Positions 1-64,000 of a stretch of 64,000 nt of DNA are shown here, piece after piece. The stretch's first letter is position 1; every line of letters begins with the position of its first letter. The position numbers were made by a program, and so were the translations under genes. The notes beneath the pieces are model-generated. The model saw only the letters and a program-made list of their open reading frames with translations. It had not been told where the DNA came from and ran no database searches. The DNA is from Brevibacillus laterosporus (GTDB lineage Bacteria; Bacillota; Bacilli; Brevibacillales; Brevibacillaceae): NCBI GenBank assembly GCA_007833815.1, contig CP033464.1, positions 5,315,501-5,379,500 of the forward strand, given 5' to 3'.

Positions 1-1283
1 GAGTAGTGACTCCGCTTTGCTGAGCTAGTTAAGGCTGCAACGTGCATCACTCCAGGAATTCTTGTTAAATTGTGCTCGAATCGGCGAGACGTCTCAACTC
101 CTATCCAAACCGTGCCATCATCAGACCATCCGTTAGTATAAGGAACATCTAAGGAGGCAGTGTACTGGATAGGGCTATTCTCGTTTCCGGCTGCCCAAAG
201 GAAAACAATTCCTTTGCCTCGCCTTCCCCCGGTTTGAGACAGCTCAGTGATTTTGTTTGTTACCAGAGGTATCCAATTTGTTATAGGGTCACCTCCCCAC
301 GAATTCGACAAGACGTCTATTTTGTCGGAAATGTAGGTAAGTGCTGTCAATAATTTTGAATCACTGATAGACAAGTAAGGTCCTGAGGATTGCCACTTAA
401 TTGGCAAAAGTCGGCACCCCGGAGCTGCACCGACGGTGAGCGACGCGTTTACTTCGGCTGCGATAACTCCTGCACACGAGGTTCCATGGTTGTAGTCCGA
501 TTCATACATCTTGCTTGGATCTGCGCCTATATCAATATTGGTAATAAGCCGATCTCCTTCAAAATACCCCCAACCAGCAAACTTCGCTGTCGCGTTGAAG
601 TCAGGATGGTTCAGCATGCATCCATCATCTGTGATGCCGACAACCACGTCGGAGCTACCGTAATTACCGAGAAGTTGCCAAGCCTTCTCGCATCGCGTTG
701 ACGCACGCGGATCGAAATCAGGATGAAAGAATCGAGTATGCAAGTGCCACTGCTGTAAATAAAAAGAATCCGTCGGAAGTAACAAAGCACAGGTACTCAT
801 ACGTTGGTTAAGGTCATGTTCCGCGGACTTTACGAGAGGCTCCTTTTCAGTTAAATGAACCACAAGTTTCACCGGGTTCATGTCTGTGAGGTTGGTTAGC
901 CGGAAGAGGTAATCACGATCACCGAAGACCTCTAGCATTACCAAGCCATATCGCTGGGCGAATGCAGAAACCTCTTCAGAGGAAATTGGTTCACAAAATG
1001 TAACAAAGACGCGATCGGTGATTAGGAACTCATCATTGGTATCAGCGATGTAGTAAGCGTGATGGGTAGGTGCGACATCCCTGGCTCTGGTCATTAGGTT
1101 TTCCAAATCTGTTGTCCGGGTAGTTACACGAGAAGAAGCCGACGAAACCTGTTCTGCATCTGTAATTCCCATCTTCTTCTCCAGTTCGTTCGGAAGTGCC
1201 CGAACCACAAATTGATCCGACTGCTTTCTGAGAATAATTTTTTGACCTACTCGATATGTATAGAGCTGCTGGTTCTGTGACAT
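1..1283 (-). CDS. S8 (subtilisin-like) serine peptidase, 3' end outside window
   Basis: The minus strand is open from an ATG at 1283, behind a GGAGG site, to the left edge (427 codons). The catalytic Asp is D219 in ITDDG and the catalytic His is H266 in NHGTSCAG. The AAGNENS oxyanion region follows; the Ser motif would lie beyond the window. About 200 residues precede the catalytic domain and no signal peptide is visible, so this is either an intracellular protease or one exported by another route. S8 enzymes hydrolyse peptide bonds with an Asp-His-Ser triad. The substrate is unknown. The family call is firm; the role is not. Confidence 0.88.
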   Translation of the reverse strand, partial: MSQNQQLYTYRVGQKIILRKQSDQFVVRALPNELEKKMGITDAEQVSSASSRVTTRTTDLENLMTRARDVAPTHHAYYIADTNDEFLITDRVFVTFCEPISSEEVSAFAQRYGLVMLEVFGDRDYLFRLTNLTDMNPVKLVVHLTEKEPLVKSAEHDLNQRMSTCALLLPTDSFYLQQWHLHTRFFHPDFDPRASTRCEKAWQLLGNYGSSDVVVGITDDGCMLNHPDFNATAKFAGWGYFEGDRLITNIDIGADPSKMYESDYNHGTSCAGVIAAEVNASLTVGAAPGCRLLPIKWQSSGPYLSISDSKLLTALTYISDKIDVLSNSWGGDPITNWIPLVTNKITELSQTGGRRGKGIVFLWAAGNENSPIQYTASLDVPYTNGWSDDGTVWIGVETSRRFEHNLTRIPGVMHVAALTSSAKRSHY

Positions 1284-1539
1284 GTCTTCTTCCTCCTTTA
1301 TTAGGTTATATCTTAGTGAACTCAGCTTTAATGTAACCTCCATAAAACGGAATTATTCGTATTCAGGATGTTCCGGAAGTTTTGATTTTTGGTGGGGAAA
1401 CGCAGGAATTTTTTTGTATAGAGATAGTGATGAGTCAGCTTATCAAATAAAAAAAGAACTAATCAAAGAAATCGGAACACTACAGAAAAACGTTAAACAG
1501 ACCGTATTTGGTGTGTACAAAAACAACGTAATTTTCTAA
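1282..1539 (+). CDS. Unidentified short ORF, possibly a gene fragment
   Basis: An 85-codon plus-strand frame whose ATG overlaps the start of the divergent protease gene and has no clear ribosome site. The C-terminal two thirds (SYSGCSGSFDFWWGN, then a Lys/Glu-rich helix) look protein-like, and the frame ends seven bases before a strong terminator. I do not recognise it. It may be the tail of a truncated gene. Confidence 0.25.
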   Translation: MSSSSFIRLYLSELSFNVTSIKRNYSYSGCSGSFDFWWGNAGIFLYRDSDESAYQIKKELIKEIGTLQKNVKQTVFGVYKNNVIF

Positions 1540-1545
1540 ACGCAA

Positions 1546-1584
1546 AAGAGGGTGTCCCAAAAGTAACTTTTGGGACACCCTCTT
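1546..1584. terminator. Perfect 18-bp hairpin, probable terminator
   Basis: AAGAGGGTGTCCCAAAAG and its exact reverse complement are separated by TAA. It follows the stop at 1539. The perfection and the GGGTGTCCCAAAAGT motif also resemble insertion-sequence ends, so a MITE-like relic is an alternative. Confidence 0.6.
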
Positions 1585-1790
1585 CATCTAATATAAGCAA
1601 AGTCAAATTCTACACATGTATGGAATGATGGATATTATCAAATGAGGTGTTTTGTGACAGCTCTTTTCTTTTAAGCTCGTTGAGAAGTCACAGGGGTATT
1701 ATCATATCTTTCAATTTCACCACTAGATTTGCATTGTCCTATTGATTAAATTCACCGTTATACGGATTTTGCCATGATTAATTTATTTCT

Positions 1791-1968
1791 TCATTCAAAA
1801 CGAACTTTTTCCTTGAGCATCCAGACTATATAATCGCGTATCATTTCTGTGTCCACGATTCTAACATCTCTATCTAAATCTCGAATGCCCATATACTCTA
1901 TGAAAAATCCGTAGTTTTCCTTATAACTAGCAAGTGTACGATCGCTGACACTTCTCTTTCCGTTATCT
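1791..1968 (-). pseudogene. Tyrosine recombinase N-terminal (SAM-like) domain fragment
   Basis: The minus strand reads RTLASYKENYGFFIEYMG and then DTEMIRDYIVWMLKEK before a TGA at 1791-1793. This is the pattern of the core-binding N-terminal domain of XerC-like phage integrases. The catalytic part and a start codon are missing. It is a relic at the edge of the att region. Confidence 0.5.
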
Positions 1969-1977
1969 AAAATAAAA

Positions 1978-2012
1978 ACGCTCCCTTCCGATATATTACG
2001 GAAAGAGAGCGT
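1978..2012 (-). terminator. Terminator-like hairpin beside the att remnant
   Basis: ACGCTC-CTTCCG pairs with CGGAAAGAGAGCGT, followed on the minus strand by a T-rich tail. It lies just downstream, on the minus strand, of the tRNA-derived remnant, where a tRNA operon terminator would be expected. Confidence 0.5.
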
Positions 2013-2022
2013 AAGGTTAACG

Positions 2023-2193
2023 ACCAGCGACCCCCACCCTGTCTAGAGTAGACATCGCTTTTGATATGTTCTGTTATATACGGATGAATTCTAGTAATAC
2101 CAATGTTTTACCTTCTAGCTATATGATATTTTATGATTAATTGCTGTACCTTTTGATTCATTTGGTCCCCAAATCGTCCCCATTCGTCCCCTG
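2023..2193. repeat. Partial tRNA-derived att core plus integrase-tail repeat (copy 1)
   Basis: Bases 2023-2043 are the inner part of the att core found whole at 8363. The next 150 bases are nearly identical to 8405-8546. Its right part, on the minus strand, encodes GDDLGTK-stop (stop at 2158), the usual C-terminus of Bacillales phage integrases. So a vanished minus-strand integrase once ended beside this att site. Confidence 0.65.
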
Positions 2194-2490
2194 CTCTTAC
2201 ACTAAGACAATTTATGGGAAATAAAAAGCCGATTTTTCCTACGCTAAGGATTATCGGCTTTGTTTTTATTCAATAAGATGAAAAACATATTGTTGTGATT
2301 ATAATAAAAATCACCTGATTAAATTGCAGCATTTATTGATATAGAATATAATTTTACACGTTTTTTGAATGTCAAATTTGAATATCTCAAAAAAATAAAA
2401 AACACGTCATTAAACCAAAATGTCTAATTACGTGTTTTATAAAATCAATAGTTGTGCAATTGTTTGATTTTTCGATCTGTAAATTACATG

Positions 2491-3858
2491 TTAAAGCATA
2501 AAAATGAATGTGACGCTTTTGCTCTCGATACTTTCAGCATAAATCCTGCCACCTAGCCTCTCAATAATTGTTTTTGCTATAGAGAGACCCAAACCATAAT
2601 TGCCGTTTTCATGCGTCCGCGCTGTGTCTTTACGATAAAACCTGTCGAACAGCTTTGGTAAATCCTGCTTGGTTAAGCCTTCACAACTGTTTTTAATAGA
2701 AAAGACGATACGCTTTTTTACCTTTTTTAAGCTTATTTCAATTTGTCCATTTTGTTCGGTATATTTTATTGCATTATCCAATAAAATTGTAATGACCTGT
2801 TTAATCTTATCCATATCGCTTTTTATCATTAAATCGGGTTCTATATGCTGAATAATCGTAACATTCTTCTCAAAAGCTACGGCTTCCATTGACAAGATAA
2901 CATTATTCACGGCTTGACTTATATCAAAAGAAAAATATTGCAGTTTAATTTCCGCATCATCATTCTTTGCCAAATATAAAAGTTCATTTACAAGCTTAAT
3001 CATTCGTGTTGTTTCAGCCTGGATATATTCCAGCCATTTTTTCTGGCTTTTAATTGTTTCGTCCTCGTTTGTCATCAATGCGTCATAATTAGCTGAAATA
3101 ATTGCTAAGGGTGTTTTTAATTCATGTGAGGCGTCCGCTATAAATTGTTTCTGTTTATCCCAGAAGACAGAAATAGGCTTGATAGCTCTGTTTGCAAAAT
3201 AAATACTAATTACATAAATTACAAACAGCATAACCATTCCCACAGAAAGAAACGTTATAAACAGACCTGTAAGTGTTTTGCTTGTATCAGTTACATCTAA
3301 AAATGTAATCTGAGAATTATTATTTTCCTGATTGATAACACCGGGATGGTCCACACCCCATGTTTGCCCGCCGTCTGTGGAATATTGCATAACGTCGTTT
3401 TCCGTTCTTATCATTGCGCTTCCTTTTTCAGGCGATATTTTATACATCCACTTTTTCCCGTCAATATTGATAACGGAATTATCTTTTTTATCATGCCACG
3501 CAAGTTCGGCGGCTCTTTCATATGTTTCATCTGCCATGTCGATAAAAGAGTTAATTTTTTGTATCACGCCATTATCGTCAACCTGTATATGAAATGACAT
3601 AGAGTAATCAGAGGAGATGGAGAAAGCTTGAGCGTCCATGACAGTTCCATCCATCTTCGTTATAGAATCCATTGTTACAGTTACATCTACAGGAACATCT
3701 AATGTCGGCCCGACAGATAAAGCGCTCAGTTTGTTCAGGTTTTCGCTCTGAATGTTGTTATACGTAATGAAATAAATAACAGAAAAAGCCGTTATCATCA
3801 ATACCGATATGATCGACATATTAAGTATCAAGAATTTATTGCGCACTTGTTTAAACAT
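2491..3858 (-). CDS. Two-component sensor histidine kinase with Asp-box-containing extracellular domain
   Basis: 455 residues. TM1 is about 10-32, the extracytoplasmic domain 33-197 and TM2 about 198-222. Then come a HisKA domain with the phospho-acceptor H245 in SHELKTP, an N-box at DNAIKYT (361-367), an F-box-like LFDRFYRKD and a G-box at GLGLS (422-426). It should autophosphorylate and pass phosphate to the regulator encoded 36 bp upstream. The sensor carries, at 149-167, a segment ending STDGGQTW that matches the repeat of the exported proteins encoded at 4938-5348. This suggests that sensor and small proteins share a ligand or bind one another (inference). All catalytic boxes look intact. 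Confidence 0.93.
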   Translation of the reverse strand: MFKQVRNKFLILNMSIISVLMITAFSVIYFITYNNIQSENLNKLSALSVGPTLDVPVDVTVTMDSITKMDGTVMDAQAFSISSDYSMSFHIQVDDNGVIQKINSFIDMADETYERAAELAWHDKKDNSVINIDGKKWMYKISPEKGSAMIRTENDVMQYSTDGGQTWGVDHPGVINQENNNSQITFLDVTDTSKTLTGLFITFLSVGMVMLFVIYVISIYFANRAIKPISVFWDKQKQFIADASHELKTPLAIISANYDALMTNEDETIKSQKKWLEYIQAETTRMIKLVNELLYLAKNDDAEIKLQYFSFDISQAVNNVILSMEAVAFEKNVTIIQHIEPDLMIKSDMDKIKQVITILLDNAIKYTEQNGQIEISLKKVKKRIVFSIKNSCEGLTKQDLPKLFDRFYRKDTARTHENGNYGLGLSIAKTIIERLGGRIYAESIESKSVTFIFML

Positions 3859-3894
3859 AACTAAACCACCCGCTTACCGTATCTATTTTCCGTT

Positions 3895-4569
3895 TTACTT
3901 AGACTTTAAACAATACCCCGCGCCTCGCATGGTTTGTATGGACACACATGATTTTAAACTGCTTAATTTCTTCCTTAAAAAAGAGATATACACTTCCACA
4001 TGGTTGTCCTCGGCGTCCGTTTCATAGCCCCAAATCTTTTCAATAATGCTATCTTTAGATATAATTACGCTTTGTCTTTGAATTAACAATTCCAGTAACT
4101 GGCATTCCTTCAAGGTTAATTTAAACTCGCTTTTTCTGCAACGAAGCGTAAGGATATGGGGGTTTAACTCAATATCGCCATACTTTAAAACGTTATCACA
4201 AATCAACTCGCTTTTCCTGCGCCCTAATGCCCTTAAACGCGCCAATAATTCCTCGGTTGGAAAAGGCTTGGCAAGGTAATCATCGGCACCGCTGTCAAGA
4301 CCGGTCACTTTGTCTGATGTTTCTCCTTTGGCGGTTACTAGTATAACAGGGGTATCTATACCATTCTTGCGCAATTCTTTAAGCACGGTTATTCCATTCA
4401 TTTTTGGCAACATAATATCAAGAAGGATGATATCGTATATGCCGGAAAGTCCACAATCCAAACCGTCTTCACCATTAAAAGCCAGATCAACACTGTAATG
4501 ATTCTTTTTTAAAACCTGCTCGATTGCTTCCGCCATAAACTTTTCATCTTCAACCATTAAAATTCTCAT
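3895..4569 (-). CDS. OmpR/PhoB-family response regulator
   Basis: 224 residues from the ATG at 4569, behind GGAG; an upstream in-frame start at 4587 is less well placed. The receiver domain (1-120) has acidic D8, phospho-acceptor D51 in LLDIMLPKMNG and K100 in AKPFP. A winged-helix DNA-binding domain follows (about 128-224; ends TMRGAGYCLK). First gene of the operon with the kinase. Targets may include the Asp-box genes immediately upstream, which is unproved. Confidence 0.94.
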   Translation of the reverse strand: MRILMVEDEKFMAEAIEQVLKKNHYSVDLAFNGEDGLDCGLSGIYDIILLDIMLPKMNGITVLKELRKNGIDTPVILVTAKGETSDKVTGLDSGADDYLAKPFPTEELLARLRALGRRKSELICDNVLKYGDIELNPHILTLRCRKSEFKLTLKECQLLELLIQRQSVIISKDSIIEKIWGYETDAEDNHVEVYISFLRKKLSSLKSCVSIQTMRGAGYCLKSK

Positions 4570-4671
4570 GAGCAACACTCCGACCATTATAGTAACAAAA
4601 TAGTAACAAAATAAAAACTGGATATTTTATCTTTGTTATGGATACATTATTTTCTTTCAATCATACAACTA

Positions 4672-4809
4672 TTACTTGTTTTCCATTGTTTTAGCTACTT
4701 CAGGCGCGTTTTCACTCCACGTCGGTTGATATAACTTGACGCCGTTTTCCGTTTTAACCATGACACCTATGCCTCCATTTCCACCCATAGATGGATTTTG
4801 AGATGACAT
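4672..4809 (-). pseudogene. Asp-box-like small protein, remnant
   Basis: The frame reads GVMVKTENGVKLYQ and then PTWSENAPEV, clearly related to the VKTENGVTFYSTDKGKTW repeat of the gene at 4938-5348 but lacking the STDKGK part. No signal peptide and no ribosome site precede the possible ATG at 4809; the frame stays open to 4902. It sits between the response regulator and the intact Asp-box gene. Probably a decayed paralogue, though a translated short peptide cannot be excluded. Confidence 0.4.
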
Positions 4810-4882
4810 GGTTGTTTTCTGTGTTAAAATAGTAATTGTATTATTTTCATAAAGTTTTATATAATGAGTATAATGCCGTAAA

Positions 4883-4917
4883 GCAACCATAACACTCGTC
4901 AAGTGTTATGGTTGCTA
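4883..4917 (-). terminator. Hairpin terminator of the Asp-box gene
   Basis: AGCAACCATAACACT and its exact reverse complement, loop CGTCA, 20 bp beyond the stop of the gene at 4938. The flanking TATCTATCAATAGCAACCATA is also present after the degraded copy near 49540. Confidence 0.65.
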
Positions 4918-4937
4918 TTGATAGATAGATGGAAATA

Positions 4938-5348
4938 TTACTTAGTTTTGACTTCAGGATTTGGTAACAGAAACTTGTTCCAGGTTTTCCCTTTATCTGT
5001 TGAATAAAACGTAACGCCTTTTTCACTTTTTATCATGAGTTCCACCGAGCTGTCTTTATCGCCCAAGCGGTCTTTATTGCCCAAGCCAGAATCGATTGTT
5101 GTGATGCCATCTTTCCCCATGCTGCCTTTGATTTTGCTATCTTGTTCCGCAGAAATAACTCCGTCCGGCTCTGCTTTGCTCCAGGTTTTTCCTTTGTCTG
5201 TTGAATAAAACGTAACGCCATTTTCGGTTTTTACCTGAGCAGTCATTTTTGCTCCACTTTGTGGTGTGGTCGCCGCAAAAGCCGCAGTTGGTACCAAAAC
5301 TGCTAGTGCTAACGCCCCAATCATCCATTTTGATGCTTTTTTATTCAT
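4938..5348 (-). CDS. Exported protein with two Asp-box repeats
   Basis: 136 residues from the ATG at 5348 behind GAAGGAG. A Sec signal peptide (about 1-27, MNKKASKW then ALALAVLVPTAAFA) is followed by two copies of the same unit: VKTENGVTFYSTDKGKTW near residue 40 and IKSEKGVTFYSTDKGKTW near 115. S-x-D-x-G-x-T-W is the Asp-box of BNR/sialidase-type beta-propellers, but two units are too few for a propeller. The same unit lies in the sensor domain of the adjacent kinase. A truncated copy exists at 49331. Function unknown; a ligand, co-sensor or reporter of envelope stress for that kinase is the obvious hypothesis. Confidence 0.8.
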   Translation of the reverse strand: MNKKASKWMIGALALAVLVPTAAFAATTPQSGAKMTAQVKTENGVTFYSTDKGKTWSKAEPDGVISAEQDSKIKGSMGKDGITTIDSGLGNKDRLGDKDSSVELMIKSEKGVTFYSTDKGKTWNKFLLPNPEVKTK

Positions 5349-5897
5349 TAGAATCAAACTCCTTCATAGGTAATTTTTTTGTAAGCAGTTACCTTACAAA
5401 TTTATTGTAATCCCTGGACCTTAAATGAAGCTTAAAATAAAATTTTAGTTATTTCATTATCTTCTTCCGACTCCAGTCCCGAGAATATCCCGTGCATATA
5501 TTGCAGATTTTCACTATCCTAAGAAATGTATAACAAATTTCCGAAATGCTTTTATCGTTTGTAAAAAAGCAAAGCACTAAAGGAACTTTTCTTGAGAATA
5601 TGTCTATAGTACTTGCAACCGCGCAAGCGTTCACTATAGCTTTACTAGTAACTCTTTTTCGAAAAAATAGATGAGAATCTACAAACTAAAAAACAAAAAA
5701 TGCCTTCCAACGGTTTTAAATCCGTCAGAGGGCATTGCTATGTACTTTTTATGTACTTTTCCCCGTCTCACCTACATAAATAGCCCACGTAAGAACGCAA
5801 GCCTTCAGTTCGACAGAGCTGAAATTGTTGGTTAAATAATTGAGATTGTTTAACAGTCCCACAGGCAATACATTGTATGTAAATCTAAGAGGTATCG
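5349..5897. other. Gene-poor interval
   Basis: About 550 bases with no credible gene. It holds the upstream region of the Asp-box gene and the hairpin at 5700-5735. Short frames here have no ribosome sites and resemble nothing I know. Confidence 0.5.
5700..5735 (-). terminator. Terminator of the YolD-like pseudogene
   Basis: ATGCCCTCTGACGG pairs imperfectly with CCGTTGGAAGGCAT, followed on the minus strand by TTTTTTGTTTT. A sequence very like it, split by an IS3 element, follows the lipoprotein gene at 59492. Confidence 0.6.
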
Positions 5898-6239
5898 TTA
5901 TATTTCCATGATATCCACAATATCCTCTACAGGTATCCACCAATAGTCTTCATCATTCTTTAACTTGATCTGTTTATACGTGGTATTAAATTTTTCTACC
6001 CAACCCCACGCTGTTTCGATTACTCCCCTATCCCCTTTTGTTGCTTTCCACCAGTTGATCGTATGAGCATAGTCAAACTGACGTGAGTCAACTATCCGAT
6101 AACAGAACTCGGATAGTTCATCTTCTTCAATGATCGGCTTTCCAATCAGTTTCTAATCCTCGTGAAGCTGAAATAACATCTGAGCATGTTCAGGTAAAAT
6201 AAATTTAGTTACAAGTGGATCAAGAATTTTAGAAGCCAT
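5898..6239 (-). pseudogene. YolD-like protein, nonsense-mutated copy
   Basis: The reading frame aligns throughout with the intact copies at 25463 and 58310 (ASKILDPLVTKFILPEHA at the start; a KLKNDEDYWWIPVEDIV end), but the Lys codon of HEDKKLI has become TAG. YolD-like proteins are small phage/SPbeta-type proteins linked to UV-repair polymerases; no uvrX neighbour is seen. One of four copies in the window. Confidence 0.7.
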
Positions 6240-6494
6240 TAAAACATCTCTTTGAATGCGAATATGCGTTCCTATTTCATTTCATTATAAGGAGATTATG
6301 CAATGGTTAGAAATGATATTTTCCAAATCTGGATGTTGCGGTAGTAAGTATATGACTTCAAAAATTAATAGTTCCATCTTTAGCTATCTCGTTTATATTA
6401 AAAATATAAATCATAGCAATCAAATTATTTAATTTCTAAATAATTTGACATGTATTTATAATGGAATGTACAAAGATGAACAGGGGTTGTAAAT

Positions 6495-7895
6495 TTGAAA
6501 CAATTAAAAACATTTATAGATAAACATAAGATTCAGATGGTAGATGATCTAATCAAATGCATCCAGATTCCAAGTATTAGTACCATAGATTCTTATAAAG
6601 AAGATGTTCTTTATTGTGCTCAGCATCTAAGTCAGCTTCTATTTCAAATTGGATTTGAAAATGTACAACTATTAAAGTGTAAGGGTCATCCAGCAGTTTA
6701 TGCTGATTGGCTTCATGCAAAAGGAAAGCCTACTGTACTCATTTATGGGCATTATGATGTACAACCAGTGGATCCCTTAGAAGAATGGCACTCCCATCCT
6801 TTTCAACCGGAAATTAGAGATGATTATCTTTATGGCAGAGGAGCTACAGACAATAAAGGACAACTATTTATGCAAATAAAGGCATTAGAAACACTTTTTC
6901 ATACCAATCAAACATTACCTATTAATGTAAAGCTTCTAATTGAAGGTGAGGAAGAGATTGGGAGTTCTAGCATGCCGGAAATTCTACAAGATTTCTCAGA
7001 ATTATTGATTGCTGATCTAATTGTTATCTCAGATACTGCTATGTTAGAGGAACAAGTTCCCGCTATTTGTTATGGTCTAAGAGGCTTACTAGGCTTTGAA
7101 CTATGTGTACAAGGTCCAAACAGAGATTTACATTCTGGTAGTATTTATGGAGGAACTGTACAGAACCCTATTCATGCTATAGCTCAGCTATTAAGCTCTA
7201 TGAAAGATGAAACAGGCTTTATTACAATCGAAGGCTTCTATGATAATGTAGTGGAACTTTCCGAAGAAGAACGGAAAAACTTATATTCCCTTCCTTTTTC
7301 ATCTGAAAAACTCAAAGAAGATCTTAATGTATCAAATTTATTTGGTGAAGAAGGATTTACACCTTTAGAAAGAGTTTGGGCAAGACCCACTCTAGAAGTT
7401 AATCGAATTAGCGGAGGTTATCAAGAAGAAGGTATAAAAACAATTATTCCAGCGAAAGTAACAGCCAAGATAACTTGTCGTATAGTCCCCAATCAAAGTC
7501 CTCATGATTTAAAAACATATATACAAAAACATATTGAGTCTAACACTCCACCTGGAGTAAATATAGAAATCTGTTGGGATCAGCACTCGAATCCGTACTT
7601 TATCTCACCAGATCATCCTTTGATCTTACAAGCTGCTCAATCTTTAGAGTGTGTATTTCAAAAACCTGTACAGTTTATTCGTGCAGGGGGATCAATTCCA
7701 GCAGTAGAAATGCTACACAATCAGTTTCAAATTCCTATTATCTTAATTGGATTTAGTCACTCCTCAGCTAATGTTCATTCAGCAAATGAAAACTTGTCAC
7801 TACAGAAATTTGAAAATGGTATACTGTCACTTTGCCATTATTATCTTCAATTGGGTAATGAAATTAATATAACTAAGCATGAAATAAAAATGTAG
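6495..7895 (+). CDS. M20-family metallopeptidase (dipeptidase)
   Basis: 466 residues, TTG start behind a short GGGG site. Metal ligands and catalytic residues of the M20/ArgE-DapE-CPG2 fold are visible: H86 and D88 in YGHYDVQP, D119 in GRGATDNKG, the Glu pair in EGEEEIGS (150-157), and late His residues in SHSSANVHSAN. An inserted dimerisation domain is expected in the middle. It should be a cytoplasmic di-zinc enzyme cleaving dipeptides or related amides. A TTGACA hexamer lies at 6443 but no well-spaced -10 was found. Intact, apparently monocistronic, within the first att-bounded segment; probably cargo. Confidence 0.9.
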   Translation: MKQLKTFIDKHKIQMVDDLIKCIQIPSISTIDSYKEDVLYCAQHLSQLLFQIGFENVQLLKCKGHPAVYADWLHAKGKPTVLIYGHYDVQPVDPLEEWHSHPFQPEIRDDYLYGRGATDNKGQLFMQIKALETLFHTNQTLPINVKLLIEGEEEIGSSSMPEILQDFSELLIADLIVISDTAMLEEQVPAICYGLRGLLGFELCVQGPNRDLHSGSIYGGTVQNPIHAIAQLLSSMKDETGFITIEGFYDNVVELSEEERKNLYSLPFSSEKLKEDLNVSNLFGEEGFTPLERVWARPTLEVNRISGGYQEEGIKTIIPAKVTAKITCRIVPNQSPHDLKTYIQKHIESNTPPGVNIEICWDQHSNPYFISPDHPLILQAAQSLECVFQKPVQFIRAGGSIPAVEMLHNQFQIPIILIGFSHSSANVHSANENLSLQKFENGILSLCHYYLQLGNEINITKHEIKM

Positions 7896-8099
7896 TTGCT
7901 TCTCCTCAACGTTTTTGTCCAGAATGCCAAATACCACATGCTATTGAGTATGACCATGAAACGAGTTTAGGATTTTACCATGTACACAAAACAGATATTG
8001 ACCCAATTCAATGTGTATATCACACAGATTTTTTTTATCAAGCAGTCAAATGGCAACTGATTTCCAAAAATATTATGGCCAACGTTGATCCACCTTGAT
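7896..8099 (+). pseudogene. Unidentified gene fragment with a CxxC motif
   Basis: Directly after the peptidase stop, 67 codons stay open in one frame (RFCPECQIPHAIEYDHE, later HTDFFYQAVKWQLIS) to a TGA at 8097. There is no start codon. It looks like part of a protein with a zinc-knuckle-like CPEC. I do not recognise the family. Confidence 0.3.
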
Positions 8100-8151
8100 T
8101 AGAACAAAAAGAAATTGTTACATGGAGTCTCGAACAAGCATTACAATGGAG

Positions 8152-8241
8152 TCTATAGTCATGTCATGCCCAGACATGCAAAAAGCTGCTGCTGACAACT
8201 TCGAAAAAATGATGAAACAAAAGCGACCGAAGACACTTTAG
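8152..8241 (+). pseudogene. Tyrosine integrase C-terminal fragment
   Basis: The plus strand reads YSHVMP, then after one extra base DMQKAAADNFEKMM up to a TAG. This is the usual active-site Tyr and C-terminal tail of Bacillales integrases (compare YAHVLPNIQKE at 56460). It stands 122 bp left of an att core, exactly where the integrases at 32.3 and 56.5 kb stand. Confidence 0.6.
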
Positions 8242-8311
8242 TTAAATAAAGGTTCTCAAAATGTTGTCAAGCAACCGTTGAAAGGGATCATGTTGTCAGA
8301 GTGGGAATAGA

Positions 8312-8363
8312 TAAAATAAACGTTAAAACCCCTGATTCATCAAGGATTTTAACGTTTATTTTA
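8312..8363. terminator. Bidirectional terminator-like hairpin next to att
   Basis: TAAAATAAACGTTAAAA and its exact complement flank an 18-base loop. It lies between the integrase remnant and the att core, a position also used by the hairpin at 56628. Confidence 0.6.
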
Positions 8364-8408
8364 TGGTGATCCGGATTGGGTTCGAACCAGCGACCCCCAC
8401 CCTGTCAA
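8363..8408 (-). other. tRNA-derived attachment core (att, copy 2)
   Basis: On the minus strand this reads TTGACAG, GGGTG, GGTTCGAACC (T-loop) and GGATCACCA (acceptor plus CCA): the 3' part of a tRNA from the anticodon loop on. GAC in the loop suggests tRNA-Val. No 5' half (D-arm) is adjacent, so it is a fragment left by site-specific integration. One base differs from the copies at 32353 and 56666. Confidence 0.75.
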
Positions 8409-8546
8409 GAGTAGACATCGCTTTTGATATGTTCTGTTATATACGGATGAGTTTTAGTAATATCAATGTTTTACCTTCTAGCTGTATGATATTTTATGAT
8501 TAATTACTGTACCTTTTGATTCATTTGGTCCCCAAATCGTCCCCTG
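8388..8546. repeat. att-flanking repeat with integrase tail (copy 2)
   Basis: About 160 bp nearly identical to 2023-2193, ending on the minus strand in AGDDLGTK-stop (stop at 8521). A second, minus-strand integrase therefore once faced this att site from the right. Confidence 0.65.
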
Positions 8547-8764
8547 CTCAAAATCTGATCTCCAAAACATCTTCAATAGGTAATTCAAGCACACTCTTAT
8601 CATTCTTAGAGCAGATTCTTCCAACTTGGAACGGATAAATCATTTATCAAACGTTTTTTGTTGCTCTTGACAATTCAGTGCGTTCCTGCAATCACTTACG
8701 TTTGATCCCACGCTCCGCCAATCACTCTGGCAGGGTTTTCTGTATCCTGTTCCTACATAAAATC

Positions 8765-9397
8765 TTAACGTAAATACAAACCTTCTGTAGTACAAATTAA
8801 ACGCAATAACTCAGTGTTGGACTTATTTCCGGAATAAACAGGCATATTTAAGTCAAAATTTGACCAAACACAAAATTTCATTGTTTCAAATATAAATACA
8901 GATGAAACTTGTTCACGTAATCCCAGTTGAAGAAATAACTGTAAATCAAAGAAATGATTTAGTTCCAAATAATTTTTTTGTTTGCTACAAAGTTCAAAAT
9001 GAAGATCACGTAAACGATTTTTTTTAGTATCGTCAGAAATTTCGTTTGTTATTGACTCGATTTCGTTATAACGGAGTGACGTTTCAACCCAAACTGAATT
9101 ATTTGTCCACAATAATTGAAATAAACGTATAAACTTTTCCTCTTCTTTATTATATAGGTCGAATAAACTTTTGTTATCGAGACTCTTTTCATAAAAAATG
9201 TTAACTTCCCCAAATTTATTATTATCTACAATTTGTAAGGGGAATCTATCCAATGTAAAAATATTATTAGGAAATTGAGAATAGACTACGTCACTATTAT
9301 CTAGCAACAAGGTGTTAGCCTCTATATCTCTGCCAGGGTCGATTGAAATATCCCATGTGTTGTCCCATAATCCATTAATAATTGACTGTAAGTGCAT
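8765..9397 (-). CDS. Putative immunity protein of the adjacent toxin
   Basis: 210 residues, acidic, no signal peptide or TM segment, rich in aromatic residues (WDNTWDISIDPGRDIEAN near the start). It begins two bases after the stop of a toxin-like C-terminal module, the standard arrangement of polymorphic toxin/immunity pairs. I do not recognise a named immunity family; the call rests on position, size and acidity. Confidence 0.5.
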   Translation of the reverse strand: MHLQSIINGLWDNTWDISIDPGRDIEANTLLLDNSDVVYSQFPNNIFTLDRFPLQIVDNNKFGEVNIFYEKSLDNKSLFDLYNKEEEKFIRLFQLLWTNNSVWVETSLRYNEIESITNEISDDTKKNRLRDLHFELCSKQKNYLELNHFFDLQLFLQLGLREQVSSVFIFETMKFCVWSNFDLNMPVYSGNKSNTELLRLICTTEGLYLR

Positions 9398-9399
9398 TA

Positions 9400-9780
9400 T
9401 TATCTACTCCCGAAGTATTTTCCTTCATCAGTTAGGGTTGCAACTCGCTTTTTTTTGCTGTTTCTTAATTTCCAAGCGCTACCGCCATGTTTTACATTAC
9501 CTCTGTCTTTTTGTATGCTCCAACCCGTCTTTGGTTCCCTGCGTTCTCTACCGTCCACTCTATCAGTAAATACATCTAAATCAACAATTACATTACCATC
9601 AGAATCTGTATCTAGTAATCTCTTAGGAATATCATAGTAGTGAATTATTACTTCAGCATATAGATAATCGAAAGCGTCTTCAATTTTACCTTTCATACTA
9701 GAAAAAGCCTTTTTAAACGCTACTACAATATCATCAAATTTATCAGAAATATCATCCCAATACCATGCAATTACTGCCCC
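9400..9780 (-). pseudogene. C-terminal tip of a polymorphic toxin, N-terminally truncated
   Basis: The open frame starts within GAVIAWYWDDISDKFDD (no start codon, about 9780) and ends in KHGGSAWKLRNSKKKRVATL, then DEGKYFGSR. HGGS-x-W-K-L...R-x-A-T-L...G-K is typical of nuclease-like toxin tips at the end of secreted polymorphic toxins. An internal ATG at 9696 gives 98 codons. Everything upstream (delivery and pre-toxin domains) is gone: the frame runs into a YolD fragment at about 9786. Probably an orphan toxin module kept because of its immunity partner. Confidence 0.5.
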
Positions 9781-9785
9781 TGAGG

Positions 9786-9925
9786 ACGTGAGTTAGATAT
9801 CCGATAACAGAACTCGGCTAGCTCATCCTCTTCAATGATTGGCTTTTCAATCAATTTCTTATCCTCGTGAAGCTGGCGTAATATCTCTGCATGCTCTGGC
9901 AAAATAAATTTTGTTACAAGTAAAA
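9786..9925 (-). pseudogene. YolD-like gene fragment
   Basis: About 140 bases match the N-terminal half of the intact YolD-like copies (KFILPEHAEILRQLHEDKKL region). Both ends are lost at junctions with the toxin remnant and with unrelated DNA. Third of four copies. Confidence 0.65.
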
Positions 9926-10206
9926 ACCAAAGGGGTGAACCGGTTAAACTTTTTTACAAACGACGCATCTTTTTTACAAACGGTACAAATTTATTTTAAA
10001 TCTACAACAATAATGGATATAATAAGTCCCGATAACGCGATAAACCGCATTGGCAGTAATCGGGGGTCTGGCCAATGTATGGGACATTCTACATCTGGAG
10101 TAGCGAGGTTCGAACCTTAAACGCAGAAGCTTCGTAAAACGAACCATGCCACTCATTATAAACGGAGCCAAAAAATGGTTCGGTTAAATTCGATTAAAAT
10201 ATATTC
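9926..10206. other. Interval without a recognisable gene
   Basis: A short direct repeat, CTTTTTTACAAACG, occurs twice near 9950-9985. Two small opposing frames lack ribosome sites. Nothing else is identifiable. Confidence 0.4.
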
Positions 10207-10235
10207 TGAAACTATTTCACACTCACCTCAGTCTA
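10207..10235 (+). promoter_or_regulatory. Possible ECF-type autoregulatory promoter
   Basis: TGAAAC (10207-10212), 17 bases, then AGTCTA, followed 72 bases later by the sigma gene. TGAAAC is the usual -35 of Bacillus ECF sigma factors; the -10 is less typical. Autoregulation is inferred. Confidence 0.4.
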
Positions 10236-10307
10236 ACTAACGCTACAGCATTCAAAGAACTCTTTTGAAGGATTAAGCGGCTTATAAACACTACAATTTT
10301 ACAGGGG

Positions 10308-10832
10308 GTGAACAAACTGAACAAGGAATCTACTAGATTAACAGAGCAGCAGTTCAGTGAACATATAGAGGCCTGCAAAGAAAAGCTGTATCGGTTCGCT
10401 TTCTGTTACGTGAAGAATGAACAGGAAGCTTTGGAAATCGTGTCTGAAGCTACGTACAAAGCCTTTTTGTCCTTTAGAAAAATGAAAAACCCGGAATACT
10501 TTGAGAGCTGGATCAGCCGGATTGTTATCAACTGCTCCCTGGACCATATTAGGCGTAACAAGAAGTATACGTATATGGAGGATAGCCCGACAGGATTTGC
10601 AGCCAAAGAAAGTCCGGTTTCGCTGGAGGAGAAATGGGATTTGTATGAGGCGCTGGATCAGCTTGCTCCGGAAGATAGAGCATTCATCATTCTCAAATTT
10701 TTCGAGGGTCAGCGGTTTAAAGACATGGCGGAAGTGTTAGAACTGCCAGAAAATACCGTCAAAACAAAATTTTACCGGATATTAAACAAACTAAAAAAGC
10801 ATCTAATTAAGGAAGAGGTTGATATCACATGA
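10308..10832 (+). CDS. ECF-type RNA polymerase sigma factor
   Basis: 174 residues. Region 2 spans roughly 15-90 (YRFAFCYVKNEQEALEIVSE, then FESWISRIVINCSLDHIRR) and region 4 about 112-165 (LAPEDRAFIILKFFEG, then LPENTVKTKFYRILNKLKK). It directs RNA polymerase to a stress regulon. The GTG at 10308 lies inside the G-rich tract that should be its ribosome site, so the true start may be a few codons later. The stop overlaps the next ATG (ATGA), the usual translational coupling to an anti-sigma gene. Confidence 0.9.
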   Translation: MNKLNKESTRLTEQQFSEHIEACKEKLYRFAFCYVKNEQEALEIVSEATYKAFLSFRKMKNPEYFESWISRIVINCSLDHIRRNKKYTYMEDSPTGFAAKESPVSLEEKWDLYEALDQLAPEDRAFIILKFFEGQRFKDMAEVLELPENTVKTKFYRILNKLKKHLIKEEVDIT

Positions 10833-11677
10833 CAGGAAAAGAGCGCTACGAAAATATAGAGATTCCATCCCGTCTCTCCGGAGTTATTCATCAGGCCCAG
10901 AATCAGGGACGTATTTACACACGAAAAAAGAAGCTTATTGGTGGTTCCTCTCTTGTGGCTGCTTGTGCCGCCATACTGATTACCGTCAACGTGCCGAGTG
11001 TAGCCATGGCTCTGTCCGATGTGCCAGTATTAGGCTCCATAGTTAAAGTTCTGCAGGTCGGTGGCGGAGGAGAACGGACGGACGGCGTCTCCATCACGAC
11101 AACGGCAAGGGACAACACTCTAAACATTCATTTCAACATGAATGGCGAACAAGCAATGAGTGCCCCAGCTTACAAGGTTGATCACAAGGAAGCACCGGAC
11201 CGACTTATCTTCACCTTTAATGGAGTCCGTGATCTCGATTATGCGAAACTGCAAGAGGACATCAAGGCTCTCTCGAATGTAAAGGATGTCTATAACAATG
11301 TCATTTTAGATGATTCCGCATTCCGCTTTGTGGTTGAGCTCAAGGATAACATCGATTATTCCGTATCCGAGTACCAAAAACCCGGTTATATCCAGCTAAA
11401 ATTATTTGCCGCTGAGAAGACAGAGAAAGCACAAGAGGTCTTCTACGTCCGGAGCCAAACGATGGAGTTTGGTGAAATGCTGGGAATACTCGACGAGCAA
11501 TATGCCCAAGACGGCAGCAGTGTAATCAAAACAAAGAACGGTAAGTATGTCGTTGCATTGGGCGGGTTCCAGTCCCGCACTGAGGCAGAGGAGATTCTCC
11601 ATAAATTATCTGCCCGGGAGGATTACAACGAACCCCTTCATGTCGATAGCTGGATGAGCAATGAAAATCCTCAATAG
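10829..11677 (+). CDS. Membrane anti-sigma factor with C-terminal SPOR-like segment
   Basis: 282 residues: a short cytoplasmic N-terminus (1-36), one TM helix (about 37-58, SLVAACAAILITVNV), then a DUF4179-like extracytoplasmic region starting ALSDVPVLGSIVKVLQV. The last 50 residues (KTKNGKYVVALGGFQSRTEA) resemble a SPOR repeat, a fold that binds denuded peptidoglycan glycan strands. It should hold the upstream sigma factor at the membrane and release it on an envelope signal. The SPOR-like tail suggests cell-wall sensing. Family placement is inferred from topology and coupling. Confidence 0.78.
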   Translation: MTGKERYENIEIPSRLSGVIHQAQNQGRIYTRKKKLIGGSSLVAACAAILITVNVPSVAMALSDVPVLGSIVKVLQVGGGGERTDGVSITTTARDNTLNIHFNMNGEQAMSAPAYKVDHKEAPDRLIFTFNGVRDLDYAKLQEDIKALSNVKDVYNNVILDDSAFRFVVELKDNIDYSVSEYQKPGYIQLKLFAAEKTEKAQEVFYVRSQTMEFGEMLGILDEQYAQDGSSVIKTKNGKYVVALGGFQSRTEAEEILHKLSAREDYNEPLHVDSWMSNENPQ

Positions 11678-12060
11678 GTAAAACTTCTGATGACTGAAAT
11701 AAATTAAGCCTCCCGAACGATTTAGTTTTACCCCTGTCAAGTAGACAGTTACAAACAAGCGTAAGCGTAAAATAGTCCCCACCTTAAGAAAGATAGGAAC
11801 TATTTTACGCTTACCTCTATAGCTTCCTGGAGAGATTTTGTAGTTATAAATAAGTAAAGGCCCCATCTCATCTACAAAGTAGCCCATGTAGGAACGCAAG
11901 CCTTCGGATCAACAGAGTTAAAGTTTTTTCGCCTACAAAAACATGAACAGATATAACGAACAAGAGTACATTTCTTTCCTAGAATAATTAAAAAAGAAAA
12001 TAAATTTTAAAAAATATACAAAATACACCATAATTAATTACATATTTTTCAATTTTTGTT
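11678..12060. other. Intergenic interval with IS-end relic
   Basis: Besides the hairpin at 11761, bases 11731-11750 (CCCCTGTCAAGTAGACAGTT) match the terminal repeat of the IS3 element at 59521. This looks like a solitary IS end. No gene is evident. Confidence 0.45.
11761..11814. terminator. 16-bp inverted repeat, probable terminator
   Basis: GTAAGCGTAAAATAGT and its exact complement surround a 22-base loop, 84 bp after the anti-sigma stop. There is no long T-run, so termination efficiency is uncertain. Confidence 0.45.
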
Positions 12061-12089
12061 TTGTTTTATGAAATTTAATCTCGTATAAT
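12061..12089 (+). promoter_or_regulatory. SigA-type promoter of the Kelch gene
   Basis: TTGTTT, 17 bases, TATAAT. Transcription would begin near 12096, giving a leader of about 120 bases. Confidence 0.6.
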
Positions 12090-12096
12090 GCAAATG

Positions 12097-12108
12097 TGTC
12101 GGCCGACA
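12097..12108. promoter_or_regulatory. Palindromic operator at the Kelch transcription start
   Basis: TGTCGGCCGACA is a perfect 12-bp palindrome seven bases past the -10, a position where a repressor would block initiation. It is strikingly GC-rich in AT-rich surroundings. The cognate regulator is unknown. Confidence 0.5.
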
Positions 12109-12214
12109 TATCTAATATTCTTACAACATTTTTTATTCGTTATTCTTACATACACTTATAAGGGAGGTAAGCACTTTTCTCTTTCTATACAGATAGAGTA
12201 ATAGTGTTAAACAA

Positions 12215-13402
12215 ATGAACCTAAAGAAAATAGGACTATTCGCTTTAGCGATGATCATGACTTTGTTTAGTTTTCAGCCGCATTCGTTAGCAGCACCAGT
12301 AGATGAATATATTTGGACAGAAAAAAGTCCGATGCCAACAGGAAGATTTGGAATGGGGAGTTTAGTTTATGATGATAAAATTTATGTATATGGTGGAAGT
12401 GGAAGTGGTGGAAGAACAGCAATCTTTGAGATGTATGATCCCAAAACAAATCAGTGGGAACAATTATCTAGTTCTTCAATTAGTAGGTATTTAGTACAGT
12501 TTGTAGAGCATCAGGATAAATTTTATGCGATTGGTGGAGTTGGAACTAGTGACGCAACCAATGTCGTTGAAGAGTATGATCCATTCTCAAATCAGTGGAC
12601 TAATAAACAACCTATGCCAACCCCACGTTATAATGTGGGCGCTATTTCTATAGGTGATTATATTTATACCTTTGGTGGATACGGGATTAAGAATACTTTC
12701 ACTGACGTTGTAGAGGTATTCAATACCAAAACAAATAGTTGGGATACCAAAAACTCAATGCCTGTTAAAACCTCCGAAACGATTCCTTTTAAGATAAACA
12801 ACTCAATCTATGTACTTGCTTATACTAAACCTGGAGAAACTCCATCTATTTATAATTATAACCCTGCACAAGATACATGGACACATATTGCTGAAATGCC
12901 TTCAGAAGTTACTTTGCCTAGGAATGTAATAGTCTACAATGAAAAGGTTTTCTTTCCAAGTGATAAGAATTTATTTTATTATGATTTAAAATCAAAAAAT
13001 CTGATAAAGTATCCTGCTGCACCCTTAAATAAGGCTATCCATAATTTTGAAATAATTAATAATAGGCTTTACGCTATGGGAGAATTTCCGAATCTTGACT
13101 CTTTCTTAGAATTAAATCTTTCGGATTTAGTTAATCCTAATCCAGATCCTGATCCAGACCCGAATCCAACCGGAAACGCACTCTTAGTCATTTACATGGA
13201 CAGTGGTTTAATCAAAGAATTTGAGATGACAAATGAAGAAATCAGAACCTTTACCGAATGGTATGAAGATAGAGCAAAAGGAAACGGAAGAGAAGCATAC
13301 ATCGTTAATAAGAAATACAACATCGGACCTTTCAATTCAAGAAAAGACTTCATTAGCTACAGTCACATCGAAAGCTTTGAAGTACAAGAATACAGTAGAT
13401 AA
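12215..13402 (+). CDS. Secreted Kelch-repeat protein with Pro-Asp linker and C-terminal domain
   Basis: 395 residues. The signal peptide is about 1-26 (LFALAMIMTLFSFQPHSLAA). Kelch repeats of about 48 residues follow (MPTGRFGMGSLVYDDKIYVYGG; MPTPRYNVGAISIGDYIYTFGG), likely forming a beta-propeller to about residue 305. A NPNPDPDPDPNP linker comes next, then an 85-residue domain starting ALLVIYMDSGLIKEFEMT. Kelch propellers bind proteins or glycans; the tail domain is unknown to me and reads like a compact beta fold. The best AGGAGG-like site (12162) lies far upstream, so the start is not certain. Controlled by the promoter/palindrome at 12061-12108. Confidence 0.82.
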   Translation: MNLKKIGLFALAMIMTLFSFQPHSLAAPVDEYIWTEKSPMPTGRFGMGSLVYDDKIYVYGGSGSGGRTAIFEMYDPKTNQWEQLSSSSISRYLVQFVEHQDKFYAIGGVGTSDATNVVEEYDPFSNQWTNKQPMPTPRYNVGAISIGDYIYTFGGYGIKNTFTDVVEVFNTKTNSWDTKNSMPVKTSETIPFKINNSIYVLAYTKPGETPSIYNYNPAQDTWTHIAEMPSEVTLPRNVIVYNEKVFFPSDKNLFYYDLKSKNLIKYPAAPLNKAIHNFEIINNRLYAMGEFPNLDSFLELNLSDLVNPNPDPDPDPNPTGNALLVIYMDSGLIKEFEMTNEEIRTFTEWYEDRAKGNGREAYIVNKKYNIGPFNSRKDFISYSHIESFEVQEYSR

Positions 13403-13461
13403 TATGACACCCCCTCCTACACTATGGACTGACCCAGGTTAATGAGACATTGAAAAAACAC

Positions 13462-14319
13462 CTATGCTACCTGTTTCCTATACTCGTATGGGGGCAGGTA
13501 GTTTAATTTCTCCTGAATTCGTTCTTCATTGTAAAAACAGATGTAATTTTCTACTTTTTGTATTACCATTAGGTTTGTTAGGATCTCTCTTTTTAGAGAG
13601 GCGAATTCTTCCGACTTTAGCAAGGAGTGGAAGGATTCAATGACAGCATTATTCATGGCAATTCCCCTTTCGGGACATGCTCGTGGTAATGTTTTTTTCT
13701 TTTGCTTTGCTTTGAAACGCGTATGACGTATAAACTGAGCCTTGGTCACTGGGAGAAGGGCACCTGCTGCCTCCCTAGTATTTATTGCCTTCTCCAGAGT
13801 TTCTAGTACGAGAGAAACATCTTGTCGGTCACTTATTCGGTAAGCGATGATTTCGTTGTTATACAGGTCCATAATTGTCGATAAGTACAACATGCTTTGA
13901 CCGTAAGGTAAATATGTAATATCCGTAACCCACTTTTCATTTGGTTTCGAAGCCGTAAAATCCCTGTTACGTTCATTCGCTACAACAATTCTGCTCTCCC
14001 CGTTGATAAACGTCTTACGTTTTGGCTTGGTGCGACATTGTAGATTTTTCTTCTGCATAATCCTTTGGACAGTCTTACGATTCACCTGTTTGTTATGCTT
14101 ACGACACAGTAGAGCTCGTATCTTTCTGTGACCAAAACGATAGTGATATTTTCGACACAACTGCTCAATTAAAGTTTCAAGCTCTATTTCCTTATTGCCT
14201 GCTTTGGCTTTCCAGCGATAATAAGTCGCCCGTGGCACCCCAAACAGTTTAAGCATATCTGTGATAGGAAATTTCCCCCGAAAACTCTCTACAACCTCCA
14301 TTAAAATTGATTTTTCCAC
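13462..14319 (-). pseudogene. IS3 OrfB transposase, missing the second DDE residue
   Basis: 285 codons in frame. The rve-type core shows the first Asp in KWVTDITYLPYG and the Glu in NAVIESFHSLLKSEE, but the HSDQG-type block with the second Asp is replaced by HTRFKAKQKKKTL, pointing to an internal deletion. It overlaps orfA by 19 bases, as expected for -1 frameshifting to OrfAB. Likely inactive. Confidence 0.75.
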
Positions 14320-14624
14320 CTCCTTTGTCGTTCCAGATACTTTTCTAGGACTTCAATTTGCATCTCTAATTGTCGGATTTTTAGATCCTTCTGAGTCATC
14401 TCGTCGAGATGATTTGAACCGCTTTTCCCATACTTATACTGTTTGCCTACAGGTTGGGAAAATCGATATGTTTCCCTGTTTCGATACCACTTCATCCAGG
14501 TTTTAATTTGCTTTTTATCCTTGATTCCTACCTGCTCCAATATCTCCTTATTCGTAACGCCTGCTTGTTTCATCTTAACGACTTGCCATTTCACTTCTTC
14601 CGGATAATGTACGCTTGTGCCCAT
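14301..14624 (-). CDS. IS3 OrfA (helix-turn-helix)
   Basis: 107 residues from the ATG at 14624, behind AAGGAGG. An HTH (YPEEVKWQVVKMKQAGVTNK) is followed by a leucine-zipper-like helix (KIRQLEMQIEVLEKYLERQ). It binds the element ends and multimerises with OrfAB. Confidence 0.85.
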   Translation of the reverse strand: MGTSVHYPEEVKWQVVKMKQAGVTNKEILEQVGIKDKKQIKTWMKWYRNRETYRFSQPVGKQYKYGKSGSNHLDEMTQKDLKIRQLEMQIEVLEKYLERQRRWKNQF

Positions 14625-14691
14625 AAAGAAGCACCTCCTTCGAATCATATTAGAAATACGATTCAGGAGGTGCTTTTTCCTTGTCTCAATT

Positions 14692-14760
14692 TACTGGGTC
14701 ACTTCACTACGTTGGAGGGGTTTCTCATTTTTTTAAGGTGATTAAGAAGTTGTTTAAATA
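14692..14760 (+). repeat. Direct repeat flanking the MTX2 toxin gene (left)
   Basis: The right IS3 end plus about 40 bases of flank (ending TTAAGAAGTTGTTTAAATA). It is nearly repeated at 16087-16155 on the far side of the toxin gene. Confidence 0.7.
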
Positions 14761-14767
14761 ATTAAGT

Positions 14768-14795
14768 AACCCGCCAATATTCAGGCGGGTTTTTG
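14768..14795 (+). terminator. Rho-independent terminator
   Basis: AACCCGCC-loop-GGCGGGTT followed by TTTT on the plus strand. Confidence 0.75.
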
Positions 14796-14979
14796 CATCC
14801 TATACCTCATAATCTTGAATATATTTATTAAAAATAAACTGAAGATAGGTATAAAGTCCAACACACAAATAAATCCACAAATTGTAAGATGTTCTTTGAT
14901 TAGGAAAATCAAGCTTGTTTTCTGTCAATTTTTCTTCATGTATATTTGGTTTCAATATACTGTAAGGCTTATTAAAAAA

Positions 14980-15957
14980 TTAAATTTTCTTCATATCAGC
15001 TAAACGAGTTTCAGTACGATATTTTTCATCAATCTTTAATATAGAGGTGCCTTCAAATAGTAACGCTTTAACAGGTTCTCCATTTTCAGGTTTCCAAAAA
15101 GTTTGTGCCCACATATGATAACTATCAGCAATTTCATCAGCAATTTCTTCATCTGCTCTTGCAAATAATTCATATAAAGATACTGTTTTAGTTCGGAGTG
15201 TACCAGGATCACTACCTAATACATAGGAAAACTGAACCGATCCTGTAAAGAAACTACGACTTTTAATTTCATAAATAGCTGGTGAGGTGTACACATTTGA
15301 AATCAATGTCCCTTTTGACTTAGGAGGTAATTTTGCGGATGCGGTTGAACTAATGGTGTTAGTGATAGTTTTTGAATCAGATGTTCCGTTTTGATTAGAA
15401 TTTGTATATTCATATGCTACTTCTGCACCAAGTTCTGACCCTGCAACAAGAAAATCCACTTTTGCTTTATAATTAAATTTAACACCTGCTTTATGACTGT
15501 GAGTGATTGACTTTGTAAAAGTGGAAGTATTTGATACAGCATGTTGGAACGTATGTGATACAGTCAAATCACCCGAGGAATGATCATTATATGCATCATA
15601 TTCTAAAGATTGAACCAATTTCTCAGGTCCAGCCCCAATTAATTTAGCTCGAATGGGGTAATCTGGATCTACATATTTTTCTTCTACATCTACTAATTTC
15701 ATATCATTGATATATACGCCTACGTTAGGGTCTCCAATACCGTTAATGTATCTTGCATAACTCGGAATTACTTTTCTAGTAACTTGTTCAATATTAACAA
15801 CTTGTGTTTGTTGCGTTTGATAATTAGATAATTTTTGTAATTGAGGATTTTCTAGGTTTACGTTTGTTGAAACATTAGTATGAGCACTAGCTACATTTCC
15901 TGAAGAGATTAATAATGGAGCACTTAATACCATTGCTGTTAAAATTTGTTTTTTCAT
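14980..15957 (-). CDS. ETX/MTX2-family beta-pore-forming toxin
   Basis: 325 residues from the ATG at 15957 behind GAGGG; a longer frame to 16008 lacks a ribosome site. Signal peptide about 1-26 (LTAMVLSAPLLISSGNVASA). The body is beta-rich with the Ser/Thr-rich amphipathic stretches of the aerolysin fold: HTFQHAVSNTSTFTKSITHS, then KAKVDFLVAGSELGAEVAYE, then SKTITNTISSTASAKLPPKS. Family members (epsilon toxin, mosquitocidal Mtx2/3, some Cry-type insecticidal proteins) insert a beta-barrel in target cell membranes. Complete; the only virulence-type gene here. It sits between direct repeats of an IS3 end, so it was probably moved by IS activity. Target organism unknown; insects are plausible. 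Confidence 0.87.
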   Translation of the reverse strand: MKKQILTAMVLSAPLLISSGNVASAHTNVSTNVNLENPQLQKLSNYQTQQTQVVNIEQVTRKVIPSYARYINGIGDPNVGVYINDMKLVDVEEKYVDPDYPIRAKLIGAGPEKLVQSLEYDAYNDHSSGDLTVSHTFQHAVSNTSTFTKSITHSHKAGVKFNYKAKVDFLVAGSELGAEVAYEYTNSNQNGTSDSKTITNTISSTASAKLPPKSKGTLISNVYTSPAIYEIKSRSFFTGSVQFSYVLGSDPGTLRTKTVSLYELFARADEEIADEIADSYHMWAQTFWKPENGEPVKALLFEGTSILKIDEKYRTETRLADMKKI

Positions 15958-16086
15958 AAAATCCCTCTTTTTTAGTTTATTTTTATCGATATAATTTAAT
16001 AATAGCATGGTTTTAGTTTCTCTCTTACATAAGAATTGTTCTATTTTGTTTCAATATTGTTAACAAATGTAAATACCAACATTCCC

Positions 16087-16155
16087 TACTGGGTCACTTC
16101 ACTACGTTGGAGGGGGTGCTCGTGTTTTTAAGGTAATTAAGAAGTTGTTTAAATA
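16087..16155 (+). repeat. Direct repeat flanking the MTX2 toxin gene (right), solo IS3 end
   Basis: Matches 14692-14760: IS end TACTGGGTCACTTCACTACG, then GTTGGAGGGG and the same flank. Confidence 0.7.
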
Positions 16156-16318
16156 ACTAATGTTTGGTTGCAAAATTTCATGAAAATAAGCAAAATGGTT
16201 GCAGAGATGATTGTCAAGAAAAAACGAAAACCCTCCCCGATTATGAAGTGCACCCCTTAAAGTAAACATTGGAAAAACCCTCGAGGTTATCCGATGAACT
16301 TTAGGGGGTGTATTTTTA

Positions 16319-16613
16319 TGGCAATCAAAGGACAGAAGTTTAGAAGTTATCCAGAATCACTTAAATTGAAGCAGTACGATTGCATCTAAATGAAAAGTGG
16401 ACTCACAAACAGATAGCTGAACACTTGGGAATTAACGATAAAGATCGTGTTAAAGTTTGGATGAGAAAATATAGAAAGCAGGGGGAATTCGGCTTGCTTG
16501 ATCAACGTGGACGACGTGAGGTGTATCTTGACCAGGATCGATACGTCCATAAAATAGAGCGGGAGAATGAAATCCTAAAAAAGTGTTTGGAAATTTGGAT
16601 GCGGGAGGGATAA
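16319..16613 (+). pseudogene. IS3 OrfA, frameshifted
   Basis: ATG behind TTTAGGGGGTG. One G is missing after codon 16 relative to the copy at 25982 (TTGAAG versus TTGGAAG), which ends translation at TAA. The rest (EKWTHKQIAEHLGINDKDRV) continues in another frame. Confidence 0.75.
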
Positions 16614-17194
16614 GAAAGAAATATCGAATTGTGGAGAGCTTGTCTACAATGTATCCAATTACAGAGGTTTGTATGGTATTAGGGGTTTCGAGAAGTGGCT
16701 ATTACAAGTACCTCTCCACTAGAAACTTGCATAGGGATAAGTCGATGAAAAAACGGATCAGAACGATCTATGAACAAAGGAAAGGGATATACGGATATCG
16801 TAGAATTCAAGCTGAACTGTTACGTCAATTTGGTTGTAGGGTTACTCATAAGAAAGTATTACGCATCATGCAAAATTTGGGACTCAAAGCCATCATTCGC
16901 CGTAAACGTGCCTATATGACTACCTATCAAGCAAAGGTATCGGATGGGCGTATTGCGGATCATTTACTCAACCGTGATTTTACCGCTCAAGAGCCTAATC
17001 AAAAATGGGTAACTGACGTTACTCAATATCGAATCGGTGAGGAACGTATCTACCTTTCCGCAATCAAAGATTTATGCACGCATGAGATTATCGCTTATCA
17101 CATCAGTTACATTTATTTTTACAACGAAGAACGTCTTCAACTGAAGCTAAATAAACTGACGCCTAGTGAATTTAGGCGTCAGTTAGCGGCCTAA
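16583..17194 (+). pseudogene. IS3 OrfB transposase with internal deletion
   Basis: 203 codons. The HTH_21-like N-terminus and the first Asp (KWVTDVTQYRIG) are present, but the sequence jumps from HEIIAYHIS to YIYFYNEERLQ, losing the second Asp and the Glu. Cannot be catalytically active. Confidence 0.78.
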
Positions 17195-17216
17195 CGGCCG
17201 GGGTTTTTCTTACTGT

Positions 17217-17408
17217 CTACAAAACGGGGTCTTGACCAGTTGACGCGTAGTCAAAAATAGGCGTTTTTATTAACCCGCCAGACAAACTATTCTGTCTCCA
17301 AGGAGGGCTAATACCTACTCCATGCCCACCTGCTATAAGCTCTTGATTTACATCAACCTGTGTCCATCCCAAGCGCTCAACCACTTTCGCGTCAATCTCT
17401 CTGCTCAT
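17217..17408 (-). pseudogene. Small phage protein (ABA-sandwich-like), cut by IS3
   Basis: Starts MSREIDAKVVERLGW behind GAGGAGG. From about 17236 on, the frame is IS sequence. The opening resembles the phage ABA-sandwich/BC1872 family. It overlaps the end of the preceding small membrane gene region, as in compact phage operons. Confidence 0.5.
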
Positions 17409-17419
17409 TGGCTTCCTCC

Positions 17420-17581
17420 TCACCATCTACCATTCCGTACTGTAATTTTCCGTTTCAGCCATATAACCGCACATTCTATAAACCCGTATATTGTCCATCC
17501 AATACACAAAGCAATTATCAATGGGTAAAACCAGAGTTTGTGGTACCACTTATCAGGAGTTATGTCGAACCCACCGATCAT
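17420..17581 (-). CDS. Small single-span membrane protein, phage-type
   Basis: 53 residues, ATG at 17581 behind AGGAGG. One hydrophobic helix (LWFYPLIIALCIGWTIYGF) is followed by a basic tail (WLKRKITVRNGRW). Function unknown. Its end lies 12 bp before the next start, suggesting an operon of tiny genes read leftwards. Confidence 0.6.
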   Translation of the reverse strand: MIGGFDITPDKWYHKLWFYPLIIALCIGWTIYGFIECAVIWLKRKITVRNGRW

Positions 17582-17607
17582 TTCGCATCCTCCTCTTTAA
17601 TCTCCAG

Positions 17608-17817
17608 TCACTCCTGGAGTAATTTCCCCTTAACTTGTACAGCGTGATCAGGACAAACCTCGCAATTAGCCCAAAGACTAACAGCACATTCCTTGCACAT
17701 TTTTTTATCACACGTTATCGTCAATTCTTGAAAATTCACACTCGTTACAACCCCTGTACCTGTTGCATAATCGCAAAGGCGCGTATGTTCGCGTTTATTG
17801 CAAACTTCACAAAGCAA
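17608..17817 (-). CDS. Small zinc-finger-like protein
   Basis: 69 residues from a TTG at 17817 behind GGGAGG. Cysteines are paired as CEVC, CDKKMCKEC and CEVC, suggesting two structural zinc sites. Typical of small phage regulators; no known homologue recognised. Confidence 0.6.
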   Translation of the reverse strand: MLCEVCNKREHTRLCDYATGTGVVTSVNFQELTITCDKKMCKECAVSLWANCEVCPDHAVQVKGKLLQE

Positions 17818-17849
17818 TGGTCTTCCTCCCTTATCGCAAGCAATGGTTG

Positions 17850-18017
17850 CTAAATTTCCGTTTTATAAAAAACAGAAGTGTACTCATCTGATCCCTCTTC
17901 AAAACCAACTGCTTGAAAACTTACCGAAACAATATCCTCAACTGGTATCTTACTCAGCCACTCATTAATCTCAGTTTCCTTTCTATTCAAAAACAGCTTT
18001 CTTTGTACGACTTTCAT
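17850..18017 (-). CDS. Small phage-type protein, unknown
   Basis: 55 residues (MKVVQRKLFLNRKETEI start, VEDIVSVSFQAVGF middle), ATG behind GGGAG. The second half reads as two beta strands. No family recognised. Confidence 0.55.
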   Translation of the reverse strand: MKVVQRKLFLNRKETEINEWLSKIPVEDIVSVSFQAVGFEEGSDEYTSVFYKTEI

Positions 18018-18069
18018 CCTTTAACTCCCTTATCACAAGTAATGGTTTGTTAATTTACCCTTCCCCAAC

Positions 18070-18231
18070 TTACATCGATGTTTTATAAAGCCATTCGTCA
18101 AAGTATCGCTGCACTATCTCCTCTTGTTTATCTTCCGTTAATCCTTCCAGTTCCTCGTCCTCAATCTCGACGATCTCTTCTCGTTTTGATCCCACGTATC
18201 CATTCGATACACAAAACTTAAATCTAGCCAT
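18070..18231 (-). CDS. Small acidic phage protein (DUF7167-like)
   Basis: 53 residues: MARFKFCVSNGYVGSKREE, then an acidic helix, then YFDEWLYKTSM. ATG behind TAGGAGG. The pattern 'RFKF...GYVG..REE.VEI.D.EL.GL' recalls a small phage family I know as DUF7167. Function unknown. Confidence 0.6.
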   Translation of the reverse strand: MARFKFCVSNGYVGSKREEIVEIEDEELEGLTEDKQEEIVQRYFDEWLYKTSM

Positions 18232-18255
18232 TCAAAAACCTCCTACATCTTGTAT

Positions 18256-18390
18256 TTACTTAGATTTCTGCTTAATCAAGGTGTACGCAGATAGAGCTAC
18301 TTTGCGTATCCAATCTGGATTTATTTCAATTTCCGTATCCGTCATTTCTCTTATCCTGTCTAAAACAGATAAGACTTCATGTTTTTTCAT
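18256..18390 (-). CDS. Small phage-type protein, unknown
   Basis: 44 residues from the ATG at 18390 (KKHEVLSVLDRIREMTDTEI and following); a longer frame to 18447 exists. The ribosome site is weak (GGCGGGAACG). Probably helical. Confidence 0.4.
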   Translation of the reverse strand: MKKHEVLSVLDRIREMTDTEIEINPDWIRKVALSAYTLIKQKSK

Positions 18391-18565
18391 CGTTCCCGCC
18401 ACCCCATTTATAAATCGTGTGTTATGTTTTATTGCTTGTAGCAGCAATGCTTTTGCATGTACGTTACCGACATTAACTCATTTTTGTTTTCACTCCACTA
18501 ATGGATAATCAATTCTAAAGCTGCTCTCATACCATAACTATCATGGTTAGAAAGGGTGATGGATT

Positions 18566-18751
18566 ATGGATCCTATTGAATACCATCGGGGGAGAATGCA
18601 CCATCATTTAAGGCATGCCGATCACTTTCGCTCTTTAAGTATGGCGCATCGGCATCACCGAATGAGGCATCACGAGTTTGCTCACAGAGAACATTACCAT
18701 CGCATGAGAGCGCATCACCATAGAATGATGATGCATTCATATCAACATTAA
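18566..18751 (+). CDS. Histidine-rich 61-residue protein
   Basis: 19 His, 11 Arg and 8 Met in 61 residues, with no Lys or Cys (RMHHHLRHADHF; RAHHHRMMMHSYQH). GGGTGATGG precedes the ATG and a good terminator follows, so it looks like a genuine single gene, opposite in direction to the phage genes around it. Composition suggests metal (Ni, Cu, Zn) binding or a nucleic-acid-binding or spore-associated protein. No family recognised. Confidence 0.6.
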   Translation: MDPIEYHRGRMHHHLRHADHFRSLSMAHRHHRMRHHEFAHREHYHRMRAHHHRMMMHSYQH

Positions 18752-18758
18752 TTGCACC

Positions 18759-18786
18759 AAAGGCTCCCTTATTGGGGGGCCTTTTA
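18759..18786 (+). terminator. Terminator of the His-rich gene
   Basis: AAAGGCTCCC-loop-GGGGGGCCTTT then TTATTTA, eight bases after the stop. Confidence 0.7.
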
Positions 18787-18815
18787 TTTAGCTAGATAAA
18801 TTAATCACCGATTTG

Positions 18816-18887
18816 TTATATTTGCCTGACTGGATGTATGCTACCGATGCCCTCGCCCTGAACCTTGTCTCCCTCATTTAGATTCAT
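18816..18887 (-). CDS. Very short phage-type ORF
   Basis: 23 codons (MNLNEGDKVQGEGIGSIHPV), ATG behind AGGAGG. Reads like the first strands of a KOW/SH3-like small protein and may be truncated. Confidence 0.3.
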   Translation of the reverse strand: MNLNEGDKVQGEGIGSIHPVRQI

Positions 18888-18921
18888 TCCGCATCCTCCT
18901 TTATCACAAGTAATTGGTTTG

Positions 18922-19085
18922 TTAAATAGTTGCATTGCCACTTACTAAAACTAATATGCTCGTGACATACTCTACCTTTTTAATCTTTGTAACAAACAGC
19001 ATTTTCCCATCTTGTTTCACTGCAGAACGACTTCTATTTGCTGTGGAGATTCAATCACGACACTGAACCTGACTGTTTTAGCCAT
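18922..19085 (-). pseudogene. Small phage gene with frameshift
   Basis: Starts MAKTVRFSVVIESPQQIEVV behind GGGAGG, then needs a frame change to continue VKQDGKMLFVTKIKKVEYV to the TAA at 18922. Confidence 0.5.
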
Positions 19086-19125
19086 TTGAAAACCTCCCAT
19101 TTATCACATTGTGTGTTGTGTTAGA

Positions 19126-19322
19126 TCACAACATTACGAAAGTTGGATCATCAGGAAGGTACTCTGAGAATTGTTCTAGCAATAACTCCTCTATCTCAGA
19201 CTTCTCCCACACTCCAAATCCTCGTTCATTTGATTCTGAAGCATCAATAGTAACTACTTCTACTCCACCTACTTATGACCCTTATACAATCCTCTCCATC
19301 AATCCGCCATTCTACTTTCAAA
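19126..19322 (-). pseudogene. Small phage gene with frameshift
   Basis: KVEWRIDGEDCIRVI in one frame, then VVTIDASESNERGFGVWEKS and EIEELLLEQFSEYLPDD in another, ending TGA at 19126. Unknown family, decayed. Confidence 0.45.
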
Positions 19323-19359
19323 ACAATCTCCCCATTCGTTATAATTACCGATGTGTTAA

Positions 19360-19533
19360 ATTAATCCCGTAGGCTTTTAATACAGCTCGACATATCGCAT
19401 CTTGTATGGTTGCGCCTTCTCCTGAGTGTCCATGATAAAAACTTTGCATCGTGCTCCGCTGCCTGCCCGCACTTAACGCAAAACAGCTTTTCTTCTCCGT
19501 CGATCCACCACATGTACTCGCACACAATTTCAC
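19360..19533 (-). pseudogene. Broken phage gene (ABA-sandwich-like tail)
   Basis: The N-terminal part makes sense as WWIDGEEKLFCVKCGQAAEH in one frame and the C-terminal part as GATIQDAICRAVLKAYGINL in another. The latter resembles the end of phage ABA-sandwich proteins. Confidence 0.35.
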
Positions 19534-19566
19534 TTCCCTACACCAATATACTTTGCTAATATACTT

Positions 19567-19595
19567 TTTACATAAATTGTAATTAATGGTATATT
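19567..19595 (+). promoter_or_regulatory. SigA promoter of the 37-codon peptide gene
   Basis: TTTACA, 17 bases, TATATT, 32 bases before the start codon. Confidence 0.65.
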
Positions 19596-19627
19596 ATATT
19601 TAGAACACTTCGACTGGGGTGATACAT

Positions 19628-19741
19628 ATGAAAAAGTTGCTTACTGTTGTTTTTACTGTGATGATTGTAGCTTCTGTTCCGGTTGCTGTTTACGCGTGGG
19701 ACCCTCCCTGGTGCCCTCCGTGGATTCTTTTTTGCGAGTAA
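19628..19741 (+). CDS. Exported 37-residue peptide, Trp/Pro/Cys-rich
   Basis: ATG behind GGGGTGA. Residues 1-23 are a classic Sec signal peptide (MKKLLTVVFTVMIVASVPVA, cleavage after VYA), leaving WDPPWCPPWILFCE: 14 residues with three Trp, four Pro and two Cys that could form one disulfide. The gene has its own promoter and terminator and runs against the surrounding phage genes. No homologue recognised; a signalling peptide, small antimicrobial or toxin-neutralising peptide are all possible. Too short for ordinary ORF calling. Confidence 0.65.
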   Translation: MKKLLTVVFTVMIVASVPVAVYAWDPPWCPPWILFCE

Positions 19742-19762
19742 TAATTGCTATTTTCATAGTGA

Positions 19763-19790
19763 ACGAGGGCAATCATGCTCTCGTTTTCTT
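19763..19790 (+). terminator. Terminator of the exported peptide gene
   Basis: ACGAGGGC-AATCAT-GCTCTCGT then TTTCTT, 21 bases past the stop. Confidence 0.75.
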
Positions 19791-19910
19791 ACTTTCTCAT
19801 AGGTTATTCATGATTATTTGGTGGCACATAAGTGTCTCGGCCTAGAAAATTTCCACAAATTAGAAGTCCAACCATACAGATGATGTGGATCAACCAAACA
19901 GTATTTTTAT

Positions 19911-20084
19911 CTATACCTCATCATCCTTTCTCTTTTGTGGGGAATCACTTTTCATAATGTCATTCCACCAACCAATTGGATTGGCGTAGCTACCGCACTT
20001 TTCGCATGTATCACCATCATGATCGGACCAGCCGAGCTGACGATGATGGCAGTTTATACACTCGCGCACCATTTTCCGTCCCAT
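19911..20084 (-). CDS. Small zinc-ribbon protein, phage-type
   Basis: 57 residues from the ATG at 20084 behind GGAGGG. CINCHH and CEKCGSY give a two-CxxC ribbon; the C-terminus is charged (SDSPQKRKDDEV). Probably a small DNA- or RNA-binding phage protein. Confidence 0.6.
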   Translation of the reverse strand: MGRKMVRECINCHHRQLGWSDHDGDTCEKCGSYANPIGWWNDIMKSDSPQKRKDDEV

Positions 20085-20155
20085 TCAGCCCTCCACGACT
20101 TCTTTGTCACCATTTACCCATCCCTCTTGATAGTAGGTTTTAGTTGGGATTCCAA

Positions 20156-20370
20156 TTAGTGAGCAAACTTCTCGACATCTTCCCAATTCATGTTGTTCGC
20201 AGCCCAATCGATCAGTTCTTCTTCGTTCGATAAAGTGTATTCGTACTCCTCGTCAAAATCCGTATCAGCGTCTACGCTGCATAGTAATCCGCTCTGCTCT
20301 TGGAGATAATTTCCGCTGGCACGTCCCATTCTGAGCTATCAGGCATTGTCACTCGCAATTTCTTTGCCAT
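20156..20370 (-). pseudogene. Small phage protein, frameshifted
   Basis: MAKKLRVTMPDSSEWDVPAE begins in one frame and hits TAG after ADYYAA. The following DADTDFDEEYEYTLSNEEEL and WAANNMNWEDVEKFAH lie one base out of frame. This matches the pattern of a common small phage protein of unknown role. Confidence 0.6.
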
Positions 20371-20398
20371 TTGTAATTCCCCTCCACAGAATATTTTG

Positions 20399-20641
20399 TT
20401 AAGCTGACACTTCGGCTCGTAACGCAGCTTCAACAACTTCTTCTATTTGCTCCTCTATCTCTTCTACTAAAACTAAATCAACGCTGTCTGAATTAATCCG
20501 TGCTGGTTGGGGACCGAGAGCATGGTTGCTTGTCCAAGTGAATCCTTTAAATTCGCCAGACAAATTTTTATTTATAGCAAAGTCAACAACATCAAATTGC
20601 GTTTGTGCTCCACTGGAGAATACGATTGTGACCTCTTTCAC
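20399..20641 (-). CDS. Phage-type protein, unknown
   Basis: 80 residues, GTG start behind GGAGAGGG. An N-terminal beta hairpin (EVTIVFSSGAQTQFDVVDF), then WTSNHALGPQPARINSDSVD and an acidic helix. Possibly superinfection- or regulation-related; unrecognised. Confidence 0.55.
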   Translation of the reverse strand: MKEVTIVFSSGAQTQFDVVDFAINKNLSGEFKGFTWTSNHALGPQPARINSDSVDLVLVEEIEEQIEEVVEAALRAEVSA

Positions 20642-20693
20642 GCTACCCTCTCCAGATACGGAATAATGTCCACGCCTTTAGCTTTTAGATAGG

Positions 20694-21368
20694 CTAGCTA
20701 GCAACCTGCGAAACATACTTTTCAAAATTCTTCTCTATCCGTTCCTTAGAAAATTGAATCGACTTCTTATATCGCTCATGACGAGCAATTTGGATTCCTG
20801 CTGCAACATCTGATACTACCCACCAACCATGATAATAAGCGATAAAGAACTCATACCCACGGTATTGAAAGGCTTGTTCAGCAATAATATTTCCCCATTC
20901 TGGTTTACCATCTCGGATCACCCTGATTTTGTACTCCTTAGGATTCCTCAGCTTCCTGATCGGTTGTTCCTTTTGTTTTCTGATCTTGCGTTTTCCACGT
21001 TTACGCTTCGGCATGTTTTTGTGATTGAGTTCAAAATACTGGTGATATTTCTCCATATCGATGCCTGTCCACGCTTGCAGCTCTTGGATAGATTTATCGA
21101 AGAACTTTTTATGCTCTTCTCCAATATAGTCATTTATCGTTTTATCAACGCATCGGAAGTGGACTGATTTTAACTTAGTGAAATCACCGTTGTTAATCGA
21201 CGAGCAACTATCTCCAAAATCTTTTTTCATTGCCGGTTCTTCATTCTGTATCTCCCGAAATTCAAGATTTACTTTTTGTAAAAACTCCGTTAAAAAATAA
21301 CCACTAACCCCTTCTAAAAACACTACTTGTGCTTCACTCTTCGTAAATTCATCTTTCGGCAAGTCCAA
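20694..21368 (-). CDS. Hypothetical protein, basic middle region
   Basis: 224 codons from a TTG with no obvious ribosome site. The centre is very basic (KNMPKRKRGKRKIRKQKEQP), then EYKIRVIRDGKPEWGNIIAE and FFIAYYHGWWVVSDVAAG. I do not recognise it. The start may be wrong, or the gene may be a truncated phage gene. Confidence 0.5.
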   Translation of the reverse strand: MDLPKDEFTKSEAQVVFLEGVSGYFLTEFLQKVNLEFREIQNEEPAMKKDFGDSCSSINNGDFTKLKSVHFRCVDKTINDYIGEEHKKFFDKSIQELQAWTGIDMEKYHQYFELNHKNMPKRKRGKRKIRKQKEQPIRKLRNPKEYKIRVIRDGKPEWGNIIAEQAFQYRGYEFFIAYYHGWWVVSDVAAGIQIARHERYKKSIQFSKERIEKNFEKYVSQVAS

Positions 21369-21577
21369 ATTCTACAGTAATTATTTGGATTCTTAGCCTC
21401 TATGCAAGTGTGCATAACCACTAGATCACAGTGATATTGGATTTTTAATAGACATGATTTTCCTCCACATAAGGCGTAATATCCCTGCCTTTAGTTTTTT
21501 CAATTACATCTAGTGAACCCCATAAACATACCTCTGGCTTTACAAACATATTCTGGACGTATTAGGGAGGGGATGAC

Positions 21578-22384
21578 GTGAATAAAAATTCTTGCGATGA
21601 TATTCCGTTTGAACACCGTTTTTGGCTACAAATCCTAGGGGATCATTCCAGATTTATTTTTGAATCATTGGCTCCGAAAGAGCAAACAGATATCGAGCAG
21701 GCTAACTACTTTATCCACACATTTGACAGATTATTAGATTATGCACGTAGGAATTTGTCAACTAATGAAGTCAAGACACTCAACCAACAAGCAAATTCCG
21801 AGACACAAAATCTACGCCAGTTTAAGCTTCATCTTCTAGAACAACATCTTATTGGTAAAATTTCTATCAGTCTTCCTCCAACTTTTATAAACCATATGGT
21901 TAATGAACTGGAAGAATATCAACGAATCCTTGAGGCTTGTCTATCCGATAATTGGCCTCCTACATCTCATCCCCTTTACTATCATCTGTTTTGGCTCTTG
22001 GATGCTGTGGGGCATGCTGATACCATCACTTCACACCTAGATATGGTGGAACATGACTACAAGCAAAAAAGCAAGCACTTTACAAAACAATTTGAACATT
22101 TTCATCTCAAAGCAATCGAATTAGCCGGTTACCTACGGACAAATTTATCAGACTTCCCAGCGCTACATCGTTTTAATCATGAGGCTGAAATGGAAATTCA
22201 ACTATTTCAGGCCTTTTTGCATGAATTGGAGGAGCTACGCTTAAAGGATGAGGTATTAGGAACGTTGTCTCCACTTATGGCCGATCATATGTCACGGGAA
22301 GAGTGTTATTATTTGATGAAGCTATCCGAAGTGTCCGATGTGAAATCACCTGACTGTTATCCAACCAGACCCCGGATTGAATAA
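21578..22384 (+). CDS. DUF2935 protein (haemerythrin-like helical repeats)
   Basis: 268 residues, GTG behind GGGAGGGG. Two similar four-helix units each begin with a His/Glu-rich helix (FEHRFWLQILGDHSRFIFES; HADTITSHLDMVEHDYKQKS). DUF2935 proteins of Bacillales are predicted metal-binding helical bundles of unknown function. Gene is complete; it runs opposite to the phage genes and is followed by two tiny ORFs. Confidence 0.8.
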   Translation: MNKNSCDDIPFEHRFWLQILGDHSRFIFESLAPKEQTDIEQANYFIHTFDRLLDYARRNLSTNEVKTLNQQANSETQNLRQFKLHLLEQHLIGKISISLPPTFINHMVNELEEYQRILEACLSDNWPPTSHPLYYHLFWLLDAVGHADTITSHLDMVEHDYKQKSKHFTKQFEHFHLKAIELAGYLRTNLSDFPALHRFNHEAEMEIQLFQAFLHELEELRLKDEVLGTLSPLMADHMSREECYYLMKLSEVSDVKSPDCYPTRPRIE

Positions 22385-22449
22385 AAATTAGGGAGGGAAA
22401 CCTTTTACAAGAATTTTTAATCCGTGGTTGCCCTAAAGGAGGAAGCACA

Positions 22450-22500
22450 ATGACCGAACAGCAGATCATTTGGGACAAAAATAGGAGGAATGAACGATGA
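22450..22500 (+). CDS. 16-codon leader-like ORF
   Basis: MTEQQIIWDKNRRNER behind GGAGG; its stop overlaps (ATGA) the next start. Possibly a coupling peptide for 22497-22670. Confidence 0.3.
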   Translation: MTEQQIIWDKNRRNER

Positions 22501-22670
22501 ATAGACAAGCAGTTTTGGACGTGCTGAACAGCCTGGAAGTAGTAGATATGAACGGTGGCGAAGATGCGTACATCCTTGTTGATAGCAGTAAAGAAAACCT
22601 TAAAAAGCTCAATGAAGTTGGGGTTACAGATGATTACGTAGCTCCATCTTCTCCTCAGTTTACTAAATAG
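22497..22670 (+). CDS. Small protein, unknown
   Basis: 57 residues (MNRQAVLDVLNSLEVVDM, then GGEDAYILVDSSKENLKKLN), ATG behind AGGAGG. Short alpha/beta protein of a kind common next to phage or sporulation genes; unrecognised. Confidence 0.55.
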   Translation: MNRQAVLDVLNSLEVVDMNGGEDAYILVDSSKENLKKLNEVGVTDDYVAPSSPQFTK

Positions 22671-22785
22671 GCAGAGACCCATATCACTATACAGTTACTT
22701 ACATATACTGTTTAGGCGAATAGCTATTGTGAAAGTAAAGAATATATGTAAGTTAATTTGGTTCCTTTTGAAGGGAGTAGTAGAT

Positions 22786-23559
22786 ATGAGTCCATACTCT
22801 TTTGAGTCATTTCCTTACACTATACAACCAGGGGATACCTACTGGTTGTTAGCTCAACGATTTAGAACACCCGTGTATGAAATTGTTGCTGCCAATCCAG
22901 GCGTAGATCCTTACTATCTTTTTGTGGGTCAGGTTATTTGCATCCCTTTTGTACAATACTCCATGCCATTTTCATGCCCAAGACCTTCGCCTTATCAAAA
23001 TGTACATGAATGCATTAGCCAAGCTGAGGTTGATTTAAAAAGTCTCATGCGCACTCTTTGGGAACAGCATGTTTATTGGACGAGGATGGTTATTATCAGC
23101 ATCGCAGCTAATTTGCCAGATGAAGAACTGGTTACTAAACGGTTGCTCCGTAATGCTCCTGATATGGCGAATGCTTTAAAACCATTCTATGGTGAAGAAA
23201 ATGCTGCCACATTTGAACGTTTGATAAGAGATCACTTAGTAATTGCCGTTCAGCTTGTTAAAGCAGCAAAGGCTGGAGATAGCAAAGCAGTAGCTAATGC
23301 AGAAAAACGCTGGTATAAGAATGCAGATGAAATTGCATCTTTCCTCAATAGCATCAATCCATACTGGTCGGAGGAAGACATTAGGAAAATGTTTTATGAG
23401 CATCTTGCATTAACTAAAGCTGAAGCAGTCTATAGACTAAATAAAAACTACGCATCGGATATTGCAACATTTGACAAAATTGAGCAACAAGCGTTAGAAA
23501 TGGCTGACGCTTTTACTGACGGAATTGTAAAACAGTTTCCATATATCTTCACAAAGTAG
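22786..23559 (+). CDS. LysM-domain protein with helical C-terminal domain
   Basis: 257 residues from the ATG at 22786 behind GAAGGGAG; the longer frame from 22729 lacks a ribosome site. One LysM repeat (about 11-54: YTIQPGDTYWLLAQRF, PVYEIVAANPGVDP, VGQVICIP) binds glycan. The remaining 190 residues are all-helical, starting HECISQAEVDLKSLMRTLWE, and may be a four-helix bundle. No signal peptide, so it may be packaged in the spore or coat during sporulation. The enzymatic role, if any, is unknown. Confidence 0.75.
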   Translation: MSPYSFESFPYTIQPGDTYWLLAQRFRTPVYEIVAANPGVDPYYLFVGQVICIPFVQYSMPFSCPRPSPYQNVHECISQAEVDLKSLMRTLWEQHVYWTRMVIISIAANLPDEELVTKRLLRNAPDMANALKPFYGEENAATFERLIRDHLVIAVQLVKAAKAGDSKAVANAEKRWYKNADEIASFLNSINPYWSEEDIRKMFYEHLALTKAEAVYRLNKNYASDIATFDKIEQQALEMADAFTDGIVKQFPYIFTK

Positions 23560-23877
23560 GATTAATCAGGCTATTCCTTCCCCTAACTTTTTTGTCCCAG
23601 CTCCTCGCGCTACAATAGCGTCAAGGAGTGTGATATCATGCAAAAATCGTTCTATCATCTCGTGCCGTGTAGCCGATCTGCTAGGTTAGTTAGAAAGTTT
23701 CGACGATACGGCATAGTGTTTGAGCTTGTGATAAATCACTTTTCTGCTGGCGTTGGAGGATTCAAAATATCATTGATCGCTTTTTGGCATTCTTCCTCGG
23801 TATGGAATAACTCACTGTGCTTTCTGCTCGCAGAATCATTTGCTCTATAACTCGTTGGTTCGATATAGAATGTGCTT
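23560..23877. other. Interval without a supported gene
   Basis: A plus-strand frame at 23638 and its surroundings show no ribosome site or familiar motif. Probably decayed phage sequence. Confidence 0.35.
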
Positions 23878-24090
23878 TCAAAGCATTTTTCTTTCGCCCA
23901 AGTGTGTATCTTGATCTCGCGGATAATCCCTTTTTTCAGCTTCCTTCAACTGCCGTTCCAACTCTCGAATAGTTCTTTCCTGCTTGTATTGCTTTTGCGT
24001 TGCCTTCCTCTCTCGTTCAAGAGCAGCATAGTAAACGTTTATCTTGAATTCCAGAAGTTTCTCCACTTCTTGATTAAGCAACTTGTTCAT
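23878..24090 (-). CDS. Short coiled-coil protein, phage-type
   Basis: 70 residues, rich in Lys/Glu/Arg heptads (QKQYKQERTIRELERQLKEA). The ATG overlaps the end of the tiny ORF upstream. Function unknown. Confidence 0.45.
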   Translation of the reverse strand: MNKLLNQEVEKLLEFKINVYYAALERERKATQKQYKQERTIRELERQLKEAEKRDYPRDQDTHLGERKML

Positions 24091-24154
24091 ATTTAGTGTT
24101 TAAATCAAAATTTTCATCTACTTCAAAGTGATCAGGGTGATCATAGTCGCACAT
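24074..24154 (-). CDS. 26-codon ORF overlapping the coiled-coil gene
   Basis: MCDYDHPDHFEVDENFDLNT behind AAAGGTGGG. Very acidic; it overlaps the next gene in another frame, which suggests coupling. Low support. Confidence 0.3.
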   Translation of the reverse strand: MCDYDHPDHFEVDENFDLNTKYEQVA

Positions 24155-24307
24155 TTTCAAACCCACCTTTTATTTTTTGTTCAATTCAATGTGGCATACC
24201 TTTTGATGTTGAATCTATCCGAAACAGTGATAACGTTCGTTTTGTGTTTCCTGATCTACCAGTGCGGCAGTATCATTTCGTACATTTGGTGTTTGGCCAT
24301 TCCGGAT

Positions 24308-25152
24308 TTACATACCCTGCCCCAGAAGAGAAAATATTGATTGTTGTCCAAAATGTTCAGCAGCCACTTCATTGAACCAGAGCACTTCCGTTCGTTTTGC
24401 TCCAGCTTCTGCCACAGTTTCAAACGTTTCTCTATGCCATTTTTTCAACCTGATATCATACAGCTCGTGTGCGTATCTGATAGAAGGACCGGTCCAGGAT
24501 GATCGTCCAATTGTTCTAACAGCAATTCATGATCACCAATATCCAATTCATGCTTGTAATGTCGCTTGGTCCGTGTTTCTAAAAGATAGGGAGGGTCCGC
24601 ATAGATAAGTACGTTCGATCTGTTGTAACGATCAAGAATTTTTTCAAATGGCTGTTGCTCAATTTGTACTTCTTTTAAGCGTTCAGTTATGGCCATGATC
24701 TTTTGCGGAAGCTTTATCCAGTCTCTAGGTCGATTATGTTGATCACCACCGGTATTACTTTTCCACCCGGTCCGGTCGCTTGTCTTTGCTCCTATGGCCA
24801 TCCAACAACGTACTAGGAACCGTCTAGCATTTTCTAATTCATCCTCGCTAGATTCATAGGCCGCGTAAGACTCTTCGCGCGAGTAAGGTGTCCAAAATAT
24901 TTTTTCAGCTAATTCCTGTGGTCGATCTCGAATTACTTTGAAGAGACTGACCACTTGTCCATCTATGTCATTAATCGTTTCTGTCTTGGACAGTGGTTTA
25001 TTAAAAAGTACGGCTCCCGATCCGAAGAACGGTTCCAAATATGTATGATGTTCTGGCATAGTGTCTTTCCTCGGCTTCCCATTCATATAAAGCTGTACCA
25101 TTTGTTCCTTACATTCTTTTGTAAATGGTGTTCTGCGTTCTCTTTTGGCCAT
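24308..25152 (-). pseudogene. Chimera: IS3 OrfA start fused to a D12-class adenine DNA methylase, frameshifted
   Basis: The first 27 residues (MAKRERRTPFTKECKEQMVQ, then LYMNGKPR) are those of an IS3 OrfA. The frame then enters a Dam/D12 methylase at TMPEHHTYLEPFFGSGAVLF, missing its normal N-terminus. Motifs FFGSG (SAM binding), NDIDG and the catalytic DPPY are present. After VLLS a frameshift gives a stop at 24445. The proper tail (YAHELYDIRLKKWHRETFET and on to LLGQGM) continues in the other frame to 24308. D12 enzymes methylate adenine in short sites such as GATC. Double damage makes activity unlikely. Confidence 0.75.
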
Positions 25153-25303
25153 GGTAGATTCTCCTCAAATATGTTATTTGTAGTCTACTTGCCCTTAAAA
25201 TATCTGTCCAACTAAGTGTAGCCTATCCATGTTGTTCAGCCCCATCTATACAATCCGTGTTGTATATTAACTCAGCAATGTGGTTATTCATTTAGAAAAA
25301 GAA

Positions 25304-25330
25304 AAAGTGCCAGTTAAAAGCTGGCACTTT
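25304..25330. terminator. Bidirectional terminator
   Basis: AAAGTGCCAG-TTAAAAG-CTGGCACTTT, A-rich before and T-rich after. Confidence 0.75.
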
Positions 25331-25336
25331 AATTGA

Positions 25337-25441
25337 TTAATTATTTTGAGGTGCCTGTCCGCTAGCCACCCTTAATTCATCTGCCAATTGCCCAATACGT
25401 TTTTTCTCGCTGTGTCCTTCCATCCATTGGCTGTATGCCAT
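25337..25441 (-). CDS. Short ORF upstream of terminator
   Basis: 34 codons (MAYSQWMEGHSEKKRIGQLA then DELRVASGQAPQNN), hydrophilic; weak ribosome site. It lies just beyond the YolD-like gene and could be its downstream partner. Confidence 0.35.
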   Translation of the reverse strand: MAYSQWMEGHSEKKRIGQLADELRVASGQAPQNN

Positions 25442-25462
25442 GCTACTTGTAAGTAAATCCTG

Positions 25463-25801
25463 TCATGCTTCTACACTAACCACATCTTCTACAGGTATCC
25501 ACCAAAAATCCTCATCATTCTTTAACTTAATCTGTTTAAACGTTGAATCAAACTTATCTACCCATCCCCAAGCGGATTCTATCACGCCTCTACCCTCTTT
25601 TGTCTCTTTCCACCAGCTAATTGTAAGGGCATAGTCATATTGACGTGAATCAGATATCCTATAGCAAAATTCGGCTAGCTCATCCTCTTCAATGTTCGGT
25701 TTCTCGATCAGTTTCTTATCCTCGTGAAGCTGTCGTAACATCTCAGCATGCTCAGGTAAAATAAATTTCGTTACAAGTGGATCAATAATTTTGCTAGCCA
25801 T
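25463..25801 (-). CDS. YolD-like family protein (intact copy)
   Basis: 112 residues from the ATG at 25801 behind GGAGATG; the longer frame upstream is unsupported. LPEHAEMLRQLHEDKKLI, then ALTISWWKETKEGRGVIE, then KLKNDEDFWWIPVEDVV follow the YolD-like pattern (start with 'LPEH', a central basic exchange, a C-terminal 'I...I.DIV'). YolD-family genes of Bacillus prophages usually pair with uvrX-type polymerases, absent here. Copies at 5898, 9786 and 58310 point to spread with the mobile elements. Confidence 0.65.
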   Translation of the reverse strand: MASKIIDPLVTKFILPEHAEMLRQLHEDKKLIEKPNIEEDELAEFCYRISDSRQYDYALTISWWKETKEGRGVIESAWGWVDKFDSTFKQIKLKNDEDFWWIPVEDVVSVEA

Positions 25802-25912
25802 AAAAACATCTCCTCGAATACGAATATGTGTTCCTATTTTGTTTGATGATAAGGAGATTATGCAATGGTTAGAAATGGTATTCGCAAGCAAAAACCCCCT
25901 GCTTTTTTGAAG

Positions 25913-26328
25913 TGCACCCCTTAAAGTAGACATTGGAAAAACCCTCGAGGTTATCCGATGAACTTTAGGGGGTGTATTTTTATGGCAATCAAAGGACAGA
26001 AGTTTAGAAGTTATCCAGAATCACTTAAATTGGAAGCAGTACGATTGCATCTAGATGAAAAGTGGACTCACAAACAGATAGCTGAACACTTGGGAATTAA
26101 CGATAGGAGAATGAAATCCTAAAAAAGTGTTTGGAAATTTGGATGCGGGAGGGATAAGAAAGAAATATCGGATTGTGGAGAGCTTGTCTACAATGTATCC
26201 AATTACTGAGATTTGTATGGTGTTAGGTGTTTCGAGAAGTGGCTATTACAAGTACCTTTCCACTAGAAACTTGCATAGGGATAAGTCGATGAAAAAACGG
26301 ATCAGAACGATCTATGGACAAAGGAAAG
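25913..26328 (+). mobile_element. IS3-family remnant (second type, copy 2)
   Basis: Same left end and orfA start as at 16249 (here without the frameshift: SLKLEAVRLHLDEKWTHKQI), but with an internal deletion after LGIND. OrfB is cut off at RTIYGQRKG where it meets a prohead-protease remnant. Confidence 0.75.
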
Positions 26329-26572
26329 GGAGTAGGGGATATTTCAGCAAGGTTTATATCTGTCAATGTTCGCTCATAGACAATTCATTCTTTAGATATG
26401 TCCAAGCATCTTTTCGGACATGAAAACCAAATGAAACCCCGTCTACATCCCCACGTTGGATAGATTCATAAGCATCCTTACCCCAGGTGTTGTTAGGTAG
26501 ATCAAGTTCGAATCGTAGACCAATATCATCTTCATACAATCTGAGAGTTTCATTTTTCGTTGAACCAAGCAC
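26329..26572 (-). pseudogene. HK97-type prohead protease fragment
   Basis: LGSTKNETLRLYEDDIGLRF, GKDAYESIQRGDVDGVSFGF is the conserved core of phage prohead proteases. A frameshift after KDAW is followed by RTLTDINLAEISP in another frame, then IS sequence. Both ends are lost. Confidence 0.75.
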
Positions 26573-26609
26573 ATAATCCGTTCAACTCGTGTCCTTATGC
26601 ACCCAACCA

Positions 26610-26709
26610 TAAATATTAGAAAAATGCACGCCCATTTGTGTTTGTCACAAGCAACTATCTCACCAGCTAAGACATCAAGGCTGTAGTCAATTAGATATTG
26701 TTTGATCAT
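26610..26709 (-). pseudogene. Phage terminase large subunit, N-terminal fragment
   Basis: MIKQYLIDYSLDVLAGEIVA, CDKHKWACIF: start of a large terminase, its ATG overlapping the small-subunit stop. It breaks off about 30 codons in and is joined by deletion to the prohead-protease remnant. Confidence 0.6.
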
Positions 26710-27233
26710 AAATCACCGAATGTCTTTTCGACCGCGCTAGGCTCCTGCTTCTCCTGCTTCGGTATTACAAGCTTGCAGCGAGATGCAATGGTAAGGCCCA
26801 GGTCGCTTGCTGCTGATCTACATTGCTTAAATAATTTATCTTGGTTAATCAATAAATCTGAATAAGCTACGTTTGCTTCCTCCCATTCGTTCATGTCAAT
26901 TACAGCACCGTCTTTATCGTGAATTGCTTGTTTGCGCTGCACTGTCAATTTCGTTTGTAGCAAGGCATCTGTGACTTTTATATACATTTTTCGAGCATAC
27001 AAAAAGCGAGCCAACGCATCTACATCAAGATTACTCATGATGCCGATATACAGCAGCTCGCTTGCAATTTTTTTACATTCTTTTTTCAGGTCTTTCGGTA
27101 GGTAGCTAGGTGGCTTTACTTTGTCGTTTGCCGCCTTTATTTCTTGGGATTTACGCTCTTCTATTTCAGCTTTTGTTAGGTTTTTCTTTCCCTTGTAAAG
27201 CAGCAAGTCAACTGGTTGCCTTGGTCTAGCCAT
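26706..27233 (-). CDS. Phage terminase small subunit (P27 family)
   Basis: 175 residues, MARPRQPVDLLLYKGKKNLT start, SYLPKDLKKECKKIASELLY, LDVDALARFLYARKMYIKV, SAASDLGLTIASRCKLVIP: the P27 signature. Small terminases bind the packaging site and load the ATPase subunit. Here the large subunit is deleted, so packaging cannot work. ATG behind a GGGGGTGAGGG site. Confidence 0.85.
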   Translation of the reverse strand: MARPRQPVDLLLYKGKKNLTKAEIEERKSQEIKAANDKVKPPSYLPKDLKKECKKIASELLYIGIMSNLDVDALARFLYARKMYIKVTDALLQTKLTVQRKQAIHDKDGAVIDMNEWEEANVAYSDLLINQDKLFKQCRSAASDLGLTIASRCKLVIPKQEKQEPSAVEKTFGDL

Positions 27234-27434
27234 TCCCTCACCCCCTTTCTGTTCATCGAAAATAATTTTTTATACTATTTAACCCTTCCTAAAAAATCCA
27301 GCGAAGTGTCAAACTATTGATGCCTGTTAGTTGAATAAGTAATTCACTTTTGGTATTGTAACCTAAGTAATTTAGTTTTTTGGTGATTACATATACTTCT
27401 GCACTACTAATCAAATAACAGGAAGGTGAAAAAA

Positions 27435-27608
27435 GTGTCGGTCATTATATCAACGGATGATTTAGAACTTTCCTGTCCTTTTTGCAAAGGGCAAAAACAA
27501 GTTAATGTAAATAATACAGAGGAAATCTGTCCAAAGTGTAATGGGAAAGGTGTTATTTTAACTGCATTAGGACAAACACTGCTTCACTTTATAAAAAAAC
27601 ATTTTTAA
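27435..27608 (+). CDS. rtpA: Anti-TRAP family protein (RtpA-like)
   Basis: 57 residues from the GTG at 27435 behind GGAAGG (an earlier GTG at 27426 is closer to that site). STDDLELSCPFCKG, CPKCNGKGVILTALGQTLLH, FIKKHF align by eye with Bacillus subtilis anti-TRAP (two CxxC zinc pairs, GKGVILTA, TLL.FI.KH). Anti-TRAP binds Trp-activated TRAP and blocks its RNA binding, raising tryptophan biosynthesis. In B. subtilis it is induced through a T-box. I see no T-box here and no trp genes, so it may be phage-borne or act in trans. Confidence 0.8.
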   Translation: MSVIISTDDLELSCPFCKGQKQVNVNNTEEICPKCNGKGVILTALGQTLLHFIKKHF

Positions 27609-27630
27609 ATTACTCTGAATCATTTTGAAG

Positions 27631-27666
27631 GAGGCAACCATTTTCTATGGTGTAGCCTCTTTTTTA
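27631..27666 (+). terminator. Terminator of the anti-TRAP gene
   Basis: GAGGC-ACCAT-TTTCT-ATGGT-GCCTC then TTTTTT. Confidence 0.8.
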
Positions 27667-27937
27667 TTTACTTGAAAATCCATTTAGGGAATTTTTTTAC
27701 AAAAGACTACCACGCGGTCTAGCGCTGGCACTGTGCAGGTTTTGATACCCCCCTCACAATACCTTCCAATACCATTAAAAACTCACCTTACCCACTTTCT
27801 GTAGCTCTGTGAACGTCTATGCTTGGGCCTTGCTATGTATGGTAGGTATTCACCCAATTACGCACGGATAATCACCCAAAACGTATACAGTTAAATATAC
27901 TATCGAGAAAATAAGATTAAGATAAGGAGTGATTGTT
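27667..27937. other. Interval without a gene
   Basis: No frame, hairpin or repeat that I can support, apart from the AAGGAG ribosome site at the right end. Confidence 0.4.
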
Positions 27938-28294
27938 TTGGTTTGTTATCGTGTCCCTTATACCTATGACCAATGTATGGAGGAGTGCAAATCTGGAGAA
28001 AATCCAGGTACAGATCAAGAATGCCAGCCCATATGTAGACAGTATAATACAAGACCTTGGTATATGAGATGTACAGAACCTATGCCATATGAACCTTCAA
28101 GACCTTACGGTATGAGTCAACCAGTGCCTTACAGTCCACAGCCACAGCCATATCCCTATGCTCTTAACCCTCAACCTCTTCCACCTATCCCTTATCACTA
28201 TTATTCTATTCTTCCTGACGATGATTGTGTTAGGGAATGCAGAAGACTGGGAATACCTCCTTTAAACTGTTGCTATAGATGTGGATATTGCTAA
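27938..28294 (+). CDS. Cys/Pro/Tyr-rich small protein
   Basis: 118 residues from the TTG at 27938, about eight bases after AAGGAG. Twelve Cys lie in two end clusters (DQCMEECKSGENPGTDQECQ, PIC; DDDCVRECRRLGIPPLNCCY, RCGYC) around a Pro/Tyr/Gln-rich middle (PVPYSPQPQPYPYALNPQPL). No signal peptide. The layout resembles spore-coat or crust proteins cross-linked by disulfides. Unrecognised family; role inferred. Confidence 0.6.
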   Translation: MVCYRVPYTYDQCMEECKSGENPGTDQECQPICRQYNTRPWYMRCTEPMPYEPSRPYGMSQPVPYSPQPQPYPYALNPQPLPPIPYHYYSILPDDDCVRECRRLGIPPLNCCYRCGYC

Positions 28295-28417
28295 TAGACA
28301 TGCTTAGAATCAACGTTATGGTTGCGAATTCCAACTCAAAAGTTGCAGAAACAATGAGTTACCCTGTAAATGTTGGACAAATACTTTTCCAATAACGGGA
28401 ATCTATAGTTTAATAAA

Positions 28418-28460
28418 AAGTGGTAGTCAGGAACATATTTTTTCTTCCTGACTACTACTT
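28418..28460. terminator. 16-bp hairpin terminator
   Basis: AAGTGGTAGTCAGGAA pairs with TTCCTGACTACTACTT; the loop contains TTTTTTTC. Serves either neighbour. Confidence 0.65.
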
Positions 28461-28514
28461 CACTTTACTAGAAATCTTCTGCCATATGGATCATGTCTCG
28501 AATGAATTGATAGA

Positions 28515-28874
28515 TTATCTCCAAGCGCCTCCATCCTCTCTTGCAGTCTTCCGGTTATGACACTGCTCACATAATGGCTGCCAGTAGTTCCGATCCCAAA
28601 ACAATGTCTTATCTCCCTTGTGTGCAATGATATGGTCAACCCTAGTAGCACCATTTAGCAATCCCTTGTCATAGCAATGCTTGCAGAGTGGATGCTTTTT
28701 CAAAAATCCTATTCTTGCTTTTCTCCACTTAGCATCATAACCACGTTGCGTAGATGATCCACGTTCACGATCATACTGCTGGACTTGTTTCTTCTGGTGT
28801 ATAGGGCAATATGCTTCTCGAGTTAATGTTGGGCATCTGGAATGCAAACAGGTCTTTAATGGATTACTTGGCAT
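28515..28874 (-). CDS. HNH endonuclease, phage-type
   Basis: 119 residues. CPTLTREAYCPIHQ opens a zinc site; LCKHCYDKGLL, ATRVDHIIAHKGD and LCEQCHNRKTARED form the HNH/beta-beta-alpha-metal fold with the DH pair. Such HNH enzymes usually sit beside terminase genes and nick at packaging. Here the gene has lost the ribosome site kept by its copy at 54059 (AAGGAAGG), so expression is doubtful. Confidence 0.85.
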   Translation of the reverse strand: MPSNPLKTCLHSRCPTLTREAYCPIHQKKQVQQYDRERGSSTQRGYDAKWRKARIGFLKKHPLCKHCYDKGLLNGATRVDHIIAHKGDKTLFWDRNYWQPLCEQCHNRKTAREDGGAWR

Positions 28875-28934
28875 TGTTCATGAAGTAAACCACTAGCCTA
28901 TTAAGCATGAAAGAAGAGGCAATGGTCTTAAGGT

Positions 28935-29825
28935 TCAACTACTCTTTTCATACCATGGGTTTAAATGCACCAGTACTTCTTCAACATCTTGAATTTCACT
29001 TTTAATTGTGTTCTTGATTAAACGGGAAATATCGTGACCTTCTTTTATCGTTAAATCATTTGAAACGCTCACTCTTATGTCGACAATAATATAATGACCG
29101 TGTTCTCTTGCCCGAATTCGATCGATTCTCTTAACCTGTGAGATAGAACGAACAATATTTTCTAACTGATTCAATTGATCCAAAGGTACGTTTTTTTCCA
29201 TTAGAATTCCAATGGATTCCTTTCCCATTTCGTAGGCTAATTTCAGTACAAAATAGGATACAATGATTCCAGAAATTGGGTCGCCATATTGAGCGAATGG
29301 CATGTGATAATGCTCACCAATCAATGTTGTGCCAATACCTACAACAGCAGCAATAGATGCGTAAACATCGGCAAGGTGGTCTTTTGCTGTTGCAATTAAG
29401 CTTTTGCTTTTTTGTACTTTTCCAAGACGAATACAATAAACGTAGAGAACTTGTTTCCATATTAAAGAAATAAACGCAGCAATCAACGCTATGACACTTG
29501 CTTCAGTTGCAGGTTCGAGTAGTGCTTCTACAGATTTATAGACCATTAAAAGAGCTGCTAAAGCTAATATAATGGCAACAATGGCTGAAGCAATAACCTC
29601 AGCTTTACCATGACCGTAAGGATGATCATCATCGGCTGGTTTTTTTGAAACCATTGATGAGGATAGTGCAGCGAAAGTTGCAATCACATCACCAGCATTA
29701 TGAATTCCGTCAGCAATGAGTACCTGACTGTTAAATAAATATCCTACAACAACTTTTATAACGGTTAACACTACATTACTAATAAGGCTGATCCATAATG
29801 CGAGTAATCCAGAGAAATTTTTCAT
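28935..29825 (-). CDS. Cation diffusion facilitator metal transporter
   Basis: 296 residues from the ATG at 29825 behind GAGGAGGG. Six TM helices are expected over the first 200 residues. Metal-site residues D39, H42 and D46 in ADGIHNAGD and the DDDHPYGHGK loop fit the CDF family. A cytoplasmic domain (about 205-296, ending EEVLVHLNPWYEKSS) should bind metal and control dimerisation. CDF proteins export Zn, Mn, Fe or Co against protons. The closest type is the YeaB-like group of Bacillus (inference). Intact, monocistronic; cargo of the second segment. Confidence 0.9.
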   Translation of the reverse strand: MKNFSGLLALWISLISNVVLTVIKVVVGYLFNSQVLIADGIHNAGDVIATFAALSSSMVSKKPADDDHPYGHGKAEVIASAIVAIILALAALLMVYKSVEALLEPATEASVIALIAAFISLIWKQVLYVYCIRLGKVQKSKSLIATAKDHLADVYASIAAVVGIGTTLIGEHYHMPFAQYGDPISGIIVSYFVLKLAYEMGKESIGILMEKNVPLDQLNQLENIVRSISQVKRIDRIRAREHGHYIIVDIRVSVSNDLTIKEGHDISRLIKNTIKSEIQDVEEVLVHLNPWYEKSS

Positions 29826-29843
29826 TTCAAAGTCCCTCCTCAC

Positions 29844-30044
29844 TTATTTTGCCATTGTACTTGACAAAGTTTGTGTGGGTCTAGAGAAACAGTTTTAGCT
29901 CACTATTAAAAATTAGGACACCTCAAAAAACATTGGTCTTTGACAAATAAGTTGCAAGGAACCAATACTTCAAAGCTTTGGTCTCCGTATTCGGTAACAG
30001 ATTAGCTCACACCTATAACTTTTCTTCATACTCTTGTGCTTGTT
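29844..30044. other. Upstream region of the CDF gene
   Basis: AT-rich; nothing beyond a possible promoter region for the transporter. Confidence 0.35.
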
Positions 30045-30300
30045 CTAAGAGAAAAAATATCTATCAAAATGACCTATATATATTTATTTCTTTTCTTTTG
30101 TGTACTTATTGCATACATCATGTAGCAGAAACTAGAGTTACTGTTGCAGAAATGATAGTTATTGCTAACAGTAACTCAACTGGTTAAAATGCCCATTTTC
30201 ACTAAATTAGTTATTGTAAACAAAAACCCCTATTAATGTTGCAGAAACTACAGTTCAATCAGTGTTATTGCAACATGATGTAAACATTAAGCAAACATAT
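30045..30300. repeat. Iteron-like noncoding block (copy 1)
   Basis: Nearly identical to 54085-54335. Holds tandem 21-base units starting GCAGAAACTAGAGTTACTG and GCAGAAATGATAGTTATTG, a later GCAGAAACTACAGTT and an inverted AACAGTAACTCAACTGG. The repetition and its conservation beside the integrase suggest protein-binding iterons (replication, excision or regulation). Confidence 0.55.
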
Positions 30301-30334
30301 TTTTATTAGGACACTTTTTTGATTCCAATAAAAA

Positions 30335-30363
30335 ATACATGATCCAAAAAGAGGATCATGTAT
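30335..30363 (-). terminator. Terminator of the secreted 147-residue gene
   Basis: TACATGATCC-loop-GGATCATGTA; on the minus strand followed by TTTTTTATT. Confidence 0.75.
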
Positions 30364-30391
30364 AGTGATATCTTCTTTACAAAACGGGATT

Positions 30392-30835
30392 TCAACTTAT
30401 TCTATGGAATCGTACATATCCTGCAGACGTAACAAAACTACCTTGATACCCCCCGTTAATCCATCCGCCATCCCCATTATTCCAAAATTCACCATCTGTG
30501 AAAACCCACACTCCATAAAGAATGTTACCATAACGTACTGTATAAGATGTTTGAATGCCTTGTAGATTATGAGAATATCTTTGATTTAAATTATAAACCA
30601 CCACATTCTTTTTTCCTTGACCCACTTGGTAAAAAGCATGGTAAAGTGTGTCTTTAACAAAATTCTCACGGGCATCATCTGCTGGAAGAACACTTTTTTC
30701 AGACTTATTAATACTTGGTGGAAATTGGTTTGGGGTGTTGGTTACATTTTCACTCGCTAATGCTCCTGTCGCTCCTGCTGATAACATCAGAGACAATCCC
30801 AATAATGAAATTAAAACCTTGCGTCCAGCTTTCAT
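30392..30835 (-). CDS. Small secreted protein, unknown
   Basis: 147 residues, ATG behind AGGAGGAGG. Signal peptide about 1-28 (LISLLGLSLMLSAGATGALA). The mature part is Tyr/Gly/Asn-rich with likely beta strands (SYTVRYGNILYGVWVFTDGE, NGGYQGSFVTSAGYVRF). Not recognised. The gene and its flanks (about 30300-30960) have no counterpart in the parallel region at 54335, so they look like a later insertion in this copy or a loss from the other. Confidence 0.7.
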   Translation of the reverse strand: MKAGRKVLISLLGLSLMLSAGATGALASENVTNTPNQFPPSINKSEKSVLPADDARENFVKDTLYHAFYQVGQGKKNVVVYNLNQRYSHNLQGIQTSYTVRYGNILYGVWVFTDGEFWNNGDGGWINGGYQGSFVTSAGYVRFHRIS

Positions 30836-30964
30836 CTTTACAATCCTCCTCCTAATTCCAATAATAAACCTTTATTGTAAAAAAATTACATAAAAGATTA
30901 TGGATATATAATACCCCGTTAATTCTGCATTTTCAATATACTTATTTTAAGTATATTCATGATT

Positions 30965-31095
30965 GACACAAAAATAGCCACCAGCAGGTGACTAACTCTC
31001 TAATTCCTATGATATAAATTTACACCATCTAAAACCAAATGGCACATGATTAAAGCCTATTTTTTTCATATTATTTCCTGTTTTATTTTATATGA
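30965..31095. repeat. Noncoding repeat (matches 54325-54470)
   Basis: About 130 bases with the same order as in the downstream element (AATAGCCACC, GGTGACTAACTCTC, ATGATTAAAGCC blocks). The short hairpin GCCACC...GGTGAC lies inside. Confidence 0.6.
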
Positions 31096-31285
31096 CTTCG
31101 CCCTCTACAAACTTCTATAACCTTTGCTACTTTGATTTCTCATCCCTCCTGTTCTCATTTTTCATAAGGTAGGGATTCCTACAGTTATTGACTGCCATGC
31201 TCCAATTTGCGTCACTGGGAACGTGTGGTTACAATCGAGGATATCATTGCTTACGATCCAGATATCAGTGAGGAGGATAAGTAAG

Positions 31286-32334
31286 ATGCCAGTATATAAA
31301 GACGTTAACGCAAAAAAGAACCCTTGGTATTTTACTATCAACTATAAGGAGAATGGGAAATATAAAAAAATGCTCCGACGGGGATTTAAGACAAAAAAAA
31401 AAGCAGAGTAAGCGATGGTGGAAGCACAAAATGCCTTGAATAAAGGAACATACATTGAACCATCTAAAATGACCTATATAGATTTCATGCATAACTGGTT
31501 GGAGGATAAAAAGACAACCGTAAAAGCACGCACGTTGGAATTTTATTCATTCCTAGTTGAACGTCACATTTTACCCACAATCGGTGGGATGGAATTATCA
31601 AAAATAACTTCGCGTGATATTCAATCTTTGTATAACAGTCTAAAAGAGGCAGGAAACCTATCAGATGAAAATATCCGGAAGGTGCATACGATCATAAACG
31701 ACTCGTTGGATAAAGCTTTCCGTTGGGAAATGATCGCTAAAAATCCCGCTTCTTTGGTTGATTCACCAAAGGTATCAAGAAAAGAAATTGTGGTCTGGGA
31801 TGAAAATGAGATACAACAGTTTTAGCTACCGCAAAAGAATCTCGTTACTACGTTGCTTTTCTAATTGCTTTAACAACTGGAATGAGACAAGGGGAAATTC
31901 TAGGACTACGCTGGAAGGACATTGATGAGGATAACCGTACTTTTTCTATCGTTCAAACCCTTTCGCATGATGGTAAGGAATTCAACGTAGGCGCAAAATC
32001 TGATTCGGGAAACCGACGTATCTCCATTGATGAACAGACTTTGAACCAAATCTTGAAATTAAAACATAGATACAAGGTTGAAATGCTAGAAAACCGTCCA
32101 CTTTATAAAGATCACGATTTAGTTATTTGTACGTCTGTTGAACACACCCCTATCACCACGTAATTTAAACCGTTCGTTTGATAGTATTATCAAAAAAGGG
32201 AACGTCAGAAAAATTCGGTTTCACGATATGCGACACACTCACGCCAGCCTACTACTAAAGCAAGGTGTTAACCCCAAAATCGTATCGGAACGTCTGGGAC
32301 ATGCCAATGTACGAATTACTTTAGACACATAAGG
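31286..32334 (+). pseudogene. Tyrosine-type integrase, multiply inactivated
   Basis: ATG behind GAGGAGG. Arm-binding N-domain (VNAKKNPWYFTINYKENGKY), core-binding domain and catalytic domain (TTGMRQGEILGLRWKDID; RFHDMRHTHASLLLKQG) are all recognisable. But there is a TAA after KKKAE (31409), a missing T at about 31823, a second frame change near 32150, and a stop at ITLDT before the catalytic Tyr. It would have recombined the att core 19 bp downstream. Confidence 0.85.
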
Positions 32335-32352
32335 GATTTTAGCATCTTATCT

Positions 32353-32398
32353 ATGGTGATCCGGACTGGGTTCGAACCAGCGACCCCCACCCTGTCAA
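32353..32398 (-). other. tRNA-derived attachment core (att, copy 3)
   Basis: Same core as at 8363 and 56666, on the minus strand from the anticodon loop (TTGACAG) to GGATCACCA. Beyond it on the right, the sequence TTTGGTTGTCAATGTTGTCA matches DNA at 56824, implying recombination near TGTCAATTTGGT. Confidence 0.75.
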
Positions 32399-32600
32399 TT
32401 TGGTTGTCAATGTTGTCAGTCCCTTTTCAGTATGAAAGGATCTCTTTCCTTTTTCACCTCTGTATCTCTTCCAATCTAGCACATAGCTCATGTTGCCATT
32501 CTGAATCATTTGTTAGGCTGGCAATCAAAGATAAGTTTTTGAGTTTTGCAAACTTCCAAGGTTGGAATGTGTTCCAGTTACCTTGTCGCAGAATATAAAA
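32399..32600 (-). pseudogene. Remnant of the 66-residue protein encoded at 56875
   Basis: Bases 32399-32570 align with 56820-57000 (TTGTCAGTCCCTTT, CACATAGCTCATG, GGCAATCAAAGATAAG), but the frame is not complete. Confidence 0.5.
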
Positions 32601-32671
32601 ATTGACGTTTTATTTTTTGGCACATAAAAAAAGGTAACTCCCATAATATGATATTATCCCCTTTTAGTAGA

Positions 32672-32885
32672 CAGTAAGAAGCAAGACCCCTTACTGTATT
32701 AACTAGGAGGGGAATTTTCTATGGGGGAAATTAGAAAAACATATTCAAAGGATTTTAAGTTAAAAGCCGTACGGCTTTATTTGAGCGGTGAACAAGGGTA
32801 CAAAACACTTACAAGGGATCTCGGTATTAGTGACCCAAACCTTATTTTAAGTCAAATCCGTGGTACAGTGCAGTTCCTTCGCTAG
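32672..32885 (+). mobile_element. IS3-family left end with truncated orfA
   Basis: Terminal GTAGACAGTAAGAAGCAAGA is followed by an orfA start at 32720 (MGEIRKTYSKDFKLKAVRLY) that breaks off after DPNLILS. The rest of the element is missing. Confidence 0.6.
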
Positions 32886-33000
32886 ATGAAAAAAGGCTGC
32901 TCAGCAAATTGCCTCCACGTTTGGATTTGTAGTACGATGATAAGGAATCCAAGCAATGGGAAAATGTAACTTATATAACAGAGGATAGGAGTGCTGCTAC

Positions 33001-33780
33001 ATGCTGACGCCACTGAAGGATAAGACGGTCGTAGTGACCGGAGCCAGCAAAGGAATCGGCAAAGGAATTGCGAGAACCTTCGCCGCAAAGGGGGCGAAAG
33101 TCGCGGTCGTCGCACGCAGCCTGACGAAAGCGGAGGAAACCGCGGTGGAAATCCGGAAGAACGGAGGCATTGCTCATGCCTTCCAGGGCAATGTCGCCGA
33201 TTTGGAGTCGATGAGGTGCGTTGCGAGCGAGACGGCCGGTACTTTCGGGGGGATCGACGTGCTGTGCGCCAATGCCGGTATTTTTCCGAATGCGCCGATC
33301 GAGACGATGACCGGCGAGCATTGGGATCAGGTGATGAACACGAATGCTCGCGGGACTCTGTTTTCCCTTCAAGCCTGCCTGCCCTTTCTGAAGAAGGCGG
33401 AATACGGCCGGATCATTGTTACCTCTTCGATTACGGGGCCGGTCACGGGCTATGCCGGATGGTCGCACTACGGCGCAAGCAAAGCCGCTCAGCTTGGATT
33501 CATGCGCAGTGCGGCGCTCGAGCTCGCGCGTTACAGCATTACCATTAACGCCGTCATGCCCGGCAACATAATGACGGAAGGCTTGGATGGCCTTGGAGAT
33601 CATTATCTGCAGGCGATGACGGCGTCCATCCCGCTCAAGCGGCTCGGAAGCGTCGAAGATATCGCTTACGCCGCTCTTTTTTTGGCTTCGAAGGAGGCAG
33701 GTTATATTACGGGCCAAACTATCATCGTTGATGGCGGTCAGATTATTCCAGAGAGTCTGGAAGCGATGGGGCAAACCTGA
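33001..33780 (+). CDS. SDR-family oxidoreductase (FabG-like)
   Basis: 259 residues. TGASKGIG (13-20) binds NAD(P); NAG at 91-93, catalytic S143, Y157 and K161 (YGASK), and the C-terminal GQTIIVDGG are canonical for classical SDRs such as 3-oxoacyl-ACP reductases. Substrate unknown. GC content and codon choice (GCG, CGC, GGC) are clearly higher than in every neighbour except the bacteriocin operon, so it came from another genome, perhaps a Paenibacillus-like one. It lies between an IS3 fragment and phage tail genes. Intact, with its own terminator. Confidence 0.9.
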   Translation: MLTPLKDKTVVVTGASKGIGKGIARTFAAKGAKVAVVARSLTKAEETAVEIRKNGGIAHAFQGNVADLESMRCVASETAGTFGGIDVLCANAGIFPNAPIETMTGEHWDQVMNTNARGTLFSLQACLPFLKKAEYGRIIVTSSITGPVTGYAGWSHYGASKAAQLGFMRSAALELARYSITINAVMPGNIMTEGLDGLGDHYLQAMTASIPLKRLGSVEDIAYAALFLASKEAGYITGQTIIVDGGQIIPESLEAMGQT

Positions 33781-33914
33781 TTCGATTACGATAGGACACC
33801 ATATCGATACCCCGAGAGAGAAGGCAGGCGCATGTCTTTGTCTTTTGAAGAGCGAAACATTTCATCATGAACCTCTGCTGGCCGAGCTCAATGTAATCAT
33901 CATAACCTATGTAT

Positions 33915-33957
33915 AAGTGGACATCCGTTTTAGAAGAACGGTTATGTCCACTTTTTT
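33915..33957 (+). terminator. Terminator of the SDR gene
   Basis: AAGTGGACAT...ATGTCCACTT then TTTTT. Confidence 0.75.
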
Positions 33958-34130
33958 GTGAAGGTGAAGGTGGAAGTAGGGGCCCTAGGAGGTTGGCCAA
34001 TAAGTATCCTATATTACCGGAGATGCCTTGCAAAGCCTTGAAAAATTAGTTGGGGAAAATCCGATAGAATACCGAACTCAGGTAGCCTAGATGGGGCTTG
34101 TTTAAAGTTGTCTACTTGACAGGGGCAAGA
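33958..34130. other. Junction region with IS-end relic
   Basis: Bases 34107-34126 (GTTGTCTACTTGACAGGGGC) are a solitary end of the IS3 type found at 59521. The rest shows nothing clear. Confidence 0.4.
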
Positions 34131-34274
34131 TCACACCGATGGGATCTTTTTTTCTTCGGTAGAGATTTCTTCTTCAGACCACTTTAGGAACTCTGGTGTC
34201 TTTTTTAAGACATTACCGTTTGAATCAGTTAGGGCAATAATTAATTTTTTTCCGAGTAATCCTTGTTCAGCCAT
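34131..34274 (-). CDS. Small phage tail-region protein
   Basis: 47 residues from the ATG at 34274, overlapping the tail-sheath stop (TAATG). MAEQGLLGKKLIIALTDSNG, then KTPEFLKWSEEEIS. Probably a short tail-assembly protein, perhaps a truncated tube-protein start; unrecognised. Confidence 0.45.
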   Translation of the reverse strand: MAEQGLLGKKLIIALTDSNGNVLKKTPEFLKWSEEEISTEEKKIPSV

Positions 34275-35801
34275 TAAACATCTACCTCCACGTTTGTACC
34301 GCCTTGATAATTCAACAGAATCCAATCGGCTGTATTGTAATGTTTGACTTTCAATTCTTGTATAAATTGGTCGATTGATCGCGCTTTGGAATCAAATCGA
34401 ATGGAGTAGCTTTCGATCTTGCTTGTCTCTAATTTATTGGTTGGTTGCACCAAATTATCGAAAAATGTACGAATGCGCATGTCTGCTGCTTCTCTCATCG
34501 GTTTGGTCATCGCTTTACCTTGCCATGGTGCGGCTACAGCTTCTAGTTGTTTTCCGATCCAGCTATTCAGACGGCGACGATTGACTTTTCGGTTCTCGTT
34601 GTCCGCAATAGGGTTGCCGGATACATCGTATTTAGAGTGTATAGTCGTTAGCCATGCGCCAAGCATAAGATCCATCACCTTTGGCAGATGATTTGAGTTG
34701 AAACGCTGCTATCTGGTTGTTAAAGAGCTCCTGGTAGTCTTCAAATTCCAATTCCTGATCAGTACCAACAATCCAATTGCATTCAACCGCCAAACCAGAA
34801 TCCTCGATCTGTCCCTTTACGTGAGCAATGGCTGAAAGGCAACTACCAGAGATACGTTGACCAGTCGTAGAGTTGTAATAGCCATAGACCATTTGTCCAA
34901 AGTCGCTATCAAATTGATCTCGATATTCAAAGGCATCCGTTATCGTTTGAGCATTCTTTGTCCCCGTGTAAGCAATAAAGTTATGCTTTTCACCAAGAGA
35001 AATTAATGCCTTGTCTACTTCTGAGCTAGAGTAGTTGATATGAGCAACGTCTGTGATGATGTTCCCGATGACCCCTAGCAGTTTTTGGCCTGTTCGGACA
35101 CCTGTACCTGGATCAAATGTACCGATTCGGTCTGCATCTGTTATAGGTGCTCCATTTGAGCCATTTTTCAATTGAGTTTTAGCCATTACTATTGGTCGTG
35201 TTGTATCAAAATCGCTGTCTTCTTTGACGTCTTCATACACAAAATGCTCGCTAGTGGATTTGATTACTTTCTCCACGTAACGAGCATCATCTTGATTTTT
35301 AGATAGGTTGTCGTAGGTTTCGAACCCACCTAAGTCCGACCACAAGATCAGTTTAAAGGTGTCTGCTTTGGTTCCTTCTTGCACCTCGACAGTGAAAATA
35401 TTTGCGTATTCACCTGGTCCAGCTTTTGGGTAGATACGTGCAGTTTCTTTGTCTTGGCGATCTTTAAGATGCAAACTAGCTGTTTGGTGTCCACTACCCA
35501 AGACTCGTACAAAAGCCGCCTTTTTAATACGGACATGGTTCAAGTGGTCTAGCAATTGATTGCCCGCATGTTTTTTGGTAGATGGGCCAAGAATAGGCTC
35601 GGCAATTTCAATTAACCTCTTGGATGGTGTTTCAGAAATCAACATGTATTTATCAATCGGGCCTCGATCAAATTCACCTACAAAACCCAAGATAAAATGT
35701 GATGTACTTACTTCTTCGCTTTGAGGTACAGGCAGTTCGTTTACATATAACCCAGGTGGGTAATCCTGTAGCGAAGTCACTCCGCGTAACATGGTCAACA
35801 A
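34274..35801 (-). pseudogene. Contractile phage tail sheath protein, frameshifted
   Basis: 389 codons from 35801 (TTG; an ATG at 35792 is equally possible) begin RGVTSLQDYPPGLYVNELPV, FILGFVGEFDRGPIDKYMLI and end at AWRMANDYTL. The rest of the sheath (SKYDVSGNPIADNENRKVNR, then WIGKQLEAVAAPWQGKAMTK, to GGTNVEVDV) is in another frame down to 34274. Sheath monomers polymerise around the tail tube and contract on infection. A frameshift near 34630 disables it; together the two parts give a normal length of about 500 residues. Confidence 0.75.
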
Positions 35802-35812
35802 GACCAGCTCCC

Positions 35813-36343
35813 TTACGTTAATTTTGGCTTAAATTTAGATACATCAATAGCGTTGACTTGCTCCTCTACTATCAACTTTTCTGTGCATTGATAAGTGGCA
35901 TCCACTTGGTAGAGATTAGGTTCACCTCGTGGAGGAAGAGGTGGGGAAGTAATAAATATCTGCACAGGGTCGCCCCATTTATCTTCTGGAATGACTATTT
36001 CGTTTTCTGTTTCGATGTAGGCAAGGAACTTAGTTGATAGTTGTTGTGCCTGGCTTGGTCGCTCAGCAAAAAAAGACACCTGAATGAGATATTCAAATCG
36101 TACAGCCTCTGTACCCACTGTAAAGGTTCCGTTGCCGTTCGAAAGAATACCGTGTGGCTCGTGTTCCCTCATGAGAGCTTTCTCAGATGTTCCGCTAACA
36201 CAAGTGATATTGGCGGCAGGAAGTACTCTTTTTTTTGTCTCAATAGGGTTAGGAATATCATCAGTCACGAGAAATCCAGAACCATGTACAGTCTTTATAG
36301 CATTTTCAAGGGCAGTATAAACTGAAACTAGTGGATCTCCCAA
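35813..36343 (-). CDS. Phage neck/tail-completion type protein
   Basis: 176 residues: VSVYTALENAIKTVHGSGFL then a beta-rich body (FEYLIQVSFFAERPSQAQQL) with IETENEIVIPEDKWGDPVQI. It lies between a gp10-like gene and the sheath, where the tail terminator or completion protein is usually encoded. Overlaps the upstream gene by 16 bases. Assignment is mainly positional. Confidence 0.6.
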   Translation of the reverse strand: MGDPLVSVYTALENAIKTVHGSGFLVTDDIPNPIETKKRVLPAANITCVSGTSEKALMREHEPHGILSNGNGTFTVGTEAVRFEYLIQVSFFAERPSQAQQLSTKFLAYIETENEIVIPEDKWGDPVQIFITSPPLPPRGEPNLYQVDATYQCTEKLIVEEQVNAIDVSKFKPKLT

Positions 36344-36705
36344 TGCCCAAGCCTCCTTAGCTGTTTAACCACTTCTTTTTTAGCTATCTCTTTAATCTGG
36401 TCACGATTTTCATGGAGGGCAGGACGTAGAAAGGGACGCGCTGGTATTTTTTTAGGTGCGTACCCAAATTCATGTGCCGCAGCATAGCTTCCTGGATCGC
36501 CCTTCTTGCTATCCGATTTACCAGAAGCAACCCCTACATACACAACACCTTTATTAATTTGCTTTTCATCGACAGTTAAAGCCTGGCGTAATTGACCAGA
36601 ATCAACTAATGGAGAATCGTCATTTCCACCAGCTCCCCAAGAACCGTGCTTCTTCTTGTATCTTTTTCCTGCTCTTGTTAGGGCACCGGCTTTTGTTTTG
36701 GACAT
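36328..36705 (-). CDS. Phage HK97-gp10-like / virion morphogenesis protein, probably 5'-truncated
   Basis: 125 codons; AAAHEFGYAPKKIPARPFLR, PAL is the conserved C-terminal motif of the gp10/gpG head-tail joining family. In-frame sequence upstream of the ATG (YQGESGGYTAWVKLKPGTVR) belongs to the protein, while still further upstream INASKLAQKVKRMVP is in another frame. So the N-terminus is lost to a frameshift. Confidence 0.65.
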   Translation of the reverse strand: MSKTKAGALTRAGKRYKKKHGSWGAGGNDDSPLVDSGQLRQALTVDEKQINKGVVYVGVASGKSDSKKGDPGSYAAAHEFGYAPKKIPARPFLRPALHENRDQIKEIAKKEVVKQLRRLGHWEIH

Positions 36706-36813
36706 GTGTTTTTTACGGACGGTTCCTGGTTTGAGTTTTACCCACGCTGTATACCCGCCCGATTCACCTTGATAGGTACCATTCGTTTTACTTTTTGGGC
36801 CAATTTGGAGGCG

Positions 36814-37098
36814 TTAATCAGGACCACATCCCTGTCGGTCTTCGTATCGTTTTATCGTAACGATTTCGTCTAGAGCTTTCGCCATACAGAAATCCAGTAA
36901 CAATCCATGATCCCGCGTTGGAACGCTTTCTAGAGAGTGATCCGCTAGATATAGAAACGACAGTTCAGCAGGCCCAAGTGGTGATGAGGATAGAAAAAGG
37001 GCACGATCAGAAATATCGTACCCCGTCAATCCTTCTATCCATGTTTGGTAGTCTTCAGGAAGCTCATATTCTGTTACACCGTGTTCAAGCTTTAACAA
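36814..37098 (-). CDS. Phage protein of the head-tail region, unknown
   Basis: 94 residues (MLKLEHGVTEYELPEDYQTW, IEGLTGYDISDRALFLSSSP). No family recognised. Its place at the head of the tail-gene block and its size suggest a connector or a regulator; the C-terminus may be truncated. Confidence 0.5.
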   Translation of the reverse strand: MLKLEHGVTEYELPEDYQTWIEGLTGYDISDRALFLSSSPLGPAELSFLYLADHSLESVPTRDHGLLLDFCMAKALDEIVTIKRYEDRQGCGPD

Positions 37099-37143
37099 TC
37101 CCTTCCGCTTTCTGGATTTATCAAGACTAATTTAAAATAACTT

Positions 37144-37178
37144 ACATGTATTCAACGCTTTAAACGTTGGATACATGT
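37144..37178. repeat. 14-bp inverted repeat
   Basis: ACATGTATTCAACG and CGTTGGATACATGT around CTTTAAA, just upstream of the tail-gene block. One mismatch. Could be an operator or a terminator without T-run. Confidence 0.5.
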
Positions 37179-37213
37179 ATATAAAGTATAAAATGCGTAC
37201 TTTAAAAAGGAAA

Positions 37214-37231
37214 AGGCTCCTCACGGAGCCT
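37214..37231. terminator. Short hairpin terminator
   Basis: AGGCTCC-TCAC-GGAGCCT followed by ATTTTATT on the plus strand and TTTTCC on the minus. Confidence 0.6.
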
Positions 37232-37467
37232 ATTTTATTCCTAAACCTTCAATAACCGCAACGGCGGACTAAGAAGAGTAAATAAAGTCCTAGACTGCCT
37301 CTGTTGTGTCTGCCACTTTTCAACTATCGAACCCGTTAGTTGAACATGCAACATACTTTTTTAGGTCTAGTTCGTATGTTCCGATGTTGTGAAAAAACAA
37401 TTCCTCATTTATATGTTTACAATTAAAAGAATATTATAAAGATTACCTTTCAAGATCTCATAAACCC
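37232..37467. other. Interval without a gene
   Basis: No supported frame or repeat. Confidence 0.4.
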
Positions 37468-37824
37468 TTAAAAAATTTCCTTGCAATCCTCATAATATGG
37501 AACAAGTGACGGTCGGACACTAGGGTCATTTTTTTTGATTGTTTCTGCATAAATGACTTTCTTTTCTTTCCAAGTAACCCGAATAATTTCAAAATTCTCT
37601 TCTTTATATCGGCTCCATATATTATCGGTCGTAGAAAAAGATGTTGGCATATCGTCTTTTAAATTATCATGTTCTTTTTTAAGCAAATGAACACCCACAT
37701 TGTAATTCACAAAAAAATCCTAAAGATATTCTTCAGTCAGGTCCTCTTTTGACAAGCTAAGTAATTTCTCTATCAATTTACCTCGTGGAAAGGCATGGTC
37801 TTCATTAAATATATTACTTTCCAT
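37468..37824 (-). pseudogene. Unknown acidic protein, nonsense-mutated
   Basis: Starting at the ATG at 37824 the frame reads MESNIFNEDHAFPRGKLIEK, LLSLSKEDLTEEYL, TAG, then DFFVNYNVGVHLLKKEHDNL and on to YYEDCKEIF. A single nonsense codon splits a 118-residue protein. The size and acidity resemble immunity proteins, but I cannot name a family. Confidence 0.55.
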
Positions 37825-37834
37825 GCTATCTTTT

Positions 37835-37960
37835 TGAACCTCTCATCACTAAAGAGACGAGATTCCTAAGTACGGAAACCTAACGGTTTCTAATTGATTA
37901 GGCTATCCCCGTAGTCCCTACGGTTACTGCGATTATGCAGATAGTAGTCTTTTGCCCTCG
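37835..37960 (-). ncRNA. Remnant reRNA/omega-RNA region of an IS605-type element
   Basis: The sequence after the TnpB stop (CGTAGGGACTACGGGGATAG, GAAACC-GTTA-GGTTTC, then a TCGTCTCTTTAGTGATGAGA hairpin) has the folded scaffold and right-end hairpin typical of the guide RNA at the 3' end of tnpB elements. Whether it is still transcribed is unknown. Confidence 0.5.
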
Positions 37961-38275
37961 GCAAGAATATTCAAACTTGCGTTTACATCCCTGTCCCATT
38001 CACTATGACAAGAAGGGCATTCCCAATGTCGCAAGTTAAGATTTTTTACCTCTTTGTTTTGGTATCCACAACATGAGCAAAGCTGAGAAGAAGCAAATGT
38101 TTTACCCACCACAACAATAGTACGACCACCATTATACTGAGGTATTTCTGCACCAATGCTAATAGCTCCAGCAATTGTTCGTATTAAAATTTCATCTTCT
38201 TGTAGTGATCTTATTTTAGATCTTTTCCATTCGAGCCGACGGTTTTCCTACTAAAGTGAGTGAAAGTTGTTCCAT
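37933..38275 (-). pseudogene. TnpB (IS200/IS605) internally deleted remnant
   Basis: The C-terminal zinc-ribbon region is clear: [53 protein letters not shown], with the last RuvC Asp in DRDVN. Upstream are a start ([19 protein letters not shown]) and then a break. Most of the RuvC core is deleted. TnpB is the RNA-guided nuclease ancestor of Cas12; this copy cannot work. Confidence 0.7.
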
Positions 38276-38423
38276 AATAAAACCACCTCTTACTTCAATT
38301 ACGTTTGGATTTACTGTCGTGTTGCTGATTCACCCATAATCTCAATATACATCAAGGGCGAGTAGTAAGCCCTTCTTATTCCAGAATATTCACATTTTTT
38401 TATACCCTTTATACGCGGATAAA

Positions 38424-38457
38424 AAAAGGTTGCCGAGTGATGTCTCGACAACCTTTT
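38424..38457 (-). terminator. Terminator of the bacteriocin operon
   Basis: AAAAGGTTGTCGAG pairs with its near complement; TTTTTTTATCC follows on the minus strand, 19 bp after the SagB-like stop. Confidence 0.75.
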
Positions 38458-38475
38458 GCTTCTTCTCATTCACCC

Positions 38476-40056
38476 CTAGCCATGCAAACTCCCCTCCAAT
38501 CGGGACCTCGGACGATAGGGACCAACCGGAATCTGGATCAAGCTGGTTTTTCCATGCGAATCCATCCGATTGAGATTATCACAGGACTCCACGTCATAGC
38601 CAAGCAGTGGGTGCCCGCCCATGCCGAGAGCAGTAGCCGCCAAAAGTAAACGTTGCACGAGCATGCCCGCCTCCATCTGCTGGATGCGATACCCTCTGTA
38701 CCCCAGTGCTGCTTTGAGGTGATCTTTATCCCCTGCCACATGAAAGCAGAGCGGTACCTGAAACAGATTTACATTGTCCAGATTCATGCCTTGTTGCAGG
38801 TAAAGCCGATGATCGCCAAGACGTATCTGCCGCAACGCATGAGCTTCACTGTCATAGCGGTAGGCACCATCCGGAATGTCTTCTACGTTGTACAAACAGC
38901 AATACAGGAAGACACGGGGTTGGCGGTTCTCCTGGTCCTCATCCAAATCGTTTCGATATTGGAAGGAAGCAGTCGCCTCTTGTAATAAAGTAGCCAATTG
39001 CTGTTGGCTTACCTTGCCTAAAACAAAACCCATTTCCGGCGAAACCCGTTTTCTGCAGGCCGAGCCCAGATCATAAAAGAACCGCCCTACTTGAGGGAGT
39101 GCCACTGTGTTACCCTCATAAGTAATGTTCTTTTCTCCTTCAAACCGCCGAAACGATTGTAGAGATTCCAGTTGGGACGCTTCGGTCATTTGGATCAGCA
39201 TCGGGTATGGCAGAACCCGTTGCGACCGTACGTAGTGATCATGCTCTACCGTTAGCAACTCCCGACACAATTCAGCGGCCGTGACGCTTCCATTTGCGCC
39301 ATTCCCTTTCCCAAACCACGTACTCCCCGGCTCCACCGACAGCGGGATGACCGCATAGACGCTCTCCTCCTGTTCTGACAGCCCCAGCAGATGGTTAAGC
39401 GCACGATCGAGAAACTGGAAATATACCCCCGATTCATAGCCAAACCGTTTCGAAACTTCGAGTAATTGCCCTATCAGCACGCCAGCATCAAGGCCTTGCA
39501 GGCGATAGGCGAAGTTATTGTATTTAAAGAAATTTTTCCAAAACATGGTCGTCACAAAAACGGTTGCAAAACAAGTCGATAGATCACAGCGATTGCCGAG
39601 AGCACGAGCCATATAATCATCGAAGTTTCCTTTACGCAATAAAACCAATCGCTGGTGAGCGACATCATAATGGTAGATACCGGTATGGGCACCTTCCAGC
39701 TTCAGATATACGTATATTTCGTTTGGATACCTCGCACCGCCAGACGGAACAAACCGTCGGTACGATTGTATCGGTCCAAAAGCTTGTTCCATCGTATTCA
39801 GATCAAAGACAGACTCGCTGAATTGAGTCAGACCGTATACGTACCAGAGAAAATGACTCATTTCTCGCAGATCTGGTTTCGTGATCGCTTGTCGCTCCTC
39901 CAGCATAAGCGGTATTTCCGCAGACAACGGGATGACAGGCAAGCCACGGTAGAGCTTAAATGGCAAGGGTGCGTCTTCCCAGTCCACCTCGAAGTCAAGT
40001 GGTATTGCCTTTTCTGTGTCGAAATGAAGAGTGTGCAGAAAAGTATCCAGCCTCAT
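38476..40056 (-). CDS. SagB-type azoline dehydrogenase (two nitroreductase-like domains)
   Basis: 526 residues. It resembles two nitroreductase/SagB modules: about 60-290 (YRRFVPSGGARYPNEIYVYL; LDAGVLIGQLLEVSKRFGYE) and 300-526 (YRNDLDEDQENRQPRVFLYC; EAGMLVQRLLLAATALGMGG). SagB enzymes use FMN to oxidise thiazolines and oxazolines, made by the cyclodehydratase, to aromatic thiazoles and oxazoles. Last gene of the operon, 22 bp after the YcaO gene. Acts in the cytoplasm on the leader-bound precursor. Confidence 0.88.
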   Translation of the reverse strand: MRLDTFLHTLHFDTEKAIPLDFEVDWEDAPLPFKLYRGLPVIPLSAEIPLMLEERQAITKPDLREMSHFLWYVYGLTQFSESVFDLNTMEQAFGPIQSYRRFVPSGGARYPNEIYVYLKLEGAHTGIYHYDVAHQRLVLLRKGNFDDYMARALGNRCDLSTCFATVFVTTMFWKNFFKYNNFAYRLQGLDAGVLIGQLLEVSKRFGYESGVYFQFLDRALNHLLGLSEQEESVYAVIPLSVEPGSTWFGKGNGANGSVTAAELCRELLTVEHDHYVRSQRVLPYPMLIQMTEASQLESLQSFRRFEGEKNITYEGNTVALPQVGRFFYDLGSACRKRVSPEMGFVLGKVSQQQLATLLQEATASFQYRNDLDEDQENRQPRVFLYCCLYNVEDIPDGAYRYDSEAHALRQIRLGDHRLYLQQGMNLDNVNLFQVPLCFHVAGDKDHLKAALGYRGYRIQQMEAGMLVQRLLLAATALGMGGHPLLGYDVESCDNLNRMDSHGKTSLIQIPVGPYRPRSRLEGSLHG

Positions 40057-40078
40057 CTTTTTCCCTCCCGATCACGAT

Positions 40079-42022
40079 TTATGGAAACGGATGCGGATGT
40101 GGATTGAGCTGTTCATACGTTAACGGCTGCTTCGTATACCCAAGCTCCATGGGTACTTGTAGTACCCGATCCAGTCCTTTAACGCGGGTTAGGTGATGTC
40201 CGAAAGTCATCGGCAACATCTCCGGAATCAGTACTTTTACGCAATGCAGTCCGTTCCGCAAGATTTCAGGTGTCGTCTGATCCACCACGATCACATCGAG
40301 ATTCAATCGGCGGAACGTCTGGAGAAGGGACTTCAAATCATCGGTTAAATCGCCATACTTTGGCCTCGGTATGAATTCCTCTTCAAACGTTCGCAATGGA
40401 CGATGATCATTCAGCAAAAATTGCAGGCGCTCTTCCGCTTCCGTCAAAGCGTACAGCATAGAATGATGTTCCATCTTTTTCACCAGAAACGGATCGTGGA
40501 ACATACGCACATACTCTTCACGGTTAGCCTCAAACTTCTCGTTCAATGTCAGTAGCATAGCGGCCAATTCGTGGATTGAGCTTTTCAACGCCCGCACAGG
40601 GTCCGGATGAGCGCCGCCCGCACAGATCAGATTGACTCCCTTTTCTTTTCTGTTTTTCGCCAGTGTCCAAACGCTGGGAATCCCATTCTCCATCGTCGCG
40701 TTAAACACATAGACATCATAACCGGCCACCGCCTGCAAACGGTAGAGCATCAAGTGCAATTCCTGATCGTGAATCGAAAAGGGGTCAATACGTGGAAGAG
40801 GAAGCTCCCCATACCAGGTCATCAGGAATGAATCACGCTCCACCACTTCCAAAATGGCGTAGAAAATCGCCTCTTCCAGACTGCCGCCCAACGCGCATCC
40901 GTTGGAAGTTTCAAACACAAAGCAATCCTTATCACCCATCCCGTAATAGGCAAGCATCTCCGGAACCAAAATCGAGCGCTCTTGCAAGAACGAGTAGCCC
41001 CATACCCAATACATTGGTCGGTCAGGATCAAACCGTACGAACGGAAAATCAGGTCTCTCATGCTGTTCCTCGGTGTGTAGCCCTACCTTGACGGGATCGA
41101 GCGCTTGATCCGCAAGATTGTGGAAACTGTCGCGGATCACGGTCCGCTTGCCGCGAGGTGCAATTCCGCAGTACCGCTCCAAGCCCTCCAATATGGCTGT
41201 CATCTCGCTATCCTCATACGAATGCGTCCGCCCTGCTGTCCCCTCGTCCCCAGTGAACAACGGCAGACTAACACTTACATCGGCAAACGGCGACACCAGA
41301 TCACGCAGTTTTTTATTCAAAAAGCCTGTTCGGTAATCCAGATACTCTTTACCCAAAACCTTCTTGAGATCGTCCATGGGGCGAGAGCGGTAACTGTCGG
41401 CGCTGATCTTCGGATTAGGTTTTAGTGATATGCGAGCTGCAATCGCCGAATCTTCGGGCATCTGACCGCAAACCTCACATGACGGGTCAGGCAGAATGAA
41501 GTGGCGAGAACTCCTTAACATTTTCAGGTTGATCAAAAATAACCGACCTTCCAAGTGGGCTTGCTCGCCTGTTAGCACCCGCTGTACCTCTGCCACGAGC
41601 ACGTGAGTCATCTGCAAAAGCCCCGTGTGCGATGCCCATGCATCACGTGAGATATTCGCTTGCTCGCCCAGCCGTTGTTGCAGCTCCCATATCTCTTGAC
41701 GCTCACGTCCCGCCATCAGATATCGCAGATCAGCACACTGCGAACACCCCGGCGTACCAGGACGCACCAGCGGCCCAACCACGCCTTCACCAAACGAAAC
41801 GAAACCGCGCAGCCAAGGGATGCCAGATGTTTGCAACACCGCTTCCGCCTCGCGATGTACGAAAGGATTCCAAGCATCGTGCAACACCAGAGCTATTTCA
41901 GCTGTTTTCGGTATTTGGGCCTTCAAATTGGTCTGACGAACGACCTCGTATGGAGCAGACAATTCTTTGCACACGAGATCCGCCAAGAGCCCTTCTCCGA
42001 CAACCAAAACGACTGAACTCAC
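40079..42022 (-). CDS. YcaO-domain cyclodehydratase with N-terminal ThiF/docking region (TOMM)
   Basis: 647 residues. The N-terminal 220 are E1/ThiF-like (VVLVVGEGLLADLVCKELSA; zinc-type Cys in CSQCADLRYL and CEVCGQ). The remainder is the YcaO domain (ILEGLERYCGIAPRGKR; GCALGGSLEEAIFYAILEVV, ERDSF) ending in the proline motif LNPHPHPFP that completes the active site. It activates peptide amides with ATP and cyclises Cys/Ser/Thr to azolines. It overlaps the previous gene by four bases (ATGA). This fused organisation is that of heterocycloanthracin-type clusters. All key segments appear intact. Confidence 0.9.
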   Translation of the reverse strand: MSSVVLVVGEGLLADLVCKELSAPYEVVRQTNLKAQIPKTAEIALVLHDAWNPFVHREAEAVLQTSGIPWLRGFVSFGEGVVGPLVRPGTPGCSQCADLRYLMAGRERQEIWELQQRLGEQANISRDAWASHTGLLQMTHVLVAEVQRVLTGEQAHLEGRLFLINLKMLRSSRHFILPDPSCEVCGQMPEDSAIAARISLKPNPKISADSYRSRPMDDLKKVLGKEYLDYRTGFLNKKLRDLVSPFADVSVSLPLFTGDEGTAGRTHSYEDSEMTAILEGLERYCGIAPRGKRTVIRDSFHNLADQALDPVKVGLHTEEQHERPDFPFVRFDPDRPMYWVWGYSFLQERSILVPEMLAYYGMGDKDCFVFETSNGCALGGSLEEAIFYAILEVVERDSFLMTWYGELPLPRIDPFSIHDQELHLMLYRLQAVAGYDVYVFNATMENGIPSVWTLAKNRKEKGVNLICAGGAHPDPVRALKSSIHELAAMLLTLNEKFEANREEYVRMFHDPFLVKKMEHHSMLYALTEAEERLQFLLNDHRPLRTFEEEFIPRPKYGDLTDDLKSLLQTFRRLNLDVIVVDQTTPEILRNGLHCVKVLIPEMLPMTFGHHLTRVKGLDRVLQVPMELGYTKQPLTYEQLNPHPHPFP

Positions 42023-43956
42023 CGGGACTCCTCCTCTCGTAGCAAAACCCCATATACTCCTGCCAGTTCCTTTTTCAAAAAGGACTCCTGCGCCAAATCC
42101 AAGAGGAAGAGCCGCTTCTGATTCCGTTTCAAAACCTGTAGGGCGGACTGCAAGATCTCTGTTTGCGCTGTTTCGTCTAGTCCGGGAATCGCAAGACTGT
42201 TTTGCTCCTGTTCTTCCAAAAGAACGGATGCACGGGACAACGCAAGCGGCATGCGAAATTCCGCCTGATTTTGTGCCACTAGCAAGGCATACTGCAACGA
42301 ATTACGCAACGCCATGGTCACATTTAAACCTACACTGCCATACCAGCGTTCACCTGTACCGACCCACACTGCAGGGAAACCGAACACTTCTGCTCCCACT
42401 CCGATCCTCGGTGTTCCTTGCATGGTGATCAATGCTTGCAAATAAAACCGGCTATACTCATCTTCTACCGTACTCAATTGCACCTGATTAACAGGAGGTT
42501 TTTGATCCATATGCTGCGTGCTCAGTTCTTGGAACAAACACTTTTGCAACCCGCGGCTGACACCCTCCGCTGCGGTCTCCCCCGCTCCGACTCCGACAAA
42601 ATCATGTGGCTCTAGCATTTGTCCCGTCAAGAACGCGGGAACCATACGCGATACATACGCTTCTATTCCGGTCAGCCCCGCATCCTTCCGAGCCTCCTCA
42701 TGCGTCATCCCTGTGCACACCATCTCCGGCAACAGCTCGGCCGGTCCCTCCGACAGCGGGTCAGTTGCCTGAATTCGGCACTGGGCCAATGGAAGCTGCT
42801 TTAAGCCCCCCTCCTCCCAGATGTGGAAAATCCCTGATTCTGCTGATGTCAATGTGCTGAAATAAGGGATCAGACCGTTCGAATCACTTGAGCCCTTTTT
42901 TTGTTCGAGGTGTTCATCAAGATCTTCTATCCATTTGACTTTCGTTTTTCCTGTCACCAACGGGTGAGACATGAACGAATGCCAGTTTCCTTCCAACGTC
43001 TCCAGATCAAGAAGGTAGACCTTATTCTTCGGTTCCGATTCGTTCACCGCCGTAATGGTCTTGAACAATTCAAACACGATTACATTTGCCAGCATCGCTC
43101 CTGCCGTGGAGGAAAACGTGTGCAGCTTTTCGTCTTTGCAGAGCACGGATTGGTGTATACGGCGCCACGCCGACTCCCAACATTCCTCAGAGTCTGGATG
43201 CACAAGCGGTCCCGCTACCCCCACCTGCTGCAGACATATCGCTGGCAGCAGCACCTTGCCCTCTTCCCTGCAAACGGCTTGAAGAACCCGCAGTTCCTCT
43301 ACATTGCCCTCCTGAGAAACGTACAAAATCGCATCAAACGGCTGCACAGCCTCGCGCCAAGTATTTACTACCTCCGCCTGCAGCGCAAGCTCCACTATGG
43401 CTACCTCGGGGTCCGTTTTGCGGGCATGAGACGCCAGCTCCACTATCCGTTGTCGATCCGTCGGCAGCGAACGATTGACCAGCATATGGAACCTGGACAA
43501 GCCGGAATCAAGCAACGCCACAACCAATGAGACAAAGATCGGACCGGAGCCGATCGCCAGCACTTTAGCCTGACGATAAGACATGAAACGATAAGCACCA
43601 GAATCAGCCAGATTACTTAAAAATTCAATTTGTGAAGCATACTTTTTGCAAATCTTGTCCGTAAGCTGATGCGGACGATCTTGGCTCACATCCTGGGCAA
43701 AACCATTTTGGAATAAATTTTCTGCGATTTCAAACACACGATCCTGATATTCTTTCGGCAATCTGTCCGTCAGCTCGCCCAACGTGTTCTCCCCGTTAAA
43801 CACCGGCAACAGTTTTTCAATCCACTGATCAATCCCATTTCCTTCCATACGAAATGAGCCTACATTATTCCGAAAATACACATTTCCCTTTTGATCAGGA
43901 AGAAAAAAAGTGTCCCTTTTCACTTTTAGACGCATAGAAGAATCTAATTTTGTCAT
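42019..43956 (-). CDS. ThiF-like thiazole-bacteriocin maturation protein (leader recognition)
   Basis: 645 residues, ATG behind TAGGAGGAG. N-terminus RDTFFLPDQKGNVYFRNNVG looks like the small winged-helix recognition element that binds leader peptides. A nucleotide-binding-like region, VLAIGSGPIFVSLVVALLDS, follows, then a long C-terminal part (GMTHEEARKDAGLTGIEAYV; MVCTG). Equivalent proteins of Bacillus heterocycloanthracin loci are annotated as putative thiazole-containing bacteriocin maturation proteins and partner the YcaO enzyme. First enzyme gene after the precursor, separated from it by an attenuator-like hairpin. Confidence 0.85.
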   Translation of the reverse strand: MTKLDSSMRLKVKRDTFFLPDQKGNVYFRNNVGSFRMEGNGIDQWIEKLLPVFNGENTLGELTDRLPKEYQDRVFEIAENLFQNGFAQDVSQDRPHQLTDKICKKYASQIEFLSNLADSGAYRFMSYRQAKVLAIGSGPIFVSLVVALLDSGLSRFHMLVNRSLPTDRQRIVELASHARKTDPEVAIVELALQAEVVNTWREAVQPFDAILYVSQEGNVEELRVLQAVCREEGKVLLPAICLQQVGVAGPLVHPDSEECWESAWRRIHQSVLCKDEKLHTFSSTAGAMLANVIVFELFKTITAVNESEPKNKVYLLDLETLEGNWHSFMSHPLVTGKTKVKWIEDLDEHLEQKKGSSDSNGLIPYFSTLTSAESGIFHIWEEGGLKQLPLAQCRIQATDPLSEGPAELLPEMVCTGMTHEEARKDAGLTGIEAYVSRMVPAFLTGQMLEPHDFVGVGAGETAAEGVSRGLQKCLFQELSTQHMDQKPPVNQVQLSTVEDEYSRFYLQALITMQGTPRIGVGAEVFGFPAVWVGTGERWYGSVGLNVTMALRNSLQYALLVAQNQAEFRMPLALSRASVLLEEQEQNSLAIPGLDETAQTEILQSALQVLKRNQKRLFLLDLAQESFLKKELAGVYGVLLREEESR

Positions 43957-44055
43957 GTCACTCCTCCTACTGTTCGCAGTTCCCCAAATAACGCGCCAGC
44001 ACTTTCATCGTAATCTTATGTATGGCTATTTGTCCCTCATACCTGATCTTTTTGT

Positions 44056-44100
44056 GAACAAAGCCCCTGGTAGCCAAACTACTTGACTGTGCAGGGGCTC
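44056..44100 (-). terminator. Attenuator-type hairpin between precursor and enzyme genes
   Basis: AGCCCCTG and CAGGGGCT enclose 22 bases; on the minus strand TTTGTTCACAAAAAG follows. It lies 36 bp after the precursor stop and 100 bp before the first enzyme start. Partial read-through would give far more precursor than enzyme, as in many RiPP operons. Confidence 0.6.
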
Positions 44101-44135
44101 TCTTTTTCTCCGGCAGCAATATTTCCTTTAAGACC

Positions 44136-44387
44136 TTAGAAGCAACGGGAACAACGACCACATCGGGAGCAATTGAAGAAAATACAAAAGCAGCTACAGG
44201 AACAACTGCATGAACAACTGCATGAACAGCTACACGAGCAATTGCACGAACAGCGGTGATGACACCCTCCGCATCTTCTCTGAACTAGCATTGCATCTTG
44301 CTGACTTTCATTTTCCCAAGGCGATACATCTCCACCGCTGAATTTGTCAATCTTCAACTTTTTAAGTTCGTTTTGGAAATCATCCAT
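44136..44387 (-). CDS. Heterocycloanthracin-type azol(in)e bacteriocin precursor with poly(Ser-Cys) core
   Basis: 83 residues from the ATG at 44387, eight bases after GGAGG; an ATG at 44405 has no site. The leader (1-38, DDFQNELKKLKIDKFSGGDV, SPWENESQQ) matches the leader type of Bacillus heterocycloanthracin precursors. The core has 18 Cys: RCGGCHH, then C46-S-C-N-C followed by eight Ser-Cys pairs to C66, then F-C68-IFFNC and three CSRC/CGRC-like units ending RCF. Ser and Cys in strict alternation would be converted to a long conjugated oxazole/thiazole chain by the three enzymes encoded downstream. No homologous core of this length is known to me. Confidence 0.87.
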   Translation of the reverse strand: MDDFQNELKKLKIDKFSGGDVSPWENESQQDAMLVQRRCGGCHHRCSCNCSCSCSCSCSCSCSCSCFCIFFNCSRCGRCSRCF

Positions 44388-44405
44388 GATTACTACCTCC
44401 AGCAT

Positions 44406-45457
44406 TAAAATATGATACTTAGGAAAACCTTTGTCGAACGGGTGAAGCTATCCAATACACGAATACCCATCAGCGAATATACACTATATATATGAAAGAT
44501 CATCCTTGATTGGATCCTCCTGCAAAAGCCTATTTTTTGGGGCCCTTAAAAAACGCAAGAAAAGAGCCACCTCCCGAGTGGAAAGTGGCCCTTCATTTAA
44601 ACTGCTCACCGATGTGGAAATCCCCATACCCGGCTTAACGTGTGTGGGGATTTGTTTTTACGCCTGTATGTGTCGTTCGATTTTATCTACAAATTTGTCC
44701 ATCAGTTGCTCGAGCAAATGAAGCCGCCCTCGCAAGGTGCCAAATCCTCCTGGGCTTCCGCCATTCGCTCTTGTAACCTGCCGATCATTGTGTACTTCGT
44801 TAAATTCTATTCCTATTACATAAATTTTAAAATTTTACCTAATAATTCCATAATATAAATTAAAACCGAGCAATGAATTTCTGATTGATTACTATACTGT
44901 TCCACACCAGACGCTGAAGCTCGTTGGCTCATTTGATAGATGATAAACACTTACTGGTGAATTTGAGATATTCGGTCTTAAAGGAAGCTGAACTGTTAGC
45001 GAGAGCATTTAGCGATCAAGTCAAATTAAATCTTTCTTTTAGAAGAGAAACACAAGAGGAAATGTCTTCACCGAAGTAAATTAATCTTTATGGGAACCTT
45101 GTTTTTAGTGTACAAATGGTTAAGTGACAAATTTCTGATACTAGCAAAAAGTCTAGTTATTACTAGAGATATGAATGGCGATATACCTAACATTCAGTAT
45201 TCTCACATAAATAAACTTATCATCCCATAAAAAGAACTTATGGGAATCTAATAAAATGTGACATCAATTGCAATAAAATATATATAATGGTAAAATTTTG
45301 AATTGAATAATTAATTGAGATATTATTGATTAATCTCAGAGTGAATAAGCTGGTATAGATCATTTTCTAAGGAGAGATGCCCCATTCTAAAAATCAGCTA
45401 AACGGTGGGTCAACGAACCATAGAGTAAGAAAACTGTCTTAATTGTATACTCATCAT
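44406..45457. other. Long interval upstream of the bacteriocin operon
   Basis: Contains the presumed promoter region of the precursor (no convincing SigA hexamers; TTCGAC-17-TCATAT is the best pair), the terminator at 44618, and a plus-strand frame without start at about 44913-45079 (LLVNLRYSVLKEAELLARAF, ending EMSSPK) that looks like the end of a lost gene. No transporter or immunity gene is present. Confidence 0.45.
44618..44660 (+). terminator. Terminator
   Basis: AAATCCCCA...TGGGGATTT followed by GTTTTTA on the plus strand. The gene it once served is not visible. Confidence 0.65.
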
Positions 45458-45679
45458 TCAAAATACGTTTTGCAAAATAATACTGTAATTCTTTACGGAT
45501 GTAAGGCTGTTGAATCTTATTGAATAAAATAACCTTGTTAGTGTAAGGCCACTCTCTCCTTTATTCAAGTAACATTCTCTGACATCCCAAATTTCGCGCT
45601 CCCAAAACCCATTTAATATTTGGGCAAATTCATCAATATGTTTTTGAGTAGGATTATTTCTGCCTTTAGATATAGACAA
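45458..45679 (-). pseudogene. Second recombinase, N-terminal remnant
   Basis: 73 codons beginning ISKGRNNPTQKHIDEFAQIL 18 bp after the tyrosine recombinase. The opening suits the N-terminal helical domain of a partner recombinase, as in elements with tandem recombinases, but the rest (TLTRLFYSIRFNSLTSVKNY) looks out of frame. Confidence 0.35.
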
Positions 45680-45697
45680 CTATTCCACACCCTCTAT

Positions 45698-46433
45698 CTA
45701 TTTTTTCATCTTGTTGGAATGTGCCTTTTCCCATTCTTTCCTAATATCATCATCAGAAGGGTGTAGGTAAATACCAATAGTAGTTTGAACATTTTCATGG
45801 CCTAACAGATCTTGCAACGTCTTTATATCTACTCCGTTTCTGAGAAGTTCTGTAGCGTAAGTATGACGGAACATGTGAGTTGTAAAATCAATTCCAGTTT
45901 TGCTCTTCATGCGTTTAACCCAGGATCTTGTTGATGAATAGTCTAAGTGCTGGCCTCTATTAGGCCCAGTTAACTTGAAAAATACATAGTTCGTGTCAAT
46001 ATCATCAGCATGAAAATCAATTAAAAAGTCCTGAAATAAGTTCATCGTTTTTTCTGTAACAAATACTTTGCGTCCTTCGCCAGCTCGCGTTTTAGATTTT
46101 CTAACGGTTATAGCATTTTTGCCAATATCAAAATCCTCAATCCATAATGAAAGGGCCTCTGATATCCGTAACCCACCTTCGTAAAGAACTAAAAGAAGTA
46201 AGCTATCCCTTGTATTAGTACAAGTATCATGGATAGACTTGATTTGAAATTCCGATAAAGTTTTGATTCGGCGTTTAGGCTCGTTTAACTTTAAGATATT
46301 TTTATCGACTGGTTTTCCTTTTGTTATATGATGTAAGAATGATTTGAATTTACGATGGTTCCCTGAAAATTGTTTTCGTCGATTCGATTGTATGTCTTTA
46401 GCGCTGGTATTTACAAATTGATACAGAGTGTCT
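45698..46433 (-). pseudogene. Tyrosine recombinase, N-terminally truncated
   Basis: The frame is open from 46433 with no start codon: LYQFVNTSAKDIQSNRRKQF, then catalytic Arg in YEGGLRISEALSLW, HMFRHTYATELLRNG, GHENVQTTIGIYLHPSD with the Tyr. The catalytic domain is complete. An internal ATG at 46045 gives 115 codons only. It interrupts a phage connector gene at 46442, so it marks the end of another inserted element. Confidence 0.8.
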
Positions 46434-46441
46434 ATTCAATG

Positions 46442-46684
46442 TTAACTATAAATTCGGTAAATCTTTAGTTTAGATAAAGAGTTTTTTAGCAAAAAAAATA
46501 GGCAGATTACAAACGTAGAATACGTTGTAATCTCCTTCAAATTATAGTCTATATAACTAGGACGATAACGGGAATAGTCGTAAACCGCTTCTGTTAATCT
46601 ATCGATCAGTTTATCATCTGAATGTAGAAAAGGCTCTTCAATATCTCCAAGCTCTTTACGTAGCTTCTTCACCAGTTCCATCAT
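46442..46684 (-). pseudogene. Phage head-tail connector-like protein, truncated
   Basis: From the ATG at 46684 behind GGAGG: MMELVKKLRKELGDIEEPFL, DDKLIDRLTEAVYDYSRYRP, then after about 50 residues unrelated sequence at the recombinase junction. The start resembles phage connector or DUF6682-type proteins. Confidence 0.5.
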
Positions 46685-47015
46685 TCGTATTCGCCTCCAA
46701 GAACTGCTTATACAATTCCATTCGTTTTTCTTTATTGCGAACAGCATCTGCATCCTCCACAGATACGATTAGATTTCGTACTAGTACTTCTTTCTGTTTG
46801 TGAGCATCCAGTTTATCGAATTGATCCAATGTTAAAAACTCCTGGGATACTACTATCTCAGGAGTAGGTTCATTAACAGGATCTATCTCATCGTTCTTAT
46901 CTTCCAGTTCAGTGGGAACCGGTTGGGTGTAATGCTCCTGGTAAGACTGGCCAGGGTGAATCATCTGGCCCGTTAACGGATGAAGAAATGAGCAACCTGT
47001 ATTTAACTTCAGCAT
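46656..47015 (-). CDS. Phage structural-region protein, unknown
   Basis: 119 residues: LNTGCSFLHPLTGQMIHPGQ then a Glu/Pro-rich stretch and FLTLDQFDKLDAHKQKEVLV. Encoded directly after the capsid gene; small proteins here are often capsid-stabilising or connector-associated. Unrecognised family. Confidence 0.55.
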   Translation of the reverse strand: MLKLNTGCSFLHPLTGQMIHPGQSYQEHYTQPVPTELEDKNDEIDPVNEPTPEIVVSQEFLTLDQFDKLDAHKQKEVLVRNLIVSVEDADAVRNKEKRMELYKQFLEANTNDGTGEEAT

Positions 47016-47030
47016 AAAGAATACCCCTTT

Positions 47031-48917
47031 CTATTGACCTGACTTGCTATTAAACAACTTGATTGTGCGATATGGCGGTTTTAACCAATCTGCTCCAAAT
47101 TCGAGCATGAATGTTTCAACACCCTCAGTTGGGATACCATCAAATTCTCCAATGCCTCCAAAATCATCTTGGGAATAAATATCCTCTGTTTGGAACTCCA
47201 CAGGAATCTTGTATGTTGTACCTGAAAAACTCTCGGCCATGATTAACTGAGCAAACTTTAAGTTCTGGAACAACTGACGCATAAACGCTAAACTGACAAC
47301 TGGAATTTGCGCAAGGTCACCAGTTGATGTTGCTGCGCTATCTTGAATTGCTCCGTCAGTAATGGATTGAGCAGCATCTGTGAGAGAGTGCATAAAATTC
47401 TGATACTCATGATGGTTTTCTCGCTCCATTCTTCCAAGAACACGATCAAGAATAGCGAGATTTCCTTTGCGTAGATTCTCGTCAATACGGAAATTCCGGT
47501 CTTTCGCGCGAAATTGATCGTCAAGGGCTGCCATTAAATTATCTACTACTGGAACCCACGGTTGAGCTGAGTTACCCACTTGGAGTTCCTTGTTGATAAT
47601 AGCCGCTCGTCCTGAAGGGATGCCTAAATTATGCTTTTGATTATCAATTTGGATGGCATCCACAAAGGCTTGTTCTGTCTCATTAAAAGAGGCTACTTCG
47701 GAAGCGTCCATAATGGCTGCGCCTTTTTGAAGTAGCCCATCTTTTACCTGTTTATCGTAAGGAAGTGCGTTGATTGCATCTGTTCGTGTTTGCTGTGCTT
47801 CTTCTTTCTTACGATTTGCCTCTTCCTGTTGTTCACGTTGTTGCTTATCTCTCTTTAAAATCTCCAGTTCATCCGTCAGAGCTTGTTCTTTTTCCTTTGC
47901 CACAATTGCTGAATCACATAGTGACATGTCAGCGTGGCCACTGTTTGTTTTTTTCCATGCGCGTAGTTCATCAAGTGTCATACTAAAGAAATCCATCTTC
48001 ATCTTTTCTTCCTCCTTGGTTAGTGAATCTATGATTACAGCTATTGCAGTGTCTGTTAACTCAATCGGTGTAGTAAATGCCTCAGGTTCTGCCGGATTTA
48101 ATACGACATCCCATGTGTAAAGCGTAAGATCACGAGCCGCATTGAACTTGCGACCGTTTGAAGCAGCTGGTGCCATGTCTCCGGTCATTCGATTGCTAAA
48201 CCCAATCGGTAATCCTGCGTCAAGCATGGCCTGCACCTGTTTCCCCATGTCTGTAGCTAATGGCTTATACTCAGCCCAAACAACTGCCTGATTAGGCACA
48301 CTGGAATCAAAAAGCACCCTACCATCTGCACCTTTATAACAGCGCGGATGAGGATGCTCGCCTGCATACGGGAAACCCGCCTTTTTCACTGCATCTAGAG
48401 CCACTTGATAAACTGTGCGGGGGTAGAGCCGGTTATTTCCATTGATTGCATCAACTTTAGAAACGGGCTGACGATACCACCCCGTTGATTTTCCTGCTTC
48501 ATCTACGACTGGAACAGCTCTTGAAAAACATAGTTCCCTTTGATCCTCTGCGCTGTCAGTCAAAACAGTAAAAAGTGGTTCAACTGAGTCAGTAAAACCC
48601 ATGCTTGGCTTCTGCCGTTCGCCAGACTCCTCTTTTGCTGCTTCTTCAATGCACCAAGTGCTAAAATCAGCCCTTGCTCTTGCATCAATTGCCTCATAAT
48701 AAATACGACGGTCCACTTCTGTTAGTGGAGTATTGGCCAAACTTTTCTTTATGGCCAGCAGAGCAATGACACTGTTAGCTTCTAAAATCTGTTTCATCAA
48801 TGGGTCATCGGTTAATGCATCCTTTATGGGTTCTTCATCCGCCATGAATCCTGCTTTTGCAAAGTACTGTAGATTCATTTCAAACAGTAATTTGACCTTG
48901 AATCTCTGTGTAAACAC
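47031..48917 (-). CDS. Fused prohead protease / scaffold / major capsid protein, capsid part truncated
   Basis: 628 residues. The N-terminal 260 hold the protease (INGNNRLYPRTVYQVALDAV; AGEHPHPRCYKG; LPIGFSNRMTGDM). A Lys/Glu/Gln-rich coiled coil (about 320-375) acts as scaffold. From about 430 on it is the capsid start (AIINKELQVGNSAQPWVPVV; AFMRQLFQNLKFAQLIMAES). Such protease-capsid fusions occur in some Bacillales phages and self-cleave on assembly. The capsid domain stops early (RTIKLFNSKSGQ), so head formation must fail. Confidence 0.75.
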   Translation of the reverse strand: MFTQRFKVKLLFEMNLQYFAKAGFMADEEPIKDALTDDPLMKQILEANSVIALLAIKKSLANTPLTEVDRRIYYEAIDARARADFSTWCIEEAAKEESGERQKPSMGFTDSVEPLFTVLTDSAEDQRELCFSRAVPVVDEAGKSTGWYRQPVSKVDAINGNNRLYPRTVYQVALDAVKKAGFPYAGEHPHPRCYKGADGRVLFDSSVPNQAVVWAEYKPLATDMGKQVQAMLDAGLPIGFSNRMTGDMAPAASNGRKFNAARDLTLYTWDVVLNPAEPEAFTTPIELTDTAIAVIIDSLTKEEEKMKMDFFSMTLDELRAWKKTNSGHADMSLCDSAIVAKEKEQALTDELEILKRDKQQREQQEEANRKKEEAQQTRTDAINALPYDKQVKDGLLQKGAAIMDASEVASFNETEQAFVDAIQIDNQKHNLGIPSGRAAIINKELQVGNSAQPWVPVVDNLMAALDDQFRAKDRNFRIDENLRKGNLAILDRVLGRMERENHHEYQNFMHSLTDAAQSITDGAIQDSAATSTGDLAQIPVVSLAFMRQLFQNLKFAQLIMAESFSGTTYKIPVEFQTEDIYSQDDFGGIGEFDGIPTEGVETFMLEFGADWLKPPYRTIKLFNSKSGQ

Positions 48918-49136
48918 GTTTTCTCACCCTTTCGTTACGTTATTGATTTGATTTCAAACCAATCATACAGAATCACCACCTTTCAACTGCTATTTATCCA
49001 CTGGCAACCAACTAACCCTGTTCTTATCCACCATAAGAATTCATAAAATCCATAAAATCCATTATTAGGAAGTGTTGTTGCGGACTAGAACAGTTAACCT
49101 AACTAGTCAGAATGGGTGACTTTACAGTATTCAATG

Positions 49137-49180
49137 TAGGGGTATGACCGAGGTATACACGTATCTCGGCTGAACCCCTA
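49137..49180. repeat. Nested two-tier inverted repeat
   Basis: TAGGGG-TATGA-CCGAG-12 bases-CTCGG-CTGAA-CCCCTA: two stems separated by symmetric 5-base internal loops. Related sequence (ACACGTATCACGGCTGTACC) occurs at 49553. Possibly a recombinase or RNA structural site. Confidence 0.5.
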
Positions 49181-49253
49181 TGTGAATCAGTTGGCAAAAA
49201 GGTAATCGGTGAATTTAGAATGTATTCTTCAAAAGGGGATTAATAGTGAGTTT

Positions 49254-49281
49254 AGACAGGGATGAAACCTGTCTTTTTTTG
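49254..49281 (+). terminator. Terminator
   Basis: AGACAGG-GATGAAA-CCTGTCT followed by TTTTTTG. Confidence 0.7.
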
Positions 49282-49330
49282 TTTTTTATGAATTAGGGGT
49301 AAAGGGATCATCTCTTCCGTTTACCCCATT

Positions 49331-49510
49331 ATGCGGGCGTTAGCACTAGCAGTTTTGGTACCAACTGCGGCTTTTGCGGCGACCACACCACAAAGTGGAG
49401 CAAAAATGACTGTTCAGACAAAAACCGAAAATGGCGTTCCGTTTTATTCAACAGACAAAGGGAAAACCTGGAACAAGTCTCTATTTACCAAATCCCGAAG
49501 TCAAAACTAA
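49331..49510 (+). pseudogene. Degraded copy of the Asp-box exported protein
   Basis: 59 codons: MRALALAVLVPTAAFAATTP, QSGAKMTVQTKTENGVPFYS, TDKGKTWNK then a shifted tail. Compared with 4938-5348, the start of the signal peptide is lost and the two repeats have collapsed into one by recombination; bases after the stop still match the original 3' flank. Confidence 0.8.
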
Positions 49511-49597
49511 ATAATATTTCCATCTATCTATCAATAGCAACCATAATTTTTACACGTATCACGGCTGTACCCCCTGCTTGAAGTCTACATGTTCTTT

Positions 49598-50189
49598 CTA
49601 CCATTCAATTTCTAATTCTTTTAGTTTAGTGTAAAGAGTCTTACGAGACATGCCGCATGCTTTAGCAATCATGTCCATACTCATACCTGTATCGTGTCGT
49701 TTACGGACCAGCTCAATAGCCTGCTGTAGTTCTTTACTGTCTGATGTGTACTTAGGAGCTCTGCCTTTGAATGCACCACGTTCTTTCGCTGCTTGAATCC
49801 CTTCATCTCTACGTTCTTTTATCATGTCAGCCTCAAACTCAGCGGCAGCAGCCAACATGGTTATCAGCATCTTGCCAATTGGGGTTGAGGTATCTACTTC
49901 TTGACCGCCCATGTTTAGAATGACCAAAGAGACTTCTCTTTCTCTGAGAGACTCGATTAATATCCAATGCATCTCTTGTATTCCTAGCCATTCTATCAAG
50001 CTTGGTTATTACAATAGTGTCACCTTTTGTAACGGTCTCCATCAGCACGTTGAACTGGACTCGGTTCCCCTTCTTACGACCACTGATCTTTTCTGTGAAG
50101 AGTGTCTCGCATCCATATGTATTCAGTGCCTCCATTTGAATTTCTGTACTCTGCCCAGTTGAGCTGACCCTTGCGTATCCATAGATCAT
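49598..50189 (-). pseudogene. Serine recombinase (resolvase/invertase type), frameshifted
   Basis: MIYGYARVSSTGQSTEIQME with the catalytic Ser in RVSS, then ITKLDRMARNTRDALDI. At about 49955 the frame changes and continues LVILNMGGQEVDTSTPIGKM, AAAAEFEADMIKERRDEGIQ and an HTH tail (SMDMIAKACGMSRKTLYTKL). A one-base indel separates N- and C-terminal halves. Start at 50189 behind GGGGG. Confidence 0.85.
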
Positions 50190-50295
50190 TGCGAAACCCC
50201 CTGTATTTATTACACAAGTCAATTACACATCATATTGAACATAGGAATGCGGGTTCACAGCTCTGATCAAGAGTGGTAATTTGAGTTTACTCTAT

Positions 50296-50416
50296 TTACA
50301 CAACTCTAACACCGATAGCTATTGCCGACGTTTCCAAGGGTTTAGCACATACAGGGCAGACATCATCTTTACTTTCAGGAAGAGGTGTCCCAATCTCTGA
50401 GCCAATCTTCTTTCAT
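50296..50416 (-). pseudogene. Short zinc-ribbon gene, frameshifted
   Basis: MKE, then in another frame KIGSEIGTPLPESKDDVCPV, CAKPLETSAIAIGVRVV. ATG behind GGGGTGA. Tiny phage-type protein. Confidence 0.4.
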
Positions 50417-50572
50417 GTTATCACCCCTAAATTTTTAGCAGGTCACGCATAACGACAAGGATGCAGTCCCCATTCCCCCATAAAAATCCCCCATCACGAA
50501 ACATTCCGAACATGCACAAATGCATCTCTTCCACTATATATGCAAAATTTTGCACACTTCCCTTTTTACATT

Positions 50573-50898
50573 TTACTCCTCTTCCACATCGATCTCACTG
50601 ACCATACGTTTAAGGTCTTCCATCGTATTAGGAATAGCTCCTTTGCTCTTCTGTTCGATCTCCACTGAATCCTTAATAGCCGCATCTGCCATGCTTTCCA
50701 ATACCTCGGGTAAACGTTCAGATGAGCGACGAACGATTTCTTTTTTTAGCTCTCGATCAAATACAGGGTCTTTTCTCCAGTTAAGTAATTGACGATCAGA
50801 GATACCTCATAGACCTGCGATCTCATCAGAGTCTTACCACCACACTTAGGTTGGGACAGATAATGGATTGCATCGTATTGTTCTGGTTTTAATACCAT
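50573..50898 (-). pseudogene. phBC6A51-type HTH protein, broken
   Basis: MVLKPEQYDAIHYLSQPKCG in one frame, then GISDRQLLNWRKDPVFDREL, KKEIVRRSSERLPEVLESMA, DAAIKDSVEIEQKSKGAIPN in another. This is the pattern of the small-terminase-like HTH family of Bacillus cereus phage phBC6A51. Disrupted near codon 25. Confidence 0.65.
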
Positions 50899-50948
50899 TG
50901 ATTCCACCTCGATTCTCTACTTTAGATTGAAAACTCTATCTCTCAATT

Positions 50949-51038
50949 ATCAAAAAGCCACTCATTGCTACGTCATACAGTACGTATGGCGCAACACTTT
51001 GAGTGGCTTTAACCGTTTACATATTTATCTCACACTAT
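50949..51038. repeat. Hairpin-bearing direct repeat (copy 1)
   Basis: AAAAAGCCACTCATTGCTA...CACTTTGAGTGGCTTT forms a long hairpin. The 90 bases recur at 51542-51634, flanking the gene between them. Confidence 0.65.
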
Positions 51039-51426
51039 CGCCGATCTTTGTTCCTTTCCAAGTATAATGTTCTTCTGAGTTCGAAAAACGATACAATCTT
51101 ACCTCAACCTTAACCTTTTTCTCATGCTCATCAAAATAAAAATCTGCTTCAGCTTTTGGATTCACATGACTACCTTTATAGTACCAAATGCCATGTCGTA
51201 AATACGCTAATAAAGGCCCTGCTTGTAACCACTCTCCGGAAATGATAATTGTCGGGGATTCTTTTTTAGGATTTTGATGCCTGAGCCACGCTAAACCATT
51301 AACTCTATACTGATACGGTTGTACATTTGTGTATATATGAGTTTCGAATTTTAGAATGTCTCCCCCTCCTGTTTTGTAGAATCCATCAATGTTCAATTGA
51401 TTTGGATTGGATGCAAATTGATACAT
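51025..51426 (-). CDS. Hypothetical protein between two hairpin repeats
   Basis: 133 residues, beta-rich: MYQFASNPNQLNIDGFYKTG, GDILKFETHIYTNVQPYQYR, GEWLQAGPLLAYLRHGIWYY, VEVRLYRFSNSEEHYTWKG. ATG at 51426, GAAGGAG upstream. Unknown family. The flanking duplicated terminators suggest a cassette copied or inserted as a unit. Confidence 0.6.
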   Translation of the reverse strand: MYQFASNPNQLNIDGFYKTGGGDILKFETHIYTNVQPYQYRVNGLAWLRHQNPKKESPTIIISGEWLQAGPLLAYLRHGIWYYKGSHVNPKAEADFYFDEHEKKVKVEVRLYRFSNSEEHYTWKGTKIGDSVR

Positions 51427-51541
51427 ATCGACTCTCCTTCATCACAGGCGTGAATAAATTTATCTATTTCAAAATATGCGAAATAAAAAGAGTAGGAGTT
51501 TGTCTATTTGCTAAAGGTGTCGCCTATTTCCTCAAATTCTT

Positions 51542-51634
51542 AATCAAAAAGCCACTCATTGCTAGGTCATACATTTCGCATGACGCCTCACTTTGAGTGG
51601 CTCTAATGGTTTACCTATTTATCTCATACTATCA
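51542..51634. repeat. Hairpin-bearing direct repeat (copy 2)
   Basis: About 85% identical to 50949-51038, including the end of the coding sequence motif ATCTCA-ACTATC. Confidence 0.65.
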
Positions 51635-51686
51635 TAATGTCACGATCATACTGGCATGAAAACGGCATCTTTTTTGCACAATTTTT

Positions 51687-51893
51687 TCACATATTGAAAT
51701 GCACCCCGTCAACCCCAAACATCAACACTGACAAGGTTTTTACGGCTTCTTTCACGTCTCGATACACTGTACTTTGATCGATTTTATGGCATTCTGCAAT
51801 TTCTTCAGCTGTCATTTTTTTATCTGAAAGATATAAATCATATATAACTTGATAGCGGTGAACATCTTCCGTCAACCTAACCTGGTCACACAT
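51687..51893 (-). CDS. Small HTH protein (phage regulator type)
   Basis: 68 residues; KKMTAEEIAECHKIDQSTVY, RDVKEAVKTLSVLMFG is a sigma-region-4-like HTH as in ArpU/late-gene regulators. It follows the helicase fragment by four bases. Confidence 0.6.
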   Translation of the reverse strand: MCDQVRLTEDVHRYQVIYDLYLSDKKMTAEEIAECHKIDQSTVYRDVKEAVKTLSVLMFGVDGVHFNM

Positions 51894-51897
51894 GTAC

Positions 51898-52254
51898 TTA
51901 AATGACGTAAATATCTGCAGGTGTATTTAACGCTTTGACTCGCTTTGTTAACGTGCCTAGTGCTGGAATAATGCGTAACAGCTGTAAGTGACCCCATTTA
52001 GCTGCTTCTTTTACCCATGTCGATTCTGCAACCTTCTTGGGTGCGATAACCAGTATCTTGCTGACAGCAAACTGGTTATATTTCAAATCATTGATTGCAG
52101 TTAATGTGATAATGGTCTTCCCTAGTCCCATGTCCAATAACAGCCCTAGTGTCTCGTCAGTTATTAGTCTGTTGATGCAATAGCGTTGATAAGCATGTGG
52201 AACGTACTTCACTTTTTGCCCACCTCTTGGTGAATTCGGATCATTCATTTTCAC
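51898..52254 (-). pseudogene. SNF2-type phage helicase, N-terminal fragment
   Basis: 118 codons: YVPHAYQRYCINRLITDETL (Q motif), GLLLDMGLGKTIITL (Walker A, 38-52), then KILVIAPKKVAESTWVKEAA (motif Ia). It ends at TPADIYVI, before the DEAH box; a full protein has about 450 residues. Confidence 0.75.
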
Positions 52255-52485
52255 CTTTTCTCACTGATCCAAAATCCCAAATATCGGGAATTTATCTGTA
52301 AACTTCCGTGACCAAAAACCCTTACGCGTGTATACGGGACGATTTATCTTTACTTAGCTATCCTATTCGTTGTATAGTCATTATTTACAAAAAGACAAAA
52401 ACATCCTCATTGCTACAAAATAATTTAGTTTAGAATAGCCTAATTCTGTGTTAAACTAGATGCAGATACGTATAATAAAAAAACC

Positions 52486-52610
52486 GTAGATGCTTCCAAC
52501 ACCTACGGCCATACAATAGACTGTCCCTTTAAAGGGGCGGCTCAAGAACTAGTGAGAATGATCTCCCAGCCTGCTAAGCTCAAGGGAGATCATTTCTTTT
52601 TTAGGTAGGT
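52486..52610 (+). ncRNA. Putative antisense RNA of the type I toxin
   Basis: A TATAAT at about 52479 is followed by a structured region (CCGTAG...CTACGG; CCCTTTAAAGGG) and the hairpin GAATGATCTCCC...GGGAGATCATTTC with TTTTTT. The transcript would overlap the 3' end of the convergent toxin gene, as in the Bacillus bsrG/SR4 and txpA/RatA pairs. Confidence 0.55.
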
Positions 52611-52673
52611 TAACAATGCGAGGATGAACATGCCGAACATGAACATCAGAGTCAACGCTTGATATACCTCCAT
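52590..52673 (-). CDS. Type I toxin, holin-like single-span peptide
   Basis: 27 residues: MEVYQALTLMFMFGMFILAL, LTYLKKK, ATG behind GGGGGTGAGAG. A short N-terminal part, one hydrophobic helix and a Lys tail are the hallmarks of the TxpA/BsrG/Fst-like membrane toxins. The stop lies inside the shared terminator with the antisense RNA. Probably a stabilising module of a prophage. Confidence 0.7.
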   Translation of the reverse strand: MEVYQALTLMFMFGMFILALLTYLKKK

Positions 52674-52790
52674 ACTCTCACCCCCTTCCCTATTGGGATA
52701 AAAGAGAGTGAGCCGACCACCCTTGAGAGAGCCATCTATTATATTAAGGTGAATTATAACAGCAAATGGAATATTTGGTATATAGTTTTT

Positions 52791-53228
52791 TTATACCCAC
52801 TGGGAAGCCAGCTCTTGGATTCTCTTCTCCTCGATCCTTTTCATCGTTCCGTAAAAACATTTTAAGAACCTGTCTAACTCCCACTCTTGTTGATCCCTCT
52901 TATACTCATGCTTGGTATATTCCCAAGCATCTAAGGCTACAGGTATGACATTCTCGTTTCTCTCCCAACAAGTTACTCTTTTGAACATCACAACCCTTGC
53001 CCAAAACTGCTTAATAACTGTCCCACAATAAAACGCTGGCTTGATTGCCTTAACAAATTCTTTCGGGATGTAGCTTGGGATAATTGTGGAGTCCTTTTCT
53101 AGCCGTGTTACTTTAACGTTATTTTTATTATTTTCTTTTTGGTTTTTTGACGTATTAAAAACACTTGTATTGGACTTGCTTTTGTTAGCTTCAGAGCTTA
53201 GTATTGTTGGGTTTTCTCCGCCATCCAA
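52791..53228 (-). CDS. C-terminal part of a phage/plasmid replication-initiation type protein
   Basis: 145 codons from a TTG. A Ser/Asn/Lys linker (SEANKSKSNTSVFNTSKNQK) is followed by IIPSYIPKEFVKAIKPAFYC, GTVIKQFWARVVMFKRVTCW and VIPVALDAWEYTKHEYKRDQ, a helical domain seen at the end of phage replisome-organiser proteins in Bacillales. The DNA-binding N-terminal part is missing. Confidence 0.5.
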   Translation of the reverse strand: MDGGENPTILSSEANKSKSNTSVFNTSKNQKENNKNNVKVTRLEKDSTIIPSYIPKEFVKAIKPAFYCGTVIKQFWARVVMFKRVTCWERNENVIPVALDAWEYTKHEYKRDQQEWELDRFLKCFYGTMKRIEEKRIQELASQWV

Positions 53229-53339
53229 CCCCTTCCCTTCACCTTAACCCCGTCATTTGAGGGTAAAAAAGCGAACATGTTAGCACCCTGTAAGCCTGTT
53301 TTCCTTGCTGTCGTAATACGCTTGATGATACCCGAAATG

Positions 53340-53661
53340 ATCACTAAATATGAAAATGGTGAACTAACCATTTCTAAGAAACAAACTCTAGGTACCTATC
53401 TAGAATTTTGGCTGGAGAACTACGCAAAAAGCGAGACAAAATAAAAACAAATTGCAGTATGGCGAAGGATATCAAGATTTTGATCTGATTGTTTCATACG
53501 ATGACGGGCGACCACAAGACCCTAGAAATCTACTTAGATACTATGAACGTTTGATCAAAGGTTGTGGGTTGCCATCTATACGGTTTCACGATTTGCGCCA
53601 CACACACGCAACTATGCTACTGGGGGAGCACCCAAAGGTTGTATCTGAACGATACCGCTGA
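53340..53661 (+). pseudogene. Tyrosine integrase relic with internal deletion
   Basis: TKYENGELTISKKQTLGTYL, EFWLENYAKSETK, then a stop and a jump to DFDLIVSYDDGRPQDPRNLL, RFHDLRHTHATML and an early stop at VVSERYR. It holds the N-terminal and catalytic-His parts but lacks most of the middle and the Tyr. Confidence 0.7.
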
Positions 53662-53699
53662 ATTCATCCCTTAAATAAGAGTCTAAAAGAATTGATAGA

Positions 53700-54059
53700 T
53701 TATCTCCAAGCGCCTCTATCTTCTCTAGCAGTCTTCCGGTTATGACACTGCTCACATAATGGCTGCCAGTTGTTCCTATCCCAAAACAATGTCCTATCTC
53801 ACTTGTGCGGAACGATATGGTCAACTACTGTAGCACCCGTTAGCAATCCTTTGTCACAGCAATGTTTGCAGAGTGGATGCTTTTTCAAAAATCCTATTCT
53901 TGCTTTTCTCCACTTGGCATCGTAGCCACGTTGCGTAGATGATCCACGTTCTCGATCATACTGCTGGACTTGTTTCTTTTGATGCACAGGGCAATAAGCT
54001 TCTCTTGTTAGTGTTGGACATCTGGAATGCAGACAGGTCTTTAATGGTTTGCTAGGCAT
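53700..54059 (-). pseudogene. HNH endonuclease, nonsense-mutated second copy
   Basis: Over 90% like the gene at 28515. The Gly codon after VDHIVPHK has become TGA; the remainder (DRTLFWDRNNWQPLCEQCHN) is still readable to the stop at 53700. This copy keeps the ribosome site AAGGAAGG. Confidence 0.85.
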
Positions 54060-54084
54060 TGTTTCACCTTCCTTGTTTAATAGA

Positions 54085-54470
54085 AAAAATATCTATCAAA
54101 ATGACCTATATATATTTATTTCTTTTCTTTTTCTTTTGTGTACTTATTGCATACATCATGCAGCAGAAACTAGAGTTACTGCTACAGAAATGAAAGTTAT
54201 TGCTTACAGAAACTCAACTGGTTAAAATACCCATTTTTACTCAATGAGTTATTGTTAACAAAAACCCTTATTAATGTTGCAGAAACTACAGTTCAAACAG
54301 AGTTATTGCAACATGATGTAAACATTAAGTACACATTAAAAATAGCCACCCGTAGGTGACTAACTCTCTAATTCCTATGATATAAATTTACACCATCTAA
54401 AACCTAACAAACCATGATTAAAGCCTATTTTTTTCATATTATTTCCTTTTTTATTTTAGCTATGTTAAAT
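54085..54470. repeat. Iteron-like and noncoding block (copy 2)
   Basis: Matches 30045-30300 and then, directly, 30965-31095; the 660 bases carrying the secreted-protein gene in copy 1 are absent. Contains the same GCAGAAACTAGAGTTACTG-type units. Confidence 0.6.
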
Positions 54471-54485
54471 CATGTCGTTATTTCT

Positions 54486-54503
54486 GAACGTTCGTTCTAT
54501 AAT
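54486..54503 (+). promoter_or_regulatory. Possible TetR-like operator with -10
   Basis: GAACGTTCGTTC runs into TATAAT. GAAC-N4-GTTC sites bind some TetR-family repressors. It lies about 230 bp before the hydrolase; the -35 is poor. Confidence 0.3.
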
Positions 54504-54731
54504 TATGGTGACATCATGGATAGAACAAAATATTTGGAGCATTACCTGGCATGGTTTCGCTACCTCTCGATAGCAAGGAGTACGAACACAACGTCAAATA
54601 AAAAGAATATGTTAGTCTCTTCATGTCCGTTTTCTTTAAGGAAACAAACGTTTATCTTCCCTAAGCATCGTTTAAACTAATAAGAAGCATGTAGGAACTG
54701 TTTTAAAAGCATAAAAAAGGAGGCAAACACA

Positions 54732-55658
54732 ATGACTGAGGAAAAACTTGTTATCGGTGCTGAAACAAAGTACCCTCTTAATGGAATATTGACCCTTCCT
54801 AATGAAAATAACCGATTGTTTCCTGCGGTCGTTTTGGTTCACGGCTCTGGCCCAAATAATATGGACGAAAAAATCGGAAATAATTATCCTTTTAAAGACC
54901 TTGCTGAAGGCTTGTCGGAAAAAGGAATTGCAGTGCTACGTTATGATAAGAGAACATTCGTATATGGCAAAGAAATGAAAAATGATACTGGGGTAACGGT
55001 TAAACAAGAAACAATAGAAGATGCCATTTTTGCGGCTGATTTCTTACGAAAAGATTCACGTATTGATTCACACAAAATATTTATTTTAGGTCATAGTTTA
55101 GGGGGAATGTTGGCTCCTCGAATTGATGCAGAAGGTGGAAATTTTGCTGGAATCATTATTATGGGCGGTTCTCCACGTAAATTAGAAGAAATTATAATGG
55201 ATCAAAATAATGTTGTCTTAAACTCGTTGAATAAGTTTTTGAAAATGATTGCCAAGAAACAAGTAGCAAAATTATCATCCAAGTTTAACAACATTTATAA
55301 CCTTAGTGATGAGGAAGCAAAATCAACCATAGTTTTTGGGAAACATCTCAGAGTATACTACCTCAAAGAAATGGGTGAACATCCATCTATTAATTATCTC
55401 AAAGTACTGGATAAACCAGTATTAATTTTACAAGGAGATAAAGATTTTCATGTATCAATAGAAAAAGATTTTCATGGTTATAAAAACTTTTTGGGCGATA
55501 AGCCAAATGTAACATTTAAACTATATGCGAACTTAAATCATTTGTTAATGCCTTCTGTTTATGGAGAGATACGAAAAGCAAAAAAAGAATATAAGGTCGC
55601 ACAACATGTAGATAAACAAGTTATAAATGACATTTCAGACTGGCTTCTTTCAATATAG
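54732..55658 (+). CDS. Alpha/beta hydrolase
   Basis: 308 residues, ATG behind AAAGGAGG. Oxyanion strand VVLVHGSGPNN (33-43), nucleophile S122 in LGHSLGGM, acid Asp in LQGDKDFHVS, His in NLNHLLMP. Cap region about 150-215. No signal peptide. Similar to dienelactone-hydrolase-like esterases of Bacillales; substrate unknown. The gene separates the integrase from its N-terminal part, so it was inserted there and is the cargo of the third segment. Confidence 0.88.
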   Translation: MTEEKLVIGAETKYPLNGILTLPNENNRLFPAVVLVHGSGPNNMDEKIGNNYPFKDLAEGLSEKGIAVLRYDKRTFVYGKEMKNDTGVTVKQETIEDAIFAADFLRKDSRIDSHKIFILGHSLGGMLAPRIDAEGGNFAGIIIMGGSPRKLEEIIMDQNNVVLNSLNKFLKMIAKKQVAKLSSKFNNIYNLSDEEAKSTIVFGKHLRVYYLKEMGEHPSINYLKVLDKPVLILQGDKDFHVSIEKDFHGYKNFLGDKPNVTFKLYANLNHLLMPSVYGEIRKAKKEYKVAQHVDKQVINDISDWLLSI

Positions 55659-56546
55659 AAATATCAACGTAAGGAATACAGCGGACTTGTAAATAATCAT
55701 ATTCTTCCATCACTTGGAGAAATAGAATTATCCAAACTAACACCAAGACATATCCAAAACCTATACAATTCATTGTTTGAATCAGGTAGACTTTCAGACG
55801 AAAATATTCAAAAGGTACATACAATTATCAATGATTCATTAAATAAAGCGGTTAGTTGGGAAATGATCCCTAAGAATGTAGCTTCAGTTGTGGACAGGCC
55901 CAAAGCAGGAAAAAAGGAAGTGGAAGTGTGGGAATTGGAGGAAGCCCACACTTTTCTAAAATCATCGGAAAAGGATCGTTATTACATCGCTTTTCTTTTA
56001 GCCTTAACTACGGGTATGCGTCAAGGTGAAATTCTTGGTTTGCGTTGGAAGGACGTAGATTTAGAGAAGGGGGTTATATCAATAACCCAAACTTTAAGTC
56101 ATGACGGAAAAGAGTTACAGATTGGGGCTAAAACTAATTCTGGAAATAGAACTATAGCTATTGATGCAGAAACAGTAAAAGAGATGAGGAAAGTTGAAAA
56201 AAGATACAAAGCTGAAAAATTAAAGGCTGATCCAGGTATGTATGAAGATAACGGACTAGTTATTAGCACTATTGTAGGAACCCCAGTAACACCAAGAAAT
56301 TTGATGAGGTCATTTTACCGTTTGACTGAAAAAGCGCAGGTAAAAAAAATCAGATTTCATGATCTCCGCCACACACATGCTACGATGCTACTAAAAGCAA
56401 ACGTTAATCCAAAGGTTGTTGTGGAACGTATGGGATGGTCTGATATGAAGATGATAGACCGTTATGCTCACGTTTTGCCTAACATTCAAAAAGAGACTGC
56501 TGAAACATTTGGTAAAGTATTCTTCGAAAACAAAGAAGCCAAATAA
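55659..56546 (+). pseudogene. Tyrosine-type integrase, N-terminally truncated
   Basis: Open directly after the hydrolase stop: KYQRKEYSGLVNNHILPSLG (core-binding domain), then catalytic TTGMRQGEILGLRWKDVD, RFHDLRHTHATMLLKAN, MIDRYAHVLPNIQKETAE with the Tyr. The arm-binding N-domain of about 60 residues is missing, and the first ATG in frame is at 55773. The catalytic domain is whole, so residual activity is conceivable. The att core follows 120 bp downstream. Confidence 0.85.
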
Positions 56547-56627
56547 AAACTTCATTCGCGCCAAATTCGCGCCAAATTTTCTTTTCGCACCCAAAATCAT
56601 ATGGACAAGTCTATCTAAAAATAACAA

Positions 56628-56652
56628 AAACCCCTTGATTACCAAGGGGTTT
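56628..56652 (+). terminator. Terminator after the integrase
   Basis: AAACCCCTTG-ATTAC-CAAGGGGTTT. Confidence 0.7.
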
Positions 56653-56665
56653 AAACGTCTTATGT

Positions 56666-56711
56666 ATGGTGATCCGGACTGGGTTCGAACCAGCGACCCC
56701 CACCCTGTCAA
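56666..56711 (-). other. tRNA-derived attachment core (att, copy 4)
   Basis: Identical over the core to 32353-32398. Right of it, TTTGGTCAAGAGTC begins new sequence; no 5' half of the tRNA is present. Confidence 0.75.
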
Positions 56712-56874
56712 TTTGGTCAAGAGTCTTTTCATTGGTTAATTTAAGCGCATAAACCTTACTGTAGTGCGGTTTATGTGTAATTAAGATGAGTTAAGTTTAC
56801 CTGTTTTACTTAAGTGCGTTGTCAATTTGGTTGTCAACGTTGTCAGTCCCTTTCTATAGGGGTGAACAAGAAAG

Positions 56875-57075
56875 TCACCCCTCTATCTTCTCTATCATTG
56901 AACATAGCTCATGCTGCCATTCGGCATCATTTGTCAAGCTGGCAATTAGAGATAGATTTTTGAGTTTCGCAACCTCCCAAGCTCTTGTAGCATTTGCACT
57001 TAGGCATTGACTCATTTCAGTCATTTCTGAGTCAGTAAGTTCTCTGGTCTTATTAATAACCCACAATTCTGCCAT
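56875..57075 (-). CDS. Small protein, unknown (element-associated)
   Basis: 66 residues: MAELWVINKTRELTDSEMTE, MSQCLSANATRAWEVAKLKN, ATG behind AAGGAACG. A helical protein; a decayed copy lies right of att copy 3. Encoded downstream of the XRE gene and read in the same direction. Confidence 0.6.
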   Translation of the reverse strand: MAELWVINKTRELTDSEMTEMSQCLSANATRAWEVAKLKNLSLIASLTNDAEWQHELCSMIEKIEG

Positions 57076-57111
57076 ACGTTCCTTAATCTTGATGGTACAG
57101 TGTATGCACAG

Positions 57112-57366
57112 TTAACTTTGATTTTGCATGTCCAACTGTGATTTTTTTCTATCCCAAATTTGCTCAACTGTCCATTGCTTTTGTAATCCCTGTTCAGCAG
57201 CTCGTGCATTCAATACATCCATTATGTCGTAAGCCAACGCTAGATTAGGCACTGACTTATTCCTAGCAAGGCTTGTGATCGTATTTCGGCTAACTCCAAG
57301 TGTATCAGCTAACTCCTGTTGTGACATGTCCAGCATGACCAGTATTGCTTTCAGGTAGCAAATCAT
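57112..57366 (-). CDS. XRE-family transcriptional regulator
   Basis: 84 residues with a Cro/CI HTH at about 14-40 (MSQQELADTLGVSRNTITSL, ARNKSVPNLALAYDIMDVLN). Probably controls lysogeny or transfer genes of the element to the right. Start chosen by frame; the ribosome site is weak. Confidence 0.8.
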   Translation of the reverse strand: MICYLKAILVMLDMSQQELADTLGVSRNTITSLARNKSVPNLALAYDIMDVLNARAAEQGLQKQWTVEQIWDRKKSQLDMQNQS

Positions 57367-57700
57367 AAAATCACCTCATTGCTCACTTCACTACTGCCCT
57401 TGTCGAATCCTTTAGCGAGTAAATGGAGGTTTTGACGAAAAAAAAAGACCTCGCCATCATCTTACTGGTGAGGTCATCTGTATCCTTATTCCAACAGTCA
57501 ATTGTTCAAAAAAACTCTCCAATGGTTTAATTTCGTCAGAAAGCTTTACATATCTTTATTTTATTGAGCAACTTCGTTTTATCTATTTTGAACTGCTTTG
57601 ATATAACCTTGTACTCACACCTAGCTGATAGTAATCAGTAAAAGGAGTTTTCAACTTAAGAATAGCTAGGAAACATTGGTACTAGCCTAATTGTTTAACA
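57367..57700. other. Interval without a gene
   Basis: Holds the terminator at 57441 and AT-rich sequence only. Confidence 0.4.
57441..57478 (-). terminator. Terminator
   Basis: GACCTCGCCA pairs with TGGTGAGGTC; the minus strand continues TTTTTTTTTCG. Confidence 0.75.
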
Positions 57701-58042
57701 TTAAGTCACTTCATATATATGACCATCGTTCAAACTTTTATTTAGTGCTTCCTTTAATTGATCAACTTTATCTGCTGTATTATCTACAAGCACTACGGAA
57801 ACGGTTGGTTTTTTGCCTCCAGATTGCGGGTGTCTATGCTGAATTTCAACTTTATATTGATGCTGCTTCTCAAGATACTTAGAATCTAAATGGAAATTTG
57901 GAGATATTAAAATGCTATCCTGCGTTCTCTTAACCTCATCAATTGTCTTAATTTTGTCTATAATGTCATTTTTTATTTCCTTTCTTATATCTTTATTTGT
58001 GTTCCCCATATTTGTACCTAGACCCTTATCAATAACCGCCAT
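57701..58042 (-). CDS. Hypothetical cytoplasmic protein
   Basis: 113 residues, Lys/Asp/Ile-rich: MAVIDKGLGTNMGNTNKDIR, KNDIIDKIKTIDEVKRTQDS, KPTVSVVLVDNTADKVDQLK. ATG behind GAAAGGATG. An N-terminal helical part and a ferredoxin-like C-terminal half seem likely. No family recognised. Confidence 0.65.
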   Translation of the reverse strand: MAVIDKGLGTNMGNTNKDIRKEIKNDIIDKIKTIDEVKRTQDSILISPNFHLDSKYLEKQHQYKVEIQHRHPQSGGKKPTVSVVLVDNTADKVDQLKEALNKSLNDGHIYEVT

Positions 58043-58309
58043 TATTAATCATCCTTTCAATTATTATTTTCCATGGCTACCGTGTAAGGCTTAATTTTAG
58101 ACGTGGTTCAATTACCAATATACCGTACAAACATACAAAAAAATACTTATTTTCAAACTTTTACACATCTTCTTGAATATCCCTCTATTTTTCGAGCTAC
58201 ATTTAATGATCACCTTTACAAATAATCAAAATCCTCCGTACTCTGGAGGGCTATTTTAGTATCCCTGACCTACTGGCAGTACATTCTATGTAGTTGTAAA
58301 ATGACCCTC
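58043..58309. other. Short interval with a hairpin
   Basis: CCTCC-GTACTCT-GGAGG then CTATTTTAG near 58231-58257 may be a terminator. Otherwise nothing. Confidence 0.4.
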
Positions 58310-58651
58310 TTAGTAAGCTTCTAAACTAACCACATCTTCTACAGGTATCCACCAAAAATCCTCATCATTCTTTAGCTTGATCCTTTTGAATTGGGAATCA
58401 AATTTCTCTACCCATCCCCAAGCTGTTTCAATTACTCCTCTACCCTCTTTTGTCTCTTTCCACCAGCTGATTGTAAGGGCATACTCATACTGACGTGAGT
58501 CAGATATCCTGTAGCAAAACTCGGCTAGCTCATCCTCTTCAATGATCGGCTTCTCAATCAGTTTCTTATCCTCGTGAAGTTGGCGTAACATTTCGGCATG
58601 TTCAGGTAAAATGAATTTCGTTACAAGTGGATCAAGGATTTTACTAACCAT
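58310..58651 (-). CDS. YolD-like family protein (intact copy)
   Basis: 113 residues, ATG behind GGAGATG; differs from the copy at 25463 by roughly one residue in ten (YEYALTISWWKETKEGRGVI; KFDSQFKRIKLKNDEDFWWI). The 60 bases upstream of both copies are also nearly identical, so the repeated unit includes promoter and gene. Confidence 0.65.
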   Translation of the reverse strand: MVSKILDPLVTKFILPEHAEMLRQLHEDKKLIEKPIIEEDELAEFCYRISDSRQYEYALTISWWKETKEGRGVIETAWGWVEKFDSQFKRIKLKNDEDFWWIPVEDVVSLEAY

Positions 58652-58787
58652 CGAAACATCTCCTCAAATACGAATATGTGTTCTTATTTTATTTGATGAT
58701 AAGGAGATTATGCAATGGATAAATATGGTTCGATTAAGTAAAATGGATAGTAATACATATAAGAAAATGACTATACGGGGGTTGGAT

Positions 58788-59492
58788 ATGAAAAAGAATC
58801 TGTTTACTTATTTGGCTATAATATTTTTTCTTACTGGATGTAGTAATAACGCAGCACCTAACGTGCAAACAGACCAAAATGTTAAAACACAAGAAGTGTC
58901 CGTACCAGTAACTGAACCATTACAAAAGCCTCAATCGACAGTAACAGAACCAGCCAAAACCAATACGTCTTTAAATGAAACCAAAATTGTAAAAACCTTA
59001 GATAATGGAGTAGTCGAAACAACAATAAACGGAGTATCAACATATTCGAATGATCCACAATTCAGATATTATAAAGGCGCTAATTGGGAAGACAATTATG
59101 ACGGTCTTATTACTAAGGTTGAACGTATAGCACTGGCAGACTCAGTTCAAATTGATAATGAAACTACAGCCGATATCGTCAACGCAAAATTCATTCTTAC
59201 TAACACAACGCAGAATAAATTTACTACATATCCTGACCAAGCAAGATTAGTAACAAGTACAGGTGAGCAAATAGAAATGCCCATTTATTGGACTAAGGCC
59301 ATTGGTGGAGAAATTGATAAAGGGGTAACTAAAGAGAGTGTTGTTTACTGGAAACTAGACAGAGGTAATGTTGACAAACTTGAATGGGTTAAGTTGAAAT
59401 GGGCAACAAGAAAAGGGCCAGCAAATAAACACGATTCTCCTGAAAAAGAGTACGAAATTGAAATTAAAGTACCTCAAAAATCTTCTAAATAA
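58788..59492 (+). CDS. Lipoprotein with a DUF4352-like domain
   Basis: 234 residues from the ATG at 58788 behind GGGGGTTGG; the longer frame from 58611 overlaps a divergent gene. Lipobox FFLTGC with C18. A Thr/Pro/Val-rich linker (25-65) precedes a beta-sandwich region (NAKFILTNTTQNKFTTYPDQ; VVYWKLDRGNVDKLEWVKLK) like those of DUF4352 extracytoplasmic lipoproteins. Anchored to the outer face of the membrane. Role unknown. Confidence 0.78.
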   Translation: MKKNLFTYLAIIFFLTGCSNNAAPNVQTDQNVKTQEVSVPVTEPLQKPQSTVTEPAKTNTSLNETKIVKTLDNGVVETTINGVSTYSNDPQFRYYKGANWEDNYDGLITKVERIALADSVQIDNETTADIVNAKFILTNTTQNKFTTYPDQARLVTSTGEQIEMPIYWTKAIGGEIDKGVTKESVVYWKLDRGNVDKLEWVKLKWATRKGPANKHDSPEKEYEIEIKVPQKSSK

Positions 59493-59724
59493 AAATAGCC
59501 CTCCAACGGTTTAATTGAACTGCCCCCAGTCAAGTAGACAACGGAAAAACAAAAAAATCTGACACCAACTATTTTCACATGGGTTGGTGTCTTTCTTATG
59601 CTGCTGAATTTTGAAGGTAGTGCCTGTATTCCAAAGGCGTCATACAGTTTAGTCTTTTCTGGTATCGATGGTTATTGTAGTAAGTTATGTATTCCATAAT
59701 TGCTACTTCCAATTCTTTGTATGT

Positions 59725-61283
59725 GAATCAATTTCATAAATCAGAGCCCTACGGGCTCAAGGGTTTTTGAGCATAGAAAAAGGAGTACCTCCCCAAATCT
59801 CTAATAAGTTAAGTGCGATCTAAACTTAAGAGGTGGTGGTGACTCCCAGTGTCTATTATAAAACAAGGAAGCCTATTTGATATACAAGAATTATTCGACT
59901 TAGAACCTCCCAAACGTTTTGAGGCTATTTTCTCTACTCTTGACATTGAACCGATTCTTTTCTATATTTCCAAAAAATCGATCTATGGAGCTCCTACTGA
60001 GTTGAATTATGCTGCCATGCTGTATTCTCTGGTCGCTCGAATCGTAGAACGGATTCCAACTGTGAAAGATTTGCGGAAACGTTTAAAACATGACTTTATC
60101 TTTCGAATGGAATGCGGTTTTCTATTTTGTGACAGTCTTCCTTCCGAGGCATCGTACTCTCGTCTGGTTCATAAACTTTCTGAAACAGCACACCTCGAAA
60201 AAGTCCAAGACAAGTTACTCTTGCAAGCAATTCAGGAAGGGTTCATAGGCGATGAAGCAATTGCCATCGATGCAACCCATTTTGAATCCCGTGATCGTGG
60301 TGTGGAAAAAGAAAAAAAGACGAAACCAGAATTGAAAAAACGCGGACGTAAATCAAAAGCAGAAAAAGATATCTACGACAAGCAAAAGCAAGAAAAGGAA
60401 GCCCAGAAGTCCTTATATGAAAAAACCATTGCAGCTCAACTGGATGTGACGTTGGAGGACCTACGGTCCCAAGTTCCTATCAAACCTGATTGGGGAATTA
60501 AGAAAAATAGTGATGGAAAGAACATGTTTTGGTTTGGATACAAAGCTCATCTTGCAGTCAGTACGAAAAGTCAGTATATTCTTTGCTCCCTCATGTCCTC
60601 TGGAAGTATGAACGATGGGAAAGCAGCGATTCCTTTGTTGAAGGGAATTCAAACTGTCCTGCCCAATCACATGCGATATGCAATCATGGATGCGGGATAT
60701 GACTATGTCCCGATCTATCAACAAATCGGACGAATGAACGCACAAGCGATTATTGCTTACAACAAGCGGAATGAAGGAGAAATGATTGGGTTCGATTCAC
60801 ATTTTGCGCCAACTTGTGTTCGAGAATGCTCTTATCGTTACGACAGTTATGATAAAAAGTACAAAACGTTGAAATTTGTACGGCCAAAAGAATGTAAAGA
60901 CTGTCCATTGTCTCAAGATTCTCTCTGTCAAAAAGTCTATAAAATCAAGGCTGAAACCGATCTTCGAAAGTACACCGCGCCAGCCAGAGGAACGAAAACG
61001 TGGGAAGAACTCTATGACCAGAGAACAGCTGTGGAGCGAGTACATGCTTATTTGAAGGAGTTCTTTCAGCTAAACAATGTCCGATATCGCACAGGAAAGA
61101 GGGCAAAAGTCCATTTTGATTTGGTTACTCTTGTTTATAATGCATCCAAGTTAGCAGTGGATCGAATTCGTAAGGAACTGGCAAGTAGGATGAAAGTAGT
61201 AGCTTAATTTTTTCAAAAAAACAGCATAGATCCCGTAGGGATAGTCTAATCATTTTTGAAAAAAGCCTTTATGAAATTGATTC
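59725..61283 (+). mobile_element. IS1182/IS4-type insertion sequence with ATGT target duplication
   Basis: Inverted ends GAATCAATTTCATAAA at both sides, flanked by ATGT at 59721-59724 and 61284-61287. Excision in silico restores the reading frame of the surrounding IS3 orfB, which proves the boundaries. Transposase intact, so this may be the one active IS here. Confidence 0.85.
59849..61207 (+). CDS. DDE transposase (IS1182-like)
   Basis: 452 residues, GTG start behind AGGTGGTGG. The N-terminal DUF772-like domain (YAAMLYSLVARIVERIPTVK; PSEASYSRLVHKL) is followed by the DDE core: AIDATHFESR, IMDAGYDYVPIYQQI and the Glu in RTAVERVHAYLKEFFQLNN. A basic insertion (KKTKPELKKRGRKSKAEKD) and a Cys-rich piece (CPLSQDSLC) lie between. 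Cut-and-paste transposition. Complete. Confidence 0.88.
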   Translation: MSIIKQGSLFDIQELFDLEPPKRFEAIFSTLDIEPILFYISKKSIYGAPTELNYAAMLYSLVARIVERIPTVKDLRKRLKHDFIFRMECGFLFCDSLPSEASYSRLVHKLSETAHLEKVQDKLLLQAIQEGFIGDEAIAIDATHFESRDRGVEKEKKTKPELKKRGRKSKAEKDIYDKQKQEKEAQKSLYEKTIAAQLDVTLEDLRSQVPIKPDWGIKKNSDGKNMFWFGYKAHLAVSTKSQYILCSLMSSGSMNDGKAAIPLLKGIQTVLPNHMRYAIMDAGYDYVPIYQQIGRMNAQAIIAYNKRNEGEMIGFDSHFAPTCVRECSYRYDSYDKKYKTLKFVRPKECKDCPLSQDSLCQKVYKIKAETDLRKYTAPARGTKTWEELYDQRTAVERVHAYLKEFFQLNNVRYRTGKRAKVHFDLVTLVYNASKLAVDRIRKELASRMKVVA

Positions 61284-61732
61284 ATGTATTAAATTTATTG
61301 AGATAATACATCTCGGATTTTATCATTCCCCAAAACGATTCCATCGGTCCATTGTCTATGCATCTAGATACCCTCGACATGCTTTGTATCATTCCTGCGT
61401 CGTCCAGTTTCTTTTTGAACATTTTGTTCGTATATTGGAATCCTCGGTCACTATGAAAGATGGGTTTAGCATTAGGATATGATTGATGTGCGATATCAAA
61501 AGTTCTAAACACAAGTTCATTGTTGTTGGAATGCCCTACCACAAAAGAAACAATACTTTTATCTGACAAATCCATGATTGCACTCAAATAAGCCTTGCTT
61601 TGAAGGCCATACTTCATTTCCGTCACGAAGAACGTTGGATTCCCATGTTTTCACAGAGTAGACTTATGGGATATGATTTACTTTCATGAAGATCACGTAT
61701 TGCAAGATATACAGGTTCATATCGGACTTGGC

Positions 61733-62416
61733 TTAGAATCGCCTCCTTTGGATTTCGTCCAGCTTTTTTAATAAATCAATCTCCATTTGCTTTCTTCTGT
61801 TCTCAGCTTGAAGCAGCTTATTTTGTGCCCTCAGCTTCTCCACTTCGGACATCTCATCTTCAGACTTTCGCTTCCCACGTTTATCCTGAAGTGCATCTAC
61901 ACCAGATTTAACGTATTTATTTGTCCAAGAATAAACTTGCTGATAGGATACCTGAAATTTCTGTGCGGTTTGGACGTAATTGTGTTGATGTTCTATACAG
62001 AATCTGACGATTTCAATTCTTTCATCGTAAGTAGTTGCTCGTCCTTTTGTCATGATTGGTGTTCCTCCTGTGCCGCAAGCTTTCGGCTTCTCATGACCAT
62101 TATACTTCAGGATCCAGTTACGCAGTTGGCGGGTTGATTTGATGCCATATCTTTTACATATATCCATGTGAGAACCACGACTAGCCAGATAATCCTCGAC
62201 AGCTGTTTTCTTTAATTCTGTGGAATAGGAGGAGTTCTTGGATGTATTGAGCAATCCGTTTGGACCTAATGATTGATAAGTTTGAAGCCATTGTTTAATA
62301 GATGGAAAGGAAACATCTAGAAGATTTGCTAAATGATTAAGCGAATCTTCCCCACGAAGATATTTTTCAATAGCTGCAATCTTTTCTGACCCAGATATTT
62401 TTGCTTTATGGGACAT
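61733..62416 (-). CDS. IS3 OrfA with two HTH units (IS150 group)
   Basis: 227 residues, ATG behind AAGGAGGAGC. Two HTH domains (KIAAIEKYLRGEDSLNHLAN; RIEIVRFCIEHQHNYVQTAQ) and a C-terminal coiled coil (SEVEKLRAQNKLLQAENRRK). The long OrfA is typical of the IS150 subgroup. Overlap with orfB would allow frameshifting. Confidence 0.85.
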   Translation of the reverse strand: MSHKAKISGSEKIAAIEKYLRGEDSLNHLANLLDVSFPSIKQWLQTYQSLGPNGLLNTSKNSSYSTELKKTAVEDYLASRGSHMDICKRYGIKSTRQLRNWILKYNGHEKPKACGTGGTPIMTKGRATTYDERIEIVRFCIEHQHNYVQTAQKFQVSYQQVYSWTNKYVKSGVDALQDKRGKRKSEDEMSEVEKLRAQNKLLQAENRRKQMEIDLLKKLDEIQRRRF

Positions 62417-62479
62417 AAAAATGCTCCTCCTTGTAAGGAAACAGTTATATTATTTCAACTGTCTACCACAAGGGGAGCA

Positions 62480-62624
62480 TATCAATCCGTCAGAGAGCTT
62501 TGTCTTGTTGAAGGGCGGTTTGGGTATACAGACAGCACAAACAGCTACCCTCGTACAGAATGCAGGGTTTTCTAATGCTTTCAATCGCTTTAGATTATAA
62601 TCTTCTTTCTTCATACAGTGACCC
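62480..62624. other. Right flank of the IS3 element
   Basis: The second arm of the split terminator and a plus-strand tail frame (LVQNAGFSNAFNRFRL) without start. No gene supported. Confidence 0.35.
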
Positions 62625-62819
62625 TTAAGAGGAGCTAATAATAAACATTGTTACTAATCCCATAGCAATAAACATTATCACAAGGGAAATAAGAGAGGTT
62701 TTTACAAGTTTTTTTTTCTCAGAAACATCCCCTCTCTTATACTGTAGTATTGCTCTGAAACTAAAAATAACCGTGATAGCTAAAGAAAAAATTAGAATTG
62801 TATTTGCCAATTGCTGCAT
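62625..62819 (-). CDS. Small two-span membrane protein
   Basis: 64 residues from the ATG at 62819 behind GGAGG. Two hydrophobic helices (LANTILIFSLAITVIFSF; LISLVIMFIAMGLVTMFIIS) with a basic loop (QYKRGDVSEKKKLVK). It lies 97 bp after the secreted protein at 62916 and is read in the same direction, so it might be an accessory or immunity protein for it (inference). Confidence 0.65.
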   Translation of the reverse strand: MQQLANTILIFSLAITVIFSFRAILQYKRGDVSEKKKLVKTSLISLVIMFIAMGLVTMFIISSS

Positions 62820-62915
62820 ATCTTTATCCTCCACGTATAGAAATTTAAAAGTTTCCTCTTTTCAAAATAAAAAGGGGAAACTTTTAGATAAAAAATAGTA
62901 AACTAAGAAAACATT

Positions 62916-63578
62916 TTATTGCGGCTCTATGTCAAAAATATATGCCCATGTCATATCTAACACTATGCCAGTATTATCACTGTTATTAGCATATAATCGA
63001 GAAGACAATAACGCCCAATAACTTCCAGCTATTCCAGGTGGAACAGCAGGTGCTACACCCCAAATACCTGCTACAACTGCAACACCTCCGGCTACTGATG
63101 CAGCACCGGCAAAATCAGCAGCAACTTTATTAGCCTTGCAGCTATCCAATTTCCTGCTATAACCCCACCAATAATTTTTTACTTCAGTAGTTACGCCATT
63201 ACAATTACCTTTAATACTAATAACTGACGAAGGCTTACCTGAATGAGTTGCTTCTACGGTTAAATTATTGTATGCCTTTAAGTCCCCTTCTGCTATTTGA
63301 ACATTAAGATGTTGAAGATGTTTTTGCTGACCAATCAGTAATTCCTCTTCAAAACCATCAGCTTTTGCTTTTTCAATATCAAGTTCAAAAAAGCCTTCGC
63401 TATTCACTGAAACATACTTTTTTAGAGGGAGAATATCCTCTTTTGTAAAATCCGATTCTGCAACTACAGATATTTCTTGAGATTGAGCTGCGAAAGCGAA
63501 AGCATCTGGTGATGGGGCCATAATTGTGGTAGCAAATAAGGCTAAGAAAGTGAACATCATCAAAAACTTTTTGTACAT
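62916..63578 (-). CDS. Secreted bacteriocin-like protein with hydrophobic Gly/Ala-rich tail
   Basis: 220 residues, ATG behind TAGGAGG. Signal peptide about 1-28. A charged pro-region (DFTKEDILPLKKYVSVNSEG; FELDIEKAKADGFEEELL) precedes a C-terminal domain with NCNGVTTEVKNYWWGYSRKL, DSCKANK, then GAASVAGGVAVVAGIWGV and AGSYWALLSS, ending GIVLDMTWAYIFDIEPQ. I know this overall pattern (CNG..., YWWG, two Cys, a hydrophobic stretch) from uncharacterised secreted Bacillales proteins. It resembles a propeptide-processed membrane-active bacteriocin, but no function is established. Confidence 0.7.
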   Translation of the reverse strand: MYKKFLMMFTFLALFATTIMAPSPDAFAFAAQSQEISVVAESDFTKEDILPLKKYVSVNSEGFFELDIEKAKADGFEEELLIGQQKHLQHLNVQIAEGDLKAYNNLTVEATHSGKPSSVISIKGNCNGVTTEVKNYWWGYSRKLDSCKANKVAADFAGAASVAGGVAVVAGIWGVAPAVPPGIAGSYWALLSSRLYANNSDNTGIVLDMTWAYIFDIEPQ

Positions 63579-63754
63579 TTTTATTCCTCCTACAATATGT
63601 CAGATAAGGGCTTTTTAATAGATTATCAGAAACATATTGTAAAATAATGTCATAATTTTGAATTTATTATATTTTATTTTTAGATTAAACCACAATGACC
63701 CCTTTTCGACATAAATACTTATTCTATATATGTAACTTTTTTCCTCTTTATTAT
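63579..63754. other. Promoter region of the secreted protein
   Basis: AT-rich; no clear hexamers chosen. Confidence 0.35.
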
Positions 63755-63784
63755 TAAAATTGCCCCCTATAAAGGAGGCAATTT
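63755..63784. terminator. Bidirectional terminator
   Basis: AAAATTGCC and GGCAATTTT around 12 bases; it overlaps the stop codon of the methyltransferase. Confidence 0.7.
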
Positions 63785-64000
63785 TCTTCTACTACTTGCC
63801 AAATTAAAATAAACCTCATCTATTTCAAAACCTGTTATTTTACGGCCAAGCTTTTTGGCTGCTTCTACTGTTGGGCCAGATCCTAAAAAGAAATCCGCTA
63901 CCGTTTCCCCTTCCTCGCTACTGTTCAGAATGATGCCTTCCATAAGCTTAGCCGGCTTCTCGGTGGGATGAATGGTCTTTTGACCTGCGATTCGTGGTAT
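63766..64000 (-). CDS. Site-specific DNA methyltransferase (N4/N6 type), 5' end outside window
   Basis: The last 77 codons are visible: HPTEKPAKLMEGIILNSS, then GETVADFFLGSGPTVEAAKK, LGRKITGFEIDEVYFNLASS. HPT.KP and DFF.GSG..EAA...GR...G.E are motifs X-I of the N6_N4_Mtase (beta-class) family, which binds SAM. Such enzymes are common in phages and restriction systems. The catalytic DPPY motif should lie upstream, outside the window. Confidence 0.88.

Follow-up and report, generated by a model that had tools for sequence, protein, structure and literature searches.

Sequence analysis of a heterocycloanthracin-type cassette with a Ser-Cys repeat precursor on an apparently mobile segment in Brevibacillus laterosporus

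The precursor gene and its maturation genes

The stretch of DNA analysed here, 64,000 nucleotides of the Brevibacillus laterosporus contig CP033464.1 (referred to as the window), carries four genes on its minus strand in the order precursor, F, C-D, B (Table 1). Minus-strand translation of 44136-44387 gave a single open frame of 83 codons and a stop; on the plus strand the same frame is broken by stops. The preliminary description of this locus had the 83-residue frame right and left its strand unnamed. The precursor sequence is MDDFQNELKKLKIDKFSGGDVSPWENESQQDAMLVQRRCGGCHHRCSCNC(SC)8FCIFFNCSRCGRCSRCF (83 residues). Counted from the first Cys, the core is 45 residues long, of which 18 are Cys and 11 are Ser; Thr is absent. 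It reads ..RCSCNC(SC)8FC.., with eight as the longest (SC)n, exactly the 18 Cys and the C-S-C-N-C followed by eight Ser-Cys pairs that had been described. All 83 residues matched the NCBIfam model TIGR03601 (heterocycloanthracin/sonorensin) with 61.4 bits (cut-off 35; E 9.9e-17), which bears out the earlier assignment to RiPP precursors with a heterocycloanthracin-like leader. It was the one TIGR03601 match in the whole window genome. The full-length match, the GGAGG placed 8 nt before the ATG and dN/dS values of 0.22 and 0.23 together indicate that the precursor is a real gene and not a chance frame.

Table 1. Features of the precursor locus and of the segment that carries it
Feature	Position in window	Strand	Evidence
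Precursor peptide gene, 83 aa	44136..44387	minus	TIGR03601 match; translation; dN/dS 0.22-0.23
Division into leader (residues 1 to about 38) and Cys-rich core (39-83)	within 44136..44387	minus	
(Ser-Cys)8 array inside core	44190..44237	minus	translation
Ribosome-binding-site-like GGAGG	44396..44400	minus	8 nt before precursor ATG (by eye)
Hairpin between F and precursor genes, candidate attenuator	44057..44104	minus	fold -28 kcal/mol, z -1.56; 14 of 200 shuffles as good
Ocin-ThiF-like F protein (TIGR03693), expected to bind the leader	42019..43956	minus	772.1 bits, cut-off 561.9
Fused C-D cyclodehydratase	40079..42022	minus	TIGR03882 153 bits and TIGR03604 422.2 bits; Pfam YcaO 298.8 bits
SagB-type azoline dehydrogenase (B)	38476..40056	minus	TIGR03605 205.3 bits, cut-off 78.4
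Inserted segment in Emery-like prophage gene gp8, with cassette and TnpB and integrase remnants	37114..46556		Emery alignment; G029 comparison
Left end of inserted segment, 15-bp-stem hairpin	37114..37335		98% identical to G029 left end
Right end of inserted segment, hairpin	46361..46556		95% identical to G029 right end
Short TnpB-like frame, C-terminal domain only	37933-38112		inside segment
Short tyrosine-integrase-like frame	45698-46045		inside segment

Promoter-like sites were no more numerous than in shuffled sequences (9 against 7.0, sd 2.8), and the same was true of terminator-like sites (9 against 6.8, sd 2.6). The hairpin between the F and precursor genes may conceivably act as an attenuator.

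The precursor, the F protein, the SagD domain and SagB each scored above their own curated cut-off. Within the 647-residue C-D protein, TIGR03882 covered residues 68-234 and TIGR03604 residues 264-647. The locus thus has the F protein, the fused C-D protein and the B (SagB) dehydrogenase by which heterocycloanthracin clusters are recognised, and passages of Cox et al. (2015; PMC4603692) name C-D, F and B as the only genes common to all such clusters. None of the four cassette genes encodes a leader peptidase, an exporter or an immunity protein. Relatives of F, D and B were present in all 11 of the other family contexts (19-20 kb regions around precursor matches). In each of five genomes tested, at least 95% of the length of these frames was open, with dN/dS of 0.10-0.32; among the more distant pairs, several had a saturated dS (above 1). 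The sequences identify the four genes as family members in the order given, with enzymes under purifying selection. It is extremely unlikely that the neighbouring enzymes leave the precursor unmodified and that it serves as a metal- or redox-active Cys-rich protein, a reading favoured only by its very high Cys content and opposed by both the TIGR03601 match and the recurrence of F, C-D and B in the other contexts. The locus very probably represents an intact four-gene heterocycloanthracin-type azol(in)e-peptide (LAP/TOMM) cassette, for which we propose a Cys-to-thiazole maturation.

Ser-Cys cores among relatives

To place the core among its relatives, 40 genomes of the window's bacterial family (Brevibacillus and kin) were searched with the TIGR03601 profile. 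A match at E <= 0.001 was found in 28 of them, and in 27 it was over the cut-off, with 29 matches in total. Runs of (SC)3 or longer were present in 25 of the 29 precursors, of which 13 had at least eight pairs and 10 more than eight, the maximum being 16. The four without such a run were L023, L027, L028 and L029. A class-wide draw of 399 genomes gave 71 with a TIGR03601 match, 46 of them outside the family. From outside the family 56 loci were fetched and one precursor was taken from each, except that L059 gave none by the Cys-count rule; this set leaves out nine lower-scoring matches (G348, G085, G245, G334, G102, G380, G212, G092 and G091) and the second precursors in L048 and L056. No (SC)3 was seen in the resulting 55 precursors from other Bacilli, where the longest run was two. 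Between neighbouring Cys, a spacing of two was seen in 318 of 519 steps within the family, compared with 13 of 693 in the other Bacilli sampled. Since runs of three or more pairs occur in 25 of 29 precursors within the family and in 0 of 55 outside it, the alternating core is, within this sample, a signature of the bacterial family and not of the window gene alone. Genomes G208 and G218 each gave six matches to TIGR03601; two of the G218 matches contain an internal stop, and the cores read from these genomes differ.

The preliminary description knew of no relative with alternating Cys. Such a core is usual in the family, and its uniqueness is ruled out both by the 25 precursors above and by print: passages of Cox et al. 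(2015; PMC4603692) already report Cys-Ser repeats in heterocycloanthracin precursors, with 14 precursors found near their D proteins, and count these repeats within the heterocycloanthracin family. A literature search for the array letters combined with 'thiazole' gave no match.

Heterocycloanthracin/sonorensin (TIGR03601; Haft 2009, PMC2674419) shares with the window the leader, the precursor size, a Cys-periodic core and the F, C-D and B partners. As first described it has a Cys-Xaa-Xaa periodicity, whereas the window core is mostly Cys-Xaa; known heterocycloanthracins carry Cys at every third residue (CXX) and the window family at every second (CXC). The precursors of Cox et al. resemble that of the window in having Cys-Ser repeats and in lying within 10 kb of a D protein, and according to passages of the same source (PMC4603692) most B. 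cereus heterocycloanthracin precursors, unlike the window's, do not adjoin their enzymes. Closer to home, extracts of a 2023 paper (PMC9867215) describe TOMM clusters of the heterocycloanthracin/sonorensin family in Brevibacillus isolates, the same bacterial group, with the precursor upstream of three maturation genes as in the window; the precursors of some strains are enriched in Val-Ala or Ser. Streptolysin-like cytolysins have a long contiguous heterocyclisable run in common with the window (PMC4603692, in part) and differ in gene set: the window has a fused C-D protein and an F protein, and neither an ABC transporter nor a CaaX-like protease is encoded among its four cassette genes.

Searches beyond the family sample yielded at least four related loci among 587 candidate stretches in named genomes, and a plasmid search returned eight records, all of them distant or partial relatives of F. 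On a Paenibacillus larvae plasmid (L120, 11581-12897) a frame resembles the precursor family by eye, with wider Cys spacing and without any Ser-Cys run; an F-like frame at this locus is truncated and closely followed by an IS256 transposase. In P. cellulosilyticus (L121, 5670-5921, minus strand) a frame of 83 residues with four Ser-Cys pairs lies near frames resembling F and YcaO; it is just upstream of the F-like frame and on the opposite strand to it. This frame was not counted as a precursor, as by eye it has no leader and a membrane-like end, in the manner of a small membrane-type protein.

Probable growth of the array and likely fate of its Ser residues

Selection on the cassette was compared in two congeners. 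Against G029, dN/dS was 0.32 for F, 0.12 for D, 0.21 for B and 0.22 for the precursor; against G027 the values were 0.32, 0.17, 0.11 and 0.23 respectively, the precursor values being drawn from 82-83 codons with an uncertain alignment of the array. The first 36 codons differ from G029 by one synonymous and two non-synonymous codon changes, and from G027 by no synonymous and four non-synonymous changes. These changes are too few for the leader alone to prove purifying selection.

At the DNA level the array is a tandem repeat of period 12, with 4.4 copies at 44200-44252. Ser codons in the arrays (window 44190-44237 and homologues, L001-L026) alternate between TCN and AGY: among 202 neighbouring pairs 161 differ in class and 41 agree, where shuffling gives an expectation of 103.2 differing pairs (sd 6.4), and none of 2000 within-array shuffles reached 161. 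As these shuffles ignore relatedness, the precursors were thinned by leader identity. Below 85% identity (19 kept, leaving out L008, which the leader rule missed) 105 pairs differ and 15 agree, where 62.9 (sd 5.0) would be expected to differ; below 70% (14 kept) the numbers are 81 and 10 against 47.3 (sd 4.6); and below 60%, with eight precursors left, some of them lacking an array, they are 27 and 9 against 17.8 (sd 2.7). At no threshold did any of 2000 shuffles reach the observed value. The simplest reading is that arrays have lengthened by 12 bp at a time and that TCN and AGY have stayed fixed in place, because these two codon classes do not interchange by single synonymous changes. An alternative reading is shared descent of the alternation from one ancestral array. 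The array of L026 is almost all TCN, so steps of 6 bp also occur. The array probably gains and loses copies of its tandem repeat, with selection keeping Ser and Cys in place.

Cys is the constant part of the arrays. The residue between the two Cys in the 318 CXC steps of the family is Ser in 258, Phe in 20, Thr in 13, Arg in 9, Gly in 8, Asn in 6 and Val in 4; Leu, Pro and Ala were never seen there. In 27 arrays, the interval bounded by the first and the last Ser holds 254 Ser among 283 residues, and in 17 of these arrays it includes non-cyclisable residues (Phe 13, Arg 7, Val 3, Asn 2). Ser itself therefore seems to be selected, given its share of these positions and the absence of Leu, Pro and Ala from the CXC steps, and conservation this strong would also fit a modification of Ser. 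The maturation enzymes were compared across cores of different type. Those of G003 serve a core without Ser-Cys pairs and share 66% (D), 57% (F) and 66% (B) identity with the window's; the corresponding values are 60, 45 and 51% for G007, and 62, 44 and 51% for G024.

By analogy with described systems, the F protein would bind the leader and bring the precursor to the fused C-D cyclodehydratase, which would close most of the 18 Cys onto the carbonyl of the preceding residue to give thiazolines. The SagB enzyme would oxidise these to thiazoles, and a protease and an exporter encoded elsewhere would complete maturation. Passages of PMC4603692 describe binding of the leader by the F protein and a truncated cyclodehydratase that depends on F and installs thiazolines. 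Parts of PMC10634744 give a further description of the complex, and parts of PMC12325987 one of HcaF-leader binding. Within the array, the outcome would be thiazoles separated by single, mostly unmodified Ser.

Plantazolicin has continuous azoles, formed from alternating Cys and Thr. If all Ser and Cys of the array were likewise cyclised and oxidised, the result would be a continuous chain of at least 16 alternating oxazoles and thiazoles, functionally nearer to the streptolysin-like cytolysins or plantazolicin. The prevalence of Ser in the CXC steps is consistent with such a product, as is the encoding of Ser by two classes of codon that single synonymous changes do not connect, by which Ser itself seems selected; moreover, contiguous heterocyclisable runs of at least 10 are given as a cytolysin hallmark in part of PMC4603692. 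Against it, non-cyclisable residues break 17 of the 27 arrays, including the window's own (by Asn), the family cyclodehydratase described in passages of PMC4603692 makes thiazolines, and a core without Ser-Cys pairs is served by the G003 enzymes, which are closer to the window's than those of G007 and G024 are. A continuous oxazole-thiazole ribbon made from both Ser and Cys is thus unlikely. The broader proposal of a rigid conjugated ribbon of at least 16 contiguous rings throughout the family, up to (SC)16, passed between species on a hairpin-ended mobile unit, is distinctly unlikely.

The interruptions in 17 of 27 arrays and the Ser-Cys-free core of G003 argue that Ser in the array is mostly spared. 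The most likely product is a linear azol(in)e peptide in which Ser is largely unmodified and the majority of Cys are thiazol(in)es. It would likely be a bacteriocin, a role read from the family name only. Related enzymes serve cores with Cys at every second residue and at wider spacing, with longest Ser-Cys runs of 3 to 16 pairs, and this range of spacings and run lengths provides a natural series for how the cyclodehydratase handles adjacent cyclisable residues.

The inserted segment and its prophage setting

The cassette lies between two parts of a prophage, 34134-37113 and 46557-49019, with about 69-82% DNA identity to Brevibacillus phage Emery. Window 36878-37113 aligned to Emery L098 5343-5578 (71% identity), and window 46557-47011 to L098 5577-6034 (76%). 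As these flanks align to abutting stretches of Emery, 37114-46556 represents an insertion within gp8. Tail-sheath matches fall in two frames (34274-34678 and 34632-35801). The stretches corresponding to L098 ~4651-5139 and 6035-7122 are missing from the prophage, which is therefore decayed.

This setting raises the question of whether the cassette itself is decaying or silent, on a mobile segment in a dead prophage. The phage gene split by the insertion, the TnpB and integrase remnants inside it, the two further missing stretches of the Emery map and the lack of a precursor match in 3 of 6 genomes of the window's genus would all fit such a state. It is nevertheless very unlikely, given the four intact frames and a dN/dS against G029 of 0.22 for the precursor and 0.12-0.32 for the enzymes. 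The precursor cassette is genuine and probably functional.

The cassette of G029 is 97.1% identical to the window's in DNA over 6.3 kb. It is carried on a unit of about 7.1 kb (L087 4869-11908) with the same two outer ends, at another chromosomal place; this copy has no DNA matching the TnpB-like and integrase-like stretches. At the G029 insertion place, the unit is replaced by 21 bp in G031 and by about 50 bp in G030; in the window's genome the neighbouring gene is present there and the unit is not. Empty counterparts are thus available for both sites, phage Emery for that of the window and G031 and G030 for that of G029.

Between the window genome (G000) and G029, dS of the cassette enzymes is 0.039-0.045, 6-12 times below that of rpoB (0.272) and gyrA (0.471). 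Against G027 it is 0.079-0.315, compared with 0.941 for rpoB and 1.485 for gyrA. Because enzyme dS is so far below that of these two genes, the cassette enzymes have most likely moved between species. Precursor dS is 0.247 to G029, near rpoB, and 0.442 to G027. We put these high values down to the fast-changing array, as the first 36 codons hold a single synonymous change relative to G029. The cassette looks like a mobile discrete unit, and as such would spread between species of the genus.

The full pair of segment ends was found in 2 of the 40 family genomes. G027 has a diverged left end alone, away from its cassette, and 12 further family genomes match only within the inner left end (bases 135-222; window 37248-37335). 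Matches to 45-46 bases of the right end occur in G031 and once more in G029, at another place. The hairpins at the ends were folded as RNA without a shuffle control. From the hairpin ends and the TnpB remnant, the mobile unit may be of IS200/IS605 type. No transposase frame was identified inside 37114-46556, and at 7-9 kb the unit would be unusually large for that type.

Ordinary phage-borne cargo was considered and rejected, since the phage collection contained no record with a YcaO relative, a precursor relative was encoded in none of 600 pattern-matching viral-contig stretches, and the fetched stretch of phage Emery is without the inserted segment. In a literature search for 'heterocycloanthracin' with 'transposon', neither word was present in any matching title or abstract. 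Fresher leads than the peptide core are the codon alternation and the apparent mobility of the cassette. Movement of a complete azole-peptide cassette between species as a discrete unit with conserved hairpin ends is a better lead than the peptide, and could explain the patchiness of such bacteriocins between strains. Elsewhere in the window, a frame at 14980-16008 resembles, by eye, a secreted aerolysin-like (ETX/MTX2) protein.
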